Assembly: GCA_013373015.1 (NCBI GenBank) | Contig: JABXIQ010000018.1 | Span: 1-64,000 of the forward strand | Reading direction: 5' to 3' | From: Kangiellaceae bacterium | GTDB lineage: Bacteria; Pseudomonadota; Gammaproteobacteria; Enterobacterales; Kangiellaceae | Length of the DNA: 64,000 bases | In this document: piece after piece, positions 1 to 64,000 of the stretch | Layout: every line of letters starts with the position of its first letter | Position numbering within the stretch: the first letter of the stretch is position 1 | Translations under genes and position numbers: made by a program | The notes under the pieces: model-generated | Databases searched by the model: none | Seen by the model: the letters and a program-made list of their open reading frames with translations, nothing else | Told to the model about the DNA's origin: nothing

Positions 1-687
1 AAAGGTGATACTGGTCCAAAAGGTGATACGGGTGCTCAAGGTGAGCAAGGCCCAGTAGGACCTAAAGGTGATACCGGTGCTCAAGGCGAGCAAGGCCCAG
101 CAGGTCCTAAAGGTGATACCGGTGCTCAAGGTGAGATGGGTCCACAAGGTCCAATGGGTTTAACTGGCCCACAAGGTCCACAGGGCGAGGCGGGCCCACA
201 AGGTGACGTTGGTCCAATGGGTCCAGCAGGTCCTCAAGGTCCAGCGGGAGCTGACGGTGCTGATGGTACTGGAACGAACTTGATGTGCTTTAGTACTGAC
301 CAAACTATTGGTAGTCAAGGTAAGTACATGGGATTAGGGCAGCAAGCTGGAGAGCATGACAGTGTTGGGGTAATTAGTCCATTCGCTGCTGGTGCAGAAG
401 TCTTAACCCTTGTTGTTAAAGCTGCTCAGGGTAACAATCCTAATTCAGGTATTGCAATCCTATATCATGACAATCCAGGCGGCCAAGGCGGTGTTCCTGT
501 AGGTAACTCGCCATCTAATCAATGTGTATTAGATGACACAGCAGTTAAATCAGTCTGTAAAGTAACTTTTGATACTAACAATGACTTGGTTGAGTTTGAT
601 AGTCTGAGTGTGTTTATCAGAACTACTGATGGTGGTAGTTTTGAAGGCGGATCAGCTTGTATCTTAATCGATCCAGATGGTCAATAA
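1..687 (+). CDS. Collagen-like repeat surface protein (5' end missing)
   Basis: The reading frame is open from the first base, so the gene starts left of the window. The first 93 or so visible residues are uninterrupted Gly-X-Y triplets (units such as [15 protein letters not shown], then [11 protein letters not shown]), the signature of a collagen-like triple helix. A globular C-terminal domain of about 135 residues follows, containing four cysteines (for example NLMCF, NQCVL, SVCKV and SACIL) and ending in DPDGQ. Bacterial collagen-like proteins are usually exported and displayed on the surface, with the globular end acting as trimerisation or binding domain. Export cannot be checked because the N-terminus is absent. 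The domain family of the C-terminal part is not recognised. A strong terminator follows 25 bases after the stop. Confidence 0.85.
19..140 (+). repeat. 45-bp tandem repeats coding Gly-X-Y units
   Basis: Units begin at 19, 64 and 109, each 45 bp (15 codons, [12 protein letters not shown][VA]GP). They differ at only a few third positions. The third unit diverges after GAQGE. Near-identity at the DNA level, not only the protein level, points to recent unit duplication, so copy number is likely to vary between strains. Confidence 0.85.
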
Positions 688-712
688 CTTAGCATTTTAA
701 GTGCTAGTCACG

Positions 713-741
713 AAAAGCCCAGCAAATGCTGGGCTTTTTTT
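713..741 (+). terminator. Rho-independent terminator, collagen-like gene / cysZ
   Basis: The stem AAAAGCCCAGC pairs with GCTGGGCTTTT and is followed by a run of seven T. It sits between two convergent genes. The A-run on the left arm gives a shorter T-run on the minus strand, so it may also stop cysZ transcripts. Confidence 0.85.
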
Positions 742-744
742 GTG

Positions 745-1533
745 TTATTGTTTTATCGTAAGGTGTGATTCGCGATGGTTTTCATACCACAGTTTAGTTG
801 CTCCGCATACAGCTGCAGGCATAACAAAGAGGTTTAGTATGGGGATCATAGTCATTAACATGACCATAGATCCAAAGCCTAAAGTTCCGCTACGACTGTT
901 TTGTAATGTTGCTAACATTTTGTTGAAAGGAATCTTGTGGTTGTCCATAGGGTAGTCCACATATTGAACAGACATCATCCAAGCATTGAAAACAAACCAG
1001 ATAATCGGAAATACAATGGCGCCGAGTAAAGGAACAAATAATATCAATAAGCACAAAATTGCTCTAGGGATATAGTATTTTAGCTTGGTCCATTCGCGGC
1101 CAAGCAATCTTGGGATATCTTTTACTAGTGCTGCAAATGACTGATCTGGTAACACTTTTTCTTGATGGCCATTAGCCCCATGTAATTTATTTTCAACGGC
1201 CTCGGCCAATAATCCGTTGAAAGGAGCGGCTATCCAGTTTGCAATCATGGAAAAGAAAAAGAACACAAACAGCACAACGCCAATTATTACTAATGGCCAT
1301 ATTAGCCAAGAAGCAAGAGTTCCTACCCATTCCCAAGCTCCCCAGTCTGCAATAGTTGCGGCGATGCTATCAGACCAATCATTGAGTTGAGTTATGATAT
1401 AAATCAATGCGATAGATAGCAAAGTTAAATTAATGACTAAAGGTATGAACACATAACGTTTCACTCCTTTTTGTGTCAACATGCGAAAGCCTTCGGCAAG
1501 ATAATGTGCGCCGTGGAAAGTATTTTGAGCCAT
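745..1533 (-). CDS. cysZ: CysZ-type sulfate transporter (EI24/CysZ family)
   Basis: This is an inner-membrane protein of 262 residues, close to the E. coli CysZ length (about 250). CysZ imports sulfate for cysteine synthesis. Four strongly hydrophobic regions are visible: about residues 27-48, 70-95 (with a VLFVFFFFSMIANWIAAPFNGLLAE block typical of the family), 150-185 and 218-240. The conserved amphipathic PFNGLLAEAVE stretch follows the second. In many gammaproteobacteria cysZ lies divergent from smc/zipA/ligA, as here, which supports the assignment. It is a single gene transcribed away from smc. The start is the first ATG, followed by AQNTFHGAHYLAEGF. No cysteine-pathway enzyme lies nearby. 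Confidence 0.88.
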   Translation of the reverse strand: MAQNTFHGAHYLAEGFRMLTQKGVKRYVFIPLVINLTLLSIALIYIITQLNDWSDSIAATIADWGAWEWVGTLASWLIWPLVIIGVVLFVFFFFSMIANWIAAPFNGLLAEAVENKLHGANGHQEKVLPDQSFAALVKDIPRLLGREWTKLKYYIPRAILCLLILFVPLLGAIVFPIIWFVFNAWMMSVQYVDYPMDNHKIPFNKMLATLQNSRSGTLGFGSMVMLMTMIPILNLFVMPAAVCGATKLWYENHRESHLTIKQ

Positions 1534-1889
1534 ATTATTTCACTTGATATTTTGTATTCATGGTTAAAATTGGAAAATGCTTTGAAACTCTTAAAGCGAG
1601 AGTCAGAAAACTGTTGAATTAATTCTAATTTTTTTTACTTTAACTATGTGCTTATTTGCTTAAAATAATTTACACTTAAACGCTTTAGATTATAAGGCTC
1701 AAAGCAATAAAAAATTGTAACAGAGCCTTACTGACTGGTTATAGGGTATAACCTTAATATAAAGCCAGAACTCAATAAAAAGTTATATAAATCAAAGTTC
1801 TACACTTCATTTTTTAAGAAGTAATGTGAGCATAACTTGACTGGGATTTTTCTCGTCAGTACAAAAAACAAACAAATTAGTAAAGTTCA
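1534..1889. other. Divergent intergenic region cysZ / smc with two inverted repeats
   Basis: These 356 bp contain no gene. Two inverted repeats are visible: TAAGGCTC (1693-1700) with GAGCCTTA (1723-1730), and GGTTATA (1737-1743) with TATAACC (1747-1753), separated by GGG. A possible smc promoter is TTTACA (1669-1674), 16 bp, TATAAG (1691-1696), which overlaps the left arm of the first repeat. No strong Shine-Dalgarno sequence precedes the smc ATG. The promoter call is weak. Confidence 0.4.
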
Positions 1890-4800
1890 ATGCGATTAAA
1901 ACAAATAAAACTTGCAGGCTTCAAATCATTCGTTGATCCAACCACGGTTTCTTTACCTAGTAATTTAACGGCTATTGTTGGGCCAAACGGTTGCGGTAAA
2001 TCCAATTTAATTGATGCGGTTCGTTGGGTGATGGGTGAGTCGTCAGCGAAGAATTTGCGTGGCGACGCCATGACAGACGTGATTTTTAACGGCTCAACTG
2101 GGCGCAAACCGGTAGGTCAAGCTAGTATCGAACTGGTATTCGATAATTCTGACGGAACCGTTCAGGGCGAATATGCTAATTTTAATGAAATCTCAGTACG
2201 CCGCATGGTTAATCGTGAAGCGCAGTCGAGCTATTTTCTAAACGGCACTCGTTGTCGCCGTAAAGATATTACGGATATTTTTCTAGGCACAGGCTTGGGA
2301 CCTCGCAGTTATGCGATTATTGAGCAGGGAATGATCTCGCGCTTGATCGAGTCTAAGCCGCAAGAATTACGAGTGTTTTTAGAAGAAGCAGCTGGTATTT
2401 CTAAGTATAAAGAGCGTCGTCGTGAAACTGAAAACCGTATTAAACATACCCGTGATAATCTTGATCGTCTAAGTGATTTGCGTGAAGAGCTGGGTAAGCA
2501 GCTTTCTCATTTGAAACGTCAAGCAACATCAGCAGAGCGCTATAAGGAATATAAAGCGGAAGAGCGAGTGTTGCGTGCACAATTAGCAGCCATTCGTTGG
2601 CAAGGTTTTAATACTAAAATTGAAGCCTTGGATGAAGCTATTCGCGCTATGGAAACAGAAGTTGAGGCGCGTATTGCAGATCAGCGTCATGCAGACAGTG
2701 AGATTGAAAAATCACGAGACTTACACATGGAATTGACCGATGCCCATAGCGAGGTTCAGGCGCGATTTTATGGTATTGGTGCCGATATTGCACGTTTAGA
2801 GCAAGCGATTGAACATACAAAACAGCAAAAACAACAATTATTAGAAGATAAACAGCAAGTACAAACGTCATTAGATAAGTTACGCGACCAATTACGTTTT
2901 GATGAAAGTAAGCTAGAAGAACTTATGGCTGAGTTGCTGAACTCAGAACCCGATTTGGAAATGCACTCAGCGATGGTCGAAGAGCAACAGCAAACTCTGC
3001 TGGAACTTGAAGAAGAAATGCGCTTATGGCAACAGGAGTGGGATGCCTTTAACCAACAAGCCCACGCTAACGCGCAAAAAACGGAAGTTGAAAAAACTCG
3101 TATTCAGCATTTAGAAGCGCATATTGCTCGTTACAGTAAGCGTCTTGAAGATACCAAAGCGGAAATTGAACAATTAAAATCTGGACCGATGGAAACGGCT
3201 TTATTGGAAGTTGCTCAAGAGTTGAGTTTAGCAGAAGAGCAATCTACAAAGTTGGATGAAGAAGTGACTCAAGCCGTTGAGCAAATCAACCATTTCCGTC
3301 AAGAACAACGCCAGCATAATCAAAAATTGGAAGAAACACGCTCTAAATTACGAGGTTTAGAGTCGCGCAAAATATCTTTGGAAGCTATGCAAAGTGCTGC
3401 GTTAGGTACTGATAATGAAGCTGCTGTGCAGTGGCTGCAGTCTCAAGGCTTGGATAATAACTCGCGTTTAGCACAAAATATTAAGGTTGACTCTGGTTGG
3501 GAAGTGGCCGCTGAAACAGTGCTTGGAGAGCATCTCGAAGCGGTTGTATCTGATGATGTGTCACAGTATGCCAATTCATTAACCGAGTTAGCCAGCGGTA
3601 AAATTTTACTTGTATCTTCCGATGCTAAAGGCTCAAGCCATCCAGATACTTTGCTTAGTAAGATCTCAGGTGCTGATGCCTTAGCAGGTCGATTGAGTAA
3701 GGTTAAGGTTGCTGATAATTTGCAACAAGCATTGAGTATTCGCAACAGTTTATCAGAAGATGAATCTGTGATTACACCAGAGGGTGTTTGGCTAGGCACT
3801 TGTTGGCTGAGAGTTTCGCGTCAAGCTGAACAGGGCGCAGGTGTGATTGAACGCGAAGCCGAGTTAAATGAAATTTATCAAGCTATTGAGCAAGAAGAAG
3901 CGATTTTAGAATCGCTTGAAGAAATTAAGCAGCAACTATCTGAGAAATTGAGTGAGCAAGAGAACGTTTGGCAAACCAAGCAATCTCAGTTAGCTCAAGC
4001 AAATAGAAACTACAGTGAATTGCGTGCAAAAGTGGGTTCACAACAAGCCAAGCTCGAACAAGCTAAGAATCGTTTAGAGCGTTTGCAGAAAGAGCAGCAA
4101 GATAATGCTTTGCAAATTCAAGAAGATGAGCAAGCGTTGGCGCGAAGTCGTCAGTTAATTGAACAAATGGTTGATTCGATGGCTGAAGATACCGAAAAGC
4201 GTGAACAAATGACCGCTCAACGTGAGCAAAAGCGCTCTGAACTAGAAGCTAAACGTACCCAAGCGCGTGAAGCAAAAGATAAAGAACATCAGCTTGCAAT
4301 TAGGGTGAGTGCTGTTAAAGCGGAGGTCAATTCGACTCGTTCTGGCTTTGAAAGAGTTAATACCCAAATTGGTGAGTTAACCTCTAGAAAAGTTGAGTTA
4401 GAAAACCGCTTGAGTTTAGATCAAGATCCAACAGAAGAATATAAAATGGAGCTTGAAGAAGCGCTTGAGAAGCGCCTGCTTGTTGAAGATGAGTTAAAGC
4501 AAGCGCGAAATAAACTAAGCGAAATCGATGATAAAATGCGTAAACTAGAGCGTCAACGCCATGAGTCTGAGCAGCAAGCTCAAGGTGTTCGTTCTCGTTT
4601 AGAGAAGCTCAGAATGGATTGGCAAGAGGCAAAAACACGTCAAAATACGCAATCTGAAATTCTCAATGATGCCGATGCCAATGTTGACAATTTATTAGAA
4701 GAGTTACCAGAACAGGCGACAGAAGATGCTTGGTTAGAAGCGATTGAGCAAGTCACTGGAAGAATACAACGATTAGGTGCCATTAACTTAGCAGCAATTG

Positions 4801-5387
4801 AAGAGTTCAAAGCGTCGGAAGAACGCAAAGTATATTTAGATGCGCAAAATGATGATTTAACTGAAGCACTTGAAACTTTAGAAAGTGCGATTCGTAAAAT
4901 TGATCATGAAACTCGTACACGCTTCAAAGAAACTTTTGATAAAGTAAATAAAGGCGTTCAAGAGTTATTTCCTAAAGTTTTTGGTGGCGGACATGCTTAT
5001 TTGGAACTAACTGGTGAAAATTTACTCGATACAGGTGTGGCAGTTATGGCGCGACCACCTGGTAAGCGTAATTCAACCATTCACTTGTTATCAGGTGGTG
5101 AAAAAGCGTTGACCGCTATATCGCTGGTGTTCTCAATTTTTAGACTAAATCCTGCGCCATTTTGTATGTTGGATGAAGTCGATGCGCCATTAGATGATGC
5201 CAACGTGGGACGTTATGCTAATTTGGTAAAAGAGATGAGCGAGCATGTCCAGTTTATTGCAATTACTCATAATAAAATTGCAATGGAAATGGCGAGCACC
5301 TTATTAGGTGTGACCATGAGTGAGCCTGGTTGTTCGCGTGTGGTTTCGGTAGATGTTGAAGAAGCTGCGGCCTTAGCGGCTTTATAA
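1890..5387 (+). CDS. smc: Chromosome segregation ATPase SMC
   Basis: This is a full-length condensin subunit of 1165 residues, the usual SMC size, that organises and segregates the chromosome as a dimer with ScpA/ScpB (not in this window). The Walker A motif GPNGCGKS is at residues 31-38. Two long coiled coils flank a hinge at about residues 500-670, which includes GTDNEAAVQWL and the ISGADALAGRL region. The ABC signature LLSGGEKAL starts near residue 1066, and the Walker B FCMLDEVDAPLDD near 1091. Having SMC rather than MukBEF separates this organism from enterobacteria and Vibrio. zipA begins 23 bases after the stop, so smc-zipA-ligA is probably one operon, an order common in Pseudomonas and Oceanospirillales. 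Confidence 0.97.
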   Translation: MRLKQIKLAGFKSFVDPTTVSLPSNLTAIVGPNGCGKSNLIDAVRWVMGESSAKNLRGDAMTDVIFNGSTGRKPVGQASIELVFDNSDGTVQGEYANFNEISVRRMVNREAQSSYFLNGTRCRRKDITDIFLGTGLGPRSYAIIEQGMISRLIESKPQELRVFLEEAAGISKYKERRRETENRIKHTRDNLDRLSDLREELGKQLSHLKRQATSAERYKEYKAEERVLRAQLAAIRWQGFNTKIEALDEAIRAMETEVEARIADQRHADSEIEKSRDLHMELTDAHSEVQARFYGIGADIARLEQAIEHTKQQKQQLLEDKQQVQTSLDKLRDQLRFDESKLEELMAELLNSEPDLEMHSAMVEEQQQTLLELEEEMRLWQQEWDAFNQQAHANAQKTEVEKTRIQHLEAHIARYSKRLEDTKAEIEQLKSGPMETALLEVAQELSLAEEQSTKLDEEVTQAVEQINHFRQEQRQHNQKLEETRSKLRGLESRKISLEAMQSAALGTDNEAAVQWLQSQGLDNNSRLAQNIKVDSGWEVAAETVLGEHLEAVVSDDVSQYANSLTELASGKILLVSSDAKGSSHPDTLLSKISGADALAGRLSKVKVADNLQQALSIRNSLSEDESVITPEGVWLGTCWLRVSRQAEQGAGVIEREAELNEIYQAIEQEEAILESLEEIKQQLSEKLSEQENVWQTKQSQLAQANRNYSELRAKVGSQQAKLEQAKNRLERLQKEQQDNALQIQEDEQALARSRQLIEQMVDSMAEDTEKREQMTAQREQKRSELEAKRTQAREAKDKEHQLAIRVSAVKAEVNSTRSGFERVNTQIGELTSRKVELENRLSLDQDPTEEYKMELEEALEKRLLVEDELKQARNKLSEIDDKMRKLERQRHESEQQAQGVRSRLEKLRMDWQEAKTRQNTQSEILNDADANVDNLLEELPEQATEDAWLEAIEQVTGRIQRLGAINLAAIEEFKASEERKVYLDAQNDDLTEALETLESAIRKIDHETRTRFKETFDKVNKGVQELFPKVFGGGHAYLELTGENLLDTGVAVMARPPGKRNSTIHLLSGGEKALTAISLVFSIFRLNPAPFCMLDEVDAPLDDANVGRYANLVKEMSEHVQFIAITHNKIAMEMASTLLGVTMSEPGCSRVVSVDVEEAAALAAL

Positions 5388-5410
5388 TAAACGAATAGAA
5401 GGGTGAAGTG

Positions 5411-8397
<2,987 letters not shown>

Positions 8398-8404
8398 GCA
8401 ATTT

Positions 8405-10567
8405 TTAAGCAACATTAATCGTATTCTTACCATCTCGTTTAGATGAATACAGTGCACTGTCCGCCAGCCTGATTAGTTCATGTATATCTGATGTTGACGT
8501 TGTAGAGCTAGCAATTCCAACGCTTAATGTGTATTGACATAAACGGTCATCTACAATCACAGGTATGATAGAACTTTTTAATGAGCTAATCCTTTCAAAG
8601 GCTTGTTGTGCATTACAATCAGGCATGACGATTAAGAATTCGTCGCCACCGTAACGTCCAGAGCGCGTGTTTTTCGGGAGTCTTGTGCGCAGTAATTCTG
8701 ACAGTTTTTGTAAACACTTATCACCTCCTTCATGGCCATAAGAGTCATTAATATCCTTAAAGTCATCGATATCAATAAAGGCAATAGACAAAGTTTTGCC
8801 TGTTTGTTTGCTAGCAAATAAATGACGCTCAAGCCTATCGATGATTGAGCCTCGATTAAAGAGTCTAGTCAGGGGATCAATTTCAGCTTTGTCACGAATT
8901 GTTTTTAGGCTTTGCGCATTGATTAGACTGCGTATAAGCTCAGTGGAGTAGTGCTGTAAGAAATCGAGCATGGGTTCAGTTATTTCAAATGTTTTGTCAA
9001 TTTCTAGCAGCATGCAGCTCCATTCGTGATTACGCATCTCAACTGGAATAACGTATAGACTGTTATCGTGATTAAACGGCTCGCTATAGTGTTTAAGTAT
9101 ATTCGGCTGTTTTTTGTTACACATATTTGAAATAGTAAATACTTGCTGCTTGACTAGCTCATTATAATTTTTATTAGATTTATACGAGTCAGCAAAAATG
9201 TGCAGTTCTTGATTCATTTCATACACTGCAGCGGCTGAAGCGAAGGGTATTTTAAGGCGTAGATCATTTAAAAATTCTGAAATAACAACCTTTTCAAAGT
9301 CTTTAGGGTTCTCGTTATGAAGTTTTCGGGTGATTTTATTCAGTAGGCTTGCGAAATCTTTTTCTAATTCGTAAGCAAAAGTCTTTTCTTTGGAGATCAG
9401 TTGTGCTGAATCGCGTTGCTTCTGGAACTGTAGTACTCGATCCGCCAAGCCCAGAGTAAAGAATATGGCTTCTAGCAAAGCAGTAATGGTAAAGGCATGG
9501 GCGAATAAAAAGCTTTCTGGAAGGAAGCTTAATACATACAAAATTCGAATCACAATAGAAATCATTAATGCAGAAAAAGCTAATGTGAAAAATATTGCCT
9601 GACGATTGCCTTGTCGAATAAGTCGGATCATCAACCAGAAGTAGAGTGGTACACCAGTTAAAGCAACTAGATTGATCAAGTTAACAATGAATGATGGGAT
9701 AGGTCTTATCACTAATGTTAAAAGAAAAACAAAGGCATAAAAAAGCATGTAACCATTAACTACAACATTTATCTTTGGGGCGGTTTGTTTAGTATTTAAG
9801 AATGATTGTGCAAATAGGTTGAACATAAAGCAACATGCCAAAAATAGCATCATTGCACTATTCATGCTTTGTGCTAATTGAGCGATAATTGGGAAGTGAT
9901 ACATATATCCGCTGGTATGCATCAAGAAAATCAAAAAGGTTGTGTTATAAAAAATATAGTGCAGGTACCCAGTATCTTTTATGACCAAATAGAAAAAGAA
10001 ATTAACTATGATCATGAGAAACATACCGAAATATACAGCGACAAAAAGTGAATGGTATTTATTATCGAGCTGCTTATACTGATCACTGTTCCAAAGCTCA
10101 ATATCTACTTGGAATGCACGATAGTGTGTGATTTTTAGATAATACTCAGAAGCACTTGAATGTTCTTTCAAGTTGAAAATTTTTGCGTAATTTGTGTATT
10201 TTGGGTCTTGTATTATATCCCAGCGAGTTTGACTTTCTTTTGGTTCTTCAAAACCAAGACTACTATCATACAGCTCAATTTTGTCAAAATTAAAGGGACG
10301 AACAATAAGCAAGGGATTCTCTGGCATTTTATTTGTTTCTATTTTAATCCAGAAAATATGCGGGTTTTTTGAGGATAAAGTGGCATCTTTTTTATAGGTT
10401 TCATAAGAAAGGTGCTTTGGATTTTCCAGAGCGCCACTAGCTTCCGAATAGCTAAGTTTAGGTATTTCAGCCTTAAAGTTAATGCTGCTTTGATTGCGCA
10501 CAATGGCGTATGTAGCAAGCAAAATGAGTATTGTTAATATGGTTATATATTTTATTATTCGTGACAT
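8405..10567 (-). CDS. Membrane diguanylate cyclase with 7TMR-DISM sensor and GGDEF domain
   Basis: The protein has 720 residues. An N-terminal anchor (about 7-25) is followed by a periplasmic DISM extracellular domain (about 35-180), then seven closely spaced membrane segments (about 185-385), a linker region of roughly 170 residues that looks GAF-like (FEKVVISEFLNDLRLKIPFAS onward), and a C-terminal GGDEF domain with an intact RYGGDEF motif (GGDEF at 640-644). It should make cyclic di-GMP in response to an outside signal, probably a carbohydrate or other small ligand bound by the DISM domain. The inhibitory I-site RxxD expected at 631-634 is absent (PKNT there), so product inhibition may be lost. 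Its ATG shares one base with the stop of the hydrolase gene upstream (TAATG), so the two are translationally coupled. Confidence 0.9.
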   Translation of the reverse strand: MSRIIKYITILTILILLATYAIVRNQSSINFKAEIPKLSYSEASGALENPKHLSYETYKKDATLSSKNPHIFWIKIETNKMPENPLLIVRPFNFDKIELYDSSLGFEEPKESQTRWDIIQDPKYTNYAKIFNLKEHSSASEYYLKITHYRAFQVDIELWNSDQYKQLDNKYHSLFVAVYFGMFLMIIVNFFFYLVIKDTGYLHYIFYNTTFLIFLMHTSGYMYHFPIIAQLAQSMNSAMMLFLACCFMFNLFAQSFLNTKQTAPKINVVVNGYMLFYAFVFLLTLVIRPIPSFIVNLINLVALTGVPLYFWLMIRLIRQGNRQAIFFTLAFSALMISIVIRILYVLSFLPESFLFAHAFTITALLEAIFFTLGLADRVLQFQKQRDSAQLISKEKTFAYELEKDFASLLNKITRKLHNENPKDFEKVVISEFLNDLRLKIPFASAAAVYEMNQELHIFADSYKSNKNYNELVKQQVFTISNMCNKKQPNILKHYSEPFNHDNSLYVIPVEMRNHEWSCMLLEIDKTFEITEPMLDFLQHYSTELIRSLINAQSLKTIRDKAEIDPLTRLFNRGSIIDRLERHLFASKQTGKTLSIAFIDIDDFKDINDSYGHEGGDKCLQKLSELLRTRLPKNTRSGRYGGDEFLIVMPDCNAQQAFERISSLKSSIIPVIVDDRLCQYTLSVGIASSTTSTSDIHELIRLADSALYSSKRDGKNTINVA

Positions 10568-11460
10568 TATTTAATTTTTATATCCCCAATATGATCTAGC
10601 TCTGGGCAATGTTGCAATAAATCCCCCGGTGTTACAAATAAAGATGATTGAGCTTCTAATATAGCGATTCCCTTTTTTGAATCTGCTAGTTGATAACTTG
10701 TGTTATTGGCTACCGCATGCAGCGCTTTAGCAAATTCATGTATTGCATTTAATATATCGCTAGAAATCGCTCCAGATGCTAATAATTGTTCGCTACTTAA
10801 CTGGGTATATAACTCTTTTGCTAACTCTTCGTCGCTGGCATGATTTTCAGAGTTGTGTAACAAATCAATATCCGGATACTGATGATTATAGGCGTGAAAT
10901 AGTAAATTGGTTCTTTTGTTGGAGGCCGCTAAATTTCCGCCTTTAATCGTTAAATGGTAATTTCTACCTGCTTCTTGGTAACACTCAAAAACAAATTGTG
11001 AGCAAACCATGGGCATTTTATTAGGAAACTGGTGTTCATTAATTGCACTAATGATCTTTGCTGTTAGTTTTTTTAAGATCTTTAATGTTACTCTTTGAAC
11101 TGGATCTGAAGGCGTAAATTTCTTATAGATAAGCAACATCCCAATCAGATAGAGGTTGCTCATTGCATACGGCTCTTGTTTATTTAAGTAGCCTGTAGCG
11201 ATATTCATAACTGGAGCAAAAGAGTCGACTGGTTTATTAAAACGCATAACGCTGATGGTACGATCCACAAATCGTAAAGTAGCTTCTGCGACCCTTACCG
11301 CTGGAGGGGTTTCTTCGATTATTTTCGTGGCAATTTGATAAGTCATGGCTGCATGACTGACTGGCGCATCCGTTAACCAAGTTATTGCTTTTGAAATCCA
11401 GCTCCCTTTTTCTGGTGAAAATAGCAAAACATCACCAGCTCTCAAGTCACGTACGTCCAT
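10567..11460 (-). CDS. YiiX/YebB-like permuted papain-fold cysteine hydrolase
   Basis: The N-terminus MDVRDLRAGDVLLFSPEKGSW...PVSHAAMTY matches the opening of the YiiX/YebB (NlpC/P60-related, permuted papain fold) family. The conserved GDVLLF and SHA histidine (H36) and the later cysteine in MVCSQFVFECYQEAG (C153) are the likely catalytic pair. Such enzymes act on amide or peptide bonds, often in cell wall or lipid-linked substrates; the substrate here is unknown. The C-terminal third (from about 200) carries no recognised motif. No signal peptide is visible, so it appears cytoplasmic. The start is ATG 11460, because GGGGA at 11467-11471 is correctly spaced; an upstream GTG at 11466 lies next to that site. 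It is coupled to the downstream cyclase gene. Confidence 0.7.
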   Translation of the reverse strand: MDVRDLRAGDVLLFSPEKGSWISKAITWLTDAPVSHAAMTYQIATKIIEETPPAVRVAEATLRFVDRTISVMRFNKPVDSFAPVMNIATGYLNKQEPYAMSNLYLIGMLLIYKKFTPSDPVQRVTLKILKKLTAKIISAINEHQFPNKMPMVCSQFVFECYQEAGRNYHLTIKGGNLAASNKRTNLLFHAYNHQYPDIDLLHNSENHASDEELAKELYTQLSSEQLLASGAISSDILNAIHEFAKALHAVANNTSYQLADSKKGIAILEAQSSLFVTPGDLLQHCPELDHIGDIKIK

Positions 11461-11637
11461 ACACACTCCCCAGAGTTAAATTTGTAATACTCTTTATACC
11501 TCAAAATGGTAAAAAAATGTACAAAAATCAATCATTAATATCTATTTACATTCTTGGCTTGCAGTTGGTGTTTTTTGTATTACTCTATATGATTAAAAGC
11601 CTATTTAAGGCAAAAAGTATATTAAGAGGGCGCGAGA

Positions 11638-12261
11638 ATGGGCTTAATAAGAGCAAGTATGAGCAAGTGGTTTCAAAGAATATTGGTGTTGGTGCTTAGT
11701 TTTTCCATCGCGTCATGCGTTCACAATAGACATCTTACTAATGACATAACTCAAAATAACACGCCTGCTTTTTCTATTGCTGATTGCGACAATTACACCG
11801 TATATCTTGTGCGTCATTTACAAAAAGATCTATCGGTTAAAAGCTCAGACCCCGATTTAAGCTCAGTTGGTCATCAAAATGCTCAATTGCTGTCGAAAAT
11901 GCCGTTTATAGAAAGTGTGCAAGCAGGTTTTCATAGCCAATTTAAGCGTACCAAACGTACCCTAACGCCAAGCGCGAAATTTGGTCAGTTTCCGTTGACT
12001 GAATATGATGCTCGCAACGGACAGGCATTAGCTGACTTGGTCGCCCAACAATATTGTGGACAAACACTTATTATCAGTGGTCATTCCAATACTATCCCTG
12101 ACTTAGTGCAAAAATTTGGCGGCAAGTTTGATGTCTCTTATGCAGGAATGCTGTTGGATAAGCAGCCACATATTTCTTTATCTGAACAAGATTATGGTTC
12201 TGTTTTTATGGTCAAAAATATTAATGGCCGCATAAATCAGCAGGTTTTCACTATTAAATAG
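11638..12261 (+). CDS. Histidine-phosphatase family lipoprotein
   Basis: This 207-residue protein has a lipoprotein signal: a basic start, the hydrophobic run ILVLVLSFSIAS, then Cys27 (lipobox SIASC). The mature part begins the histidine-phosphatase (phosphoglycerate mutase-like) fold with YTVYLVRHLQKD; RH is the phosphorylated-histidine motif, with L replacing the usual G. It also has TKRTLTPSA (the second conserved arginine), EYDAR and the late LIISGHSNTIPDL motif with the second catalytic histidine. It is likely a phosphatase anchored in the envelope; the substrate is unknown. The start ATG 11638 has AAGAGGG at 11624-11630, seven bases upstream. It is divergent from the hydrolase/cyclase pair and ends at a strong terminator. 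Confidence 0.8.
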   Translation: MGLIRASMSKWFQRILVLVLSFSIASCVHNRHLTNDITQNNTPAFSIADCDNYTVYLVRHLQKDLSVKSSDPDLSSVGHQNAQLLSKMPFIESVQAGFHSQFKRTKRTLTPSAKFGQFPLTEYDARNGQALADLVAQQYCGQTLIISGHSNTIPDLVQKFGGKFDVSYAGMLLDKQPHISLSEQDYGSVFMVKNINGRINQQVFTIK

Positions 12262-12268
12262 TGAGCAT

Positions 12269-12297
12269 AAAAAAAGGAAGCAAAAGCTTCCTTTTTT
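12269..12297 (+). terminator. Bidirectional rho-independent terminator
   Basis: A hairpin with arms AAAAAAGGAAGC and GCTTCCTTTTTT and loop AAAA. A-runs and T-runs on both sides let it serve the phosphatase lipoprotein on the plus strand and rne on the minus strand. Confidence 0.9.
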
Positions 12298-12325
12298 ATG
12301 AGCAGTATTAGCTAATAGTTATTAA

Positions 12326-15055
12326 CTAAATGGTTTTAGAGGCAGGGCTGTGGCTGTGATTGTCCAGCTTATCTTGTACCGCTTGGGTGATAACCTGTCC
12401 ACTAAAATCATAAGGCTTTGCCTCGAAAGCTATAGGCTCAATAGCTTCTGTATTACTTGCCTTAGCCGCTGGAGCAGAGGCGCTAAAACTTATCACTTTT
12501 ACGCTCGTTTCTTGAGGAGCCTCGGTTTTAATTGGTTGTGGCGAATGTTGAGTAATTGCTACTTTCTCTTGTTCAGCAGTTTTTGTTGGATGATCCTCTG
12601 AGATTTCAGTCTCTACTTCTGAAATAGCCGCTGCTTGTTCAGTAGTTGATTTTATAGCCGTTGTCTTGGGTTGAGCAAAATTTTTCGCCACTGTATCTTC
12701 TTGAGAAAGATCTTTAGTGCTAGAAACTTCCTGCGTAACCTTGTCTACGGGTTGTAGCTCGATCTCTACAGGTTTTGTTTTGCTGTAACCCATTACATCG
12801 CTAACACTGCGCTCAAGTGACTTTTGCGCTTTATAAACCATAACATCAACACCATTGGCGCGTGATTGTTTATCCTGCGTTTGTTTAGTTGGTTTTGTTG
12901 GTGCTTGTGTCTTCGTTTTAGCAGAAGTCTGCACTTTTGCAACAGGCTTTTGTTCAGCATTATTTTGCACATTATTCTGACTATCATTGTGTGATTTTGC
13001 TTTGTCCGCTACCAAAGCCATTCTTTCGGTACGAGTTTTACGCTCAGGTCGAGGAGGGTGCTGAACTTGCTGTTTTTGCTGAGCAGGTGCATGTTGTTTT
13101 TGTTGCTGATTTACCTGCTTGTTATGTGTCTTTTGAGGGCGCTGCTTATTTTGCGTCTGCTCATTTGGCTTTGTTTGTGTATTATCATTTTGATGATTTT
13201 TCGCTTGCTTGCCTTTGTGAGCTTGCTGCTTTTTATTATGATAATTGCGATTCTTGCCTTGGTAACGATTATTCTTACGGCCGCCTCGATTATGACCTTG
13301 CTGCTTGTTGTATTTACCTTTATGGTGCTTACCTTTGTGCTTTGACTGTTTTTTTTTGTTATCGTCAGAGCCAAACAAAGCATTCCATAAACGCTTGAAT
13401 AAGCCAGGCTTTTTCTTATCAGACTTCTTCTTTTTTGGTCGTGGTGCTGGAGCAGGTGGCGGGCTGCTTGGCTGAATGGTCTGCAAGGCAGCTTTTTCAG
13501 TGGTAACGTCTTGAGAGGTGCTACGCACTAACTCAACTTGCGGCGCATCTCCAATCAAGCTGTAACTGCTGTCTTCAAGGGTTTCACCGCCTTTAACACG
13601 CAATACTTCATAGTGCGGTGTTTCCATATAAGGGTTTGGTACAATCACTAAGCGCACTTTTTGGCGTTTTTCAATCTCTTGGACTTTTTTGCGCTTTTCG
13701 TTCAATAAGAAAGTCGCTACTTCAACGGGCAAAATGGCTTGGACTTCAGCCGTTGAGTCTTTCATTGCTTCGTCTTCCATCAAACGTAGAATTGACAGTG
13801 CTAATGAATCAGTGCCACGGATTACTCCAGAGCCCGTACAGCGCGGACAAACGTGTTGGCTTGATTCTTCTAAAGAAGGGCGCAAGCGCTGGCGTGACAT
13901 TTCTAATAGGCCAAACTTTGATATGCGACCAATCTGAATACGCGCGCGATCACGAGTTACTGAGTCTCGCATTACACGCTCAACTTCACGTTGGTTGCGA
14001 GGAGGCCCCATATCAATGAAGTCGATAACGATTAAGCCGCCAATATCGCGTAAACGCAATTGGCGTGCGATTTCTTCAGCGGCTTCTTTGTTTGTGTTTA
14101 GAGCGGTTTCTTCAATATCGCCGCCTTTGGTTGCTTTTGACGAGTTGATATCAATAGAAAGCAATGCTTCGGTTTGGTCAAAAACAACTGAGCCGCCTGA
14201 TGGCAAGCGAACTTCGCGCTGGAACGCGCTTTCGATTTGGCTTTCAATTTGGTAGCGATTGAATAGAGGGATTTCATCCTTGTACAACTTAACTTTATTT
14301 ACGAAATCAGGACGTTTGATCGACAATTCTGTTTTGATGCGTTCAAAGACTTGTGGCCGATCAACAATGATTTCGCCAATATCAGGACGCAAATAGTCGC
14401 GAATTGAGCGAGTAATTACATCTGATTCTTGAGTAATAAAAAGTGGGGCAGAATTTTTGCTTGCCACTTCTTTAATTTCTTTCCACTGATCAATCAAATA
14501 GTTGAAATCGTATTCGATTTCTTCAAAGCTTTTACCAACACCTGCTGTACGGATAATACAGCCCATGCCATTAGGCACAGGTAGCTGATTCATAATTTGT
14601 TTAAGTTCAGAACGCTCTTCACCTTCGATACGACGTGAAATACCGCCTGCGCGTGAGTTATTTGGCATCAATACCATATAACTGCCTGCTAAGCTGATTG
14701 AGGTAGTTAGCGCTGCGCCTTTGTTGCCTCGCTCTTCTTTGTCGATTTGAACGATTAGCTCTTGGCCTTCTTTTAAGGCATCTTTGATAGTCGGACGGCC
14801 GCGTTGAGGCGGGTTGTGCATGTATTCGCGGGCGACTTCTTTTAGAGGAAGAAAGCCATGACGCTCAGCGCCATAATCAACGAAAGCTGCTTCAAGGCTT
14901 GGCTCTATTCGTGTTACTTTACCTTTGTAGATATTGCCTTTTTTTTGTTCTCTTCCTGCTAGCTCAATGTCTAGATCATACAAGCGCTGGCCATCAACCA
15001 TCGCTACGCGCAACTCTTCATTATGGTGAGTTGCATTAATTAACATACGTCTCAT
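12326..15055 (-). CDS. rne: Ribonuclease E
   Basis: RNase E is the main endonuclease for mRNA decay and rRNA/tRNA maturation, and scaffolds the degradosome at the membrane. The catalytic half is closely E. coli-like: start [19 protein letters not shown]1 domain (about 37-119), 5'-sensor and RNase H-like region, catalytic aspartates D302 (SIDINS) and D345 (VIDFIDM), and Zn-link cysteines C403/C406 (CPRCTGSG). From about residue 520 the protein is a low-complexity, Lys/Gln/Asn/Pro-rich tail with a basic patch ([24 protein letters not shown], about 555-575) that could bind membrane or RNA. A late motif, [20 protein letters not shown] (about 745), may be a protein-binding microdomain. Total length 909 (E. 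coli 1061). A long structured leader precedes the ATG. Confidence 0.96.
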
Positions 15056-15579
15056 GTAGTAAAACTCTCAATTTCTGCGAACACAGGAGAGCTAGTCAGA
15101 ACTTTAAGAATAGGATGCGAAAAGCAGCCTAACTCATTGATATTATTGAGTTAGAGCAGAGCTTTCGCTTGTAAATGTGTGTAGGAACAGTAACTTATAC
15201 ACTGTAACCATGTTCACCTATTTGTAAATGTAAACCTAATTCTTGATTGGCTATTTCGTGTCTTACCGCTTGTTTGTGCACGAAGGAAGCCAAACTAACC
15301 GAGTCTTTTTGGCAATTTTGCCTTGCTGGACTCTACAATTCTGCTATGTCCCGATGTTCGGTAATATAACAATTAATTTATAAATAAATTCTGGGATATC
15401 TAATGCGATTTATTCGTTTTGCATTAGCCCATTATTCTCGATGCCAACATTTAACTGTGCGACTGTATTCGCTGATGGTTCGTGTCATTTGATAAGACTG
15501 AAATCTTTTTAGCCTATGCGCAGAGGAACCTATGGCATCTTTTCCTATGTAAAGCGAGCTCATCGGAGCTTTGCTCTAA
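15056..15579 (-). promoter_or_regulatory. Long structured 5' leader of rne (probable autoregulatory region)
   Basis: About 520 bp lie between the likely rne promoter and the ATG without a gene. Several hairpins are visible: a long bulged one at 15117-15168 (inner arms CTAACTCA/TGAGTTAG, outer arms GCGAAAAGC/GCTTTCGC), 15247-15293 (TTGGCT..TTCGTG with CACGAA..AGCCAA), 15301-15333 (GAGTC/GACTC around GGCA/TGCC), and 15400-15427 (CTAATGC/GCATTAG). In E. coli the rne 5' UTR (361 nt, Rfam element rne5) binds RNase E and mediates feedback on its own mRNA. Position and structure here suggest the same role. I could not compare the helices with the Rfam model. Confidence 0.6.
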
Positions 15580-15585
15580 CGGTGT

Positions 15586-15614
15586 ATTATAGACAGCTTA
15601 ATGCCTAACTACAA
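15586..15614 (-). promoter_or_regulatory. Sigma-70 promoter of rne
   Basis: On the minus strand a perfect TATAAT -10 box (15591-15586) lies 17 bp from TTGTAG (15614-15609), a partial -35 match. The start site would be near 15579. The remaining bases to rluC (15615-15713) hold that gene's own promoter, perhaps TTGATT (15635-15640), 15 bp, TATATT (15656-15661); this second call is weak. Confidence 0.6.
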
Positions 15615-15713
15615 TCTTTTGTCGCTTTAAGCTATTGATTTGACGCCATTTCGGGTATATTGGCCGCCTTTATGACACAATATATTGAATAGATAAGCCA
15701 ATCTGATTAATAA

Positions 15714-16670
15714 ATGAGCGAACAAACCTCTCCACAAGTAACCTTTGTCGAAGTCCAAGCGGAAGAAGCCGGGCAGCGGATAGACAATTTTTTGCTGAAA
15801 AAGCTTAAAGGAGTGCCCAAATCTCGTATTTACAAAATGTTGCGTAAAGGAGAAGTGAGGGTCAATAAAGGTCGTGTGAAGGCTGAATATAAAATTGAAG
15901 CTGGCGATTTGGTGCGTATCCCGCCAGTTAGAACCTCACAAAAAGAAAGCGAAGTTCCTACAGGCTTGAACAAGGTTCAAGCACTAGAAGATTGTATTAT
16001 TTATGAAGACGAGCGCTTGATCGTGCTTAATAAACCTTCTGGTATGGCGGTTCATGGTGGTTCGGGCATGAGCTACGGGGTAATTGAAGCGCTACGAGCT
16101 TTGCGACCGCAAGCTCCATATTTGGAATTAGTCCATCGTTTGGATCGTGATACATCTGGGTGTTTATTGATCGCTAAGAAACGTAGTGCTTTGCGGTTTC
16201 TTCATCAACAGCTGCAAAAAAAGACAATGACGAAACGTTATTGGGCTTTGGTTAATGGTAATTGGCCTGCAAAACTCAAGCATGTGGATGCTCCATTAGC
16301 CAAAAATCAAGTTAAGTCAGGTGAGCGCTTGGTGAGAGTTACTGATAATGGTAAAGCGTCTTTAACTTCATTTCGCGTGATTGAAGCGTTTTCCAATCAA
16401 ACCTTAATGTCTGCGGAGCCGATTACAGGAAGAACTCATCAAATCCGTGTGCATGCTCAATTTGCTGGGCATGGCTTGGTTGGTGATGACAAGTATGGGG
16501 ATGATGCGGTGAATGAGCAGTTTAAGCAGCAGGGATTATCTAACCGATTGTTTTTACATGCTTATTCCTTAAAGTTCAAGGTTCAACCAGAAGCCAAAGC
16601 GATTACTGTTGAAGCTCCTTTACCTGAAGATCTGGAGCAGGTTTTGGCATGGTTACGCCAAACGGGGTAG
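15714..16670 (+). CDS. rluC: 23S rRNA pseudouridine(955/2504/2580) synthase RluC
   Basis: RluC converts three uridines of 23S rRNA to pseudouridine. The protein has 318 residues (E. coli 319). An S4 RNA-binding domain occupies about residues 20-80 (GQRIDNFLLKKLKGVPKSRIYKMLRKGEVRVN), followed by the RluA-type catalytic domain with LNKPSGMAVHGGSG and the motif HRLDRDTSGCLL (catalytic D144), then TGRTHQIRVHAQFAGHGLVGDDKYG. Divergence from rne is the conserved gammaproteobacterial arrangement and separates RluC from RluD. The HAD phosphatase gene follows after 3 bp, so they are co-transcribed. Confidence 0.95.
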   Translation: MSEQTSPQVTFVEVQAEEAGQRIDNFLLKKLKGVPKSRIYKMLRKGEVRVNKGRVKAEYKIEAGDLVRIPPVRTSQKESEVPTGLNKVQALEDCIIYEDERLIVLNKPSGMAVHGGSGMSYGVIEALRALRPQAPYLELVHRLDRDTSGCLLIAKKRSALRFLHQQLQKKTMTKRYWALVNGNWPAKLKHVDAPLAKNQVKSGERLVRVTDNGKASLTSFRVIEAFSNQTLMSAEPITGRTHQIRVHAQFAGHGLVGDDKYGDDAVNEQFKQQGLSNRLFLHAYSLKFKVQPEAKAITVEAPLPEDLEQVLAWLRQTG

Positions 16671-16673
16671 GCC

Positions 16674-17306
16674 ATGCTAGATGATTTTGAACTGGTCATA
16701 TTCGATTGGGATGGAACCTTGATGGACTCTACTGGGCGTATCGTTTCTGCAATGCAAACTACTGCCAGGAACCTAAAACTGCCAATTCCGACAGCCTCTC
16801 AAGTCAAAGCAATCATAGGTTTGAGTTTAGATGAGTGTTACCAACGCTTATTTCCTGAAGTTACTGATCACGACTGGATCACTCAAGAGTATCGTTATCA
16901 ATATGTCGAAGGCGACCAAACTCCAAGCCCTTTATTTACAGGTGTTAGTGACACTTTGCATAGCTTGAAGTCTCGCGGATATAAACTTGCAGTGGCCACG
17001 GGAAAGGCTCGTCATGGACTTGATAGGGTGCTTTTGGAGTCAGGACTTACAGGTTTATTTGATTTAACTATTGCGAGTGACGAATCCAAAAGTAAGCCAG
17101 ATCCTCATATGCTTGTAAGTTTGCTCAAGAGAAGTCAATGCAAAACACATCAGGCAATAATGATTGGTGATACCAGTTATGATCTTGAAATGGCTCAAAA
17201 TGCTAATATGGCGTCGATTGGCGTTAGTTTCGGTGCGCATAGCGTTGATGTGCTGAAGCAGTATAATCCCAAAGCTATCATTGATTGCTTCACCGAGTTG
17301 ATGTGA
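16674..17306 (+). CDS. HAD-superfamily (subfamily IA) phosphatase, Gph-like
   Basis: The 210-residue protein begins with the HAD motif I FDWDGTLMDS (nucleophile D11, acid/base D13). Motif II is in KLAVATGKA (about 105), motif III K in SKPDPHM and motif IV in MIGDTSYDLEMAQNA. A helical cap lies between (about 18-85). The closest well-known relative is phosphoglycolate phosphatase, but the substrate cannot be fixed from sequence. A HAD gene directly after rluC is common in gammaproteobacteria, and the 3-bp gap indicates one operon. Confidence 0.88.
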   Translation: MLDDFELVIFDWDGTLMDSTGRIVSAMQTTARNLKLPIPTASQVKAIIGLSLDECYQRLFPEVTDHDWITQEYRYQYVEGDQTPSPLFTGVSDTLHSLKSRGYKLAVATGKARHGLDRVLLESGLTGLFDLTIASDESKSKPDPHMLVSLLKRSQCKTHQAIMIGDTSYDLEMAQNANMASIGVSFGAHSVDVLKQYNPKAIIDCFTELM

Positions 17307-17332
17307 TCTAACTAAACCTGGATTAATAACCT

Positions 17333-17866
17333 ATGGCGCTCAAAGCAACTATTTATAAAGCTACTATCAATATTGCGGATATGGATCGTGGTTATTATGA
17401 CGATCTCAATCTGACAATTGCTCAGCATCCTTCTGAAACTGATCGTCGCATGATGGTGAGAATTGTTGCGTTTATATTAAATGCCAAGGAAGGGCTGGAG
17501 TTTACCAAAGGACTTTGCGCTGAAGATGAGCCTGAAATTTGGCAAGTTAGTTATTCTGACGAGATTGAATTATGGATTGATTTAGGCTTGCCAGACGAAA
17601 AGCGTATTAAGCAAGCTTGCCATAAAGCAAAAAAAGTATTCCTTTATACATATGGCAACAATGCAAAAAATATGTGGTGGAAAGCTATTAAAAACAAAGT
17701 TGAACGATTCGACAATCTTTCAATCCTGCACTTTCCAGATGAACAAGTCGACAATTTAGAACAAATGGCTGCTCGTACTATGCAACTGCAGGCAACTATT
17801 CAAGATGGTCAACTATGGCTCAATGACGGTAATCAAACCATTTCAATTCAACTGGACCAACCTTAA
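17333..17866 (+). CDS. yaeQ: YaeQ family protein
   Basis: This 177-residue protein matches YaeQ throughout: start MALKATIYKATINIADMDRGYY, then LTIAQHPSETDRRMMVRIVAF, IWQVSYSDEIELWIDLGLPDEKRIKQACHKA and WWKAIKNKV. YaeQ has a PD-(D/E)XK nuclease-like fold, but its enzymatic activity is unproven; in E. coli it was isolated as a suppressor of the loss of RfaH. It follows the HAD gene after 26 bp and probably shares its transcript. The stop is followed by 157 bp before pgaA. Confidence 0.92.
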   Translation: MALKATIYKATINIADMDRGYYDDLNLTIAQHPSETDRRMMVRIVAFILNAKEGLEFTKGLCAEDEPEIWQVSYSDEIELWIDLGLPDEKRIKQACHKAKKVFLYTYGNNAKNMWWKAIKNKVERFDNLSILHFPDEQVDNLEQMAARTMQLQATIQDGQLWLNDGNQTISIQLDQP

Positions 17867-17991
17867 AAAATTTTCAGGCAACAGTAACCAACTGTCAAAA
17901 AAATTTACAAATAATGAATCCTGCACGCTTAAATTCTGTAGATTTTACTGATCCTTAATACTTTTTTACATTCTCTTTTCTGGAGCTCTGT

Positions 17992-18027
17992 ATGCTTCAA
18001 CAAAAGATCAACAACATTAAGGTATGA
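17992..18027 (+). CDS. Possible 11-codon leader peptide upstream of pgaA
   Basis: An ATG at 17992 with a good ribosome site (TGGAG, 17981-17985, six bases away) opens a frame encoding MLQQKINNIKV. Its TGA overlaps the pgaA start codon as ATGA. pgaA itself has no convincing ribosome site (AAGGT abuts its ATG), so its translation would depend on ribosomes leaving this leader. The coupling geometry is seen directly; its use in the cell is inference. No conserved attenuator motif is visible. Confidence 0.4.
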   Translation: MLQQKINNIKV

Positions 18028-20492
18028 GTCTGGCTAAGCTGTTGTTCATCTCGGGGTTATATTATTTGCTGTCAATATGTACTGTAGTCAATGCGCTATC
18101 GGCTGCCGATGCAAAACATAAACTTTTGGGTGAACCTAAAACACAATTAGAATATCAAGAGTGGTCGCAATGGGCAGCAGAACTTTATCCTGAGCTTTTA
18201 CAACGCTTGGCTTTTTACCATGAAAAAATCATTGAACATCCTAATAATACCTTTATTTACACGGACTGGCTTACTCTATTAAGTTGGAATGGCAATCATC
18301 AAGAGGCTGTATCGGCATTTAAAACCAATGGTTTTCGCATAGAGCCTATCTATGCCTTGGAAGCAGTGGCTTGGTCAGCGCGTCAACTTAGTGAATATCC
18401 ACTAGCTGAAAGCTTGTATGAAGAGATTCTACAAAAGGAGCCAAGTCATAAAAATGCAAACTTGGGCTTGGCGGCTGCTCAGATTGAAACTGGTGCAGTA
18501 GATGACGCTATTAATAGGATCGAACAATATCTATTGGTAAGTAGAGGTGATAAAGAGGCATTAACCTTACTGGCTTATGCTTATAATCAAAAACCAGACA
18601 CTGCATTGCAAAAGCTGGTTATTTATCAAAAATTATTACACGAAGACCCTGAAAATGGAGAGTTAATAAGAGCTCGGACAATGATTTTTCTGGAGTTGGG
18701 TTTGATAGAGCAAGCAGCGCAAGAGTTTACACTGCATCCAGAAGCGTTTACAGAAAATGATAAATTAGACCTATTATCACATCAAAACACTATTTCGATA
18801 CGTAAGTTTAATGCTGAAATTCGAGATAAAGAAAAGGCGGCGCTGTTGCAACAGGCTTTAAAAGTTAATCAAAATTACCTAAACCTATTATCATTAAATG
18901 CTGAATATAAAACAAAGTTGCCTTTAGCTGTAGCAGATCGGTTATTTTTGCTAAATAGTGCGCAAGAACATGAGCTGCTAATTTCTTATTTTAGCGAGCA
19001 GAAAATTTCTCCATCTGAACTACCAACCTACGGTATAGAATCTTTAGCCGATAGTTTATTGGTGATTGGACATCCTAGTCGAGCTTTAAAACTTACTGAG
19101 GACGCTCTTCAACAAGCTTCGCAGCAAATAAAGCTCTTAAAAATTGCCTACTATGCGTCATTGGATATCCATGACATGGTTCGTGCAAATGACTATCTTG
19201 AGCGTTTATCGCTTTTACAACCAAAATGGCGTTATTCAAGCAATTCGCATCGCCGAAAAATTAATCCTGACTATGCAGAGATGTTACTTTTCAGAGCAAT
19301 TCATCATGCTTATGTTGATCAGTTGGCGGTATCACAAGAAAAATTAGAAAACCTAATCAATAATGCTCCAAGCAATAATGAATATAGAACAAATTTATCA
19401 ACAGTGTACCGCTGGCGTGGGTGGATAGATTTATCTCAACAAGAGTTGCAATATGTGTTTGCGACAGATGTAGATTATTTACCGGCAAAAATATCTCAAA
19501 CATATAACTATATCGCAAATAACGATTACTATTTGGCTGAGCAAAATATTAACCTGATAAATCAGAAACATCATAATAAACAATCTGTTGAGCGGTTAAA
19601 TGATGATTGGGATGCAGTTAATAGCAGTACTTTATTCTTTAATACCCATTACGCCAACCCGAAAGGAACCGTGTTTTCAAGTAGAGATGCGTTTTATGAA
19701 GCTGGTTGGATCTCGAAACCACTCAACTTTGACTGGCGTCTTTTTTATAAAAGACAACAGAGCCGTTCTGAGTCAAAAGGTATAAATGGTTCTTATACAA
19801 TAAATGATATAGGCGTAGATTATAAGAGACCTTGGGGAGGCTTTGAACTTTCTGCATTGAATATTAATGGCATTAATAAGAGCCATTGGTCATTGCTAGT
19901 TAACTTAAAATTTTCCGACCATTGGAAGGTAAATGCTGGATATCAATCGTTTAGTAAAGATACACCTGTCAGGGCTTTTGTCAGCGACGTAAATGTGGAA
20001 AGTAGCCAAGCTGCCATTGAATATCGATTAAATGAGGGGCATGGTTACAGCTTATCTCATCAATACTCGACTTTTTCTGATGGCAATAACCGAACATCCA
20101 TAGCATTGAATGGATACCATAAGATTTACCAAGGAGAGCGTTCATCTCTATCTCTATACGAAAACCTTTATTGGCAGGCAAATTCAAAAGATACTAATCG
20201 ACTTTATTTCAATCCTGAAGAAGTTTTGTCTTTAGGTGCTTCTGTTCAATTTGAGTCATTGCTATATAAAAACTCCAAAACAGAGCTTGTTCAGCAGATT
20301 ATTCTTGATGCAGGACAGTTAAAACAAACTTCGTTTGATACAAGTCTTTATTATTCCATTACGTATAAGAATTTTTGGCAGTTAAGTAATACTCTCACAT
20401 TATATTATTCTGCTGGATATGGACAGAATAGTTACGATGGTCAAATAGAGCGCGGTCCTTTTTTCGGCCTAGGAATGGAGGCTAAGTTATGA
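18024..20492 (+). CDS. pgaA: PgaA, outer-membrane poly-beta-1,6-GlcNAc export porin
   Basis: PgaA exports de-N-acetylated poly-N-acetylglucosamine (PNAG) through the outer membrane. The 822-residue protein (E. coli 807) has an N-terminal signal peptide (LAKLLFISGLYYLLSICTVVNALSA), a superhelix of TPR repeats from about 60 to 510 (for example LAESLYEEILQKEPSHKNANLGLAAA), and a C-terminal beta-barrel (about 520-822) rich in alternating aromatic strands, ending at a hydrophobic position (GLGMEAKL). It is the first gene of a tightly packed pgaABCD operon; the stop overlaps pgaB by 4 bp (ATGA). The start at 18024 is chosen for the signal peptide and coincides with the end of the possible leader peptide. 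Confidence 0.93.
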   Translation: MSLAKLLFISGLYYLLSICTVVNALSAADAKHKLLGEPKTQLEYQEWSQWAAELYPELLQRLAFYHEKIIEHPNNTFIYTDWLTLLSWNGNHQEAVSAFKTNGFRIEPIYALEAVAWSARQLSEYPLAESLYEEILQKEPSHKNANLGLAAAQIETGAVDDAINRIEQYLLVSRGDKEALTLLAYAYNQKPDTALQKLVIYQKLLHEDPENGELIRARTMIFLELGLIEQAAQEFTLHPEAFTENDKLDLLSHQNTISIRKFNAEIRDKEKAALLQQALKVNQNYLNLLSLNAEYKTKLPLAVADRLFLLNSAQEHELLISYFSEQKISPSELPTYGIESLADSLLVIGHPSRALKLTEDALQQASQQIKLLKIAYYASLDIHDMVRANDYLERLSLLQPKWRYSSNSHRRKINPDYAEMLLFRAIHHAYVDQLAVSQEKLENLINNAPSNNEYRTNLSTVYRWRGWIDLSQQELQYVFATDVDYLPAKISQTYNYIANNDYYLAEQNINLINQKHHNKQSVERLNDDWDAVNSSTLFFNTHYANPKGTVFSSRDAFYEAGWISKPLNFDWRLFYKRQQSRSESKGINGSYTINDIGVDYKRPWGGFELSALNINGINKSHWSLLVNLKFSDHWKVNAGYQSFSKDTPVRAFVSDVNVESSQAAIEYRLNEGHGYSLSHQYSTFSDGNNRTSIALNGYHKIYQGERSSLSLYENLYWQANSKDTNRLYFNPEEVLSLGASVQFESLLYKNSKTELVQQIILDAGQLKQTSFDTSLYYSITYKNFWQLSNTLTLYYSAGYGQNSYDGQIERGPFFGLGMEAKL

Positions 20493-22468
20493 CGCGCGTT
20501 ATAAGCCTAATGATGCTATTGCTTTTTTCTGTCAGCTTAAAGTCGAATGAAAATGCAAAGCATTCGCTAGAAGATGTAGATAATTCGCTTAAATATGATT
20601 TTTTTGCTTTTTGCTATCACGATGTAAATAGTCATACTCTTGGTGACTTGGATAAAGACAGTGGTGCTGTCAATGTTAAACATCTAGCGCAACATTTTCA
20701 GTGGTTGAAAGATAATGGTTATACGGTAGTTAGTCTTGAACAAATTATTAAAGCCAAGCAAGGACAATATAAACTTCCTGAAAAAGCTGTTTATCTAACA
20801 TTTGACGATGGGTATTCAAGTTTTTACACACATATTTATCCTTTGTTGAAAGCTTTTAATTATCCTGCCACTTTCGCACTCGTAACAAGCTGGATCGAAA
20901 GTTCTAAACCCATAGAATATGGAGTGGAGCTAAAATCCAATCAAGATTTTTTAACATGGAAACAAGTTATTGAAATGGAAAGCTCAGGTTTGATAGAGTT
21001 TGCTTCTCATTCTCATGACTTGCACAAAGGGATAGTTGCAAACCCTCAAAATAACAAACAACCAGCAGCCACCTCCTTGCAATACTTACAAGAAAAGTCA
21101 TTGTATGAAAGTGAAAAAGACTATATTGCTAGAATTAAATCAGATTTGGAAACTAGCTTTCAATTACTCAAGAAGCATTTGAAGAAGCCACCAAGAGCTT
21201 TGGTTTGGCCTTATGGGAGTTATTCAGAGCAGGCTTGGAATGTAGCTAAATCAGTAGGCTTTAGTCAGTCAGTAATTTTGCAAGAAGGTAAGAACTATTT
21301 ACACAAATCTGAGCATATATCCAGAGCTTTAATTATTGATAATCCTGAGGTGTCTGGGTTTTCTTCGTACTTGTTACCTTCCAGTTACAAGTTTCCGAAA
21401 AGAGTTGTTCATGTAGATCTGGATTATGTTTATGACCCTAATGCTACGCAACAAGAAAAAAATATCTCTCAACTTATAGAACGAATTCATCAGTTAAAGG
21501 TTTCCACGGTCTACTTGCAGGCTTTTGCCGATGATGATGGGGACGGCAACGCCTCCGCATTGTATTTTCCCAACCGTAATCTACCAATGAAAGCCGATTT
21601 ATTTAATCGTGTTTCATGGCAATTAAAAACAAGGGGTAATGTTGAGGTTTATGCATGGATGCCTGTCAGTGCCTTTGATTTTGGAGAAGATTTTTACCAG
21701 AAACATGGTGTTAAAGAGCTACATAACAGGAAGGTTTCTCCAGCAAAAAACAACTACAAGCGATTATCAATATTTGATGATACTGTTAGAGGGCTAATTA
21801 AAGAAATATACAGCGATTTAGCAAAAAGTTCTTATTTTTCTGGTCTGCTTTTCCATGATGATGCTTTTTTAACTGACAAAGAAGATTTAAGTCCCGATGC
21901 TTTAACTTATTACTCATCGTATGGTCTCAATATTGAACCGAATCTTGGTTTGAGCGAGCAAGAACTTCAATTATGGAGTGAACTTAAAACAAAAGCTTTG
22001 ACAGATTTTACCCTTGAGTTAGCTGAAATGGTTCGCTTTTATAATCCAGAGATCAAAACAGCGAGAAACCTTTATGCTCGTCCAATTTTGCAACAAGAAA
22101 GTATTCATTGGTTTGCCCAAAGTTTAGAAAATTTTTCTAGTAATTATGATTACGTTGCAATAATGGCAATGCCTTATATGGAGCAAGCTGATAACCCGCG
22201 TCAATGGTTTAAAAGATTGCTTGACGTGTTAGATCGCTATCCTGAATATCAAAAAAAGTTCTTATTAGAACTGCAAGCAAAAGACTGGCGGACACAGAAA
22301 TACATTGATGAGCATACACTGATTGAACAGATGAAGCTTTTACAAAATCGAGGTTATGTGAACTACGGTTATTATCCTGATGATTTTACCAATAACAGAC
22401 CCGCTTTAGATTTGATATATCCATTAATGTCGCTTAATGCTTTTCCCGAGGATATAAATAATGAGTGA
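20489..22468 (+). CDS. pgaB: PgaB, PNAG N-deacetylase with C-terminal glycoside hydrolase-like domain
   Basis: PgaB partially deacetylates PNAG in the periplasm so it can leave through PgaA. The N-terminal polysaccharide deacetylase domain (about 38-290) shows FCYHDVN, LTFDDGYSSFY (metal-binding D106/D107) and FASHSHDLHKG (H174, H179), then WPYGSYSEQ. The C-terminal domain (about 310-640, from KRVVHVDLDYVYDP through GLLFHDDAFL) is the PgaB-specific TIM barrel with PNAG hydrolase activity. E. coli PgaB is a lipoprotein, but this one starts MTRVISLMMLLLFSVSLKSNE with no cysteine, so it should be a soluble or signal-anchored periplasmic protein. It overlaps pgaA by 4 and pgaC by 8 bases. Confidence 0.93.
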   Translation: MTRVISLMMLLLFSVSLKSNENAKHSLEDVDNSLKYDFFAFCYHDVNSHTLGDLDKDSGAVNVKHLAQHFQWLKDNGYTVVSLEQIIKAKQGQYKLPEKAVYLTFDDGYSSFYTHIYPLLKAFNYPATFALVTSWIESSKPIEYGVELKSNQDFLTWKQVIEMESSGLIEFASHSHDLHKGIVANPQNNKQPAATSLQYLQEKSLYESEKDYIARIKSDLETSFQLLKKHLKKPPRALVWPYGSYSEQAWNVAKSVGFSQSVILQEGKNYLHKSEHISRALIIDNPEVSGFSSYLLPSSYKFPKRVVHVDLDYVYDPNATQQEKNISQLIERIHQLKVSTVYLQAFADDDGDGNASALYFPNRNLPMKADLFNRVSWQLKTRGNVEVYAWMPVSAFDFGEDFYQKHGVKELHNRKVSPAKNNYKRLSIFDDTVRGLIKEIYSDLAKSSYFSGLLFHDDAFLTDKEDLSPDALTYYSSYGLNIEPNLGLSEQELQLWSELKTKALTDFTLELAEMVRFYNPEIKTARNLYARPILQQESIHWFAQSLENFSSNYDYVAIMAMPYMEQADNPRQWFKRLLDVLDRYPEYQKKFLLELQAKDWRTQKYIDEHTLIEQMKLLQNRGYVNYGYYPDDFTNNRPALDLIYPLMSLNAFPEDINNE

Positions 22469-23714
22469 AATAATGTATTACATTACATCATTCGCTTATT
22501 ACTATCCATTATTTATGGCCTATGTATGGATGATTGGCGGTGTTTATTATCGTTTTCACTGGGAGCATGTTGGTGGTAAATCTTATCTTGAACCTCCTGA
22601 GTTAGATGAATATCCAGGGGTTAGTATTTTATTACCGTGTTTTAATGAAGGTGATTTAGCCGAAGAAACCATTGGACGTTTGTTTGAGCAAACATATCCA
22701 AATTTTGAAGTGATAGCTGTTAATGATGGCAGCAGTGATAACACTAAAGAAGTACTGGATGTGCTAAATGATAAGTATCCAAATTTAAGAGTTATTCATT
22801 TAGCAGAAAATCAAGGTAAAGCCATGGCTATGAATATGGCTGCGCTAATGTCTAAAAACGAATATCTAGTAGGAATTGATGGGGATGCAGTATTAGAAAA
22901 AAATGCTGTTCATTGGTTGATCAGTCATTTTGTTAACGGTGGTCATCGTGTTGGAGCTGTGACAGGCAATCCTAGAGTTAGAAATAGAACGACATTGCTG
23001 GGGAAAATACAAGTTGGGGAGTTCTCCTCAATTATTGGTTTGATTAAGCGAGCACAACGAATTTATGGTCGGGTATTTACAGTTTCTGGCGTGGTTTCGG
23101 CTTTTAGAAAAACTGCAATGCACAGAGTTGGTTATTGGACGACTGACATGATCACCGAAGATATTGATGTTAGTTGGCGCTTGCAGCTTGATCATTGGGA
23201 TGTTCGCTATGAACCTAACGCTTTGTGCTGGATATTGATGCCCGAAACATTTAAGGGTTTGTGGAAGCAACGTCTACGTTGGGCTCAAGGCGGCATGGAA
23301 GTTTTCAAAAGATATTTTAAGCAATTGCTAAGTTGGCGCAAAAGAAGAATGTGGTTAGTTGCGTTTGAATATATTGTGAGTGTGCTTTGGAGCTATGTCG
23401 CTGCGCTTATGATTTTTCTTTGGCTGCTTGGGAAGTTTTTCACTATGACCGAGCCATTGTATATAGCAACAATATTGCCCGGTTGGAACGGTGTGGTGCT
23501 TGGTATTACTTGCTTACTTCAATTTGCTGTCAGCATTATGATCGATTCTAAATACGATATAGGACTTGGAAAAGTTTATTATTGGATGATCTGGTATCCG
23601 ATTGCTTATTGGTTATTAAATGTTGCAACTGTAATTGTCGGTGTTCCTAAAGCATTATTACGGACCGAAGGTGTTAGAGCAACTTGGCAAAGTCCCGATA
23701 GAGGCTTGAGTTAA
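22461..23714 (+). CDS. pgaC: PgaC, PNAG synthase (GT2 glycosyltransferase)
   Basis: PgaC polymerises UDP-GlcNAc into PNAG and pushes it across the inner membrane together with PgaD. The 417 residues match the family (E. coli 441). Membrane segments are at about 7-28 and three or four near the C-terminus (about 298-400). The cytoplasmic GT2 domain shows ILLPCFNEGD, VNDGSSDNT (88-95), the DxD site GIDGDAV (D140/D142), TEDIDVSW (232-239) and QRLRWAQGG (270-278). All synthase signature residues are present. It overlaps pgaB by 8 bases and shares a TAATG junction with pgaD, so expression is strongly coupled. Confidence 0.96.
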   Translation: MSEIMYYITSFAYYYPLFMAYVWMIGGVYYRFHWEHVGGKSYLEPPELDEYPGVSILLPCFNEGDLAEETIGRLFEQTYPNFEVIAVNDGSSDNTKEVLDVLNDKYPNLRVIHLAENQGKAMAMNMAALMSKNEYLVGIDGDAVLEKNAVHWLISHFVNGGHRVGAVTGNPRVRNRTTLLGKIQVGEFSSIIGLIKRAQRIYGRVFTVSGVVSAFRKTAMHRVGYWTTDMITEDIDVSWRLQLDHWDVRYEPNALCWILMPETFKGLWKQRLRWAQGGMEVFKRYFKQLLSWRKRRMWLVAFEYIVSVLWSYVAALMIFLWLLGKFFTMTEPLYIATILPGWNGVVLGITCLLQFAVSIMIDSKYDIGLGKVYYWMIWYPIAYWLLNVATVIVGVPKALLRTEGVRATWQSPDRGLS

Positions 23715-24166
23715 TGTCCGATATTCGCGATTTTATTATAGATAAACCTGAATCACTTAAAGCTCATCATAAGGTGACAGCGGTAAGCATGAGTGTGATT
23801 TTTTGGTTTGTGACTTTTTATCTTTGGCAACCATTGATTAGTCTTATTGCTTGGCTGATGGGATTTAATTTGTTTCATTACCATATGATCACATTAGAGG
23901 GATTCAAGGGTTTTTATGAATTGCTATTGTATTATGTACTGATTATTTTTGTGTTAGGTTTTTTGTTTTTGCTATGGGCCAAAGTCAACCAGTGGCGCTT
24001 TAGAGGAAAGGATAAGCGCAAAGTGTCTCCTCCAGTGAGTCAAGCCGATGTGGCAAACTACTTTAAAGTCCCTGCCCAATCATATCAACAGTGGCTATCA
24101 GAAAAGAAAATTACCTTATTAGTACAACAGGATTCAAATCGTGACATTCGGGTAGAATCTATTTAG
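23714..24166 (+). CDS. pgaD: PgaD, PNAG synthase accessory subunit
   Basis: A short inner-membrane protein of 150 residues (E. coli 137) with two membrane segments (about 25-50 and 72-96) and a basic C-terminal cytoplasmic tail (RFRGKDKRKVSPPVSQADVANYF). In E. coli PgaC and PgaD together bind cyclic di-GMP, which activates polymerisation, so the operon is expected to respond to cyclases such as the one at 8405-10567. Identification rests mainly on operon position and topology. Its stop codon overlaps the stop of the convergent peroxiredoxin gene by 4 bp, leaving no room for a terminator between them. Confidence 0.85.
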   Translation: MSDIRDFIIDKPESLKAHHKVTAVSMSVIFWFVTFYLWQPLISLIAWLMGFNLFHYHMITLEGFKGFYELLLYYVLIIFVLGFLFLLWAKVNQWRFRGKDKRKVSPPVSQADVANYFKVPAQSYQQWLSEKKITLLVQQDSNRDIRVESI

Positions 24167-24708
24167 TTAGGTTTTTGTATTTGTTGTAATGTAGCAATAA
24201 CTTCTTTCATATGTGTTTCAGGCTTTACCTCTTCAAAGTGATGCACAATATTACCTTGCGGATCTATAATAAAAGTTTGACGTTTGGCGTATTTCAAAGG
24301 GCCAAAACCACCTAAAACATCATAAGCCTTGCTAGTTTCTTCGTTAATATCCGCTAGCAGAGGGAAAGGCAATTGATGAGTCGTGGCAAATTCTTGATGT
24401 GATTCAACATCATCAAGCGACACTCCGACCACTTGGGCATTCATTTGAATGATTTCTTGATAGCCATCGCGGAAATTTTTTGCTTCGGTTGTACAGCCAG
24501 GAGTGTCGTCTTTTGGATAAAAATATAAGATCAGCCATTGCCCCTGATATTTCTCTAAGCTATGCCATTGTTCATTTTGATCCTGTAGCTTAAAATCTGG
24601 GGCTAATGCACCAATCCAAGACGAGTTGATCCAAGAACTATTTGCGTAAGCAAAGTCTACTTGGAATATAAGTATAAGGAATGCAAAGACTTTTTGTAAT
24701 TTAGACAT
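24163..24708 (-). CDS. Exported Bcp/AhpC-type peroxiredoxin
   Basis: The protein has 181 residues. The N-terminus MSKLQKVFAFLILIFQVDFAYAN looks like a cleavable signal peptide, unusual for Bcp, which is normally cytoplasmic. The thioredoxin-like domain (about 33-178) starts GALAPDFKLQDQ and has the peroxidatic cysteine in DDTPGCTTEAKNF. The resolving cysteine five residues later in E. coli Bcp is missing (N there) and no other cysteine follows, so this would be a 1-Cys enzyme needing an external thiol partner. It probably removes hydroperoxides in the periplasm. It is a monocistronic gene transcribed against pgaD. Confidence 0.85.
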   Translation of the reverse strand: MSKLQKVFAFLILIFQVDFAYANSSWINSSWIGALAPDFKLQDQNEQWHSLEKYQGQWLILYFYPKDDTPGCTTEAKNFRDGYQEIIQMNAQVVGVSLDDVESHQEFATTHQLPFPLLADINEETSKAYDVLGGFGPLKYAKRQTFIIDPQGNIVHHFEEVKPETHMKEVIATLQQIQKPN

Positions 24709-24775
24709 GGTTCTTCCTCACTATAGAAGCTATAATTTTTATCAAACAATATAATAAGCTTCAGGTCAATTCTTC

Positions 24776-25303
24776 GTGAACAATACAACACAAACTACTA
24801 GCGTACCAGTTATTGAGACAGAGCGGCTCATATTGCGTCAATTCAAACTAGATGACTTTGAAATTTATGCACAAATGATGGCTGATCCAGATATTGTTCG
24901 TTATTTGTCTGGAGGCGAACCAATGACTCGACACCAAGCCTGGCGCAGTTTAGCCACAATGGCTGGGCATTGGGTATTGCATGGGCATGGTCAATGGGCG
25001 CTTGAAGAAAAGGATACTGGCAGTTTTGTCGGAAGAGCAGGATTGTTTAATCCTGAGGGTTGGCCAGATCTAGAAGCTGGCTGGGTATTAAGCAAAGGAG
25101 CTCAAGGCAAAGGTTATGCAACTGAAGCGGGTAAAGCAGCAATAGAGTTTGCTTTTGAGCATTTAAAAGCAAACAAAGTCATTAGCCTTATTCAACCCGA
25201 TAATACACCCTCAATTAAGGTTGCAGAACGGATTGGCGAAACTTATGAAAGTGAGATTGAGTTGTTTGGTAAGCACGCATTGGTGTATTCGATTTATAAA
25301 TGA
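24776..25303 (+). CDS. GNAT-family N-acetyltransferase (RimJ/RimL-like)
   Basis: The protein has 175 residues and the RimJ/RimL-type GNAT fold: it opens IETERLILRQFKLDDFEIYAQMMADPDIVRYL, has the central EAGWVLSKGAQGKGYATEAGKAAIEFAF segment with the acetyl-CoA pyrophosphate loop (QGKGYA), and ends with KVISLIQPDNTPSIKVAERIG. It is expected to acetylate an amino group on a protein or small molecule; the target is not predictable. The only start that keeps the fold is GTG 24776, with a weak AGG 11 bases upstream. It is divergent from the peroxiredoxin gene across 67 bp. Confidence 0.85.
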   Translation: MNNTTQTTSVPVIETERLILRQFKLDDFEIYAQMMADPDIVRYLSGGEPMTRHQAWRSLATMAGHWVLHGHGQWALEEKDTGSFVGRAGLFNPEGWPDLEAGWVLSKGAQGKGYATEAGKAAIEFAFEHLKANKVISLIQPDNTPSIKVAERIGETYESEIELFGKHALVYSIYK

Positions 25304-25348
25304 TAGTAAAGTATTATAATTAAAGGGATTAATTTCAACAGGTTATCT

Positions 25349-26488
25349 ATGAAACAACTAGTTTTATCTTTTATTTTATTGTTACCCTCAAGCAATATCA
25401 TCTTTGCTAATGACTTTAATGAAGAGTGCAAAGCAACAATAAAAACTTTGAAAGAGAAGTCTTACGAAGGTAACGATCAAGCAACACTAAGACTGGCTTC
25501 TCTTTTATCTATAGGGATTACAGATTGTGTAGAGGTAAATGAAAAAGATGCTCTAAGCATGATACAACCGCTTGTTGAGAAAAAGATACCAAGTGCATAC
25601 GGTATTATGGGGCAAATATACATGACACAAGGTGGTGAGTATGATTTAGATTTGGCAAGAAAAGCTTATCAAAAAGGCAAAGTGCTAAATGATGAACAAT
25701 CATACTGGGGGTATGCAAAACTACTTTCTGACAGTGCAACATCAGCTGAAGAGATGAATTTGGCTATAAAAGCATATGAAGAAATTGAGACCAAAAGCTT
25801 AAGCAAAAAAAGTAAATATATTCAATCGCTTAATAAGCGTTTAGCAGTTCGAAATGGAATTGATTCAAAGGACTTAATGGCAGCTATAGCATGGTTTGAT
25901 AAAGCCGAAGCACTAGGTGAGCAAAAACATACTTATTATCGTGCACAAAAATACGCTGACCACAATCGCTATGAATTAGCTATAGACAACTATAAAGTAT
26001 TCATTGGTAGTGATATTGCAAGAAGATTAGATAATTATTTTAATCAAAACAAGATAGCTTTAAAGCGTGGCTTAAATAAAAATATCAGTGAAAAGCTCGA
26101 GCAATATAAAATATTCCCTCAACAAGCGACGTATCATTTTGAATTGGCAAGAGCTTACTATTTTGAATATGGCGATTATAAAAAAGATACCGAAAAAGCT
26201 ATCGCACACTATAAGTTGGCGTCTGATTTAGGCTCCGCCGAGGCACACTTAGAGCTGGGGTTAATCTTTTTTGTTCTCGAAAAACCAGAACAGGGTTTAG
26301 TTTACCTGCAACGTGCTTCAGAAAAAGAGCATTCATTGGCAAACTTTAAGCTCTTTCAGTACTACTCTGACAGTAATAGCCCAGCACGTAACTTCAATAA
26401 GGCATTGAAATACTTAGCTTTAATTGCGGAGAAAGAATATAAACTGTCAAGTAGAAGCTTATTTATAGGTTCATTACCCAATAAATAA
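25349..26488 (+). CDS. Secreted Sel1/TPR-repeat protein
   Basis: The 379-residue protein has a clear signal peptide (MKQLVLSFILLLPSSNIIFAN) and then Sel1/TPR-like helical repeats: for example GNDQATLRLASLLSIG (about 40-55), PSAYGIMGQIYMTQGGEYDLDLARKAYQKG (about 85-115), ATYHFELARAYYFEYGDYKKDTEKAIAHYKLASDLGSAEAHLELGLIFF (about 255-310). Such periplasmic solenoids scaffold protein complexes; AlgK-type members assist exopolysaccharide export. A link to the nearby pga operon is possible but unsupported. The specific family is not recognised. It converges on the serine hydrolase gene with a 10-bp gap. Confidence 0.7.
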   Translation: MKQLVLSFILLLPSSNIIFANDFNEECKATIKTLKEKSYEGNDQATLRLASLLSIGITDCVEVNEKDALSMIQPLVEKKIPSAYGIMGQIYMTQGGEYDLDLARKAYQKGKVLNDEQSYWGYAKLLSDSATSAEEMNLAIKAYEEIETKSLSKKSKYIQSLNKRLAVRNGIDSKDLMAAIAWFDKAEALGEQKHTYYRAQKYADHNRYELAIDNYKVFIGSDIARRLDNYFNQNKIALKRGLNKNISEKLEQYKIFPQQATYHFELARAYYFEYGDYKKDTEKAIAHYKLASDLGSAEAHLELGLIFFVLEKPEQGLVYLQRASEKEHSLANFKLFQYYSDSNSPARNFNKALKYLALIAEKEYKLSSRSLFIGSLPNK

Positions 26489-26498
26489 AAAATCAGCT

Positions 26499-27536
26499 TT
26501 AATTTCTAAGTACTCTTAATATGTTTTCATAAGTTTGCGTGGCAATTGCTTCACTATTGTTTCCAGTGGTATTAACGAATTGCACAACGGTTTTGCCAAT
26601 ATCAGAATGATAGTTAGCTATACTTTGATAGCCAGGAACCCAGCCCGAATGATTATAGAAATAGACGTATTGAGCTTTTTCAGAAGCAGATAATAAGTCT
26701 CCAGCATTGAGTTGATGGACAAATCGCGCGGTATCTTCAACCGTTGCAATCATTGAACCGCCTGGAATGACATAGTCCTGTGTTGCTCTATCCACATTAT
26801 TCCAGTAGCCATGAGCTAATCGAGATTGATCGATTGTCGATAATAGCGAGTAGGTATCGGCTAAACCTAATGTGGCCACAATATTGGCTTGAATATAATC
26901 ATGATGTGAATAGCCAAGCGCTTTATCCAAAATTTTTCCAATTAACAAATAGTTGGTATTGGAGTATTCATAGCGAGCGTTTGGACTGAAATCCGCTGGT
27001 AAATCTAGTGCATAGGCTAAGACGGTATCAATATTGGTATGGCTGAGCTCCCATGAAAAGCCTTGTTGACTATCGAAGTCAGGAATACCGCTACGGTGCT
27101 GAACCATTTGTCGTAAACTGATGCTATCTGCATTAGCAATTCGATTGCTGTATTCAGGTAACCAAAAAGCTAATGTGTCATCAAGTGATAGTGTTCCTTG
27201 GGCGGCAAGTTTTGCTGTCGCAGCTGCTATATATAACTTGCTAATACTAGCGATTTTGAACAACGAATTTACTTGCGCAGGCTCTTGCGGTTGACGAGTT
27301 TGTTGACCCGATACATGAGCTTGACCAGTCCCATCTTGATTGACAACATACACCCAAACAGCATCAACTCCTCGAGAAGTTGCTTGATCAATGGCTTGTT
27401 GAATTGTCGTTGGTGCATTGCTGGTAGGCGGGTTTGAGTTTTGCTCGCTGCTATCAGATCCGCCACCACATGCCGTAATAAGTAATGTGCTAGTGATTAA
27501 TAGCTGCTTAAAAAAAGACTTCAAATGAGTATCCAA
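26499..27536 (-). CDS. Serine hydrolase lipoprotein (beta-lactamase/PBP class C fold)
   Basis: The protein has 345 residues. The N-terminus has a lipobox (LLITSTLLITACGGGSDSS, Cys 23) followed by a Ser/Asn/Pro linker, so it is anchored in the envelope. The catalytic domain has the SxxK motif SISK in FKIASISKLYIAA (nucleophile serine near residue 95), the YxN motif in YEYSNTNYLLIGK (about 190) and a late SDIGKT segment where the KTG-like motif is expected. Members include D-alanyl-D-alanine carboxypeptidases, esterases and D-aminopeptidases; the substrate is unknown. It is followed at 27603 by yceF on the same strand, with 66 bp between. Confidence 0.85.
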   Translation of the reverse strand: MDTHLKSFFKQLLITSTLLITACGGGSDSSEQNSNPPTSNAPTTIQQAIDQATSRGVDAVWVYVVNQDGTGQAHVSGQQTRQPQEPAQVNSLFKIASISKLYIAAATAKLAAQGTLSLDDTLAFWLPEYSNRIANADSISLRQMVQHRSGIPDFDSQQGFSWELSHTNIDTVLAYALDLPADFSPNARYEYSNTNYLLIGKILDKALGYSHHDYIQANIVATLGLADTYSLLSTIDQSRLAHGYWNNVDRATQDYVIPGGSMIATVEDTARFVHQLNAGDLLSASEKAQYVYFYNHSGWVPGYQSIANYHSDIGKTVVQFVNTTGNNSEAIATQTYENILRVLRN

Positions 27537-27602
27537 ACGATCATCTATTGTGTTTCTTTAGCTTATAGTCATGACTGCATAATTTCTATCAAAAAATTGC
27601 TA

Positions 27603-28202
27603 TTAAATGATTGTGATTCCTAGTCTTCGCAGACTTTTCGCAACGCTTATCAATGGCAAACCAATCAAAGCCGTTGGATCTTTCGATTCAATGGCTTCAA
27701 ATAAAGCAATGCCTAAGCCTTCGCATTTGAATGAGCCTGCGCAATCAAGCGGTTGTTCGCGTTCGATATAACGTTCTATTTCTGATACATACAGTTCCCT
27801 AAATTGTACCTTAGTTGTAACCACTGTAATTTCTGAGGGTTCCAAAGGCTGTTGAGAGCTGTCAATGATGCACAGCGAAGTATAAAAGTAGACCGATTTG
27901 CCAGAGCAGGCGGTTAATTGTTCGATAGCTTTGTCTTTTGAACCGGGTTTGCCGAGAATTTGCCCATCGAGCACACAAATTTGATCGGAACCTATAACTA
28001 TTGCTTTAGGCTGATTGATGGCTACTGCTAGGGCTTTGCTTTCTGCTAATCGAGCAACGTGTTCAATCGGCTCTTCATCAGGAAATGGTGTTTCATCAAC
28101 ATCGGGTGAAATAGCATCAAAGTTGCTTATAATGCGACTTAGCAATTCTTTCCGATAGACGGAGGAGGAGGCTAAAATGATGCGTGGTGTATCGGTTGTC
28201 AT
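27603..28202 (-). CDS. yceF: Maf-like nucleotide pyrophosphatase YceF (7-methyl-GTP pyrophosphatase)
   Basis: The 199-residue Maf protein has the motifs ILASSSVYRKELLSRI (N-terminal S-x-R), PDVDETPF, ARLAESKALAV, VIGSDQICVLDGQILGKPG and GSFKCEGLGIALFEAIESKDPTALIGLPL. Maf proteins hydrolyse modified nucleoside triphosphates; the YceF subgroup prefers 7-methyl-GTP. Assignment to YceF rather than YhdE rests on position: in gammaproteobacteria yceF lies next to, and divergent from, yceD-rpmF-plsX, exactly as here. The start is ATG 28202, followed by TTDTPRI. Confidence 0.92.
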   Translation of the reverse strand: MTTDTPRIILASSSVYRKELLSRIISNFDAISPDVDETPFPDEEPIEHVARLAESKALAVAINQPKAIVIGSDQICVLDGQILGKPGSKDKAIEQLTACSGKSVYFYTSLCIIDSSQQPLEPSEITVVTTKVQFRELYVSEIERYIEREQPLDCAGSFKCEGLGIALFEAIESKDPTALIGLPLISVAKSLRRLGITII

Positions 28203-28328
28203 GAGTAAAATAATCGCTTAAATCAGCAGGTTAGCTTTGATTATAACGTCAATTTATGGATCTTTTACCTGATTTAGGTCTTTCGGGTGTAAAAATAGCT
28301 AAAAAAGCCATAAAAATAGCGGGTTTGC

Positions 28329-28358
28329 TTTGACTAGACCACAAGATATATGTATTAT
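28329..28358 (+). promoter_or_regulatory. Candidate sigma-70 promoter of yceD-rpmF
   Basis: TTGACT (28329-28334), 18 bp, TATTAT (28353-28358). Transcription would begin near 28365, only about three bases before the preferred yceD ATG at 28368, so that gene would have almost no leader. This also argues against an in-frame ATG at 28350, which lies upstream of the start site. Confidence 0.45.
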
Positions 28359-28367
28359 TGCGCGCCT

Positions 28368-28892
28368 ATGTCAAGTAGCAGGTTCCCGGCGTGGCTCGAT
28401 CCCAATAAATTTGCGGATCAGCAAAAGGTAATAGACGCCACCTTGAGCATTGATTATTTTGAGCGTTTGCGTGAACAGTTGCATTCTTCAAAAGGTGAAA
28501 TTCACTGTAAAATCAATGGCGAAAGGGATGAAAACAGTCGAAAAACTTCACTCCATGTGGCAATCACCGGTGAAGTCGAGATGATTTGTCAGGGCTGTAA
28601 TGAACCTTTTATGCAGAAACTTGAACGACAAGCGACTCTGTACCCAGTGTATTCTGAGGAGCAGATGAAAAATGTGGCTGACGATGGTGAGCCCGTGCTA
28701 GTCGAAGATGAAGGCTTAGATATTAAGTCTGCGGTTGAAGACGAAATTATGTTATCGCTTCCTTTAATACCATTAATGGAAGCGTGTGAAGAGCTGGATA
28801 CTTACGAAGTTGGCGATTTGCCTGAAGTATCAGAGCAAGAAGCAGAGCAGGATAATCCTTTCGCTGCGCTAAAAAATTTGAAGTTGGATTAG
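28368..28892 (+). CDS. yceD: YceD (DUF177) 23S rRNA accumulation protein
   Basis: YceD/DUF177 proteins are linked to 23S rRNA and ribosome assembly, and are nearly always encoded before rpmF. The start MSSSRFPAWLDP lines up residue for residue with E. coli MQKVKLPLTLDP, so ATG 28368 is preferred over the in-frame ATG 28350. Conserved features are the paired cysteines in ICQGCNEPF, the acidic stretch VEDEGLDIKSAVEDEIMLSLPLIPL and the terminal NPFAALKNLKLD. Length from this start is 174 residues (E. coli 173). rpmF follows after 62 bp. Confidence 0.88.
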   Translation: MSSSRFPAWLDPNKFADQQKVIDATLSIDYFERLREQLHSSKGEIHCKINGERDENSRKTSLHVAITGEVEMICQGCNEPFMQKLERQATLYPVYSEEQMKNVADDGEPVLVEDEGLDIKSAVEDEIMLSLPLIPLMEACEELDTYEVGDLPEVSEQEAEQDNPFAALKNLKLD

Positions 28893-28954
28893 TCTTTTAT
28901 TTAAGAAAATCCAATTGAACGGTTTTAAGAATTAAGATTTATCAGGAGACTGAG

Positions 28955-29119
28955 ATGGCTGTACAAAAAAGTAAAGTGACACGTTCAAGACGCGGTCAAC
29001 GTCGTTCACACGATTCATTAACTGCACCAACTTTAGCTGTAGAAAGCGAAACGGGTGAAGTTCATCGTCGTCACCATGTGACAAAAGACGGTTTTTACAA
29101 AGGTCGTAAAGTAGTTTAA
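28955..29119 (+). CDS. rpmF: 50S ribosomal protein bL32
   Basis: A 54-residue protein beginning [20 protein letters not shown] and ending [10 protein letters not shown], the canonical non-zinc bL32 of gammaproteobacteria (E. coli 57 residues). It is very basic at the N-terminus, with the conserved [14 protein letters not shown] block. The ribosome site AGGAGA (28944-28949) lies five bases before the ATG, the strongest in this region, as expected for a ribosomal protein. It is followed by plsX after 59 bp, the conserved link between ribosome and lipid synthesis genes. Confidence 0.97.
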
Positions 29120-29178
29120 TTATTAAACTAAAATAATAAGATTGGTATCTAAGATACTGATTTATTATACTAGGCTGT

Positions 29179-30243
29179 ATGAACTTATCATCCAGTCAAG
29201 CGACACACACAACATCTAAAGCCAGCAAAACGTTGGCTATAGACTGCATGGGGGGCGATTTCGGCCCCTCTGTTGTTGTTCCTGCAGCCTTAGAAGCCTT
29301 GCTGCAACATTCCGATCTAATCATTTACCTTGTGGGCCTACGCGAGGAAATTGAACCTTATATCTCACAATCCAAACGCAACTATTTTGCTGAGCGACTG
29401 CAATTAAAGTCTGCTTCAGAAGTTATTGCTATGGATGAAAAGCCTTCCCAAGCCATTCGCGGTAAGCCTGACTCTTCAATGCGTGTGAGTGTAGAGTTGG
29501 TTCGAGATGGTATTGCTGACGCTTGCATTAGCTCTGGTAATACAGGTGCTTTAATGGCTTTAGCCACTATTCTAATCGGTACTTTACCTGGCATTGAGCG
29601 TCCTGCGATTGTGGCTGAGCTGCCTAACCGTAAAGGCAAAGCTACTCATATGCTTGATCTTGGAGCCAATATTGATGCCAGTGCAGAACAATTAGCGAGT
29701 TTTGCGGTAATGGGGCATGTGTTAAGCCAAGCGGTAGATGGCCTTGATAAGCCTAAAGTGGCATTGTTGAATATTGGAGAAGAGGCAATCAAAGGTCGCG
29801 ATAGCATTAAAATTGCAGCTGATACTTTGAGCAGCTTAGAAGATCTGAATTATATCGGTTATGTTGAAGCAAACCAGCTTTTCGATGGTAATGTGGATGT
29901 TATTGTGTGTGATGGCTTCACTGGTAATAACGTTTTGAAATCATGCGAGGGAATAACACGGTTTCTCTATGATCAATTAAAAAGTGAGTTTTCTCGTAAT
30001 TGGCGTAGTAAGTTGGTTGCGGCAATGGTCAAGCCCGTGATTAAAGCATTCCAAAAACGTATCAACCCCGACCAGTATAACGGTGCAAGTCTGTTAGGAT
30101 TACGCGAAATTGTCATTAAGAGCCACGGTTCGGCAGATAAAAATGCAACCTTGTGTGCTATAAATAAGGCAATTAAGGAAATTGATAGACAAGTGCCCAC
30201 TGAAATTCAAGATAAAGTGGCAAAATTATTAGTGCATAATTGA
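29179..30243 (+). CDS. plsX: Phosphate acyltransferase PlsX
   Basis: PlsX converts acyl-ACP to acyl-phosphate, feeding PlsY in phospholipid synthesis. The 354 residues match the family. Conserved blocks: LAIDCMGGDFGPSVVVPAAL (about 19-38), SVELVRDGIADACISSGNTGALMA (about 105-128), LPNRKGKATHMLDLGANID, VALLNIGEEAIKGRD and FDGNVDVIVCDGFTGNNVLKSCEGI. The N-terminus has about a dozen extra Ser/Thr-rich residues before the usual start; no better internal start with a ribosome site is seen. It lies between rpmF and fabH in the conserved order. Confidence 0.96.
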   Translation: MNLSSSQATHTTSKASKTLAIDCMGGDFGPSVVVPAALEALLQHSDLIIYLVGLREEIEPYISQSKRNYFAERLQLKSASEVIAMDEKPSQAIRGKPDSSMRVSVELVRDGIADACISSGNTGALMALATILIGTLPGIERPAIVAELPNRKGKATHMLDLGANIDASAEQLASFAVMGHVLSQAVDGLDKPKVALLNIGEEAIKGRDSIKIAADTLSSLEDLNYIGYVEANQLFDGNVDVIVCDGFTGNNVLKSCEGITRFLYDQLKSEFSRNWRSKLVAAMVKPVIKAFQKRINPDQYNGASLLGLREIVIKSHGSADKNATLCAINKAIKEIDRQVPTEIQDKVAKLLVHN

Positions 30244-30448
30244 TGTTAGGCATAAAGCAAAGTTTTCACTAAAAATGCTTTTTCTCCAATCTGCTTAGGG
30301 TCATAATGGTTGCAGTTGTGGTGATATTCGATGACCACAAGTTTAAAAAGTATTTTGAAATATAAGTATAACGATTAATAAATTTATAACTGAAATAGCT
30401 TTCAGTGAGGAAAGTGTTTTCAGGTTGATAGATGAAAAGGTAGATAGT

Positions 30449-31411
30449 GTGAAATATTCTAGAATTCTTGGTATGGGAAGTTACCTACCAGAAAAAGTGT
30501 TAACTAACGCGGATTTAGAAAAAATTGTTGAAACATCTGATGAGTGGATAACTGAGCGTACAGGAATTAAAAAGCGCCATATTGCAGGCGATGATCAAAG
30601 TGCATCTGCTCTTGGTATTATTGCAGCGCAGAGAGCTCTTGAAGATGCGGGCATTAAAGGTTCCGATATTGACATGATTATCGTAGGCACTGCCACCCCA
30701 GATAAAATGTTCCCTGGAACTGCTTGTTATATAGGTGACGCAATTGGTGCAAATGGTGCTCCAGCTTTTGACGTTACTGCTGCTTGTCCTGGTTTTGTTT
30801 TTGGTCTCAGTATTGCAGATCAGTATATTAAAACTGGTTTTGCAAAGAATGTTTTAGTGGTTGGCACAGAGGTTTTATCCCGATTAATGAACTGGGAGGA
30901 TAGAACAACCTGTGTGATTTTTGGCGATGGAGCAGGTGCTGCGGTATTAACCGCTAGTGATGAGCCTGGCATCTTATCGACGCACATTCATTCCGACGGT
31001 TCTTACGGCGAGCTATTATTTGGTAATAATGGCATTCGTGGACAGCTAGGTGACTATCCTGAGCCGCAAATAGTGATGCGTGGTAATGAAGTATTTAAAG
31101 TTGCCGTTAAAACTTTGAGTGCTATTGTCGATGAAACCCTAGAAGCCAATAATATGCAAAAAGAAGATATTGATTGGTTAATTCCGCACCAAGCCAATAT
31201 TCGTATTATCCAAGCCACAGCCAAGAAATTAGGTGCATCAATGGATAAGGTTGTCGTTGCGGTTGACCGCCATGGCAATACTTCCAGTGCATCAATCCCA
31301 TTAGCCATGAAAGAAGCGATTGATGATGGCCGTATTCAACGCGGTGATGTGTGTTTGTTGGAGAGCTTCGGAGGTGGGTTTACTTGGGGTTCCGCCCTCA
31401 TAAAATATTAA
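30449..31411 (+). CDS. fabH: Beta-ketoacyl-ACP synthase III FabH
   Basis: FabH condenses acetyl-CoA with malonyl-ACP to start fatty-acid synthesis. The catalytic triad is complete: C113 (DVTAACPGF), H247 (LIPHQANIR) and N277 ([11 protein letters not shown]). The start is set at GTG 30449: it gives 320 residues beginning [14 protein letters not shown], aligned with E. coli MYTKIIGTGSYLP, and has AAAAGG eight bases upstream. An in-frame TTG at 30425 would add eight residues. A 205-bp gap without a gene separates it from plsX, longer than usual, which suggests its own promoter. Confidence 0.95.
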
Positions 31412-31547
31412 AATTGTTGCGCGTTGCCAATGCTTTGTTATAAATCATTTCAAAAATGCTCATTTAGAATAACTAAACTGCGCGTTTTGAAATAATTTAT
31501 GCCGTGCCTTGGCTAGCTCGATAATTTTAAGGTTGAGTTAATTAGTT

Positions 31548-31591
31548 ATTCCCGCGTGACCAAAGGAAATCCTTTTAGAAAAAGCGGGGAT
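31548..31591. repeat. Compound hairpin related to the ATTCCCGC palindrome
   Basis: Arms ATTCCCGC (31548-31555) and GCGGGGAT (31584-31591, one G-T pair) enclose an inner hairpin AAAGG-AAAT-CCTTT (562-575 of the same kilobase). The outer arms match the palindrome at 36533-36556, so this may be a variant of the same REP-like element. It lies in the 263-bp gap between fabH and fabD, in which nothing else is recognised. Confidence 0.5.
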
Positions 31592-31674
31592 CCTTTAAAC
31601 CTTCGAATATCGAATTAACATTAAAATAAAATTACAACCAATTGTTTAATAAGAAAATTTAAGAAATTATCATT

Positions 31675-32604
31675 ATGAGTAAAACAGCTTTTGTATTTCC
31701 AGGCCAAGGTTCGCAGTCAGTAGGGATGTTGGCAGACTTGGCGGATAAATATCCAATTATAGAAGATACTTTTGTCGAGGCTTCTGATGCACTAGGTTAT
31801 GACTTGTGGCATCTGGTGCAAAAAGATGAAGATGGCAAGTTAAGCCAAACAGAATACACCCAGCCTGCATTATTAACAGCTAGCGTGGCTTTGTGGCGTT
31901 TGTGGGACGATGAAGGTGGAGCCAAACCTGATTATCTTGCTGGACACAGCTTGGGCGAGTACAGCGCTTTAGTTGCCGCTGGCGTTATAAAATTAGCCGA
32001 TGCAGTGAAGTTGGTAGAGGCGCGTGGCCAGTTTATGCAGCAAGCGGTACCCGCTGGTACTGGTAAAATGGCTGCTATCATTGGCTTAGATGACGAAAAA
32101 GTTCGTGAAGCATGTGCTACCGCTGCTAATGGTGAGGTGGTTGAAGCCGTTAATTATAATTCACCCGGCCAAGTGGTTATTGCTGGCTCAGCTGATGCGG
32201 TTGAGCGTGCTATGGAAGCCTGTAAAGATGCTGGTGCTAAACGTGCATTACCATTACCTGTAAGTGTTCCTTCACACTGTGCCTTAATGAAGCCAGCCGC
32301 AGAGCAATTATCACAAAAGCTTGAAAACACAGAGTTTTCAGCACCAACTTTTGCGGTTATTAATAACGTAGATGTGGCTATTGAAAATGATCCTGATGCT
32401 ATTAAAAGTGCTTTAATTCGTCAGTTGTATAGCCCAGTACGTTGGACAGAAACGATTCAGTTGTTAGCAAAAGAAGCCACAGAGAGCTTGTATGAATGTG
32501 GACCAGGCAATGTATTGTGTGGTTTGGCAAAACGTATAGATAGAAGTGTTAGCGCGACTCCGCTGGCATCTTTAGACAAATTTGAAGCAGCTTTAGACAA
32601 TTAA
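31675..32604 (+). CDS. fabD: Malonyl-CoA:ACP transacylase FabD
   Basis: FabD loads malonyl groups onto ACP. It has 309 residues (E. coli 309). The oxyanion glutamine lies in FPGQGSQSVGM (Q11), the nucleophile serine in AGHSLGEYSALVAAG (S92), the conserved arginine in KLVEARGQFMQ, and the active histidine in VPSHCALM (about 201). It is followed by fabG after 45 bp and should be co-transcribed with it. Confidence 0.97.
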   Translation: MSKTAFVFPGQGSQSVGMLADLADKYPIIEDTFVEASDALGYDLWHLVQKDEDGKLSQTEYTQPALLTASVALWRLWDDEGGAKPDYLAGHSLGEYSALVAAGVIKLADAVKLVEARGQFMQQAVPAGTGKMAAIIGLDDEKVREACATAANGEVVEAVNYNSPGQVVIAGSADAVERAMEACKDAGAKRALPLPVSVPSHCALMKPAAEQLSQKLENTEFSAPTFAVINNVDVAIENDPDAIKSALIRQLYSPVRWTETIQLLAKEATESLYECGPGNVLCGLAKRIDRSVSATPLASLDKFEAALDN

Positions 32605-32649
32605 TATTAACCGTCTAAAACAAGCATAAAGAATAAATGGGGAATAACC

Positions 32650-33402
32650 ATGAGTGAAAACTTATCCGATAAAATTGCTTTAGTGACTGGCGCTAGCCGT
32701 GGTATTGGGCAAGCGATTGCACATCGTTTAGCACAATCGGGAGCTACGGTAATTGGTACTGCCACCTCAGATACAGGTGCAGAGAAAATCACCGAAAACT
32801 TTAAAGCCGCAGGCTTAAATGGTGTAGGAATGTGCTTAAACGTTACTGATCTTGAAAGCATTGAAAGCGTATTGGACACTATCAAAGGCGAATTTGGTTC
32901 AACTCCGCATATTCTTGTGAACAATGCAGGAGTTACTCGCGATAATCTATTAATGCGTATGAAAGACGATGAGTGGGAGACTATTATGAACACCAATTTG
33001 ACTTCGGTGTTCCGTCTTTCAAAAGCTTGTCTTAGAGGAATGATGAAAGCTAAATGGGGCAGAATTGTTACCATTGGTTCAGTCGTTGGTACTATGGGCA
33101 ACCCAGGCCAGTCAAACTATTCTGCAGCCAAAGCTGGCTTGATTGGTTTCTCTAAATCACTAGCCCGTGAAATTGGTTCGCGCGGAATTACCGTCAATGT
33201 CGTTGCTCCAGGATTTATTGATACGGATATGACCAAAGCATTAACTGATGAGCAGCGCAAAGTGATGCTTGATCAGGTGCCAATGGTGCGTTTGGGTTCT
33301 CCAGAAGATATTGCTAGCGCGGTGAATTTCTTGGCATCAGATGATGCGGGTTATATTACTGGTGAGACAATAAACGTTAATGGCGGTATGCACATGATTT
33401 AG
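32650..33402 (+). CDS. fabG: 3-oxoacyl-ACP reductase FabG
   Basis: FabG reduces 3-ketoacyl-ACP with NADPH in the elongation cycle. This 250-residue short-chain dehydrogenase has the cofactor motif TGASRGIGQAIA (13-24), NNAG (91-94), and the catalytic residues S144 (TIGSVVG), Y157 and K161 (SNYSAAKAG). It ends AGYITGETINVNGGMHMI, as typical FabG does. GGGGAA precedes the ATG by a suitable distance. In related genomes acpP follows directly; here 1.45 kb of repeats and two small genes intervene. Confidence 0.97.
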   Translation: MSENLSDKIALVTGASRGIGQAIAHRLAQSGATVIGTATSDTGAEKITENFKAAGLNGVGMCLNVTDLESIESVLDTIKGEFGSTPHILVNNAGVTRDNLLMRMKDDEWETIMNTNLTSVFRLSKACLRGMMKAKWGRIVTIGSVVGTMGNPGQSNYSAAKAGLIGFSKSLAREIGSRGITVNVVAPGFIDTDMTKALTDEQRKVMLDQVPMVRLGSPEDIASAVNFLASDDAGYITGETINVNGGMHMI

Positions 33403-33422
33403 AGACATCTTTTGTCGCCTGA

Positions 33423-33822
33423 CTTTGTTCTAATCAAGAATTTATCGCATCATGTGTTAACTACACACTCAGCTCAAAATTTTTGATTAAGCCTCGTCAG
33501 TTCAACAAAAATCTTGTCTCTAAATTGTGAACTTAAGAATTGCTTTGTTATCTTGGTTAATTTTTCTCATCATGTACTTGATGTACACTCAGCTCAAAAT
33601 TAGCCAAGATGCCGCGCAACTCATTCAAAAATTACGGCTTAGATAAATTTAGAGTGATTATTTTCGCTTCTAGCTTCGTTACGCAGACTAAATTTTGTAA
33701 ATCATGAGTAATTACTCATTAAAAATTTAGTCTGCAAGCCGTGCCAGTACCTATAATACTCGGCTCAAAATGGTTTTCAGTAGTAAACTTCGTTACCCTG
33801 ATTAAATTTTTCTAATCATGGA
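33423..33822. repeat. Tandem array of hairpin-forming repeats (about 114-120 bp period)
   Basis: This gene-free stretch holds three clear units and a decayed fourth. Units 1 and 2 share CTTTGTT (33423, 33543), CATCATGT (33448, 33568) and the 15-mer CACTCAGCTCAAAAT (33466, 33586), all exactly 120 bp apart. Units 3 and 4 share CTTCGTTAC (33674, 33788), 114 bp apart. Each unit is a hairpin: unit 1 TAATCAA/TTGATTA (33431/33483); unit 2 a 15-bp stem (33550-33564 with 33596-33610); unit 3 a perfect 14-bp stem (33683-33696 with 33722-33735) whose loop holds a perfect 16-bp palindrome (33704-33719). Stem sequences differ but pairing is kept. No protein is encoded. Confidence 0.75.
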
Positions 33823-34320
33823 TTATTCATCCATCTTAGAAAAAATACCAATAGCGATCATTAAAATACCGCATAGAATACTAATTGGACCAAAGACATT
33901 TAGCCCCCAATGGTTTTGATAAAACCAATCCCCATCTCTAATTGATAGTGAGCCATAGATAGATATTAAAAAACCGAATACGATTAAAAAGGTTCTAAGT
34001 AGATTCTTAGATTTTGTAGAATACTCTTTCTGAACGTTTGTTTGCCCTTTCTGGTTTTCAATAACTTGTTCGTAATCGCCTAGAGCTTCACTTTTTCCAT
34101 AATGATTCCATCGTTTTTGCTGCAAATGAGAAGGGCTAGGTGCAGGAGGTTGCCATACAAACCAGACAAAATAAATGAGTGCGCCTAAATAGGGAATGAG
34201 TAAAAGAATAATAGTTAATAGTTGAGTTAATTTACCAGTTCTGGTAAACCCACCTCTTAAGGAAAAATGCAGTAAACATAGAGCGTTTATTGCAAAGCCG
34301 ATGACTATTCCTAGATTCAT
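33823..34320 (-). CDS. Hypothetical membrane protein, four membrane segments
   Basis: A 165-residue protein of no recognised family. Predicted membrane segments: about 3-20 (LGIVIGFAINALCLLHFSL), 33-54 (LLTIILLLIPYLGALIYFVWFVW), 109-125 (LLRTFLIVFGFLISIYG) and 141-160 (LNVFGPISILCGILMIAIGIF). A hydrophilic loop of about 50 residues (QPPAPSPSHLQQKRWNHYGKSEAL...) lies between the two pairs. It sits between fabG and acpP on the opposite strand, downstream-facing the hairpin array, and looks like a later insertion into the fab cluster. No function is proposed. Confidence 0.6.
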   Translation of the reverse strand: MNLGIVIGFAINALCLLHFSLRGGFTRTGKLTQLLTIILLLIPYLGALIYFVWFVWQPPAPSPSHLQQKRWNHYGKSEALGDYEQVIENQKGQTNVQKEYSTKSKNLLRTFLIVFGFLISIYGSLSIRDGDWFYQNHWGLNVFGPISILCGILMIAIGIFSKMDE

Positions 34321-34419
34321 AAGTTTTATAATTATTAAGCTTAATGCTATGTTGGCACAACCTAGTGCTTTGAGTCAAAATATAAGCTTTGGACTAAGAA
34401 TTTATTGAGTATAGCAAGA

Positions 34420-34629
34420 ATGATTATTAGAATTTTTTTACCCTTACTTTTAACACTATATGCCAGTAGTTTATTTGCAGGCGCCACTAATTCTTTGCAT
34501 GGACTCGGCAGCATCTACAAACTAATATTTATCATTCTTGCGGTCGTGATAGTAATTGTTGGGTGGCTTATCTACAGCTCAAAGCAAATGAAGAAGCTCA
34601 ATAAACGGTCGGATCAAACAGAAAAATAG
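34420..34629 (+). CDS. Small hypothetical membrane protein
   Basis: From ATG 34420 the product has 69 residues: a signal-like first segment (MIIRIFLPLLLTLYASSLFAG), a short outside stretch and a second segment (LIFIILAVVIVIVGWLIY), then a basic tail (SSKQMKKLNKRSDQTEK). An in-frame TTG at 34405 is an alternative start. The ribosome site is poor. Two hydrophobic segments with a proper charge bias support a real protein, but no family is recognised. It is divergent from the other small membrane-protein gene across 99 bp. Confidence 0.5.
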   Translation: MIIRIFLPLLLTLYASSLFAGATNSLHGLGSIYKLIFIILAVVIVIVGWLIYSSKQMKKLNKRSDQTEK

Positions 34630-34854
34630 TATTCAAACCTAGCACCTTGAAATCCAAAACATAACCCCAACATTAAATTTCTATGATATTGGGCACTTTT
34701 TGCTTAAAATAGCGTCCATATCATGTATTGTGTGAAACCTTGATGCAGGTCAGACCTTTTGCATAAAAATAGCATTCGGGCTTGCAACTTTGCTCAGTTT
34801 AACTAAACTACCCACGCAATACGTTAATTGCGTAAATACGAGGATTTAAAACAG

Positions 34855-35094
34855 ATGAGTAATATCGAAGAACGCGTTAAGAACATTGTTGTTGAACAAC
34901 TTGGCGTTAAAGAAGATGAAGTAACTGCTGAAGCATCGTTTGTGGATGATTTAGGCGCTGATTCATTAGACACTGTTGAGTTAGTAATGGCTTTAGAAGA
35001 AGAGTTTGATACTGAGATTCCTGATGAGGAAGCTGAGAAAATCAATACTGTTCAAGCAGCTATTGACTACATCAAGGCAAATGTTGACGCGTAA
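34855..35094 (+). CDS. acpP: Acyl carrier protein
   Basis: ACP carries growing acyl chains on a phosphopantetheine arm. The 79-residue acidic protein ([23 protein letters not shown]) has the attachment serine in [21 protein letters not shown] (S37) and ends [13 protein letters not shown] 34855 is the universal start and has AGGA at 34841-34844; the frame extends upstream without conserved residues. A candidate promoter is TTGCAA (34782-34787), 16 bp, TAAACT (34804-34809). acpP is usually very highly expressed and here has 225 bp of its own upstream sequence. Confidence 0.97.
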
Positions 35095-35275
35095 TTAGGC
35101 TCGTCTGCAATACATTCGTCATCTATTTGTAAAGACGGCGAAATATTTATGGGTAAAATACGAAAGTGTTTTGCCCATTTGTTTTTTAGGACACTGTATT
35201 TTTCAAACGGTTGTCTTAGACTTGATGGTAACTGATAATAGAATAAGCTCGTGAACAGCGGAAGAGGTGGCTTTT

Positions 35276-36514
35276 TTGAGTAAGCGTAGAGTTGTAGTGA
35301 CAGGTTTGGGTATGTTAAGCCCTTTGGGTAATAACGTACAAGATTCTTGGGACGGTATTTTAGCAGCCAAAAGTGGCGCAAACATGATTGAGGACTTTGA
35401 TGCGACTAATCTAAGCACTCGTTTCGTGTGCTCAGTGAAGAATTTCGATGCAGAGCCTGTTATTGCTAAAAAAGATGCCCGTAAGATGGATATCTTTATC
35501 CAATACGGGATAGTTGCTGGTGCACAGGCTTGGCAAGACTCAGGTTTGGAAGTAACCGAGCAAAACGCAAAGCGTATTGGTGCTTGTGTAGGCGCTGGTA
35601 TTGGCGGAATGCATACCATTGAAGACACGACTATTTTGAATCATGAGCGCGGCCCACGCCGTATTTCACCTTTTTTCATTCCAGGCTCAATCATCAACAT
35701 GATTTCTGGCCATTTATCGATTAAATATGGCTTAAAAGGCCCAAATATTTCGATTGTGACTGCTTGTACTACTGGGGTTCATGCGATTGGTCATGCTGCT
35801 CGTATGATTGCTTATGGCGATGCTGATGCGATGATTGCTGGTGGCGCAGAAAAAGGCTCAAGCCCAGTGTCTATTGGTGGTTTTGCTGCGGCTAAAGCAC
35901 TTTCTACACGTAATGATAATCCGCACGCTGCATCACGCCCTTGGGATAAAGACCGTGACGGTTTTGTGATGGGGGACGGTGCAGGCGTTATGGTGCTAGA
36001 AGAGTATGAGCATGCAAAAGCTCGTGGCGCTAAAATTTACGCTGAATTAACGGGTTTTGGGATGAGTGGTGATGCGTTCCACATTACTTCGCCGCCAGCA
36101 GACGGCGAGGGCGCTGCTAGCGCTATGGTGAATGCACTGAACGATGCTGGCATGAATGCTGAGCAAGTGCAGTATATCAATGCTCATGGTACTTCAACGC
36201 CTGCAGGTGATTTAGCTGAGACTAATGCGGTTAAAACTGTCTTTGGCGATGCGGCCTATAAAACCATGGTTAGCTCTACTAAATCAATGACAGGACACTT
36301 ATTGGGTGCTGCAGGAGCTGTAGAAGCGATTTTCAGCGTATTAGCGCTTCGCGATCAAGTCGCTCCACCAACCACTAATCTTGATAATCCTGATGAGGGT
36401 TGCGACTTGGATTACGTGCCGCACACAGCTCGTGATGCGAAAATTGATAATGTTCTATGCAACTCTTTCGGTTTTGGTGGAACTAACGGTTCGTTACTTT
36501 TCAGTAAAATTTAA
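35276..36514 (+). CDS. fabF: Beta-ketoacyl-ACP synthase II FabF
   Basis: FabF elongates fatty acids and, with temperature, the C16:1 to C18:1 step. The active site is complete: C164 ([10 protein letters not shown]), histidines in [11 protein letters not shown] and [12 protein letters not shown]. The start is a rare TTG at 35276: it gives 412 residues beginning [19 protein letters not shown], identical in register to E. coli [19 protein letters not shown], and AAGAGG (35262-35267) is eight bases away. A GTG at 35267 overlaps that ribosome site and is rejected. It follows acpP after 181 bp. Confidence 0.96.
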
Positions 36515-36532
36515 GCCTTTCAGATATTCAGG

Positions 36533-36556
36533 TCATTCCCGCGCAAGCGGGAATGA
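36533..36556. repeat. REP-like perfect palindrome after fabF
   Basis: TCATTCCCGC (36533-36542) and GCGGGAATGA (36547-36556) form a perfect 10-bp stem with loop GCAA. Elements of this form (ATTCCCGC..GCGGGAAT) are dispersed intergenic repeats in many proteobacteria. No T-run follows, so it is not a standard terminator, though it could stabilise the fabF 3' end. A related sequence lies at 31548-31591. Confidence 0.65.
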
Positions 36557-36650
36557 TTCTTATCGTAAAGACTAAAGGTGGTTTTAGTTTCTTTTTTATT
36601 ATCATAATTTCCGTTATGATTTGATCATTAAAACAATCCTATAAATATTA

Positions 36651-37487
36651 ATGACTTATTGGCTTAACGGAAAACCTGCTAGCGAGATAGCGATCGATGA
36701 TCGTGGTTTACTCTATGGCGATGGTTTTTTCAGCACCATAAAAGTTATTGATAATAAGGTTGAGCGCTGGCCACTGCACCTTGATCGTATAAGCCACAGT
36801 GCTGATATATTAGACTTTCCAGCAATTGATATTGATCAGCTACAACACGAAATCCGAGATTTTATTGCCGCTCAAGAAGATAGTGATGGGATCATTCGTT
36901 TAACCATTAGTCGAGGTTCAAATTCAATTGGAGTTCGTGGCTACCAAACACCAGAACAACCAAACATTCGTCGGATCTTGAGTTGGTCAAAATTACCATC
37001 TTTTAAACAATTGAGCCAAGGTGTTCAATTAAGCATTAGCCAAATGCCTATATCTATTAATAAAGCACTGGCAGGCGTTAAGCATTTGAATCGTTTAGAT
37101 CAGGTGTTGGCGCAAAAAGATATCGTGAAGGGATGTTTCGATACTCTAATGCTTGCAGATGACGTTGTGATTTGTGGCAGTAAAACCAATGTGTATTTTC
37201 ATGTCAATGGCCATTGGCTAACCCCAAAACTCAACAAAGCAGGGGTCAATGGTACGGTTCGACGCTGGTTGCTGGCTACTCAAGATAATGTCTATCCATC
37301 AAAATTTGGCTTGGAAATCCTCAAAAGAGCCGACTACTGCTTGGTATCTAATGCGTTAATCGGTATCATTCCTGTCACAAGCATAATAACCCATGGGAAA
37401 AAGCCTAAAGAGTACCGTTTTGAGATTTATCCTCAGCTGTCAGAGCTACAAAACGCCTACAGTGAAAACGCTCTTTATCGCCTATAA
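36651..37487 (+). CDS. pabC: Aminodeoxychorismate lyase PabC
   Basis: PabC forms p-aminobenzoate for folate from 4-amino-4-deoxychorismate. It is a PLP-dependent fold-type IV enzyme of 278 residues (E. coli 269). Seen: start MTYWLNGKPASEIAIDDRGLLYGDGFFSTIKV, an early R in HLDRISHS, the PLP lysine in AGVKHLNRLDQVLAQKDI and the late GVNGTVRRWLL loop. The position between fabF and mltG is the conserved one and distinguishes it from branched-chain aminotransferase and D-amino-acid transaminase paralogues. mltG begins 8 bases after the stop. Confidence 0.94.
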   Translation: MTYWLNGKPASEIAIDDRGLLYGDGFFSTIKVIDNKVERWPLHLDRISHSADILDFPAIDIDQLQHEIRDFIAAQEDSDGIIRLTISRGSNSIGVRGYQTPEQPNIRRILSWSKLPSFKQLSQGVQLSISQMPISINKALAGVKHLNRLDQVLAQKDIVKGCFDTLMLADDVVICGSKTNVYFHVNGHWLTPKLNKAGVNGTVRRWLLATQDNVYPSKFGLEILKRADYCLVSNALIGIIPVTSIITHGKKPKEYRFEIYPQLSELQNAYSENALYRL

Positions 37488-37495
37488 CATCTTCA

Positions 37496-38500
37496 ATGAA
37501 AAAAGCCTTACTGTTTTTATTATTTCTTCTTGTTTTATTTGCAGGTTTAACCGCTTATTTATGGAATGGTTACCAATCGTTTCTCAAGCAACCACTAGGC
37601 TTGGAGCAAGAGTTGTCAGTTGAAAAGGGCATGTCAGCCTATAAATTAGGCCGTCAATGGCAGTCTGACGGAGTTATCGAGCAGTTTTATTATTATCAAT
37701 TGCTGCTAAAACTAAAGCCTGAGTTGCGAGCGATAAAAGCTGGCGACTATGCGCTTGAGCCAAGTATGACGGCGCCAGAAGTGCTGCAAAAGTTAGTTGA
37801 TGGTGATGTGATTAGCTATCAATTTACCATTGTCGAAGGCTCGAATATCTATGAGTTGTTTGCCAGCATACAAAATGACCCGCGACTGGTTCGTGAGCTT
37901 GAGTCAATTGATGAGTTGAAGTTTGAGCTTGGTTTATCGGGTGGCGAGCATTTAGAAGGGATCTTTTTTGCAGAAACGTACCAATTTAACAAAGGTGATT
38001 CAGACTTAGATATTTTGCAACGTGCTAATCAACAGTTGGCAAAAGTGCTTGAAGAAGAGTGGAATAAGAAAGCTGACAATTTACCCTATAAAGATGCTTA
38101 CGAAGCCTTGATCATGGCTTCTATCATTGAAAAAGAAACCGCTGTACCAGCAGAGCGTCCTGAAATTGCTGGAGTTTTCGTGCGTCGCTTAAATAAAGCA
38201 ATGTTATTGCAAACCGATCCCACCATCATTTATGGCTTAATTGCCGATCCTAATATTGACTATGATGGCAATATTCGTCGCAAAGATATAACCAATCCGC
38301 ATCCTTGGAATACTTATGTACATGCAGGCTTACCGCCTTCACCGATTGCTATGGTTGGGCGAGAGGCCATTAATGCCGCGCTTAATCCAAAAGATGGGGA
38401 TACACTGTATTTTGTTGCCAAAGGCGATGGTAGCCATCATTTCAGCAAAACCTTAGCTGAGCATAATCGCGCAGTTCGCAAATATCAATTAAAGCGCTAG
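37496..38500 (+). CDS. mltG: Endolytic murein transglycosylase MltG
   Basis: MltG (YceG) cleaves nascent peptidoglycan strands and limits glycan length. It has 334 residues (E. coli 340). One N-terminal membrane segment (about 4-24, ALLFLLFLLVLFAGLTAYLW) is followed by a LysM-like region (about 40-105) and the catalytic YceG domain with FFAETYQF (159-164) and ASIIEKETAVPAERP; E212 corresponds to the E. coli catalytic glutamate. TDPTIIYG, NTYVHAGLPPSPI and LYFVAKGDGSHHFSKTLAEHN complete the family pattern. It is in an operon with pabC upstream and tmk 10 bp downstream. Confidence 0.95.
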   Translation: MKKALLFLLFLLVLFAGLTAYLWNGYQSFLKQPLGLEQELSVEKGMSAYKLGRQWQSDGVIEQFYYYQLLLKLKPELRAIKAGDYALEPSMTAPEVLQKLVDGDVISYQFTIVEGSNIYELFASIQNDPRLVRELESIDELKFELGLSGGEHLEGIFFAETYQFNKGDSDLDILQRANQQLAKVLEEEWNKKADNLPYKDAYEALIMASIIEKETAVPAERPEIAGVFVRRLNKAMLLQTDPTIIYGLIADPNIDYDGNIRRKDITNPHPWNTYVHAGLPPSPIAMVGREAINAALNPKDGDTLYFVAKGDGSHHFSKTLAEHNRAVRKYQLKR

Positions 38501-38510
38501 AATAGAGGTC

Positions 38511-39185
38511 ATGACATTATTTAAGTCGCCGCAAGGCAAATTCATCACTATAGAAGGCACTGAGGGCGTGGGTAAATCCACTAACATTGCCTTTATCAAG
38601 CAGTGGCTGGCCAATAAGCAGATCAGTATCATTGAAACTCGTGAGCCGGGTGGTACTCCATTGGCTGAGCAAATTCGTGAATTGCTATTGAGTAAGCGCG
38701 AAGAAGATGTGGATAGTAAAACAGAGCTGTTACTGATGTTTGCTGCACGATGTCAGCATGTGAGCCAGAAGATCAAACCCGCACTTAGTGCTGGACAATG
38801 GGTGTTATCCGATCGTTTTACTGATGCTAGTTATGCTTATCAAGGCGCTGGTCGTGCTTTAGGTTTAGATAAGCTGAAACAGCTTGATGCTTGGGCTTTA
38901 CAAGGCTTTAAGCCTGATTTGACCATTATGCTGGACCTTCCGATTGATGTTGGCTTAGCGCGAGCGGCTGAACGCAGTGAGAAAGATCGGTTTGAGTCAG
39001 AGCAGATTGAGTTTTTTGAGAAAGTCCGAGCTGGTTATTTACAGATTGCTGAGCAAGAACCTGAGCGCATGAAAGTAATAGATGCAACTGGCAGCATTGA
39101 GCAAGTACAGCAACAAATCGCACAAGTTTTAGAAGTGTTTTATGCTTCATATGCTAAAGAATTAACTCAAGAGGCGTGCTGGTAA
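38511..39185 (+). CDS. tmk: Thymidylate kinase
   Basis: Tmk phosphorylates dTMP to dTDP. The 224-residue protein has the P-loop GTEGVGKST (16-24), the DR(Y/F) substrate motif in REPGGTPLAEQIRELL and LSDRFTDASYAYQGAGR, and the lid region with LDLPIDVGLARAAERSEKDRFE. The lid arginines and the neutral P-loop X positions fit the E. coli class of enzymes. Its stop shares one base with the holB ATG (TAATG), so translation is coupled. Confidence 0.96.
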   Translation: MTLFKSPQGKFITIEGTEGVGKSTNIAFIKQWLANKQISIIETREPGGTPLAEQIRELLLSKREEDVDSKTELLLMFAARCQHVSQKIKPALSAGQWVLSDRFTDASYAYQGAGRALGLDKLKQLDAWALQGFKPDLTIMLDLPIDVGLARAAERSEKDRFESEQIEFFEKVRAGYLQIAEQEPERMKVIDATGSIEQVQQQIAQVLEVFYASYAKELTQEACW

Positions 39186-40246
39186 TGTCATTGTTTGATG
39201 ATCATGATCTACCAGAGATTGAAAACCCTGAGCAATCAACCTTTGAAAGTGCTTTAGATTTTTGGAACCTAGATTCATTTGCCCGTGTGCAAAATCAGTT
39301 TAATAGTGGCTCCATGCATCATGCACTTTTGCTACTTGGTGCAGAAGGTGTTGGACGTGAAATTTTTGCTAGCGAATTGGCGCAATGGGTTTTATGCCAA
39401 AACCGCCAACAACAACCTTGTGGGGCTTGTAAGAGTTGCTCATTGTTTACTTCTGAAGCGGGTCACCCTGATTATCATGTGCTTGATATTGAGACTGATA
39501 AAACACAAATTTCAGTCAATCAAGTACGCGAATTTATTGTTAATATGCAAGAGTCTTCGCATCAGTCAGGCTGGAAAGTAGCCAATATTGCTAATGTTAT
39601 GGCTATGAATGCCAGCTCTTTTAATGCGCTCTTGAAAACGCTTGAAGAACCGCAAAAAAACACTCTAATTATTCTCCAATCAGAGCAATTACAAAGCGTT
39701 CCAGCAACCATTCGTAGTCGTTCACAACTGGTAAAACTGAGTGTTGAAGACGCTCAGGCGGTCAAACAATGGCTTGAACAACGTCATGGTTTGATTAGTG
39801 CTGATATGCAAACAGCACTCAATATCTTTCCACAAGCGCCATACAAGGCTGAAAAATTTGTCGAAATGGCGGAAGTATTCAAATGTGGTGAGTTTTTGTT
39901 TGATATAGGTTATTTGCTGCAAGGCCAAGCAAAGCCGATTGAATTAGCACAAAAATGGCATGATGAATTGGAAAACTGTATTTTCTGGTGGCAAATTATT
40001 TTGCGCGATGTGATGCTATTACAACAAGCGGGGTCTGAAGCTGACTTGCAGTTATCGGACAAAAAAGAAGGCTTACAGATGATTGCTGACAGCCTAAACG
40101 CCAAAGGCATAATGTTGCTATTGGAAAAAATAATTGAGCAGCAACGGTTGATTAAGCTGAAATCTCCCGTTAATCTAATGGCATCTTGGCAGAGTTTGCT
40201 GATCTATTGCACGCAAATTGCTAATAAATACAAGCCATTAAGCTAA
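39185..40246 (+). CDS. holB: DNA polymerase III subunit delta'
   Basis: Delta' is the rigid subunit of the clamp loader. The 353-residue AAA+ protein has a degenerate P-loop (LLLGAEGVGREIFASEL, lacking GKT as expected for delta'), the zinc module of four cysteines (LCQNRQQQPCGACKSCSLF), and the sensor region NASSFNALLKTLEEPQKNTLIILQ with the RSRSQ arginine finger zone (ATIRSRSQLVKL). The N-terminus MSLFDDHDLPEIENPEQ is longer than in E. coli by about 25 residues. ATG 39185 is chosen over GTG 39176, which abuts the AAGAGG site. Confidence 0.93.
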   Translation: MSLFDDHDLPEIENPEQSTFESALDFWNLDSFARVQNQFNSGSMHHALLLLGAEGVGREIFASELAQWVLCQNRQQQPCGACKSCSLFTSEAGHPDYHVLDIETDKTQISVNQVREFIVNMQESSHQSGWKVANIANVMAMNASSFNALLKTLEEPQKNTLIILQSEQLQSVPATIRSRSQLVKLSVEDAQAVKQWLEQRHGLISADMQTALNIFPQAPYKAEKFVEMAEVFKCGEFLFDIGYLLQGQAKPIELAQKWHDELENCIFWWQIILRDVMLLQQAGSEADLQLSDKKEGLQMIADSLNAKGIMLLLEKIIEQQRLIKLKSPVNLMASWQSLLIYCTQIANKYKPLS

Positions 40247-40307
40247 GTATTTGATATTATACCTTAAATTTTGACGGTTTAGATTTCTTCAAGAAGGCAC
40301 TAATTTA

Positions 40308-40658
40308 ATGAGAATAGAGCGTACGGGTCCTGGTATTTTGACCATCCATGTTGAAGATAAGGATGATCTTTATGCAGCCTATATGCCATTTGTAGAAAAT
40401 GGCGGCATCTTTATTCAAACTACCAAAGAATATAATCTTGGTGATGAAGTGTTTATGCTTTTATCATTAATTGATGAGCCAGAGAAATTGCCTATCGCGG
40501 GTAAAATCGTTTGGATCACACCCATTGGTGCGCAAGGTAACCGCAAACCGGGTATCGGCATCCAATTTAGCGATCAAGATAATGGTCAAACCAAAAATAA
40601 AATTGAAACCATGCTGGCAGGACGTTTAGATTCAGACAAACCGACGCACACCATGTAG
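40308..40658 (+). CDS. pilZ: Type IV pilus PilZ-domain protein
   Basis: This 116-residue single-domain protein corresponds to Pseudomonas PilZ, needed for type IV pilus assembly and acting through PilB/FimX-type partners. Seen: YAAYMPFVENGGIFIQTTKEYNLGDEVFMLLSL and KIVWITPIGAQGNRKPGIGIQF. It lacks the N-terminal RxxxR cyclic di-GMP-binding motif, as do the founding pilus PilZ proteins, so it probably does not bind the nucleotide itself. holB-pilZ-tatD is the order found in Pseudomonas and relatives, supporting the identification. Confidence 0.93.
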   Translation: MRIERTGPGILTIHVEDKDDLYAAYMPFVENGGIFIQTTKEYNLGDEVFMLLSLIDEPEKLPIAGKIVWITPIGAQGNRKPGIGIQFSDQDNGQTKNKIETMLAGRLDSDKPTHTM

Positions 40659-40700
40659 TTTCAGTTAATCGTTACCCAAACCAAACCCCAATTCATTAGT

Positions 40701-41483
40701 ATGCTTATAGACTCCCATTGCCATTTGGATCGCCTAGATTTAAGTGGTTACGATAACGACCTAGATAAAGCCTTAAATTTTGCACGTCAGCGTGGAGTCG
40801 GGCATATGCTATGTGTCGGCATCACTATGGATAAGTTTGCCGATGTATTGGCCATTGCAGAAGCTAATGATGATATTTCTTGCTCGGTGGGTATTCATCC
40901 GTTATATGATGCAGTTGCTGACACGGATGTGGATTTATTGGTCGAAAAGGCCAAACATCCAAAAGTTGTGGCGATTGGCGAAACTGGTTTAGATTATTTC
41001 TACAATAAAACTGCTGAAAACCATAAATTACAACAAGATAGTTTTGGTAAGCATGTTCAAGCAGCCAGAATCGCTAACAAACCTGTAATTGTGCATACTC
41101 GCGATGCGCGTCAGGACACCTTAGATATTTTACGTGAAGAAAAAGCAGAAGAGTCTGGTGGTGTTTTACACTGCTTCACTGAAAGCTGGGAAATGGCTAA
41201 AGCTGCTCTAGATTTAGGCTTTTATATCTCTTTCTCGGGTATTGTTACTTTTAAGAATGCTTCCGAACTACGCGACGTTTGCCGAAAAGTGCCATTAGAT
41301 AGATTGCTCATCGAAACTGATTCGCCATATCTTGCGCCAGTGCCATACCGAGGAAAATCAAACCAGCCAGCCTATGTTAAAGAAGTAGGGCAGTTTGTCG
41401 CAGATTTACATCATGTGAGTTTTGATGAGATTTGTAGCATTACGACTAATAATTTCAATCAACTTTTTTCAAAGGCGTTCTGA
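40701..41483 (+). CDS. tatD: TatD-family metal-dependent DNase
   Basis: The 260-residue TIM-barrel hydrolase of the TatD/YcfH family shows the metal ligands HCHLD (6-10), GETGLDYFY (the conserved glutamate), VIVHTRDAR, VLHCFTES and ETDSPYLAPVPYRGK. Members have 3'-5' exonuclease or endonuclease activity on DNA and RNA. Positional equivalent of E. coli ycfH, after holB. It follows pilZ after 42 bp and ends the long fab-tmk-holB block. Confidence 0.94.
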   Translation: MLIDSHCHLDRLDLSGYDNDLDKALNFARQRGVGHMLCVGITMDKFADVLAIAEANDDISCSVGIHPLYDAVADTDVDLLVEKAKHPKVVAIGETGLDYFYNKTAENHKLQQDSFGKHVQAARIANKPVIVHTRDARQDTLDILREEKAEESGGVLHCFTESWEMAKAALDLGFYISFSGIVTFKNASELRDVCRKVPLDRLLIETDSPYLAPVPYRGKSNQPAYVKEVGQFVADLHHVSFDEICSITTNNFNQLFSKAF

Positions 41484-41523
41484 TCTAACAATTAAATATA
41501 CTTTTTGACTTCAATCAAGTCAG

Positions 41524-41543
41524 ACCAGTGTATAACCACTGGT
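41524..41543. promoter_or_regulatory. 20-bp perfect palindrome upstream of the acyl-CoA dehydrogenase
   Basis: ACCAGTG-N6-CACTGGT, centred about 77 bp before the dehydrogenase ATG. A second short hairpin (TGACTT/AAGTCA, 41506-41522) lies immediately upstream. Symmetry, length and location suggest a dimeric repressor or activator operator. No T-run follows, so it is not a standard terminator for tatD. Confidence 0.45.
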
Positions 41544-41610
41544 TAATTAGCTCATTTTTGCGTATATTTCGAGCACAGTTTTATTAGCCCATCAACAAAT
41601 AGAAAACACC

Positions 41611-42789
41611 ATGTCAAAAGCATTATTAGAACATTGGGATGACATCCTATTATTAGATCAGCAACTTACTGAAGAAGAGCGCATGATCCGCGACGCAGCT
41701 CGCGATTATTGCCAAGAAAAACTGATGCCTCGCGTGTTAGAAGCTAATCGCCATGAAGTATTCGATCGTGAAATCATGACTGAGCTGGGTGAACTTGGTT
41801 TATTAGGCTCGACCATCAATGGTTATGGTTGTGCAGGCGCCTCTTATGTTGCCTATGGTTTGGTAGCGCGTGAAGTTGAACGTGTTGATTCTGGCTATCG
41901 TTCAGCATTATCTGTTCAATCAAGTTTGGTTATGCACCCAATCAATGCTTACGGCACTGATGCGCAAAAAGAGAAATATCTACCAAAATTAGCGACTGGT
42001 GAGTGGGTTGGTTGTTTTGGTTTAACAGAACCAGATTCAGGTTCTGATCCAGCCAGCATGAAAACTCGCGCCAAGAAAGTTGATGGCGGATATATCCTAA
42101 CCGGTAACAAAATGTGGATCACTAATTCACCAATTGCGGATGTATTCGTGGTATGGGCGAAAGATGATGAAGGTGATATTCGTGGTTTCGTGCTTGAAAA
42201 AGGCATGCAAGGCTTATCGGCGCCAAAAATTGAAGGCAAGTTCTCGCTAAGAGCTTCTATTACTGGCGAAATCGTCATGGATGAGGTGTTTGTTCCTGAA
42301 GAGAATAAATTCCCTGAGGTTAAAGGCTTAGGTGGCCCATTTGGTTGTTTGAACGTTGCCCGTTATGGCATTTCTTGGGGCGCATTAGGTGCTGCGGAGT
42401 TCTGTTGGCACGCAGCCCGTCAATATGGTTTAGAGCGTAAGCAATTTAACAAACCATTGGCTTCAATGCAGTTGTTCCAAAAGAAATTAGCGGATATGCA
42501 AACTGAAATTACTCTTGGCTTACAAGGCGCTTTACGAGTAGGTCGTTTGATTGATGAGAAGGCATTTAAGCCAGAAATGATTTCTTTAGTGAAACGTAAT
42601 TCATGTGGCAAAGCTTTAGATATAGCGCGTATGGCGCGTGATATGCACGGTGGTAATGGTATTGCTGATGAATTCCATGTGATTCGTCATGCGATGAACC
42701 TTGAAGCGGTAAATACCTATGAAGGTACGCATGATATTCATGCTTTGATTTTGGGGCGTTCGCAGACAGGCTTACAGGCATTTATGTAA
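41611..42789 (+). CDS. gcdH: Glutaryl-CoA dehydrogenase-type acyl-CoA dehydrogenase
   Basis: The enzyme probably oxidises and decarboxylates glutaryl-CoA to crotonyl-CoA in lysine/tryptophan/glutarate breakdown, using FAD. Its 392 residues match bacterial GcdH (about 390). Seen: [23 protein letters not shown], the acyl-CoA dehydrogenase signature [52 protein letters not shown], and the catalytic base E371 in [18 protein letters not shown], the position used by GcdH rather than by isovaleryl/long-chain enzymes. It stands alone between two hairpins; no CoA-transferase or regulator gene is adjacent. Confidence 0.9.
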
Positions 42790-42825
42790 TTTGACTCCTC
42801 ATCCAAACTCAAATAACACCTGATG

Positions 42826-42851
42826 AAAGGAGCTGTGCGGCTCCTTTTTTT
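42826..42851 (+). terminator. Rho-independent terminator of gcdH
   Basis: Stem AAAGGAGC (42826-42833) with GCTCCTTT (42840-42847), loop TGTGCG, then a total of seven T. Confidence 0.88.
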
Positions 42852-42894
42852 ATGCTCTAATGGATTAATATCAAGTATCAAACGGAGTTATTGG

Positions 42895-43206
42895 ATGAAA
42901 GTTTTTGTGATTGAAACCCATTTATTGGGTGGAGAGCAAGATCATGGAGTTTTTGAATGTCAGGAAAACGCTCAAAAATACATCGAACAGAATGATAGTT
43001 TGCATGGCTCACCAGAAGTGTTGCAATTGACGGTTATCGGTCATATTGAGCAGATTGGGGTAGTCTATGCAGCTTCAAGTTATGATGCTGAACAGGACTT
43101 GTTATTTTTTGAGAGTGTTTATGGTAATAGAGATGATGCTCAACAAGCAGCAGGTGCTAATGGGTTAGTTTTGCGTCGTAAAATAATCAAAAAAAGCGAT
43201 TTTTAG
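42895..43206 (+). CDS. Hypothetical protein, 103 residues
   Basis: From ATG 42895, with GGAG eight bases upstream, the product begins MKVFVIETHLLGGEQDHGVFECQENAQKYIEQ and ends RRKIIKKSDF. It is soluble, with no signal or membrane segment. The frame extends upstream to 42823, but that part overlaps the gcdH terminator and is rejected. No family is recognised. The frame is uninterrupted and the ribosome site is good, so it is likely a real gene. Confidence 0.65.
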   Translation: MKVFVIETHLLGGEQDHGVFECQENAQKYIEQNDSLHGSPEVLQLTVIGHIEQIGVVYAASSYDAEQDLLFFESVYGNRDDAQQAAGANGLVLRRKIIKKSDF

Positions 43207-43238
43207 TCTTTGTCACACTTTTTCACATTCTAATACTT

Positions 43239-43257
43239 GTAATTTACGTTAAATTAC
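43239..43257. promoter_or_regulatory. Palindrome in the prc promoter region
   Basis: GTAATTTA-CGT-TAAATTAC, a perfect 8-bp inverted repeat about 137 bp before the prc ATG. Just upstream (43211-43228) are two TCACA sequences 10 bp apart (TGTCACA, TTTCACA), resembling but not matching the spacing of the three TTTCACA sites further right. Nothing else is recognised in this 187-bp gap. Confidence 0.35.
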
Positions 43258-43393
43258 GCAACCTTTAGGCTATAGATGCGTCTTATGTGTAACAGAGACT
43301 TTGTATTAAGCTCAAATTTAAGATGATTTTGACATAATACGCATACCAAGAGTGCGAAAAGCACAAAACCATTACCCAGAATAAGGTAAATAA

Positions 43394-45553
43394 ATGAATA
43401 AAAACAAATGGTTATATCCAATATTTGCGCTGAGTTTGCCATTGTTGGGAAACAGCGTTCAAGCTGAAACAACTCAAACCATTGAGGCCGAGTCGACTTT
43501 GCCCGCGCCAGCCAGTGCTGAAATGCGCCCTGAGGCAAAATTTAGAGAGACCGGTCGCTTAATTTCATTTCTTTTGATGCAAAGTCATTATTCACATCCA
43601 TCTTTTGATGATGATTTATCAAAAGAAGCATTCAAGCAATTAGTCAAAACGCTTGATCCTAATCGAAGTTATTTTTACGCCAGTGATATTGCGGCTTTTA
43701 AAACTCACGAAGAAAATTTCGATGATGCACTTCGTACTGGCAAAATTGAATTGGCTTATGATTTTTTCGCATTATTTGAAGAGCGTTTTCGGGAGCGTTA
43801 TAGCTACGCCTTGAAATTGTTGGAAAAGCCTTTTGATTTTAGTGTTGATGAAGCTTTTGAATATGATCGTCGTGAAGCTGCATGGTCAGCGAGCAAGGCT
43901 GAACTGAACGAAATTTGGCGTAAACGAGTTAAAAACGATGCCTTGAGCTTAAAGTTAGCCGAGCAAACTGATGATCAGATCAAAGAAAAATTAACTAAAC
44001 GCTATGAGTCAGCTATCCGTCGTTTGTCTCAAACCAATGGCGAAGACGTGTTTGGTTATTTTATGAATGCGGTAAATTCGGCCATCGATCCACATACCGA
44101 CTATTATACCCCACGTCAGTTTGATAACTTCACTATTAACATGAGTTTGAAGTTGCAAGGTATTGGCGCTGTTTTAACCCAAGAGGATCAATTTACCAAA
44201 GTGGTTTCTATCGTTAACAAAGGTCCTGCTTATAAATCAGGTCAACTGCATAAAGACGATAAAATTATTGGCGTTGGTCAGGGTGAAGAAGGTGAAATAG
44301 TTGATGTTATCGGTTGGCGCAATGATGATGTGGTGGACTTAATTCGTGGCGAAGCAGGTTCTGTGGTTCGCTTACAGGTGATCCCTCATACTCAGCTTGG
44401 AGACGGCGCACCACAAATCGTTAAGTTAATTCGCGAAGAGATCAAGCTGGAAGATCAAGCTGCTAAGTCTGATGTGCTTGAAATTGAACAAGAAGGCGAA
44501 AAGTTAAACATTGGTGTTATTGAATTGCCATCTTTTTACTCAGAGTCAGTTGCTTCGAATGGCGACAGTAAAAACCTGAGTAGTACCACCCAAGATGTGG
44601 CTCGTTTGATTAAAGAGTTGAAGAGCAAAGATATCGGGGGCTTGATTATTGATCTACGCAATAATGGTGGTGGTTCTTTAGGTGAGGTTGTGAATTTAAC
44701 AGGTTTATTTATTGATAAAGGCCCTGTGGTGCAGGGCAAAGATAGCCGAGGTAAGTTGCGCGTCTTAAAGGATACAGATGGTAAAGTGCTTTATGACGGC
44801 CCGTTAGCTGTGATGGTTAATGGCGGAAGTGCTTCGGCTTCTGAAATATTTGCTGGTGCAATCCAAGATTATGGCCGTGGTATTGTGATTGGTGAAAATA
44901 CTTTTGGTAAAGGTACTGTGCAAAGTGTTGCTGATTTGAATCAATATTTGCGTGATCCCGAAACCAAAATAGGTGCTTTGAAGCTAACTGTTGAAAAGTT
45001 TTATCGTATCACGGGTGAAAGCACCCAAAATAAAGGCGTGCAGCCTGATATTGCTTTCCCTACAATTTTTGATCACGAAGAGTATGGTGAGAGCTCTTAT
45101 GACAATGCTTTAGCTTGGGACACCATTCGTTCTGCAAATTTCCATTCTGGCAAAGGTGTAGGGCAGTTTTTGCCTTATTTGAAGTTTAAGCATGAAGAGC
45201 GTAAACAATCAGATCAGGAGTTTTCATTTTTAGTTGATGATATAAATCGAGCTAAAGTTGAGCGCGAAAAGAAAACGGTTACGCTCAGCTATGAACAGCG
45301 CATTGCAAAACGAAATGAAAATGATGCAATACGTTTACAGCGTGAAAATCTAAGACGTAAATTACAAGGATTAGAGCCATTAACAGCGTTGGCGGAAGAA
45401 ACTGAAGATGATAATGCTCTTGAGCAAGAGGAAGTAAAAGATAAAGATATTTTGTTAAAAGAAGCAGCTAATATTTTAACTGATTTTATTTATATTCAAA
45501 CTAAACCAGATATTGTTGCAGCTTTCAACGAACAGCAAGATAGTGTCAATTAG
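43394..45553 (+). CDS. prc: Tail-specific (C-terminal processing) protease Prc
   Basis: Prc/Tsp degrades periplasmic proteins by their C-termini and processes cell-wall enzymes. The 719-residue precursor has a signal peptide (NKWLYPIFALSLPLLGNSVQAE), an N-terminal helical domain (about 45-245), a PDZ domain (about 250-340, MSLKLQGIGAVLTQED...VVSIVNKGPAYKSGQL), the S41 protease core with DLRNNGGGSLGEV, and the Ser/Lys dyad: S481 (NGGSASASEIFAG) and K506 (FGKGTVQ). The 25-residue spacing equals that of E. coli S430/K455. A lysine/glutamate-rich C-terminal region follows. Monocistronic, with its own terminator. Confidence 0.96.
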   Translation: MNKNKWLYPIFALSLPLLGNSVQAETTQTIEAESTLPAPASAEMRPEAKFRETGRLISFLLMQSHYSHPSFDDDLSKEAFKQLVKTLDPNRSYFYASDIAAFKTHEENFDDALRTGKIELAYDFFALFEERFRERYSYALKLLEKPFDFSVDEAFEYDRREAAWSASKAELNEIWRKRVKNDALSLKLAEQTDDQIKEKLTKRYESAIRRLSQTNGEDVFGYFMNAVNSAIDPHTDYYTPRQFDNFTINMSLKLQGIGAVLTQEDQFTKVVSIVNKGPAYKSGQLHKDDKIIGVGQGEEGEIVDVIGWRNDDVVDLIRGEAGSVVRLQVIPHTQLGDGAPQIVKLIREEIKLEDQAAKSDVLEIEQEGEKLNIGVIELPSFYSESVASNGDSKNLSSTTQDVARLIKELKSKDIGGLIIDLRNNGGGSLGEVVNLTGLFIDKGPVVQGKDSRGKLRVLKDTDGKVLYDGPLAVMVNGGSASASEIFAGAIQDYGRGIVIGENTFGKGTVQSVADLNQYLRDPETKIGALKLTVEKFYRITGESTQNKGVQPDIAFPTIFDHEEYGESSYDNALAWDTIRSANFHSGKGVGQFLPYLKFKHEERKQSDQEFSFLVDDINRAKVEREKKTVTLSYEQRIAKRNENDAIRLQRENLRRKLQGLEPLTALAEETEDDNALEQEEVKDKDILLKEAANILTDFIYIQTKPDIVAAFNEQQDSVN

Positions 45554-45575
45554 GTTTATTGCTTATCAACAATCG

Positions 45576-45599
45576 AAGGCCTGCTAACGCAGGCTTTTT
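45576..45599 (+). terminator. Rho-independent terminator of prc
   Basis: GCCTGC (45579-45584), loop TAAC, GCAGGC (45589-45594), then TTTTT. Confidence 0.88.
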
Positions 45600-45660
45600 G
45601 TTTGTAAATCTGGGTAAAGATCTATTGAGCCTCAAATTACACTAGCGTAAAATTGCCATT

Positions 45661-46050
45661 ATGAAACTAATGACATCGTTAAGTATTCTCATCTTGTGTG
45701 TTGCTATTTGGCAGCCTAAGGGTATTGCTATGTCTACTAAACTTTCACCCCATGAGCTATCGGTCGATGCAAGTGGACATTGTGCTGAAATGATGAAGGG
45801 AAGTCAGCAAAAATCCCAACATGGCTCTATGCAAGTAGCAGAACAGCATTCAGTTATTGGTTTTTCCGAAGGGACTATGGATTGCTGTGATAATTGTGAC
45901 TGTCCAATGTTACAATGTGGGAATGCACTTTCAATGAATATTGTGCAAAGTGAATGGTTTCAACGAGATAATACTAGACTAGTCGTTGAGTACTCTTTTA
46001 CACTTCAAGAAATCGCAAAAACTTTAACCAAGCCACCCAAAATAGCCTAA
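45661..46050 (+). CDS. CopL-like secreted Cys/Met/His-rich metal-binding protein
   Basis: A 129-residue protein with an N-terminal signal segment (MTSLSILILCVAIWQPKGIA) and potential copper ligands: HCAEMMKG, QHGSM and the cluster DCCDNCDCPMLQC (five cysteines in 13 residues). Small proteins of this kind are encoded directly before copA in Xanthomonas and other proteobacteria (CopL) and help copper-dependent expression or binding. The role here is inferred from position (61 bp before copA) and composition. No cytoplasmic copper regulator (CueR, CopR/CopS pair with known signature) is next to it. Confidence 0.65.
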   Translation: MKLMTSLSILILCVAIWQPKGIAMSTKLSPHELSVDASGHCAEMMKGSQQKSQHGSMQVAEQHSVIGFSEGTMDCCDNCDCPMLQCGNALSMNIVQSEWFQRDNTRLVVEYSFTLQEIAKTLTKPPKIA

Positions 46051-46111
46051 CCACAATATAGATCCGTCTGCGTTATATAGCAGTTTTATCAATATTCTAT
46101 TGGAATAGGTT

Positions 46112-48073
46112 ATGAGCAACTTCAATCAATTATTATCACGTCGCCAATTTGTACTAGGTGCTGGCTCGGCATTAGCTGTGTCAAGCATGCCGTGGACTGC
46201 ATCTTTATTCGGTAAACAAACAATTAAAGCAGATTTAGTGAATCAGTTAAGCAGTTTGAAAGGTACACACTTTGATCTAAACATTGGTTATAAAGCGGTT
46301 AACTATACTGGCTCTAAACGATTAGCTACCACAGTTAATGGCGGCTTACCCGCTCCAGTTTTACATTGGAAAGAAGGGGAAAGAGTAATACTTAATGTTA
46401 GCAATAGCCTAAAAGACACCAGCTCTATCCATTGGCATGGCATTATTTTACCAACAGAGATGGACGGCGTTCCTAGTTTAAGCTTTGACGGTATCAAGCC
46501 CGGAGAAAAGTTTCAATATGAGTTTGATGTTAATCAGAGCGGAACCTATTGGTATCACAGTCACTCCGGTTTCCAAGAGCAAACAGGGGTTTACGGGCCA
46601 ATTATTATTCATCCTAAAGAGCCTGAGCCGTTTGAATATGATTGTGATTTTGTCGTGATGTTGTCGGATTGGAGTGATGAAAATCCACATGATATTTATG
46701 CCAAGCTTAAAAAAATGAGCCACTATTACAACTTCCGTGAGCGTACCTTAAAAGATCTATGGCGAGATATACAAGAAAAAGGACTTTCAGGTACTGCTGC
46801 TGATCGAGAAATGTGGAATCAAATGCGCATGAGCGAAACTGATATCGCTGATGTAACGGGCTATACCTATACTTATTTAATGAATGGCAACACTCCTGAT
46901 TTGGGTTGGCTTGGTCAGTTTAAGCGTGGTGATAAGGTGCGTCTAAGGTTCATTAATGCAGCAGCCATGACTATTTTCGATGTGCGTATTCCAGGCTTAA
47001 AAATGACGGTTGTGGCAACTGATGGACAGTTAATACAGCCGGTTGCTATTGATGAGTTCAGAATTGGAGTGGCTGAAACTTATGATGTGATTGTTGAGCC
47101 AGATGATAAGGCTTATACTATTTTTGCCCAAACAATTGATCGTAGTGGATATGCTCGTGGTACTTTAACACCTGATTTAAGCTATCAAGCTGATGTCCCG
47201 CTTATGGATTTTGCTCCTATTCTTGGCCATCGAGATATGGGAATGGATCATTCTTCTCATGACATGAGTGCACACGATATGAGTGGTCATAAGATGTCAG
47301 AGAACACTATGACAGATCATGGCAGGGGTGACCCAAATAAAAAAGTGGACCATTCAATGCACAAGAGGGATCACTCCAAAATGAACCATGCCAAGATAGA
47401 CCATTCTGCGCATAACACTATGGAACATAGTCAAGATGTCACAGCTAAAAAAAATTCAAAACAAAACGGAATGCAACATCATGCTCAACATGATTTACAT
47501 GCCAATAAGTCAAAACTTGGGTTAGCAGGTTTTGGGAGTAACAGTCCGATTCAGCATGTGAAAACTGAGTTTGGCCCGCACGTTGATATGCGCGCGGATA
47601 TGCCAATCAATGGTATTGACGACCCAGGTGTCGGTTTAAGAGAACATCAAAAGCGCTATGGGCGCAGAGTGCTTAAATATACTGATATCAAAGGCTATTA
47701 TCCAACACAAGATAAGCGTCAACCGACTCGAGAGTTACACATCCACTTAACAGGCAATATGCATCGTTATATGTGGTCAATGAATGGCGTGAAACATGCT
47801 CACGCAGATCCTATTCATCTTGAAAATGGTGAACGGGTACGGATTGTTTTGGTTAACGATACCATGATGACTCACCCTGTGCATTTACACGGTGTTTGGA
47901 GTGAGTTAGAAACTGGCGATCCCGATTATATACCAAAAAAACACACTATTATTGTACAACCTGGTTCTAAAGTGAGCTACTTGGTCACCGCTGATGCCAA
48001 AGGCCGTTGGGCATACCATTGCCATTTATTATTCCATATGCCTGGCATGATGCGTGAAGTTAAGATTTCGTAA
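46112..48073 (+). CDS. copA: Copper-resistance multicopper oxidase CopA
   Basis: CopA is a periplasmic multicopper oxidase that oxidises or sequesters copper(I). The 653-residue protein has a twin-arginine signal (LLSRRQFVLGAGSALAVSS) so it is exported folded. Copper ligands: HWHG (107-110), WYHSH (147-151), HPVHLHG (588-594) and HCHLLFHM (636-643), giving complete type 1, 2 and 3 sites. Between the second and third cupredoxin domains is an expanded Met/His-rich linker (about 371-470: MGMDHSSHDMSAHDMSGHKM, then many HSM/MNHAK units), likely a copper reservoir. Middle gene of a three-gene operon; copB follows after 17 bp. Confidence 0.96.
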   Translation: MSNFNQLLSRRQFVLGAGSALAVSSMPWTASLFGKQTIKADLVNQLSSLKGTHFDLNIGYKAVNYTGSKRLATTVNGGLPAPVLHWKEGERVILNVSNSLKDTSSIHWHGIILPTEMDGVPSLSFDGIKPGEKFQYEFDVNQSGTYWYHSHSGFQEQTGVYGPIIIHPKEPEPFEYDCDFVVMLSDWSDENPHDIYAKLKKMSHYYNFRERTLKDLWRDIQEKGLSGTAADREMWNQMRMSETDIADVTGYTYTYLMNGNTPDLGWLGQFKRGDKVRLRFINAAAMTIFDVRIPGLKMTVVATDGQLIQPVAIDEFRIGVAETYDVIVEPDDKAYTIFAQTIDRSGYARGTLTPDLSYQADVPLMDFAPILGHRDMGMDHSSHDMSAHDMSGHKMSENTMTDHGRGDPNKKVDHSMHKRDHSKMNHAKIDHSAHNTMEHSQDVTAKKNSKQNGMQHHAQHDLHANKSKLGLAGFGSNSPIQHVKTEFGPHVDMRADMPINGIDDPGVGLREHQKRYGRRVLKYTDIKGYYPTQDKRQPTRELHIHLTGNMHRYMWSMNGVKHAHADPIHLENGERVRIVLVNDTMMTHPVHLHGVWSELETGDPDYIPKKHTIIVQPGSKVSYLVTADAKGRWAYHCHLLFHMPGMMREVKIS

Positions 48074-48090
48074 ATAGAGGGGTTAAGACA

Positions 48091-48786
48091 ATGAAAAATA
48101 TATTAGTGCTGGCTCTTCTTTTAATGAGCTTTAATCTTCTGGCTGGTGGCAAGGACGATCCAGTGTTGGCAAGTCTATGGGTTGATCAGTTTGAGTATTC
48201 AGAGCACGATAATGAATCTATTTATGCACTTGAAGCTGATTTTTGGATTGGTAAAGACTTAGATAAGTTCTGGCTAAAAACAGAAATTGAAAAGGAAGGT
48301 GATGAATTCCAACATGCTGAATTGCAAGCATTATATTCAAAAGCGATTGCACCTTATTGGGATTTGCAGCTTGGAGTTAGACATGACTTTGAACAGCCTG
48401 AAGAGCGGACTTGGGCTGTAATAGGTTATCAAGGACTGGCTCCTTATTATTTTGAAATTGATGCAGCTTTGTTTGTTGGGGATGAAGGAAGAGTTGCAGC
48501 TCGTTTTCAAGCTGAATATGAAATGATGCTTACCCAGAAGTGGGTGTTGGTGCCTGAGTTTGAAGCAAATTTTTATGCCCAAAATGATCCAATAAATCAC
48601 ATTGGTTCAGGTCTTTCTGATGCTAGCTTGGGTTTGCGCTTAAGTTATGAGTTTGTTCGTGAGTTCGCTTTTTATATCGGTTATGAAAGAAGTAAGACAT
48701 TTGGTAGAACGGCCGATTATGCAGAACTCGATGGCAAGTCTTCCAGTGAAGGCTTATGGGTGATTGGTTTTAGAGGTTGGCTTTAG
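48091..48786 (+). CDS. copB: Copper-resistance outer-membrane protein CopB (short form)
   Basis: CopB is an outer-membrane beta-barrel acting with CopA. This form has 231 residues: signal peptide (MKNILVLALLLMSFNLLAGG), then the CopB core: LWVDQFEYSEHDNESIYALEADFWIGKDLDKFWLKTEIEKEGDE, LYSKAIAPYWDLQLGVRHDF, PYYFEIDAALFVGDEGRVAARFQAEYEMMLTQKWVLVPEFEANFY and the end YIGYERSKTFG. The Met/His-rich N-terminal region of Pseudomonas CopB is missing, so metal binding may be left to CopA. The barrel itself seems complete. Confidence 0.92.
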   Translation: MKNILVLALLLMSFNLLAGGKDDPVLASLWVDQFEYSEHDNESIYALEADFWIGKDLDKFWLKTEIEKEGDEFQHAELQALYSKAIAPYWDLQLGVRHDFEQPEERTWAVIGYQGLAPYYFEIDAALFVGDEGRVAARFQAEYEMMLTQKWVLVPEFEANFYAQNDPINHIGSGLSDASLGLRLSYEFVREFAFYIGYERSKTFGRTADYAELDGKSSSEGLWVIGFRGWL

Positions 48787-48808
48787 AAAATACTTTAACG
48801 CAACTGAG

Positions 48809-48826
48809 TTTCACAGTATTTTCACT
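48809..48826 (+). promoter_or_regulatory. Direct-repeat operator TTTCACA-N4-TTTCACT upstream of nhaA
   Basis: TTTCACA at 48809 and TTTCACT at 48820 are direct repeats with an 11-bp period, oriented toward nhaA. Nine bases after the second half-site is GACAAT (48836-48841), a possible -10 box. The same repeat and orientation recur at 58873-58891 and 62420-62438. OmpR-family regulators bind such repeats, and one is encoded by the second gene of this operon. Confidence 0.55.
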
Positions 48827-48895
48827 AGTTTATTGGACAATATATGTTGATTAGAACACTATGTAACTCTACGGAATTAAAAAATAAAATCACTG

Positions 48896-50056
48896 ATGAA
48901 TAAAGATACTTTTCCAAGCATATTACTTATTACAGCAACGGTTTTGGCGTTGATTATTGCCAATTCAGATTTGTCTCGTTGGTATAATTTATTAATTGAA
49001 TTACCATTTGCTATCAAACTAGGAACATTTGAGATAGCCAAGCCGCTACTGCTATGGATAAACGATGGCTTGATGGCTGTGTTTTTTTTCATACTGGGTT
49101 TAGAGCTAAAGCGAGAGTTAGTAGAAGGAAAGCTTTCTAATCCTGCTGATATTGCTCTTCCTGGCTTCGCCGCTATTGGTGGCATGCTTGTTCCAGCTTT
49201 ATGTTACGCTTGGATCAATTGGTCAGATCCAATTGCAATGAAAGGTTGGGCTATTCCTGCTGCAACAGACATTGCTTTTGCTTTAGGCGTGCTTGCCATG
49301 ATTGGCAAAGGAATTCCCGCATCCTTGAAAGTGTTTTTAATATCTTTAGCTATTATTGATGATATAGGTGCAATTCTTATTATTGCCGTATTTTATACCA
49401 GCAAAATTTCAACACTTTCTTTGATAGTGGCTTTTGTCTGTATTATAGCCTTGTTTACCCTAAATCGTTTTAAGATATATCGTTTGGCTCCTTATATAGT
49501 CATAGGTTTAATTATGTGGGCAGCAGTATTAAAGTCGGGCATTCATGCTACTTTAGCTGGTGTTGTATTAGCATTGTTTATACCAATTAAGCCACAAGCA
49601 CAAACAGGATATTCTCCTGCAAAAACGCTTGAACATGACTTGCACGATTTTGTTGTTTTATTTGTCATTCCTTTGTTTGCTTTTGCCAATGCAGGCGTTG
49701 AGCTGAAAGGACTAACACTTGAAAACTTATTACATCCGGTGACTCTTGGAATTTTATTTGGCTTAGTTATTGGCAAACAAGTTGGAGTATTTGCATTATC
49801 CTTCATAGCTGTAAAGCTGAAGCTTGCCAGATTACCAGATGATATGAACTGGAAGATGATTTATGGTGTATCATTGGTATGTGGTATAGGTTTTACCATG
49901 AGTCTATTTATCGGATCGTTAGCCTTTGAAGAAACTGGCGTTAACTTACTTGTGGATGAAAGAATCGGTATTTTATTAGGTTCATTTATTTCAGGCCTAG
50001 CAGGATATTTGTTTTTACGATTTAATTTGCGCCAAACTAATGCAGTTGAGCGATAG
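48896..50056 (+). CDS. nhaA: Na+/H+ antiporter NhaA
   Basis: NhaA expels sodium in exchange for protons across the inner membrane. It has 386 residues (E. coli 388). Key residues are present: the paired aspartates D155/D156 in LAIIDDIGAILIIAVFYT (E. coli D163/D164), D125 in AATDIAFALGVLAM (E. coli D133) and the late lysine-containing IGKQVGVFALSFIAVKL segment. About twelve hydrophobic segments are visible. It is followed after 28 bp by an OmpR-family regulator gene, an unusual partnership. A direct-repeat operator precedes it. Confidence 0.96.
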   Translation: MNKDTFPSILLITATVLALIIANSDLSRWYNLLIELPFAIKLGTFEIAKPLLLWINDGLMAVFFFILGLELKRELVEGKLSNPADIALPGFAAIGGMLVPALCYAWINWSDPIAMKGWAIPAATDIAFALGVLAMIGKGIPASLKVFLISLAIIDDIGAILIIAVFYTSKISTLSLIVAFVCIIALFTLNRFKIYRLAPYIVIGLIMWAAVLKSGIHATLAGVVLALFIPIKPQAQTGYSPAKTLEHDLHDFVVLFVIPLFAFANAGVELKGLTLENLLHPVTLGILFGLVIGKQVGVFALSFIAVKLKLARLPDDMNWKMIYGVSLVCGIGFTMSLFIGSLAFEETGVNLLVDERIGILLGSFISGLAGYLFLRFNLRQTNAVER

Positions 50057-50084
50057 AAGCTGGTCATTAAACTGAGGTTTTAAT

Positions 50085-50774
50085 ATGTCTTATAGTGTGC
50101 TGTTAGTAGAAGACCATAAAGAGCTTGCCGCAACTACTGGTGAATATCTAGAAATGTGTGGTTATATTGTTGATTATGCAATGGATGGAAATTCAGGCTT
50201 GAACCTAGCATTAGAAAACCAATACGATGCATTGATTCTGGATGTGATGCTACCTGGCTGCGATGGCTTTCAAATTTGTCAGCAGGTTCGTCAGAAAGGT
50301 AAATCTGATATTCCCATTCTCATGCTAACCGCTCGAGATCAATTGGAGGATAAGTTAGAAGGGTTTGATGCAGGTGCAGATGATTACTTAATTAAACCAT
50401 TTGACTTTGAAGAACTAGACGCAAGGCTTAGAGCTATTATTAGACGTCATAAAGGAGAGCTTGATGCAAAACCATTAATTATTGGTGATCTAGAGCTCAA
50501 TCCAGCCACTATGCAAGTGAAAAGAGATGGACAGTTACTTAAGCTCTCACCTACAGGGTTGCACATCCTAAAATTATTAATGCGAAAATCCCCTGATCTG
50601 GTGAGTCGAGAAGAATTGGAGCGAGAGCTATGGGGAGATATGCTACCTAATAGTGATGTTTTAAGAAGTCATTTATATAATTTGCGCAAAGTTATTGATA
50701 AACCTTTTGATGAGCAATTGCTACAAACAGTACCTGGTTTAGGCATTAAAATCATCCAAGTCGACAAAGTATAA
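50085..50774 (+). CDS. OmpR-family response regulator
   Basis: The 229-residue protein has a receiver domain (1-118) with the acidic pocket VEDH (E9/D10), phospho-acceptor D53 (ILDVMLPGCDGF), T82 (MLTARD) and K104 (YLIKPFDF), and a winged-helix DNA-binding domain (about 128-226) with LSPTGLHILKLLMRKSPDLVSREELERELWG and LRSHLYNLRKVID. It is probably co-transcribed with nhaA. The kinase gene is tail-to-tail, 10 bp away. It resembles the ColR/PhoP branch in overall sequence; exact orthology is uncertain. The TTTCACA direct repeats before nhaA, the lipid operon and the photolyase operon are its most likely binding sites (inference). Confidence 0.93.
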   Translation: MSYSVLLVEDHKELAATTGEYLEMCGYIVDYAMDGNSGLNLALENQYDALILDVMLPGCDGFQICQQVRQKGKSDIPILMLTARDQLEDKLEGFDAGADDYLIKPFDFEELDARLRAIIRRHKGELDAKPLIIGDLELNPATMQVKRDGQLLKLSPTGLHILKLLMRKSPDLVSREELERELWGDMLPNSDVLRSHLYNLRKVIDKPFDEQLLQTVPGLGIKIIQVDKV

Positions 50775-50784
50775 TGATAACTAA

Positions 50785-52074
50785 TTATAGTATCAGCTTT
50801 ACTACAGTTCCCTGTTGCGGTTTGCTTGAAATAAACACTTTCCAGCCAAGTTGATCGCAAATTCTCTTTACAATAGATAAACCAAGACCAAAGCCCTTTA
50901 CCTCGCTACCTTCTCTATCTGCTCTAAAGAAAGGTTCAAAAATCCTCTTTAATGAATCTGGCGCTATACCTTTGCCTGTATCTTTTACAACAAGTCCTTC
51001 TTTGTTGATTTGTACTTGGATAGAGCCATTTTCAGTGTAATTGAATGCATTCATTAATATATTATTAATGCAAATTGCTAACAATCGTTCAGGAACTGCT
51101 TTTGTTAATGAGGCTTCGTCCATTTGCGTTACATTGATATTTTTATCTTCAAACAGCCTTTGAATGTGTGATAACTGTTGCTTTACTAGCATATTGATAG
51201 AAATAGCCTCATTTGACAATTTGGGCTCTTGATTTTTAGATAGTAACAGCAAAGCTTCTAATAACTCTTCCATTTCAAGAATCATAGGCTTCATTCTTGA
51301 TACAACTTTATGTTGTTGATGAGAGAGCTCATGCTTTGAGAGCAAAGACACAGAACCTTTTAATACCGCTAGAGGCGTTCTTAGTTCGTGACTGGCGTAT
51401 CGTGTAAAGTTGTTTTCTCGTTGAACGTACTGATCAACTTGATCTGCATACTGTTCAAAGGCATCGAGCAAAATAAGTACTTCAGCATCGGCTTTTTTTT
51501 CAAGCTCTGAAAAATTAAGTCGTATATCTGATCGCTCATTAACGGTCTTTTCCTCCATGATCTTTGCCAGTTTAACTACTGGTGATATAGCTCGCTTAGA
51601 GAGCATATAACTTATCCAGGCAGGAAGATAAATTATTAATAATACAAAGGCTAGGGGAGCAATACCGAAATAAAATGCTAGTTTTGTTACTTGGCCTTCC
51701 TCAAACACCAGATAGAGTCTTTTACCATCTTTTTCAGAAACATAAACTAAAGGAGATTTATCGTGACTATCTAGCCTTTGGTAGCCAATTGGCATAGATG
51801 CAATATCATCAGGAATATTTGGATTAGTTATGTCTGAACGGTCTGAAAGATAACCCGTTAAGTTCAAAGTTCTTGGAAGTTTAAATTGTGGATCATCTTC
51901 ATAATGTTGCCAAAAGAAGCGTGCTTCACCTTCCAGCGCTTCTTTTATTAAGACATTTTCAACAACTTTTGCTGCTCCATAAACACTCAATAAGGTCACG
52001 AAGCTTATTAGTGTCAGCTGAATGGCCATTACTTTGACTAGTTTTCGATGAATTCCTGGTGCTTTTGCGCGCAT
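50785..52074 (-). CDS. Sensor histidine kinase (partner of the adjacent regulator)
   Basis: From ATG 52074 the kinase has 429 residues: membrane segments at about 17-38 and 135-157 enclosing a periplasmic sensor of about 95 residues, a HAMP-like linker (SKRAISPVVKLAKIMEEKTVNERSD), HisKA with the phospho-acceptor H229 (YASHELRTPLAVLKG), and HATPase_c with NNILMNAFNYTENG, DTGKGIAP, FFRADREGSEVKGFGLGLSIVKRI. The frame continues upstream to 52320, but that part lies inside the preceding methyltransferase gene and has no kinase features. No good ribosome site is seen. It is the last gene of the lipid operon, 28 bp after the methyltransferase, so kinase levels should follow lipid-operon expression. 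Confidence 0.88.
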   Translation of the reverse strand: MRAKAPGIHRKLVKVMAIQLTLISFVTLLSVYGAAKVVENVLIKEALEGEARFFWQHYEDDPQFKLPRTLNLTGYLSDRSDITNPNIPDDIASMPIGYQRLDSHDKSPLVYVSEKDGKRLYLVFEEGQVTKLAFYFGIAPLAFVLLIIYLPAWISYMLSKRAISPVVKLAKIMEEKTVNERSDIRLNFSELEKKADAEVLILLDAFEQYADQVDQYVQRENNFTRYASHELRTPLAVLKGSVSLLSKHELSHQQHKVVSRMKPMILEMEELLEALLLLSKNQEPKLSNEAISINMLVKQQLSHIQRLFEDKNINVTQMDEASLTKAVPERLLAICINNILMNAFNYTENGSIQVQINKEGLVVKDTGKGIAPDSLKRIFEPFFRADREGSEVKGFGLGLSIVKRICDQLGWKVFISSKPQQGTVVKLIL

Positions 52075-52102
52075 GTTTTTTATTACAATATGAATTAAAG
52101 GA

Positions 52103-53137
52103 TTATTTTTTATTAAATAAGTAATGAGCAACCATCCACTCATTGCCATTAGCATAGCCGAATAATTCCGCACAAGCCATAAAGAATATGCGCCAACGTT
52201 GAAACCAAAGTTTGGCAGAATCTTTTCCATAACACTTCTCAAATACAGGTATGATTTGATCTCGGTGTTTATCCATGTTTGCGAGCCATGCATTGGATGT
52301 TTTCTCGTAATGAGTGCCACTTAATAACCAGCGTTGCTCAATACTCAACTTTTCTTGGAAATGTAAAAATGTATCTGCGGCTGGCATTTGACCACCACTA
52401 AAGAAGTATTTTCCCATCCAGTTATCATCGCCGTCTTCTGTATAGGGGTACATTAAATAGCGATGGCAGAAGATATGTAAGAATAACTTCCCGTCTTCAT
52501 CTAACCAACTATTAACACTATTAAACAGCTGTTGATAGTTTCTAACATGTTCAAACATTTCGATAGAAACTATACGATCAAAAGTCTTGTTTGGTGAAAA
52601 TTCATTAATATCGGTTGTAATGATAGTGATATTTGATAAACCTCTTTGTTTGGCTTGTTGTTGAATATATTCTCTTTGGGAGTGTGAGTTTGAAATCCCG
52701 ATGATATTGCTGTTAGGGTACTTTGTTGCTAAATACAGAGTCAATGAGCCCCAGCCACAGCCTAGTTCTAATATTTCTTGGCCGTCTTCAAACTGTCCTC
52801 TTTCACAGTAAAGCTCAAGCATGAGCTGCTCAGCGTCTGTTAGTGAAATGGTTTCTGGATACCAATAAGCTGAACTGTATTTTAAGTTTCCACCCAAAGC
52901 ATAATGATAAAATTCTGCAGGAACTTCGTAGTGTTGTTGATTGGCTTCTTCGGTTTTGATAGCAATTTTACTCTGCTTGAGTTCTTCTAAGAAGTTTGTG
53001 AAGCGCTGTGATTGAATTTCACAATTGTGTGCGTACTCCTCTTCAAGGCGCTGCTTGCATAACTTTCTAATGCCGCTTCTAATAATAGTATCTGGCATTA
53101 AACCTTTTTCAACTAACTTAATTGCTTGTCCAATCAT
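52103..53137 (-). CDS. CFA-synthase-related SAM methyltransferase
   Basis: The 344-residue protein has the class I SAM-binding fold of the cyclopropane-fatty-acid synthase/coclaurine N-methyltransferase group: QQHYEVPAEFYHYALGGNLKYSSAYW (69-93), glycine motif ILELGCGWGSLTLYLA (122-137), ISNSHSQREYI, SIEMFEHVRNYQQLF and HIFCHRYLMYPY. It lacks the N-terminal CFA lipid-binding domain of the other synthase in the operon (54519-55787), so it probably methylates a different lipid or lipid intermediate. In bacteria making methylated furan fatty acids, a second such methylase works with flavin and desaturase partners; that role here is speculation. Start codon overlaps the DUF1295 stop (ATGA). Confidence 0.85.
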   Translation of the reverse strand: MIGQAIKLVEKGLMPDTIIRSGIRKLCKQRLEEEYAHNCEIQSQRFTNFLEELKQSKIAIKTEEANQQHYEVPAEFYHYALGGNLKYSSAYWYPETISLTDAEQLMLELYCERGQFEDGQEILELGCGWGSLTLYLATKYPNSNIIGISNSHSQREYIQQQAKQRGLSNITIITTDINEFSPNKTFDRIVSIEMFEHVRNYQQLFNSVNSWLDEDGKLFLHIFCHRYLMYPYTEDGDDNWMGKYFFSGGQMPAADTFLHFQEKLSIEQRWLLSGTHYEKTSNAWLANMDKHRDQIIPVFEKCYGKDSAKLWFQRWRIFFMACAELFGYANGNEWMVAHYLFNKK

Positions 53138-53970
53138 GATATATCCTCAACTGCCTTGGGTTTTCCTAAGAAAAATTTATTGGTTGTTTTTTGATACTTT
53201 CTGTATGCGTCGCCTTTGCTGCGAAGGTTTTGCTGCTCGTTATAAGGTATGCCCGTTAGCTTTAATAGAAAAAGCAACATCACAAAAGGCGCAGCTAATA
53301 AAATAATCCAATCAATACTCAGCAAATTATTCATGGATAATCCGAATAGGGGATAACAAAACCAGTGTAACCATTCAAAGAAGTAGTTGGGATGACGAGA
53401 ATAACGCCAGAATCCGACATTACACACTGTGTTGCTTTGTGTGTTTGCCTTCTGACTTTTCTTAAACTGTATCAATTGCCTGTCTGATAATGTAACCCCT
53501 AAGAATGAAATAATTAGTAGAATCATTCCAAAGCTATCAAATATACTTGGTGGCTGCTCTAAATTTGCAATAATGTAAGCAGGATAGCTAAACATCCATG
53601 CTAAAGCGGCTTGAAAAACGAAAAATAATAGTAACTTAAATTGTAATACGATCTTTCCTTTGTAAGACCAATGCTCTCGCAGAGCTTTATAACGACCATC
53701 TTCTCGATTGACTTGATAGCGAGCAATAAGGTGCCATGCTAGTCTTGAATACCAAAGCGCTGGTATTAAAAGAATTAAATAACTATGAAATTTATTTCCA
53801 TTGGCACTTATAAAATAGACTAAACCGCACAAGACGATCAACGCAGACCATGTTATGTCTACAATATCTGTATTTTTAGTTTTAATTTGCCACAACCAAC
53901 TGGATAGTTGTAATACTACACACAGCAGTCCTGTGAACAATAAAGGGTAATCTTGAAGCCAATTAAGCAT
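53134..53970 (-). CDS. DUF1295 membrane protein (steroid 5-alpha-reductase-like)
   Basis: The 278-residue integral membrane protein has about six hydrophobic segments and the DUF1295 hallmarks: NTDIVDITWSALIVLCGLVYF near the N-terminus, LWYSRLAWHLIARYQVNREDGRYKALREHW in the middle and the C-terminal NVGFWRYSRHPNYFFEWLHWFCYPLFGL, related to the NADPH-binding region of steroid 5-alpha-reductases and isoprenyl-cysteine methyltransferases. It is likely a reductase or modifying enzyme for unsaturated membrane lipids. It overlaps the DUF2878 gene by 8 and the methyltransferase gene by 4 bases. Confidence 0.9.
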   Translation of the reverse strand: MLNWLQDYPLLFTGLLCVVLQLSSWLWQIKTKNTDIVDITWSALIVLCGLVYFISANGNKFHSYLILLIPALWYSRLAWHLIARYQVNREDGRYKALREHWSYKGKIVLQFKLLLFFVFQAALAWMFSYPAYIIANLEQPPSIFDSFGMILLIISFLGVTLSDRQLIQFKKSQKANTQSNTVCNVGFWRYSRHPNYFFEWLHWFCYPLFGLSMNNLLSIDWIILLAAPFVMLLFLLKLTGIPYNEQQNLRSKGDAYRKYQKTTNKFFLGKPKAVEDIS

Positions 53971-54514
53971 GATTAGCCTTTTCTAAAGAGGGGGTTTCTT
54001 TGTTATCTAGCTTCTTATTTAGATAAAGTATAATACCCATGGTGAGTAACCAAGCTAGTGATAATAGCATCAGCGTAAGGTAAAGCCGATCTATAATAAT
54101 CGCCCCCAGCCTCTGTGCTGCTAAATAAGAAAGAGGGCCACCCAGAGCTCCAAATATCAAGGCTATTTTTGGATGGTCAAAGAGCCATTTCATAGAATGG
54201 TTTAGAGAAAGTGCAAAAGTTACCCATAATACGCCTATCCAATATGGTGCTAAAGAACTGCTTGGCCACAACTCTTTATATTCAATTAATTTGAAATAAA
54301 CCCATAAGCTGTCTATAACCATCCCCATAGGAAGTAGCGTGGCTACGAAGTACAAATCTTTAGAGTTTCGATTTTTTGAGCAAAATAACTGCCAATACAC
54401 TAAAGTAGCAAATAATATCCATGCACTGATCATGTTGTTATTCGCCGCACCAATGACGCAAGCGAGCCAAATGCTTTGAAAGAGTATAAAATTTATTATT
54501 TTGTTTAGCTTCAT
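53963..54514 (-). CDS. DUF2878 membrane protein
   Basis: A 183-residue membrane protein with five or six segments, beginning MKLNKIINFILFQSIWLACVIGAANN and containing LPMGMVIDSLWVYFKLI, PYWIGVLWVTFALSLNHSMKWLF and ALGGPLSYLAAQRLGAI, the pattern of DUF2878. The family is almost always encoded between a CFA synthase and a DUF1295 gene in light- or singlet-oxygen-responsive clusters; its biochemical role is unknown. Gap to the CFA synthase stop is 4 bp. Confidence 0.88.
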   Translation of the reverse strand: MKLNKIINFILFQSIWLACVIGAANNNMISAWILFATLVYWQLFCSKNRNSKDLYFVATLLPMGMVIDSLWVYFKLIEYKELWPSSSLAPYWIGVLWVTFALSLNHSMKWLFDHPKIALIFGALGGPLSYLAAQRLGAIIIDRLYLTLMLLSLAWLLTMGIILYLNKKLDNKETPSLEKANHA

Positions 54515-54518
54515 GATA

Positions 54519-55787
54519 CTAGGTTTGTAGGGTGAGCCATTGTGCTCTCTTATTATTTGGCTTAGCCATCAGCAAGTGCACATCGCTTATCGCTTTTTCT
54601 ATAAATCCACCTTCGCAATAACACAAGTAAAACTCCCACATCTTTATGAATGACTCACTAAAACCTTGCTCACGAACCTTGTCTAGATTTTCTAGGAAGT
54701 AAGCTCTCCAATCGTTAAGGGTTTGAGCATAACTTTCGCCAAAGTCTTCAAGATTGATAAGCCTAAAGTCGCCAGTCCTTTTTAGGCTGCTAGTAATTGC
54801 AGAAACAGATGGTATAAAACTTCCTGGGAAAATATAGCGCTTAATAAAATCAACTGATTTTAATGCTTGATCATATCTATGGTCTTCAATGGTAATGGCC
54901 TGTATCAGTGCTAAACCATCTTCTTTAAGTAGCGAATTGCATTTTTCTAAATAAGTATCTAAATAATGATGGCCAACAGCCTCAATCATCTCGATTGAAA
55001 CTAGCTTGTCGAATTTTCCTTCTAGCTCTCTATAATCTTTTTTAAGCAAAGTGATCTGCTCACTAAGGCCTAATGTCTTAACTTTGTTTTGCGCATAGCG
55101 GTATTGCTGCTCTGAAATGGTGGTTGTAGTGACTTTACAGCCATAATGTTGAGCTGCATATATTGCAAATCCACCCCAGCCAGTACCTATTTCAATCAGG
55201 TGATCCGATGATTTGAGTTGAAGTTTTTCACAAATAGTCTTTAATTTGAGAGTGGATGCTAATTCTAAATTATTGGCTTGATCAGTATAAATAGCAGAAG
55301 AATACATCAAGTGCTTATCAAGAAATAAGCTGAAAAAATCATTGCCTAAGTCGTAATGAGCGGCGATATTTTTGCGGCTACCTTGTAAATTATTCTTATT
55401 GAAATTGTGCCAAATTTTGAGAAAACTATTCTTTAACCAAGCAAAGCCACCTTCCATTGAATCCAATAAATCTCTATTAATGACCAGTAATCTAACGAGT
55501 TTTGTTAAATTATCAGTTCGCCACTGTTCTGCCATGTATGATTCGGCCGCACCAATACTTCCGTGAGTGGCAAGTTGGCTGTAAAAACCAAGATCAGATA
55601 CAGTAACAGTGATTTTTAGTTCTGCAGCACTTTGATCTCCTAAGATTATGGTCTCTATAGGATCGTGAATGATTAAACAACCACCTGTCAATCCTGATAG
55701 TTGTTGTAATACTTTTCTTCTAATCAATGCATTAATTTTATTGAGTTTAGTGTTCATTGTGCCATCAATAGTTCTGACCTTGTTCAT
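54519..55787 (-). CDS. cfa: Cyclopropane-fatty-acyl-phospholipid synthase
   Basis: The enzyme transfers a methylene from SAM across the double bond of unsaturated phospholipid chains. It has 422 residues with an N-terminal lipid-binding domain (about 25-130), then NIAAHYDLGNDFFSLFLDKHLMYSSAIY (140-167), SAM motif IEIGTGWGGFAIYAA (198-212), TTTISEQQYRYA, VSIEMIEAVGHHYLDTY and the late VDFIKRYIFPGSFIPS. The start ATG 55787 has AAGGA six bases upstream. It belongs to the Pseudomonas/Vibrio-type CFA synthases found beside DUF1365 and amine oxidase genes. A 58-bp gap to DUF1365 is the longest inside the operon. Confidence 0.93.
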   Translation of the reverse strand: MNKVRTIDGTMNTKLNKINALIRRKVLQQLSGLTGGCLIIHDPIETIILGDQSAAELKITVTVSDLGFYSQLATHGSIGAAESYMAEQWRTDNLTKLVRLLVINRDLLDSMEGGFAWLKNSFLKIWHNFNKNNLQGSRKNIAAHYDLGNDFFSLFLDKHLMYSSAIYTDQANNLELASTLKLKTICEKLQLKSSDHLIEIGTGWGGFAIYAAQHYGCKVTTTTISEQQYRYAQNKVKTLGLSEQITLLKKDYRELEGKFDKLVSIEMIEAVGHHYLDTYLEKCNSLLKEDGLALIQAITIEDHRYDQALKSVDFIKRYIFPGSFIPSVSAITSSLKRTGDFRLINLEDFGESYAQTLNDWRAYFLENLDKVREQGFSESFIKMWEFYLCYCEGGFIEKAISDVHLLMAKPNNKRAQWLTLQT

Positions 55788-55845
55788 AACTCTTCCTTAA
55801 TAAGCGAGCCGAATGAGGCTTGCCTAAATTCTCAATTTTTTGGTA

Positions 55846-56637
55846 CTAAGTCTTTTGTTGATACTTTGGGTGTGAAAAAAATGGAGTTTTTTTCAGCCAC
55901 AACTTTAAGGCTTGCCAATATATTCGCCATACCATCTTCATTGGTTGAAAAGGATGCTTTAGTAACATCTTATTCATAATGCTTTGGGTTAATGGTAGGT
56001 GTTTTCCTGTGAAAGTAACGTCAAGCACCTTATTTTTATTTGCTGCTTTATCAGACTGTTGTTTATTGACTTTCATATGAATACGCAAATGATCCTGTTC
56101 AAGCTTAAACAACCATTGATAGTCCATATTCATGCTGACAAAGGGTGATATATGAAATTTTTTTTCGAAATGAAAAACATAACATCCAGATGGTTTTTTG
56201 TTACCTTGGCAAATGTGTAAATAGGGGTGGCGCTCACCCCATGGAGTATTAGTAATTTCTGAAACTATATACTCAAGCTCACTGTCATCATTAACACAAA
56301 AATAAAAGCAGACGGAGTTAAAATTAAACCCAAAGACGCGTAAATGTGATAATAAATACACTTTTCCCTTAAAATTGTTGCCTGTATTTTTTTGTATAAA
56401 GTCTTGTATAGATGCCTTGTTACTTTTGTTTCCGTTATGGTGAAAGTCCTTGCGGCGGAAAGAAAGTAAATTCCAAGATTCATACGAAAGCCATTTAAGT
56501 TTTCGCGCATTTGACTCCACAAGTTCCAGATCAAGCAAGCTCCAATACATGTTATAGGTAAAAAGGTGTGGACGAGGGCTATATCGATTATGTCGAATAG
56601 TGCCAATGATAAATCCTGGGTTAAGTAACTTATGCAT
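55846..56637 (-). CDS. DUF1365 protein
   Basis: The 263-residue protein has DUF1365 landmarks: GFIIGTIRHNRYSPRPHLFTYNMYWSLLDL at the start, IQDFIQKNTG, VYLLSHLRVFGFNFNSVCFYFCV, YIVSEITNTPWGERHPYLH and FEKKFHISPFVSMNMDYQW. No membrane segment or signal is seen. DUF1365 genes regularly accompany an FAD amine oxidase and CFA synthase, and the group is thought to modify membrane fatty acids, but no activity is established. It overlaps the amine oxidase gene by 8 bases. Confidence 0.92.
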   Translation of the reverse strand: MHKLLNPGFIIGTIRHNRYSPRPHLFTYNMYWSLLDLELVESNARKLKWLSYESWNLLSFRRKDFHHNGNKSNKASIQDFIQKNTGNNFKGKVYLLSHLRVFGFNFNSVCFYFCVNDDSELEYIVSEITNTPWGERHPYLHICQGNKKPSGCYVFHFEKKFHISPFVSMNMDYQWLFKLEQDHLRIHMKVNKQQSDKAANKNKVLDVTFTGKHLPLTQSIMNKMLLKHPFQPMKMVWRIYWQALKLWLKKTPFFSHPKYQQKT

Positions 56638-57877
56638 ATGCTAAGTCCTGCAATAGGGCTTCTGCAGCTTGTTTTCCAGTTCTTGCTCCATCTTCATGAA
56701 ATCCCCATCCCCAGTATGCACCACAAAAATAGCTATTGTTTTTACCTTGAATCAACTTTAAGTTCTTTTGAGCGTTGATGGTATGTTTATTGTAAACAGG
56801 ATGGTGATAAGTGATTTCTTTCCATACCTTGTTGGCGTCTATTTGTTCTTGCATATTCAGACTGACTATTACAGGAACCTTAGTCTCAAGTGACTGCAAA
56901 AGATTCATGTAGTAACTAACCGTGCATTGTTCAGAGCTTCGCTCATCTATTAGAACATTCCAGCTTGCCCAAGCACTTTTTCTCTTAGGTAAAACATCGC
57001 TATCGCTATGAAGTGTTATGATGTTCTTTTGATAAGGTATTGCTTGTAAAACATGCTGTTCTTCGGCACTTGGATTATCTAGCAAATCCAAAACTTGATC
57101 GCCGTGACAAGCAAAAATAACTTTATCAAACCGTTTGTTTTGACCATTTACATTCAGAACAACACTATCATTGTCTCTAGTAAGGCATTCCACTTTGCTG
57201 TCAGTTTGTATAGTGAAATTGCAATTGTCCGATATGGCATTAAGATACTGACGCGATCCGCCTGCGATGGTTTTCCAAACCGGTCTGTCAAACGCTTGCA
57301 TCATATTGTGGTTGTTCATAAAGGCTACTAGAAACTTAGCGGGGAACTCAAAAATAGTTCTTGTATCTCCAGACCATAAAGCACAGGTCATTGGAATAAT
57401 ATGATCTTGTATAAAGATTTTTGAATAATTATTATCATTTAAGTATTGTCCTAAAGAAATATCTGAAGAACTATTTAAAAGCTCTTTGCCTTCTTTATAA
57501 AAGCGAAAAATATCGGATATCATTCGATAAAACTTAGGGTTTAAGAGATTGCGTCTTTGGCAAAAGAGCTTGTTAAGTGTTGTGGCGTTATACTCTAAAC
57601 CTGTTATACGATTGGTTACTGAGAAGCTCATGTCACTATCTTTGTAGGCTACGCCGTATTTATCCAGCAAAGACATAAAAGTAGGGTAGTTCTCTGGGTT
57701 AAAAACAATAAAACCGGTATCGACAGCAATTTCTTTGTTCTCAACTTTTATCGTATGAGTATCTGCATGTCCTCCAATTGTCGGGCTAGCTTCATACACC
57801 GTAACATCATGCTTAGATGCTAAACAGTCCGCGGCTGACAAACCTGAAATGCCACTACCAATAACTGCTACTTTCAT
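56630..57877 (-). CDS. FAD-dependent NAD(P)-binding amine-oxidase-like protein
   Basis: A 415-residue flavoprotein. The N-terminal dinucleotide motif is VAVIGSGISGLSAADCLA (3-20), followed by VYEASPTIGGHADTHTI, the DTGFIVFNPENYPTF block characteristic of this CFA-cluster family, and the C-terminal FAD-contacting NSYFCGAYWGWGFHEDGARTGKQAAEAL. It is related to protoporphyrinogen oxidase/phytoene desaturase folds and probably oxidises a membrane lipid. Start overlaps the desaturase stop (ATGA). It forms the conserved trio with DUF1365 and CFA synthase. Confidence 0.92.
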   Translation of the reverse strand: MKVAVIGSGISGLSAADCLASKHDVTVYEASPTIGGHADTHTIKVENKEIAVDTGFIVFNPENYPTFMSLLDKYGVAYKDSDMSFSVTNRITGLEYNATTLNKLFCQRRNLLNPKFYRMISDIFRFYKEGKELLNSSSDISLGQYLNDNNYSKIFIQDHIIPMTCALWSGDTRTIFEFPAKFLVAFMNNHNMMQAFDRPVWKTIAGGSRQYLNAISDNCNFTIQTDSKVECLTRDNDSVVLNVNGQNKRFDKVIFACHGDQVLDLLDNPSAEEQHVLQAIPYQKNIITLHSDSDVLPKRKSAWASWNVLIDERSSEQCTVSYYMNLLQSLETKVPVIVSLNMQEQIDANKVWKEITYHHPVYNKHTINAQKNLKLIQGKNNSYFCGAYWGWGFHEDGARTGKQAAEALLQDLAYA

Positions 57878-58836
57878 AAGTTTTCACCGTTAGCAATTGA
57901 ATTGTTAGTGTTTAATGCTGTAGTAGGTTGAGTTTTGCTATAGCGGAGATCCCATACTAAGCCGACTTTTTCAAAAAACTTGAGAATATAATAGCTAATA
58001 TCAATTTCCCACCATTTGATTCCTTGTCTTACCGAACCTGGAAATTGATGATGGTTGTTATGCCAGCCTTCACCAAGCGTTAAAATAGCAAGTAAAAAGT
58101 TATTTCGACTATCGTCATTTGTGTTATAGCGACGGGTGCCTACTTTATGAGCCAAGGAGTTTATACAGAAAGTCACATGAGACAATAAAATGGTTGAAAT
58201 AAAAAAGCCCCATATAAGAATTTGCCAACGACTAGCCTCTAATTGCGGGTAACTACTTTCAATATATATCCCAAGCAAAAGCACTAACACGGCAAAAATA
58301 ATCGGCGGAACTATATCAAAGCGATCTAGAAATCTTAACTCAGGATATTGATTTAAGTCTTTAACGCGCTGATGCTGTGTCGGAAAATGTTTCTTATTCA
58401 GAAACCATGTCATATGACTTTTAATAAAACCGTGCTTTGGAGAATGGACATCATAGTCTGAGTCTGAATGTATATGGTGATGCCGATGATGAGCCGCCCA
58501 CCATAGTGGACCTCTCTGGGTTGAGCAGGCGCCTAAAAAGCCAAAAAACGCCTGCATAAAGCGTGAAGTCTTAAATGTTTTATGTGAGAAGTATCTATGG
58601 TAAAACGCTGTTATGGCAAACATGCGTATAAAGTAAGTGACCAAACACACTGCAATTGCTATCCAGCTAACACCCGTTACGAATGCGAAAAGACAGGTTA
58701 AGTGTATAGCGATAAAAGGAATAACTCTTGGCCAATCAATACCTGTGTATTCTCCATTTATGGCTTTAGAGCTTTCGGAAGAAAGGTTAACCTTATTATT
58801 ATCAAACCATTGGGTAAATTTCATAGAGTCAAACAT
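57874..58836 (-). CDS. Acyl-CoA/acyl-lipid delta-9-type fatty-acid desaturase
   Basis: The 320-residue membrane desaturase has all three histidine boxes: HRYFSH (80-85), HHRHHH (116-121) and HNNHH in GEGWHNNHHQFPGS (about 250). Four hydrophobic segments are visible (about 39-55, 56-78, 170-190, 198-220). It uses oxygen to insert a double bond, probably at delta-9, supplying the unsaturated chains needed by the CFA synthase downstream. Start taken at ATG 58836; a TTG at 58845 and ATG 58824 are alternatives, none with a strong ribosome site. First gene of the lipid operon, just after a direct-repeat operator. Confidence 0.9.
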   Translation of the reverse strand: MFDSMKFTQWFDNNKVNLSSESSKAINGEYTGIDWPRVIPFIAIHLTCLFAFVTGVSWIAIAVCLVTYFIRMFAITAFYHRYFSHKTFKTSRFMQAFFGFLGACSTQRGPLWWAAHHRHHHIHSDSDYDVHSPKHGFIKSHMTWFLNKKHFPTQHQRVKDLNQYPELRFLDRFDIVPPIIFAVLVLLLGIYIESSYPQLEASRWQILIWGFFISTILLSHVTFCINSLAHKVGTRRYNTNDDSRNNFLLAILTLGEGWHNNHHQFPGSVRQGIKWWEIDISYYILKFFEKVGLVWDLRYSKTQPTTALNTNNSIANGENL

Positions 58837-58872
58837 AATTATCAATGTATTAGGCTGATCCTAGTCTTTTTA

Positions 58873-58891
58873 TGTGAAATTGCTGTGAAAT
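58873..58891 (-). promoter_or_regulatory. Direct-repeat operator between the lipid operon and the lipoprotein gene
   Basis: On the minus strand ATTTCACA occurs twice with an 11-bp period (58891-58884 and 58880-58873). TAGGAT (58863-58858), a possible -10 box, lies nine bases further toward the desaturase gene. A further inverted half-site TTTCACAT (58909-58916) faces the divergent lipoprotein gene, so both directions could be controlled. The period and arrangement suit an OmpR-family regulator. Confidence 0.6.
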
Positions 58892-58948
58892 GTGAAGCTA
58901 ATCAGTAGTTTCACATTTTCTTGACTCGCGAGGACTCATAGTCTCAAT

Positions 58949-59503
58949 ATGAAAATTATATTAGCAATTATTCTGGTTTTTATATTAACCAGTTGTGCAA
59001 CGAGTGATAAAACTATGCTGAATGAGCGAGTGGATAACTATTTGGATGTTATTGAAAGTATCGATAACACAAAAGAGATTTCAGATCCCGCTAAGCGCTT
59101 TACTAGCCTTTTTGGGGATCTTAAAAAAGGTGCTAACGAAAATACCATTAAACAGCTATATGCGGCTGATTTTTATTTCAATGACACGTTCAAAACAATT
59201 AAAAATATTGATGAATTAGTTAGCTATATGGAAGAAACATCCAAAGCCGTAGATGTTACTACAGTAGATATTCTTGATGTCAGTAAAAGTCAAACTGATT
59301 ATTATCTCAGATGGGTAATGCACATGCAGTTCACTGCGAAAGGTAAGAAAGTTGATTCACGCTCAATCGGAGTGACCCAAATACGTTTTAATGAGCAAGG
59401 CAAAGTAATTTTGCATCAAGACTATTGGGATGGTGCAGAAGGCTTTTACCAACATTTACCGTTTGTGGGTTACATCATACGCAAAGTAAGAGATAGTTTA
59501 TGA
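58949..59503 (+). CDS. SnoaL/NTF2-like lipoprotein of the CFA cluster
   Basis: A 184-residue protein with a lipobox signal (MKIILAIILVFILTSCATSD, Cys16), so it is envelope-anchored. The mature part has the NTF2/SnoaL-like pattern found in CFA clusters: IKQLYAADFYFNDTFKTIKNIDELVSYMEE, YYLRWVMHMQFTAKG and QDYWDGAEGFYQHLPFVGYIIRKVR. Such folds bind hydrophobic small molecules or act as lyases/isomerases; the role is unknown. Its stop overlaps the next gene's start (ATGA). Confidence 0.82.
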   Translation: MKIILAIILVFILTSCATSDKTMLNERVDNYLDVIESIDNTKEISDPAKRFTSLFGDLKKGANENTIKQLYAADFYFNDTFKTIKNIDELVSYMEETSKAVDVTTVDILDVSKSQTDYYLRWVMHMQFTAKGKKVDSRSIGVTQIRFNEQGKVILHQDYWDGAEGFYQHLPFVGYIIRKVRDSL

Positions 59504-60036
59504 GGAAATTAGTATCCGTGTTGTTCATTGTTTTGCTTATGCAAGTAAATGCAATTTTGGCTGCAATTCCAGATCAGGTTCAACACAAAAATGGTAAAAT
59601 TTTTAGTCTATGCGCCAAACAAACCGTAACTAAGGCTTTTTTCTTCGATATCGTTGACGTTGGGCTCTATTATCCTGATTGCACATCCAATCGTTCAATA
59701 TTTGATGAGCAGAATAAGCTGCTTAGATTTTCCTATTTGAGAGAGGTTACAGGAAAGCAGTTCAAGGAAGGAGCTGAAGAGTTCCTGCAAAAGAACTTAA
59801 GCCAAGAGCAGCAACAGCACTGTTTAGCAAGCTATCAAGAAATAAATGAAAGCTATCTAGACGTACAAGAAGGTGATTTTTATGATCTCTTTCAAATTGA
59901 TGAAATTGGTTTGGACTTGTATCTAAATGGTCAATCGCTAGCAAGCTTAGACAGTAAAAGTTGTGAAAGCTTGTATTTCAATATTTGGTTTGGAGAAGAA
60001 TCTATGTCCGCAGACTTTAGTAAGTTACTCAAATAG
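59500..60036 (+). CDS. Chalcone-isomerase-like periplasmic protein
   Basis: The 178-residue protein has a signal peptide (MRKLVSVLFIVLLMQVNAILAA) and the chalcone-isomerase-like fold features of the bacterial family: LCAKQTVTKAFFFDIVDVGLYYPDC, LLRFSYLREVTGKQFKEGAEEFLQKNL, GDFYDLFQIDEIGLDLYLNG and CESLYFNIWFGEESMS. Related proteins in eukaryotes bind fatty acids, and bacterial genes recur next to CFA clusters, so a lipid-binding role is plausible. Translationally coupled to the lipoprotein gene. Confidence 0.85.
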   Translation: MRKLVSVLFIVLLMQVNAILAAIPDQVQHKNGKIFSLCAKQTVTKAFFFDIVDVGLYYPDCTSNRSIFDEQNKLLRFSYLREVTGKQFKEGAEEFLQKNLSQEQQQHCLASYQEINESYLDVQEGDFYDLFQIDEIGLDLYLNGQSLASLDSKSCESLYFNIWFGEESMSADFSKLLK

Positions 60037-60054
60037 GTTTTACGGTCATTTAAA

Positions 60055-61434
60055 TCAACTCATCAGCTGAATTGTTGTCTTTCGGGATTCTTTATAATCT
60101 ATAATAGTTTTAGGGTACTGTAGTTTTTCTCGCTGCTCATTGCTAGGATTATGAATGTCTTTGCTATTGAGTTCAGATAACTCTGGAACAAATTTCCGTA
60201 TAAAAACACCCTCGGGGTCAAAGCGTTGTGATTGGGCAAATGGGTTCATGATGCGAAAGTAGGGTGCTCCATCTGCACCAGTGGAAGAACACCATTGCCA
60301 ACCACCGTTGTTAGAAGAAAAATCTCCATCAATCAGTTTGCTCATAAAGTATTGTTCTCCCCAACGCCAATCTATCAAGCACAATTTACATAGAAACATT
60401 GCCGCATTCATTCTTAACCGGTTATGCATCCATCCCGTTTGATTGAGCTCACGCATTGCAGCATCAATAATAGGAAAGCCAGTCTGTCCTTTGCACCATG
60501 CTTGAAACAACTGGTGATCGTTTTTCCATGGCTCTTTAATGTCAGGCTTAAAAGGTTTATGTTTTACTAAATTAGGCTGGTCAATGATTATTTGGCGATA
60601 GAACTCCCTCCAAATAAGCTCAGAGAGCCATGTATCACTGTAAAACTTCTCTTCATCGGCATGATAATGATCATAAAGTCGTTCTGCGCATTGTTTCGCT
60701 GTAATGGCTCCTACTGTGAGATAAGGGGAAAGAAGGCTTGTACCTGAACGAGAGGGAAAATCTCTGTGCTTTTTATAATCTTCTACTTTAGTTATGAAGT
60801 TTTCTAGCTTGTTGATTGCTTCATGGCTTCCTGCTGGCCATAAATCTTTACGATAATCTCTACTAAAATCCTCAGTCAGCTGTTCATTAGTCATTGCTTG
60901 TTTTAACTGTCTCTTTGGCGCAGGAAATGATAGTGTTTTTCTTTCTTTATGGATCTTAATCCAAGCTTTCTTAAAGGGGGTGAATACTTTATAAGGCTCT
61001 CTATCAGGCTTTCTCACGCTGCTTGGATGCAATATCATGTCACAATCAAATTGACGAGTTTCTAAATCATTCTTTTGAGCAAGTTCTATTACGGCATTAT
61101 CTCTTTTCATTTCATTGAATAAGTATTCATTATTAAACCAAATAGACTCTGCTTGGTTATTTTTGGTTATATCGATTACTTGTTGAGGAACATCAGAAAA
61201 ATTTTGCACTGTGATGATATGCAACGGAATGTTGAGCTTATTTAATTGTTGCCTCAAAACTAATACACTATCATAAATAAAACCTATCTTAGAAGGCGCA
61301 TCAGAATGAACCTTTCGCTGCTCAGTTGCTTCAATAAAAATACCGATAACGCTATGTTTTTGTGAAGCATGATACAGAGCGGCATTGTCTTCAACGCGTA
61401 AATCGTTTCTAAACCAAACAATGGCTGTACTCAT
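60055..61434 (-). CDS. phrB: Deoxyribodipyrimidine photo-lyase (CPD photolyase)
   Basis: The enzyme repairs UV-induced cyclobutane pyrimidine dimers using blue light. It has 459 residues: antenna-binding alpha/beta domain (STAIVWFRNDLRVEDNAALYHA), and the FAD domain with SGTSLLSPYLTVGAIT, WLSELIWREFYRQI, TGFPIIDAAMRELNQTGWMHNRLRM and the electron-transfer tryptophan region GGWQWCSSTGADGAPYFRIMNPFAQS. The start is ATG 61434; an upstream GTG at 61446 sits on the AAGGG site. It follows the DUF523/DUF1722 gene by 15 bp (same operon), as E. coli phr follows ybgA. Confidence 0.95.
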   Translation of the reverse strand: MSTAIVWFRNDLRVEDNAALYHASQKHSVIGIFIEATEQRKVHSDAPSKIGFIYDSVLVLRQQLNKLNIPLHIITVQNFSDVPQQVIDITKNNQAESIWFNNEYLFNEMKRDNAVIELAQKNDLETRQFDCDMILHPSSVRKPDREPYKVFTPFKKAWIKIHKERKTLSFPAPKRQLKQAMTNEQLTEDFSRDYRKDLWPAGSHEAINKLENFITKVEDYKKHRDFPSRSGTSLLSPYLTVGAITAKQCAERLYDHYHADEEKFYSDTWLSELIWREFYRQIIIDQPNLVKHKPFKPDIKEPWKNDHQLFQAWCKGQTGFPIIDAAMRELNQTGWMHNRLRMNAAMFLCKLCLIDWRWGEQYFMSKLIDGDFSSNNGGWQWCSSTGADGAPYFRIMNPFAQSQRFDPEGVFIRKFVPELSELNSKDIHNPSNEQREKLQYPKTIIDYKESRKTTIQLMS

Positions 61435-61449
61435 TAGTACGGGCACCCT

Positions 61450-62397
61450 TTATAAATAGTTTCTTAGCCCCAGTTCGATAGGGTGGGGATTCAAGTAGGC
61501 TTGATTGCTAATATAATTAGAGCCAAACTGATTGATGTAATGATTTATTAATGTCACCGGAACTATTAAAGTCACCACGCCTTTTCGATATTGCTCAATA
61601 ATTTTTATAAGTTCTTGCTTGGCCTCGCTAGAAATATCGCGTTTTAAATAACCTAATATGTGATACAAGACGTTGGTATGCGATTTACTAGAGGCAACTG
61701 TTCTTAACGCTTGCATTAATAATTGCTCATATTCAGAAATGATGGTGTGAATGTGTTTTGAGCCATCATTAGCAACTAAACGTCCAAGCTCCTTATAAGC
61801 TTGATAACTATGAGCCATGATCAAATATTTATAGCGACTGTGAAAGGCAACTAAGCTCTTTAGCGAAGGTTTATTAAGAACCATATCTTGCCATTCGTTG
61901 TAGGCAAAAACACGATTGATAAAGTTTTCCCTAAGCTTAGGATCTGACAACCTGCCTTCTTCTTCAACAGGTAGTTCTGGCCTTTGTTTCATAATTTCAC
62001 CTATATAGGCACCAGAAGCCGAAATATTGCTGGGATTACCATTTTCGTGATACACCTTGACTCGCTCCATACCACAGCTTGGTGAGTTTCGGATAACAAT
62101 ATAACCGCTGATTGTTCTAATATCAGACAATGTTTTCCTTGCAAAACTAACCAAATCATCAGTAACGTCTATAGAATGATCATTAACCATTTTCACTCGT
62201 ATCTGTTTATTAGACTCAACAAGGTGTATCGGAGGTCGAGGAGTAGGCATGCCGACACTCATTTCAGGGCATATAGGAATATAATTAAACCAGTCATTCA
62301 TCACATCCAAGCAGTATTTGGAGCGCTTATGTCCACCGTCATAACGAACCTTTTTTCCTACCAAGCAGGAGCTAATGGCAATGCTTATTTTTTTCAT
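61450..62397 (-). CDS. DUF523-DUF1722 fusion protein (YbgA-like)
   Basis: The 315-residue protein has an N-terminal DUF523 domain (about 1-150: ISSCLVGKKVRYDGGHKR, CPEMSVGMPTPRPPIHLV, GYIVIRNSPSCGMERVKVY, cysteines possibly binding metal) and a C-terminal DUF1722 domain (about 170-305: NRVFAYNEWQDMV, LVAFHSRYKYLIMAHSYQAYKELGRLVA, LYHILGYLKRDISSEAKQELIKIIEQYRKG). DUF1722 is E. coli YbgA, encoded next to phr and thought to aid photolyase or tRNA-related chemistry; function unproven. A direct-repeat operator lies just upstream. Confidence 0.92.
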   Translation of the reverse strand: MKKISIAISSCLVGKKVRYDGGHKRSKYCLDVMNDWFNYIPICPEMSVGMPTPRPPIHLVESNKQIRVKMVNDHSIDVTDDLVSFARKTLSDIRTISGYIVIRNSPSCGMERVKVYHENGNPSNISASGAYIGEIMKQRPELPVEEEGRLSDPKLRENFINRVFAYNEWQDMVLNKPSLKSLVAFHSRYKYLIMAHSYQAYKELGRLVANDGSKHIHTIISEYEQLLMQALRTVASSKSHTNVLYHILGYLKRDISSEAKQELIKIIEQYRKGVVTLIVPVTLINHYINQFGSNYISNQAYLNPHPIELGLRNYL

Positions 62398-62419
62398 GGT
62401 AGGAGTTTTACCAAAAGCT

Positions 62420-62438
62420 TGTGAAGTTGATGTGAATT
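62420..62438 (-). promoter_or_regulatory. Direct-repeat operator upstream of the DUF523-photolyase operon
   Basis: On the minus strand TTCACA occurs at 62436-62431 (within AATTCACA) and 62425-62420, an 11-bp period. TAAAAC (62410-62405), a possible -10 box, lies nine bases further toward the gene, the same spacing as at the two other sites. That -10 would start RNA almost at the ATG 62397, so either the gene is leaderless or the -10 choice is wrong. Confidence 0.5.
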
Positions 62439-62517
62439 AGACATAAAGATATGTTGACTAAATCCTATAAATATGAAATTTTAGAGTTACTTAAGGGTTT
62501 TTCATGGTTAGAACACT

Positions 62518-63438
62518 GTGTATAAGATTCTACAAAAGCCTCTGTTTAGTCTATCAGAAGATACCAGCATTACGCTATGGCAGTTAATTCTAGCTGTCGT
62601 GTTTATAATACTGGCTTGGCTGTTTAGCCATTTTGTTGCCCGTTTTATAGGGCGAAAAATTCTAAGTAAAACTGATATGGCTCAAGATAACATTATTGTG
62701 ATACAGCGCCTTATCTTTTTTTTGCTTTTAAGCATTATCATTGTAACCGCTTTGTCTTTTTTACATGTCCCTTTCACAGCTTTTGCTTTTATTTCGGGCG
62801 CCATAGCTATTGGTTTAGGTTTTGGCGCTAAAAATGTCATGGACAATTTTATCAGTGGTTGGATTTTAATGTCAGAACGCCCAGTGCGTATTGGTGATTT
62901 TATCGAGCTTGATGACGTTAATCGGGGGAAAGTCATACGAGTTGGCAATCGCTCAACCATGATAAAGCGAACCGATGGCGCTCATATGATCATCCCTAAC
63001 AGTGACTTATTACAAACAAGACTAATTAATTGGACGCTTATAGATGATAATATCCGTACTTCATTTAAGGTTGGAGTAGCTTATGGCTCAGATGTTAAAT
63101 TAGTAACCAAGATACTGAATTCCATTCTTGAGGAACATACTTTAGTTTTGCCTGATCCCAAACCAGCAGTCATGTTCGAGGATTTTGCTGATAGTGCTTT
63201 AGTATTCGAAATTTGGTTTTGGGCTGTAGTTTCAGCAGAAAGAGAGTTGCGCTCTATTCGAAGTGACTTGCGTTATATGATAGAACGTAGATTTAGTGAA
63301 AATGATATTATAATTTCATTCCCACAAAGAGATGTTCATCTGCATATCCATAAGTCGATACCAGTACATATATCGAACAATAAAGAAAGGCGTGAGACGG
63401 TCGAAACGATTTCTGATAAATTTGATAGGAAGCTATGA
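62518..63438 (+). CDS. MscS-family mechanosensitive channel
   Basis: The 306-residue protein has three membrane segments (about 20-42, 62-82, 84-104), the third matching the pore helix FISGAIAIGLGFGAKNVMDNFISG, followed by the MscS beta domain (WILMSERPVRIGDFIELDDVNRGKVIRVGNRSTMIKRTDGAHMIIPNSDLL) and a C-terminal domain. It would release solutes on hypo-osmotic shock. The frame opens after a stop at 62509, and GTG 62518 is the first usable start; no clear ribosome site is seen. Its stop overlaps the next gene's start (ATGA). Confidence 0.9.
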   Translation: MYKILQKPLFSLSEDTSITLWQLILAVVFIILAWLFSHFVARFIGRKILSKTDMAQDNIIVIQRLIFFLLLSIIIVTALSFLHVPFTAFAFISGAIAIGLGFGAKNVMDNFISGWILMSERPVRIGDFIELDDVNRGKVIRVGNRSTMIKRTDGAHMIIPNSDLLQTRLINWTLIDDNIRTSFKVGVAYGSDVKLVTKILNSILEEHTLVLPDPKPAVMFEDFADSALVFEIWFWAVVSAERELRSIRSDLRYMIERRFSENDIIISFPQRDVHLHIHKSIPVHISNNKERRETVETISDKFDRKL

Positions 63439-64000
63439 AGAAAAGCATTTTCATTTCAAAACAAGGAGCCATTACTGATAATCAAAAAAACTTCTATCAA
63501 TGGCATCACATTAATTACACCCATAGTGATGATGTTAAGTGGCTGCATGAACAGAATATTCCGAGTCTTGCTAAAGATATTTTGCTTCAGGTTGAGCATA
63601 GACCACGTTATATTCAAGAAGAGGAAGACATCATTTTATGTTTGCGAGGGGTTAATCTTAATCCTGAAGCAACACCTGAAGATATGATTACAGTTCGCGT
63701 ATATTGTGCCAATGGTGTAGTTATAACGAGTTGTAATCGTCAATCAATGAGCATTAATGATGTTAATAATTTGATTGAGCTTGAGAAGGGACCCGCCTCA
63801 CCGGCTAAATTTGTAGTTGCATTAATAGATACATTGACGCAGAAGATTGAGACTTTCTTTGAAGAATTAGAGTCCAAGCTCGATTTATATGAAGATAATA
63901 TGGATATTCATGACTTTGAATTGACTAATAAGAATTTGGCGAAACTGAGACGTCAATGTGCTACAGTCAAAAGGTATCTCGCCCCACAACGTGAAGCGCT
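63435..64000 (+). CDS. ZntB/CorA-family metal transporter (3' end missing)
   Basis: The 188 visible residues are the cytoplasmic N-terminal domain of a ZntB-like member of the CorA family: HHINYTHSDDVKWLHE, EEDIILCLRGVNLNPEATPEDMITVRVYCANGVVITSC (the LRGVNLNP block is typical of ZntB), and a long helix from about 130 (FVVALIDTLTQKIETFFEELESKLDLYED). The pore helices and GxN motif would lie beyond 64000. ZntB transports zinc. Overlap with the MscS gene indicates a shared transcript. Confidence 0.85.
   Translation, partial: MKKSIFISKQGAITDNQKNFYQWHHINYTHSDDVKWLHEQNIPSLAKDILLQVEHRPRYIQEEEDIILCLRGVNLNPEATPEDMITVRVYCANGVVITSCNRQSMSINDVNNLIELEKGPASPAKFVVALIDTLTQKIETFFEELESKLDLYEDNMDIHDFELTNKNLAKLRRQCATVKRYLAPQREA

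Follow-up and report, generated by a model that had tools for sequence, protein, structure and literature searches.

A ColR-like two-component system probably controls an RpoE-ChrR-type photo-oxidative stress regulon in a genus of Kangiellaceae

Comparative sequence analysis of a 64,000-nucleotide stretch of a Kangiellaceae genome (the window; GCA_013373015.1, contig JABXIQ010000018.1, positions 1 to 64,000) indicates that a ColR-like two-component system probably controls, in place of RpoE-ChrR, a set of lipid-modification and photolyase genes. Three promoters in the window carry the direct repeat TTCAC-N6-TTCAC (the tag), and the OmpR-family response regulator encoded at 50085..50774 (+) is supported by the comparative tests as the best candidate for the protein that binds it. 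The initial annotation had likewise assigned the repeats to this linked regulator, as a local regulon with one signal for sodium/proton exchange, lipid modification, photolyase and the sensor itself; by our analysis the regulon extends beyond this locus, its nhaA member is accessory, and photo-oxidative stress is the theme that unites its targets.

The first tag, TTCACAGTATTTTCAC (48810-48825, +; direct read and exact match), lies upstream of nhaA and the regulator gene, with the -10-like hexamer GACAAT at 48836-48841. The second, TTCACAGCAATTTCAC (58889-58874, -), is also an exact match and precedes the lipid operon, with TAGGAT at 58863-58858, while the third, TTCACATCAACTTCAC (62436-62421, -), precedes the DUF523-photolyase operon, with TAAAAC at 62410-62405 and an ATG 23 bp past the tag. 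The repeats were originally described as TTTCACA-like half-sites with an 11-bp period; the period is exact at all three sites, but the common core is TTCAC, the half-sites of the DUF523 tag being ATTCAC and CTTCAC. All half-sites are oriented toward the genes, as first noted, and the three hexamers do start 10 bases past the second TTCAC (9 past the 7-mer). Scored by hand with the weights of our -10 scan, GACAAT, TAGGAT and TAAAAC reach 6, 7 and 6 of 9, and the top-scoring hexamer at the nhaA and DUF523 promoters of the window is a different one (offsets 17 and 19, respectively). Over 84 sites the distribution peaks at offset 11, where 42 have a hexamer scoring at least 7 of 9, compared with 14 at offset 10. 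A fourth, divergent near-tag (TTCAC-N6-TTGAC, 58910-58925, +), absent from the initial list, faces a SnoaL-like gene and has a -10-like CATAGT at 58937-58942. An extra half-site at 58892-58896 was rejected as an element, being missing in most relatives.

The gene nhaA (Na+/H+ antiporter, 48896..50056, +; NCBIfam TIGR00773, 469 bits vs. a cut-off of 254) ends 28 bp before the regulator gene, whose product has the Pfam domains Response_reg and Trans_reg_C and falls in a ColR-like clade of the tree. The lipid operon, on the minus strand, begins with a fatty acid desaturase (57874..58836; Pfam FA_desaturase; start codon at 58845, 58836 or 58824), followed by an FAD/NAD-binding amine-oxidase-like protein (56630..57877; Amino_oxidase, NAD_binding_8), labeled UfaD-like by comparison with the description of UfaD in PMC7380195 rather than by alignment, and a DUF1365 protein of the UfaO family of furan fatty acid synthesis (55846..56637; Pfam DUF1365, the domain found in UfaO; PMC7380195). 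Next come a CFA/UfaM-like methyltransferase (54519..55787; Pfam CMAS, 268 bits), DUF2878 (53963..54514) and DUF1295 (53134..53970) membrane proteins identified by profile matches, and a second CFA/UfaM-like methyltransferase (52103..53137; CMAS). The final gene encodes a sensor histidine kinase (50785..52074; HisKA and HATPase_c), with a probable start at ATG 52074, 28 bp past the second CFA-like gene. Divergently transcribed on the plus strand are a SnoaL-like lipoprotein (58949..59503; SnoaL_2) and a chalcone isomerase-like protein (59500..60036; Chalcone_3). The photolyase operon, again on the minus strand, consists of a DUF523-DUF1722 (YbgA-like) protein (61450..62397; 2-thiour_desulf and DUF1722) and a DNA photolyase (60055..61446; NCBIfam PRK10674, 500 bits, slightly below the cut-off of 506).

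Across 20 genomes of the genus (the source genome and 19 relatives, i.e., species of one genus and not 20 independent observations), the lipid-operon tag is exact in 20/20 and the DUF523-photolyase tag in 17/20, the other three having TTTAC-N6-TTCAC. Column identity is 0.97-1.0 in the half-sites, 0.49-0.67 in the N6 spacer and 0.44-0.54 in the flanks. The divergent near-tag also persists in all 20 genomes, with an exact first half and TTGAC or TTTAC as the second; a comparable near-tag occurred in 13 of 4000 shuffled intergenic regions. Gene order is kept in all 19 relatives.

Other members of the regulon vary among species. The gene nhaA, tagged in 5/20 genomes, is an accessory member: among the regulator loci fetched, it adjoins the regulator gene with a tag in two further genomes (G015 and G017), and in another two it is tagged at a different locus, where its product is 58-60% identical to the window NhaA. 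A tag precedes SDR genes in 12 genomes; in 11 of them its distance to the start codon is 22-23 nt. The photolyase-related DPRP gene is tagged in 6 of the 10 genomes that have it; the 250 bp read in the other four hold no tag within one mismatch. Lipocalin is tagged in all 7 genomes that encode it, exactly in one and with one mismatch in six. In the source genome, neither DPRP nor the 70-aa SDR query had a match.

The regulator is conserved (75-86% identity) in 19/19 relatives, adjoining the tagged operons in each (on two contigs in G003). The source genome encodes 11 Trans_reg_C proteins, of which 8 were placed in the tree and three long ones (L086-L088) were left out; among those placed, only the regulator at 50085-50774 falls in the ColR-like clade. 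It is improbable that the tags are bound by some other protein (OmpR-type, or a light regulator of the MerR/LitR kind), with the linked two-component system a bystander. One outgroup locus (L043) does have a MerR-like gene, recognized by eye, between DUF523 and phr, and some genus genomes encode second ColR-like regulators (L062, L063 and L074), with near-tags at the operons of two of them. However, the source genome yielded no further ColR-like regulator (the three long Trans_reg_C proteins being outside the tree), its other ten Trans_reg_C genes lie at least 5.8 kb from any exact tag, an 11-bp direct repeat suits an OmpR-type dimer, and homologues of the linked regulator bear the tag in other genera. 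General autoregulation was rejected: in 17/20 genomes the 170 bp upstream of the regulator gene lack an exact tag (4 of the 17 have a one-mismatch match within the preceding gene), and in the remaining three the exact tag reaches the regulator through nhaA.

Outside the genus, an exact tag occurs in 13/34 loci of closer homologues vs. 2/59 of more distant regulators (Fisher, 2e-5), leaving 21/34 closer-homologue loci without an exact tag in the stretch read; the order-level loci are a chosen subset of a longer list. N6 is the most frequent of 16 spacers in both groups of close homologues. Tag, regulator, kinase and lipid genes occur together in an Acinetobacter (L118), whose regulator joins the genus clade (support 97/93), and in a MAG (L116). 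The closest known systems by regulator clade are ColR-ColS of Pseudomonas, RaxR-RaxH and VgrR-VgrS. The window regulator shares a 43-row clade (100/99) with that of P. segetis (L122), treated as ColR on syntenic grounds, i.e., the divergent PAP2 gene described for colRS (PMC8306577); in L122 a tag follows the kinase gene. Branching within this clade is only partly settled, and we thus use “ColR-like” rather than orthologue. The statement in the initial annotation that the ColR site is compatible with the repeats was sound, since three of the seven footprinted P. putida ColR sites in Table 1 of PMC2689224 are exact TTCAC-N6-TTCAC, and one more reads TTCAC-N6-TTGAC, like the divergent window site. 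The systems nevertheless differ. The ColR regulon comprises membrane-related genes, with the terms photolyase, desaturase and cyclopropane absent from the main text of the regulon paper; the window system has no divergent PAP2/lpxE neighbour, being flanked by the lipid operon and by either nhaA or, as judged by eye, a YhbY-like gene (ORFs partly profiled); and its kinase sensor domain has no conserved ExxE motif.

The tag is also identical to the cre/blr tag, TTCACN6TTCAC (PMC4689548), of the CreB-CreC and BlrA-BlrB systems, which share the DNA word but differ in regulator clade and targets (creD). That it is a true CreB/BlrA site, through which CreBC controls these genes, is very unlikely, even though a cre/blr tag lies ~60 nt before E. 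coli creD and CreD is encoded in the source genome. With the NCBIfam models, the regulator reaches 127 bits for CreB (cut-off 273) and the kinase 102 bits for CreC (cut-off 356); CreB falls outside the 50-row tree group of the regulator (100/99); the other OmpR-type proteins of the source genome are at most 38% identical to CreB; and CreD occurs in only 5/20 genus genomes. For the source-genome CreD, there is no exact tag on contig C61 and none within one mismatch in the ~400 bp before the frame. Profiles, tree and CreD context together led us to reject CreBC as the controller. Beta-lactamases are targets in CreBC/BlrAB systems. Because ColR-like and CreB subfamilies read the same DNA word, predicting a regulon from the tag alone is unsafe.

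For the window, a first-order Markov model expects 0.195 exact tags per 64 kb, and three were reached in 0/200 simulations. In the whole source genome the exact tag occurs 10 times and its reversed control 6 times; 3 of the 10 tags fall inside this 64 kb (P ~0.0016). With one mismatch permitted the window is not enriched (7 tags vs. 4.9 expected), and across the 20 genomes raw exact counts are about equal to the reversed control (126 vs. 119), so a gene cannot be called a target from its tag alone. The signal is in the position and recurrence of the tags, raw counts being at chance. That the repeats are an artefact of chance or promoter composition is the least credible reading, which the control-level counts would favor but which is already contradicted by the conservation of half-sites amid diverged flanks, the preferred -10 spacing and the functional coherence of recurrent targets.

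In other bacteria, these targets belong to another controller. Core members of the RpoE-ChrR regulon include SDR, UfaO, UfaD, PhrB and Cfa (PMC5507510), and the Shewanella regulon contains ybgA-phrB-cfa and a photolyase-related protein with SDR (PMC4336711). RpoE-ChrR core target genes are present at the tagged loci of the genus; the furan fatty-acid operon, Cfa, photolyase, YbgA/DUF523, SDR and the photolyase-related protein are common to both, but here the proposed controller is a two-component system with a sigma-70-like -10 instead of an ECF sigma factor (RpoE, ECF11) and its anti-sigma factor. ChrR scored over the cut-off of its profile model, which a diverged ChrR could escape, in 0/20 genus genomes (weak matches in G010 and G012, ~30 bits vs. 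124.5) and in 21 of 41 genomes outside the genus. All 21 have the lipid operon as well: each encodes DUF1365, in 13 cases within 12 kb. The RpoE-ChrR promoter motif TGATC-N16-19-CGTA was counted 7 times in genus loci (373 kb), 36 times in outgroup loci (310 kb; about 12 of these matches, by eye, are recurrent coding ones) and 21 times in control sequence (790 kb).

We propose that the kinase phosphorylates the regulator, two molecules of which would bind TTCAC-N6-TTCAC in tandem orientation along the same side of the helix, substituting for a good -35 and recruiting RNA polymerase to a -10 located 10-11 bp downstream. The arrangement resembles PhoB-type activation, exemplified by the phoA promoter, in which 11-bp direct repeats are likewise followed by a -10 ~10 bp downstream, although the half-site differs. 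The predicted regulon comprises the furan/cyclopropane fatty-acid operon, the SnoaL-chalcone isomerase pair, DUF523-photolyase and, where present, lipocalin, with SDR, the photolyase-related protein, nhaA and others added in other species. The kinase gene is part of the tagged lipid operon, which would create positive feedback. In Rhodobacter, Shewanella and Vibrio these core genes are under RpoE, a sigma factor responding to singlet oxygen, and its anti-sigma factor ChrR. In this genus a ColR-like system has probably taken over the RpoE-ChrR regulon, an apparently clean transcriptional rewiring in which the gene set stayed together while a two-component system replaced an ECF sigma/anti-sigma pair as its controller. 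Among the open-licence papers listed by our searches, no title or abstract opening describes two-component control of this regulon.

The likeliest signal is photo-oxidative damage to the envelope. The rewiring predicts a new sensor of singlet oxygen or lipid damage in bacteria without ChrR, making photo-oxidative stress sensing in such non-phototrophs directly testable. In the ChrR route the release of RpoE by singlet oxygen needs furan fatty acids, and we tentatively suggest that the kinase might replace that route as an envelope sensor of singlet-oxygen damage, reading oxidised membrane furan fatty acids. The kinase has two hydrophobic stretches (residues ~11-38 and ~128-160) that flank a small alpha/beta region; structure prediction for five sequences (mean pLDDT 72, pTM 0.43) is too weak to name a sensor fold. 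ColS-type metal sensing through ExxE was rejected, as the EALE of the window kinase is QALE or EALD in relatives. A sensor signature, P-x-T-x-N-x2-G, is present in all five aligned kinases, and kinases with the same signature adjoin lipid genes in an Acinetobacter and in a MAG (L128).

The three repeats reported by the initial annotation proved real when the sequence was read directly and matched against an exact pattern. Their 11-bp period, same-strand arrangement and orientation toward genes stand, with the common word redefined as TTCAC-N6-TTCAC (the tag). The tags lie at 48810-48825 (+), reading toward nhaA; at 58889-58874 (-), reading toward the desaturase-headed lipid operon; and at 62436-62421 (-), reading toward the DUF523-photolyase operon. 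A fourth, one-mismatch tag (TTCAC-N6-TTGAC, 58910-58925, +) is directed at a divergent SnoaL-like/chalcone-isomerase-like (CHI) pair. The gene for the OmpR-family response regulator (RR; 50085-50774, +) follows nhaA after a gap of 28 bp, and the tagged lipid operon ends with the histidine kinase (HK) gene (50785-52074, -). Directly 5' of the nhaA tag (45661-48786), genes resembling copper-resistance determinants (multicopper oxidase, CopB-like) were seen by eye.

Under a Markov model of the window, 0.195 exact tags are expected per 64 kb vs. the three seen, and none of 200 simulations reached three. In the genome-wide scan proposed as a check, the own genome has 10 exact tags (reversed control, 6), and the 20 genus genomes have 126 vs. 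119 for the reversed control; the word by itself thus shows no over-representation. Of the 126, 20 are desaturase tags, 18 are DUF523 tags (17 genomes) and 3 are tags of a regulator-adjacent nhaA; the remainder are 7 further tags in the own genome and 78 in the relatives.

Conservation among relatives, also proposed as a check, was borne out, with the counts being non-independent observations from species of one genus. The DUF523-to-regulator gene order recurs unchanged in 19/19 relatives (split over two contigs in G003). The desaturase tag is exact in 20/20 genomes and the DUF523 tag in 17/20, with TTTAC-N6-TTCAC in G005, G007 and G018. Column identity is 97-100% in the half-sites, 49-67% in the N6 spacer and 44-54% in the diverged flanks (15 bp before, 10 bp after). 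The divergent near-tag (one base changed) was found in all 20 genomes and in 13 of 4000 shuffled versions of those intergenic regions. Among the stretches fetched, nhaA adjoins the regulator only in the own genome, G015 and G017, with the tag present in all three; G010 and G012 have a tagged NhaA-like gene (58-60% identical) at another locus.

Across 84 sites, the -10-like score is highest at offset 11 past the second half-site (mean 5.56; next-best 4.45 at offset 36 and 4.25 at offset 16), with scores of at least 7 of 9 at 42 sites for offset 11 and 14 for offset 10. The top-scoring hexamer lies at offset 10-11 in 18/20 DUF523 promoters (exceptions: the window and one relative, L010). The DUF523 start codon is 22-24 nt past the tag in 20/20 (L001-L020; window 62397-62410), ~6 nt past the -10-like hexamer in most promoters, and that of the SDR gene is 22-23 nt past the tag in 11/12. 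These short distances place the predicted transcript start at or next to the ATG, and the DUF523 and SDR messages are predicted to be leaderless or near-leaderless.

The own genome encodes 11 Trans_reg_C proteins; among the eight taken into our tree, the window regulator is the sole member of a 43-row ColR-like clade. The compatibility with ColR sites noted in the initial annotation is supported by the footprinted Pseudomonas putida sites as described, 3/7 of which carry the exact tag (PMC2689224). CreB is reported to recognize the same word (PMC4689548), and E. coli creD carries the tag, but CreB falls outside the ColR-like clade. A CreD family gene occurs without CreBC at G000:C61:32982-34229 in the own genome, near an ECF-like sigma/anti-sigma pair (by eye); the family is present in 5/20 genus genomes.

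Outside the genus, we compared 80 named loci and 13 order-level loci, the latter chosen from a longer list with other ≥40% matches left out, L076 (38%) dropped and genus paralogues (L062, L063, L074) held separate. Exact tags occur in 6/13 order-level loci, 7/21 closest named loci (40-55% identity) and 2/59 remaining named loci (35-44%); for 13/34 closer vs. 2/59 other loci, Fisher's test gives 2e-5, the split following listing order and set after the tags had been seen. Acinetobacter sp. ANC 3781 carries tag-SnoaL-CHI-RR plus HK-CFA-DUF1295-CFA-DUF1365-FAD (CFA, CFA/UfaM-like methyltransferase), one MAG (L116) carries tag-RR-HK (two-piece kinase)-CFA-DUF2878-DUF1295-FAD, and another (L128) carries FAD-RR-HK with no exact tag. 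Clade members L117 and L123 have a one-mismatch tag ~75-90 bp 5' of the regulator, with no lipid genes found within the stretch read. ColR-like RR-HK pairs often adjoin a gene whose product begins like a signal peptide and contains a VLMVLSGYG-like motif (L063, L065, L068, L069, L072 and others, in outgroup genera and one genus genome); it is preceded by a tag in several cases, and this arrangement is possibly a separate regulon.

DUF1365 represents the UfaO family, and the lipid-operon FAD protein resembles UfaD as described, both in furan fatty-acid synthesis (PMC7380195). The core regulon of the singlet-oxygen sigma/anti-sigma pair RpoE-ChrR is listed as SDR, lipoprotein, UfaO, UfaD, PhrB and Cfa (PMC5507510), its Shewanella counterpart is described as including ybgA-phrB-cfa and a photolyase-related protein with SDR (PMC4336711), and blue-light induction in V. 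cholerae is reported to run via ChrR and MerR (PMC5241685). In profile searches, ChrR scored above cut-off in 21/61 genomes: 0/20 in the genus (G002 and G003 incomplete; weak sub-cut-off matches in G010 and G012) and 21/41 outside it. All 21 have DUF1365, within 12 kb in 13; three outside genomes have DUF1365 without ChrR. With at most five candidates scored per genome, the kinase occurs at E ≤1e-40 in 18/295 genomes from the order, every one a member of this genus. We read the distribution of ChrR, DUF1365 and kinase as a putative controller swap.

Starting from the tag, spacing, conservation, gene linkage and profile-based ChrR absence established here, we propose that a signal would lead to phosphorylation of the regulator, which would bind the tags and activate the tagged genes. 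In Rhodobacter, singlet-oxygen activation of the sigma factor is reported to require furan fatty-acid genes, and furan fatty acids to be destroyed by singlet oxygen (PMC6852236); by analogy, a kinase co-made with the furan fatty-acid enzymes could likewise detect such damage. Its sensor region, between two hydrophobic stretches, has a conserved P-x-T-x-N-x2-G motif; a conserved ExxE was not found there.

All 78 further exact tags from the 19 relatives were fetched and read: a crude test scored 49 as intergenic and 29 as in-frame (raw counts), three of the 29 being SDR promoters; five of the 78 fall within one conserved coding frame. Recurrent targets include SDR (12 genomes), the photolyase-related protein DPRP (6/10 genomes having it), a TonB receptor (4), nhaA (2), azurin (2) and several others. 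In the own genome, one additional exact tag faces a promoter, before the Blc lipocalin (G000:C45:69159), and the six relatives having this gene carry a one-mismatch tag 43-77 nt 5' of the matched start. Its other exact tags lie mostly within reading frames (those on contigs C9 and C20 only partly placed); C9 (L098) has 60.5% G+C vs. 39.2% for the window and is possibly assembly contamination. In five genomes (L199, L209, L219, L237, L241) a tag lies ~290 nt 5' of a small ferredoxin-like gene (by eye); the interval may contain a gene or RNA missing from the annotation. In four genomes (L196, L205, L216, L235) the tag is followed by a strongly conserved stretch and then a short membrane-protein ORF.
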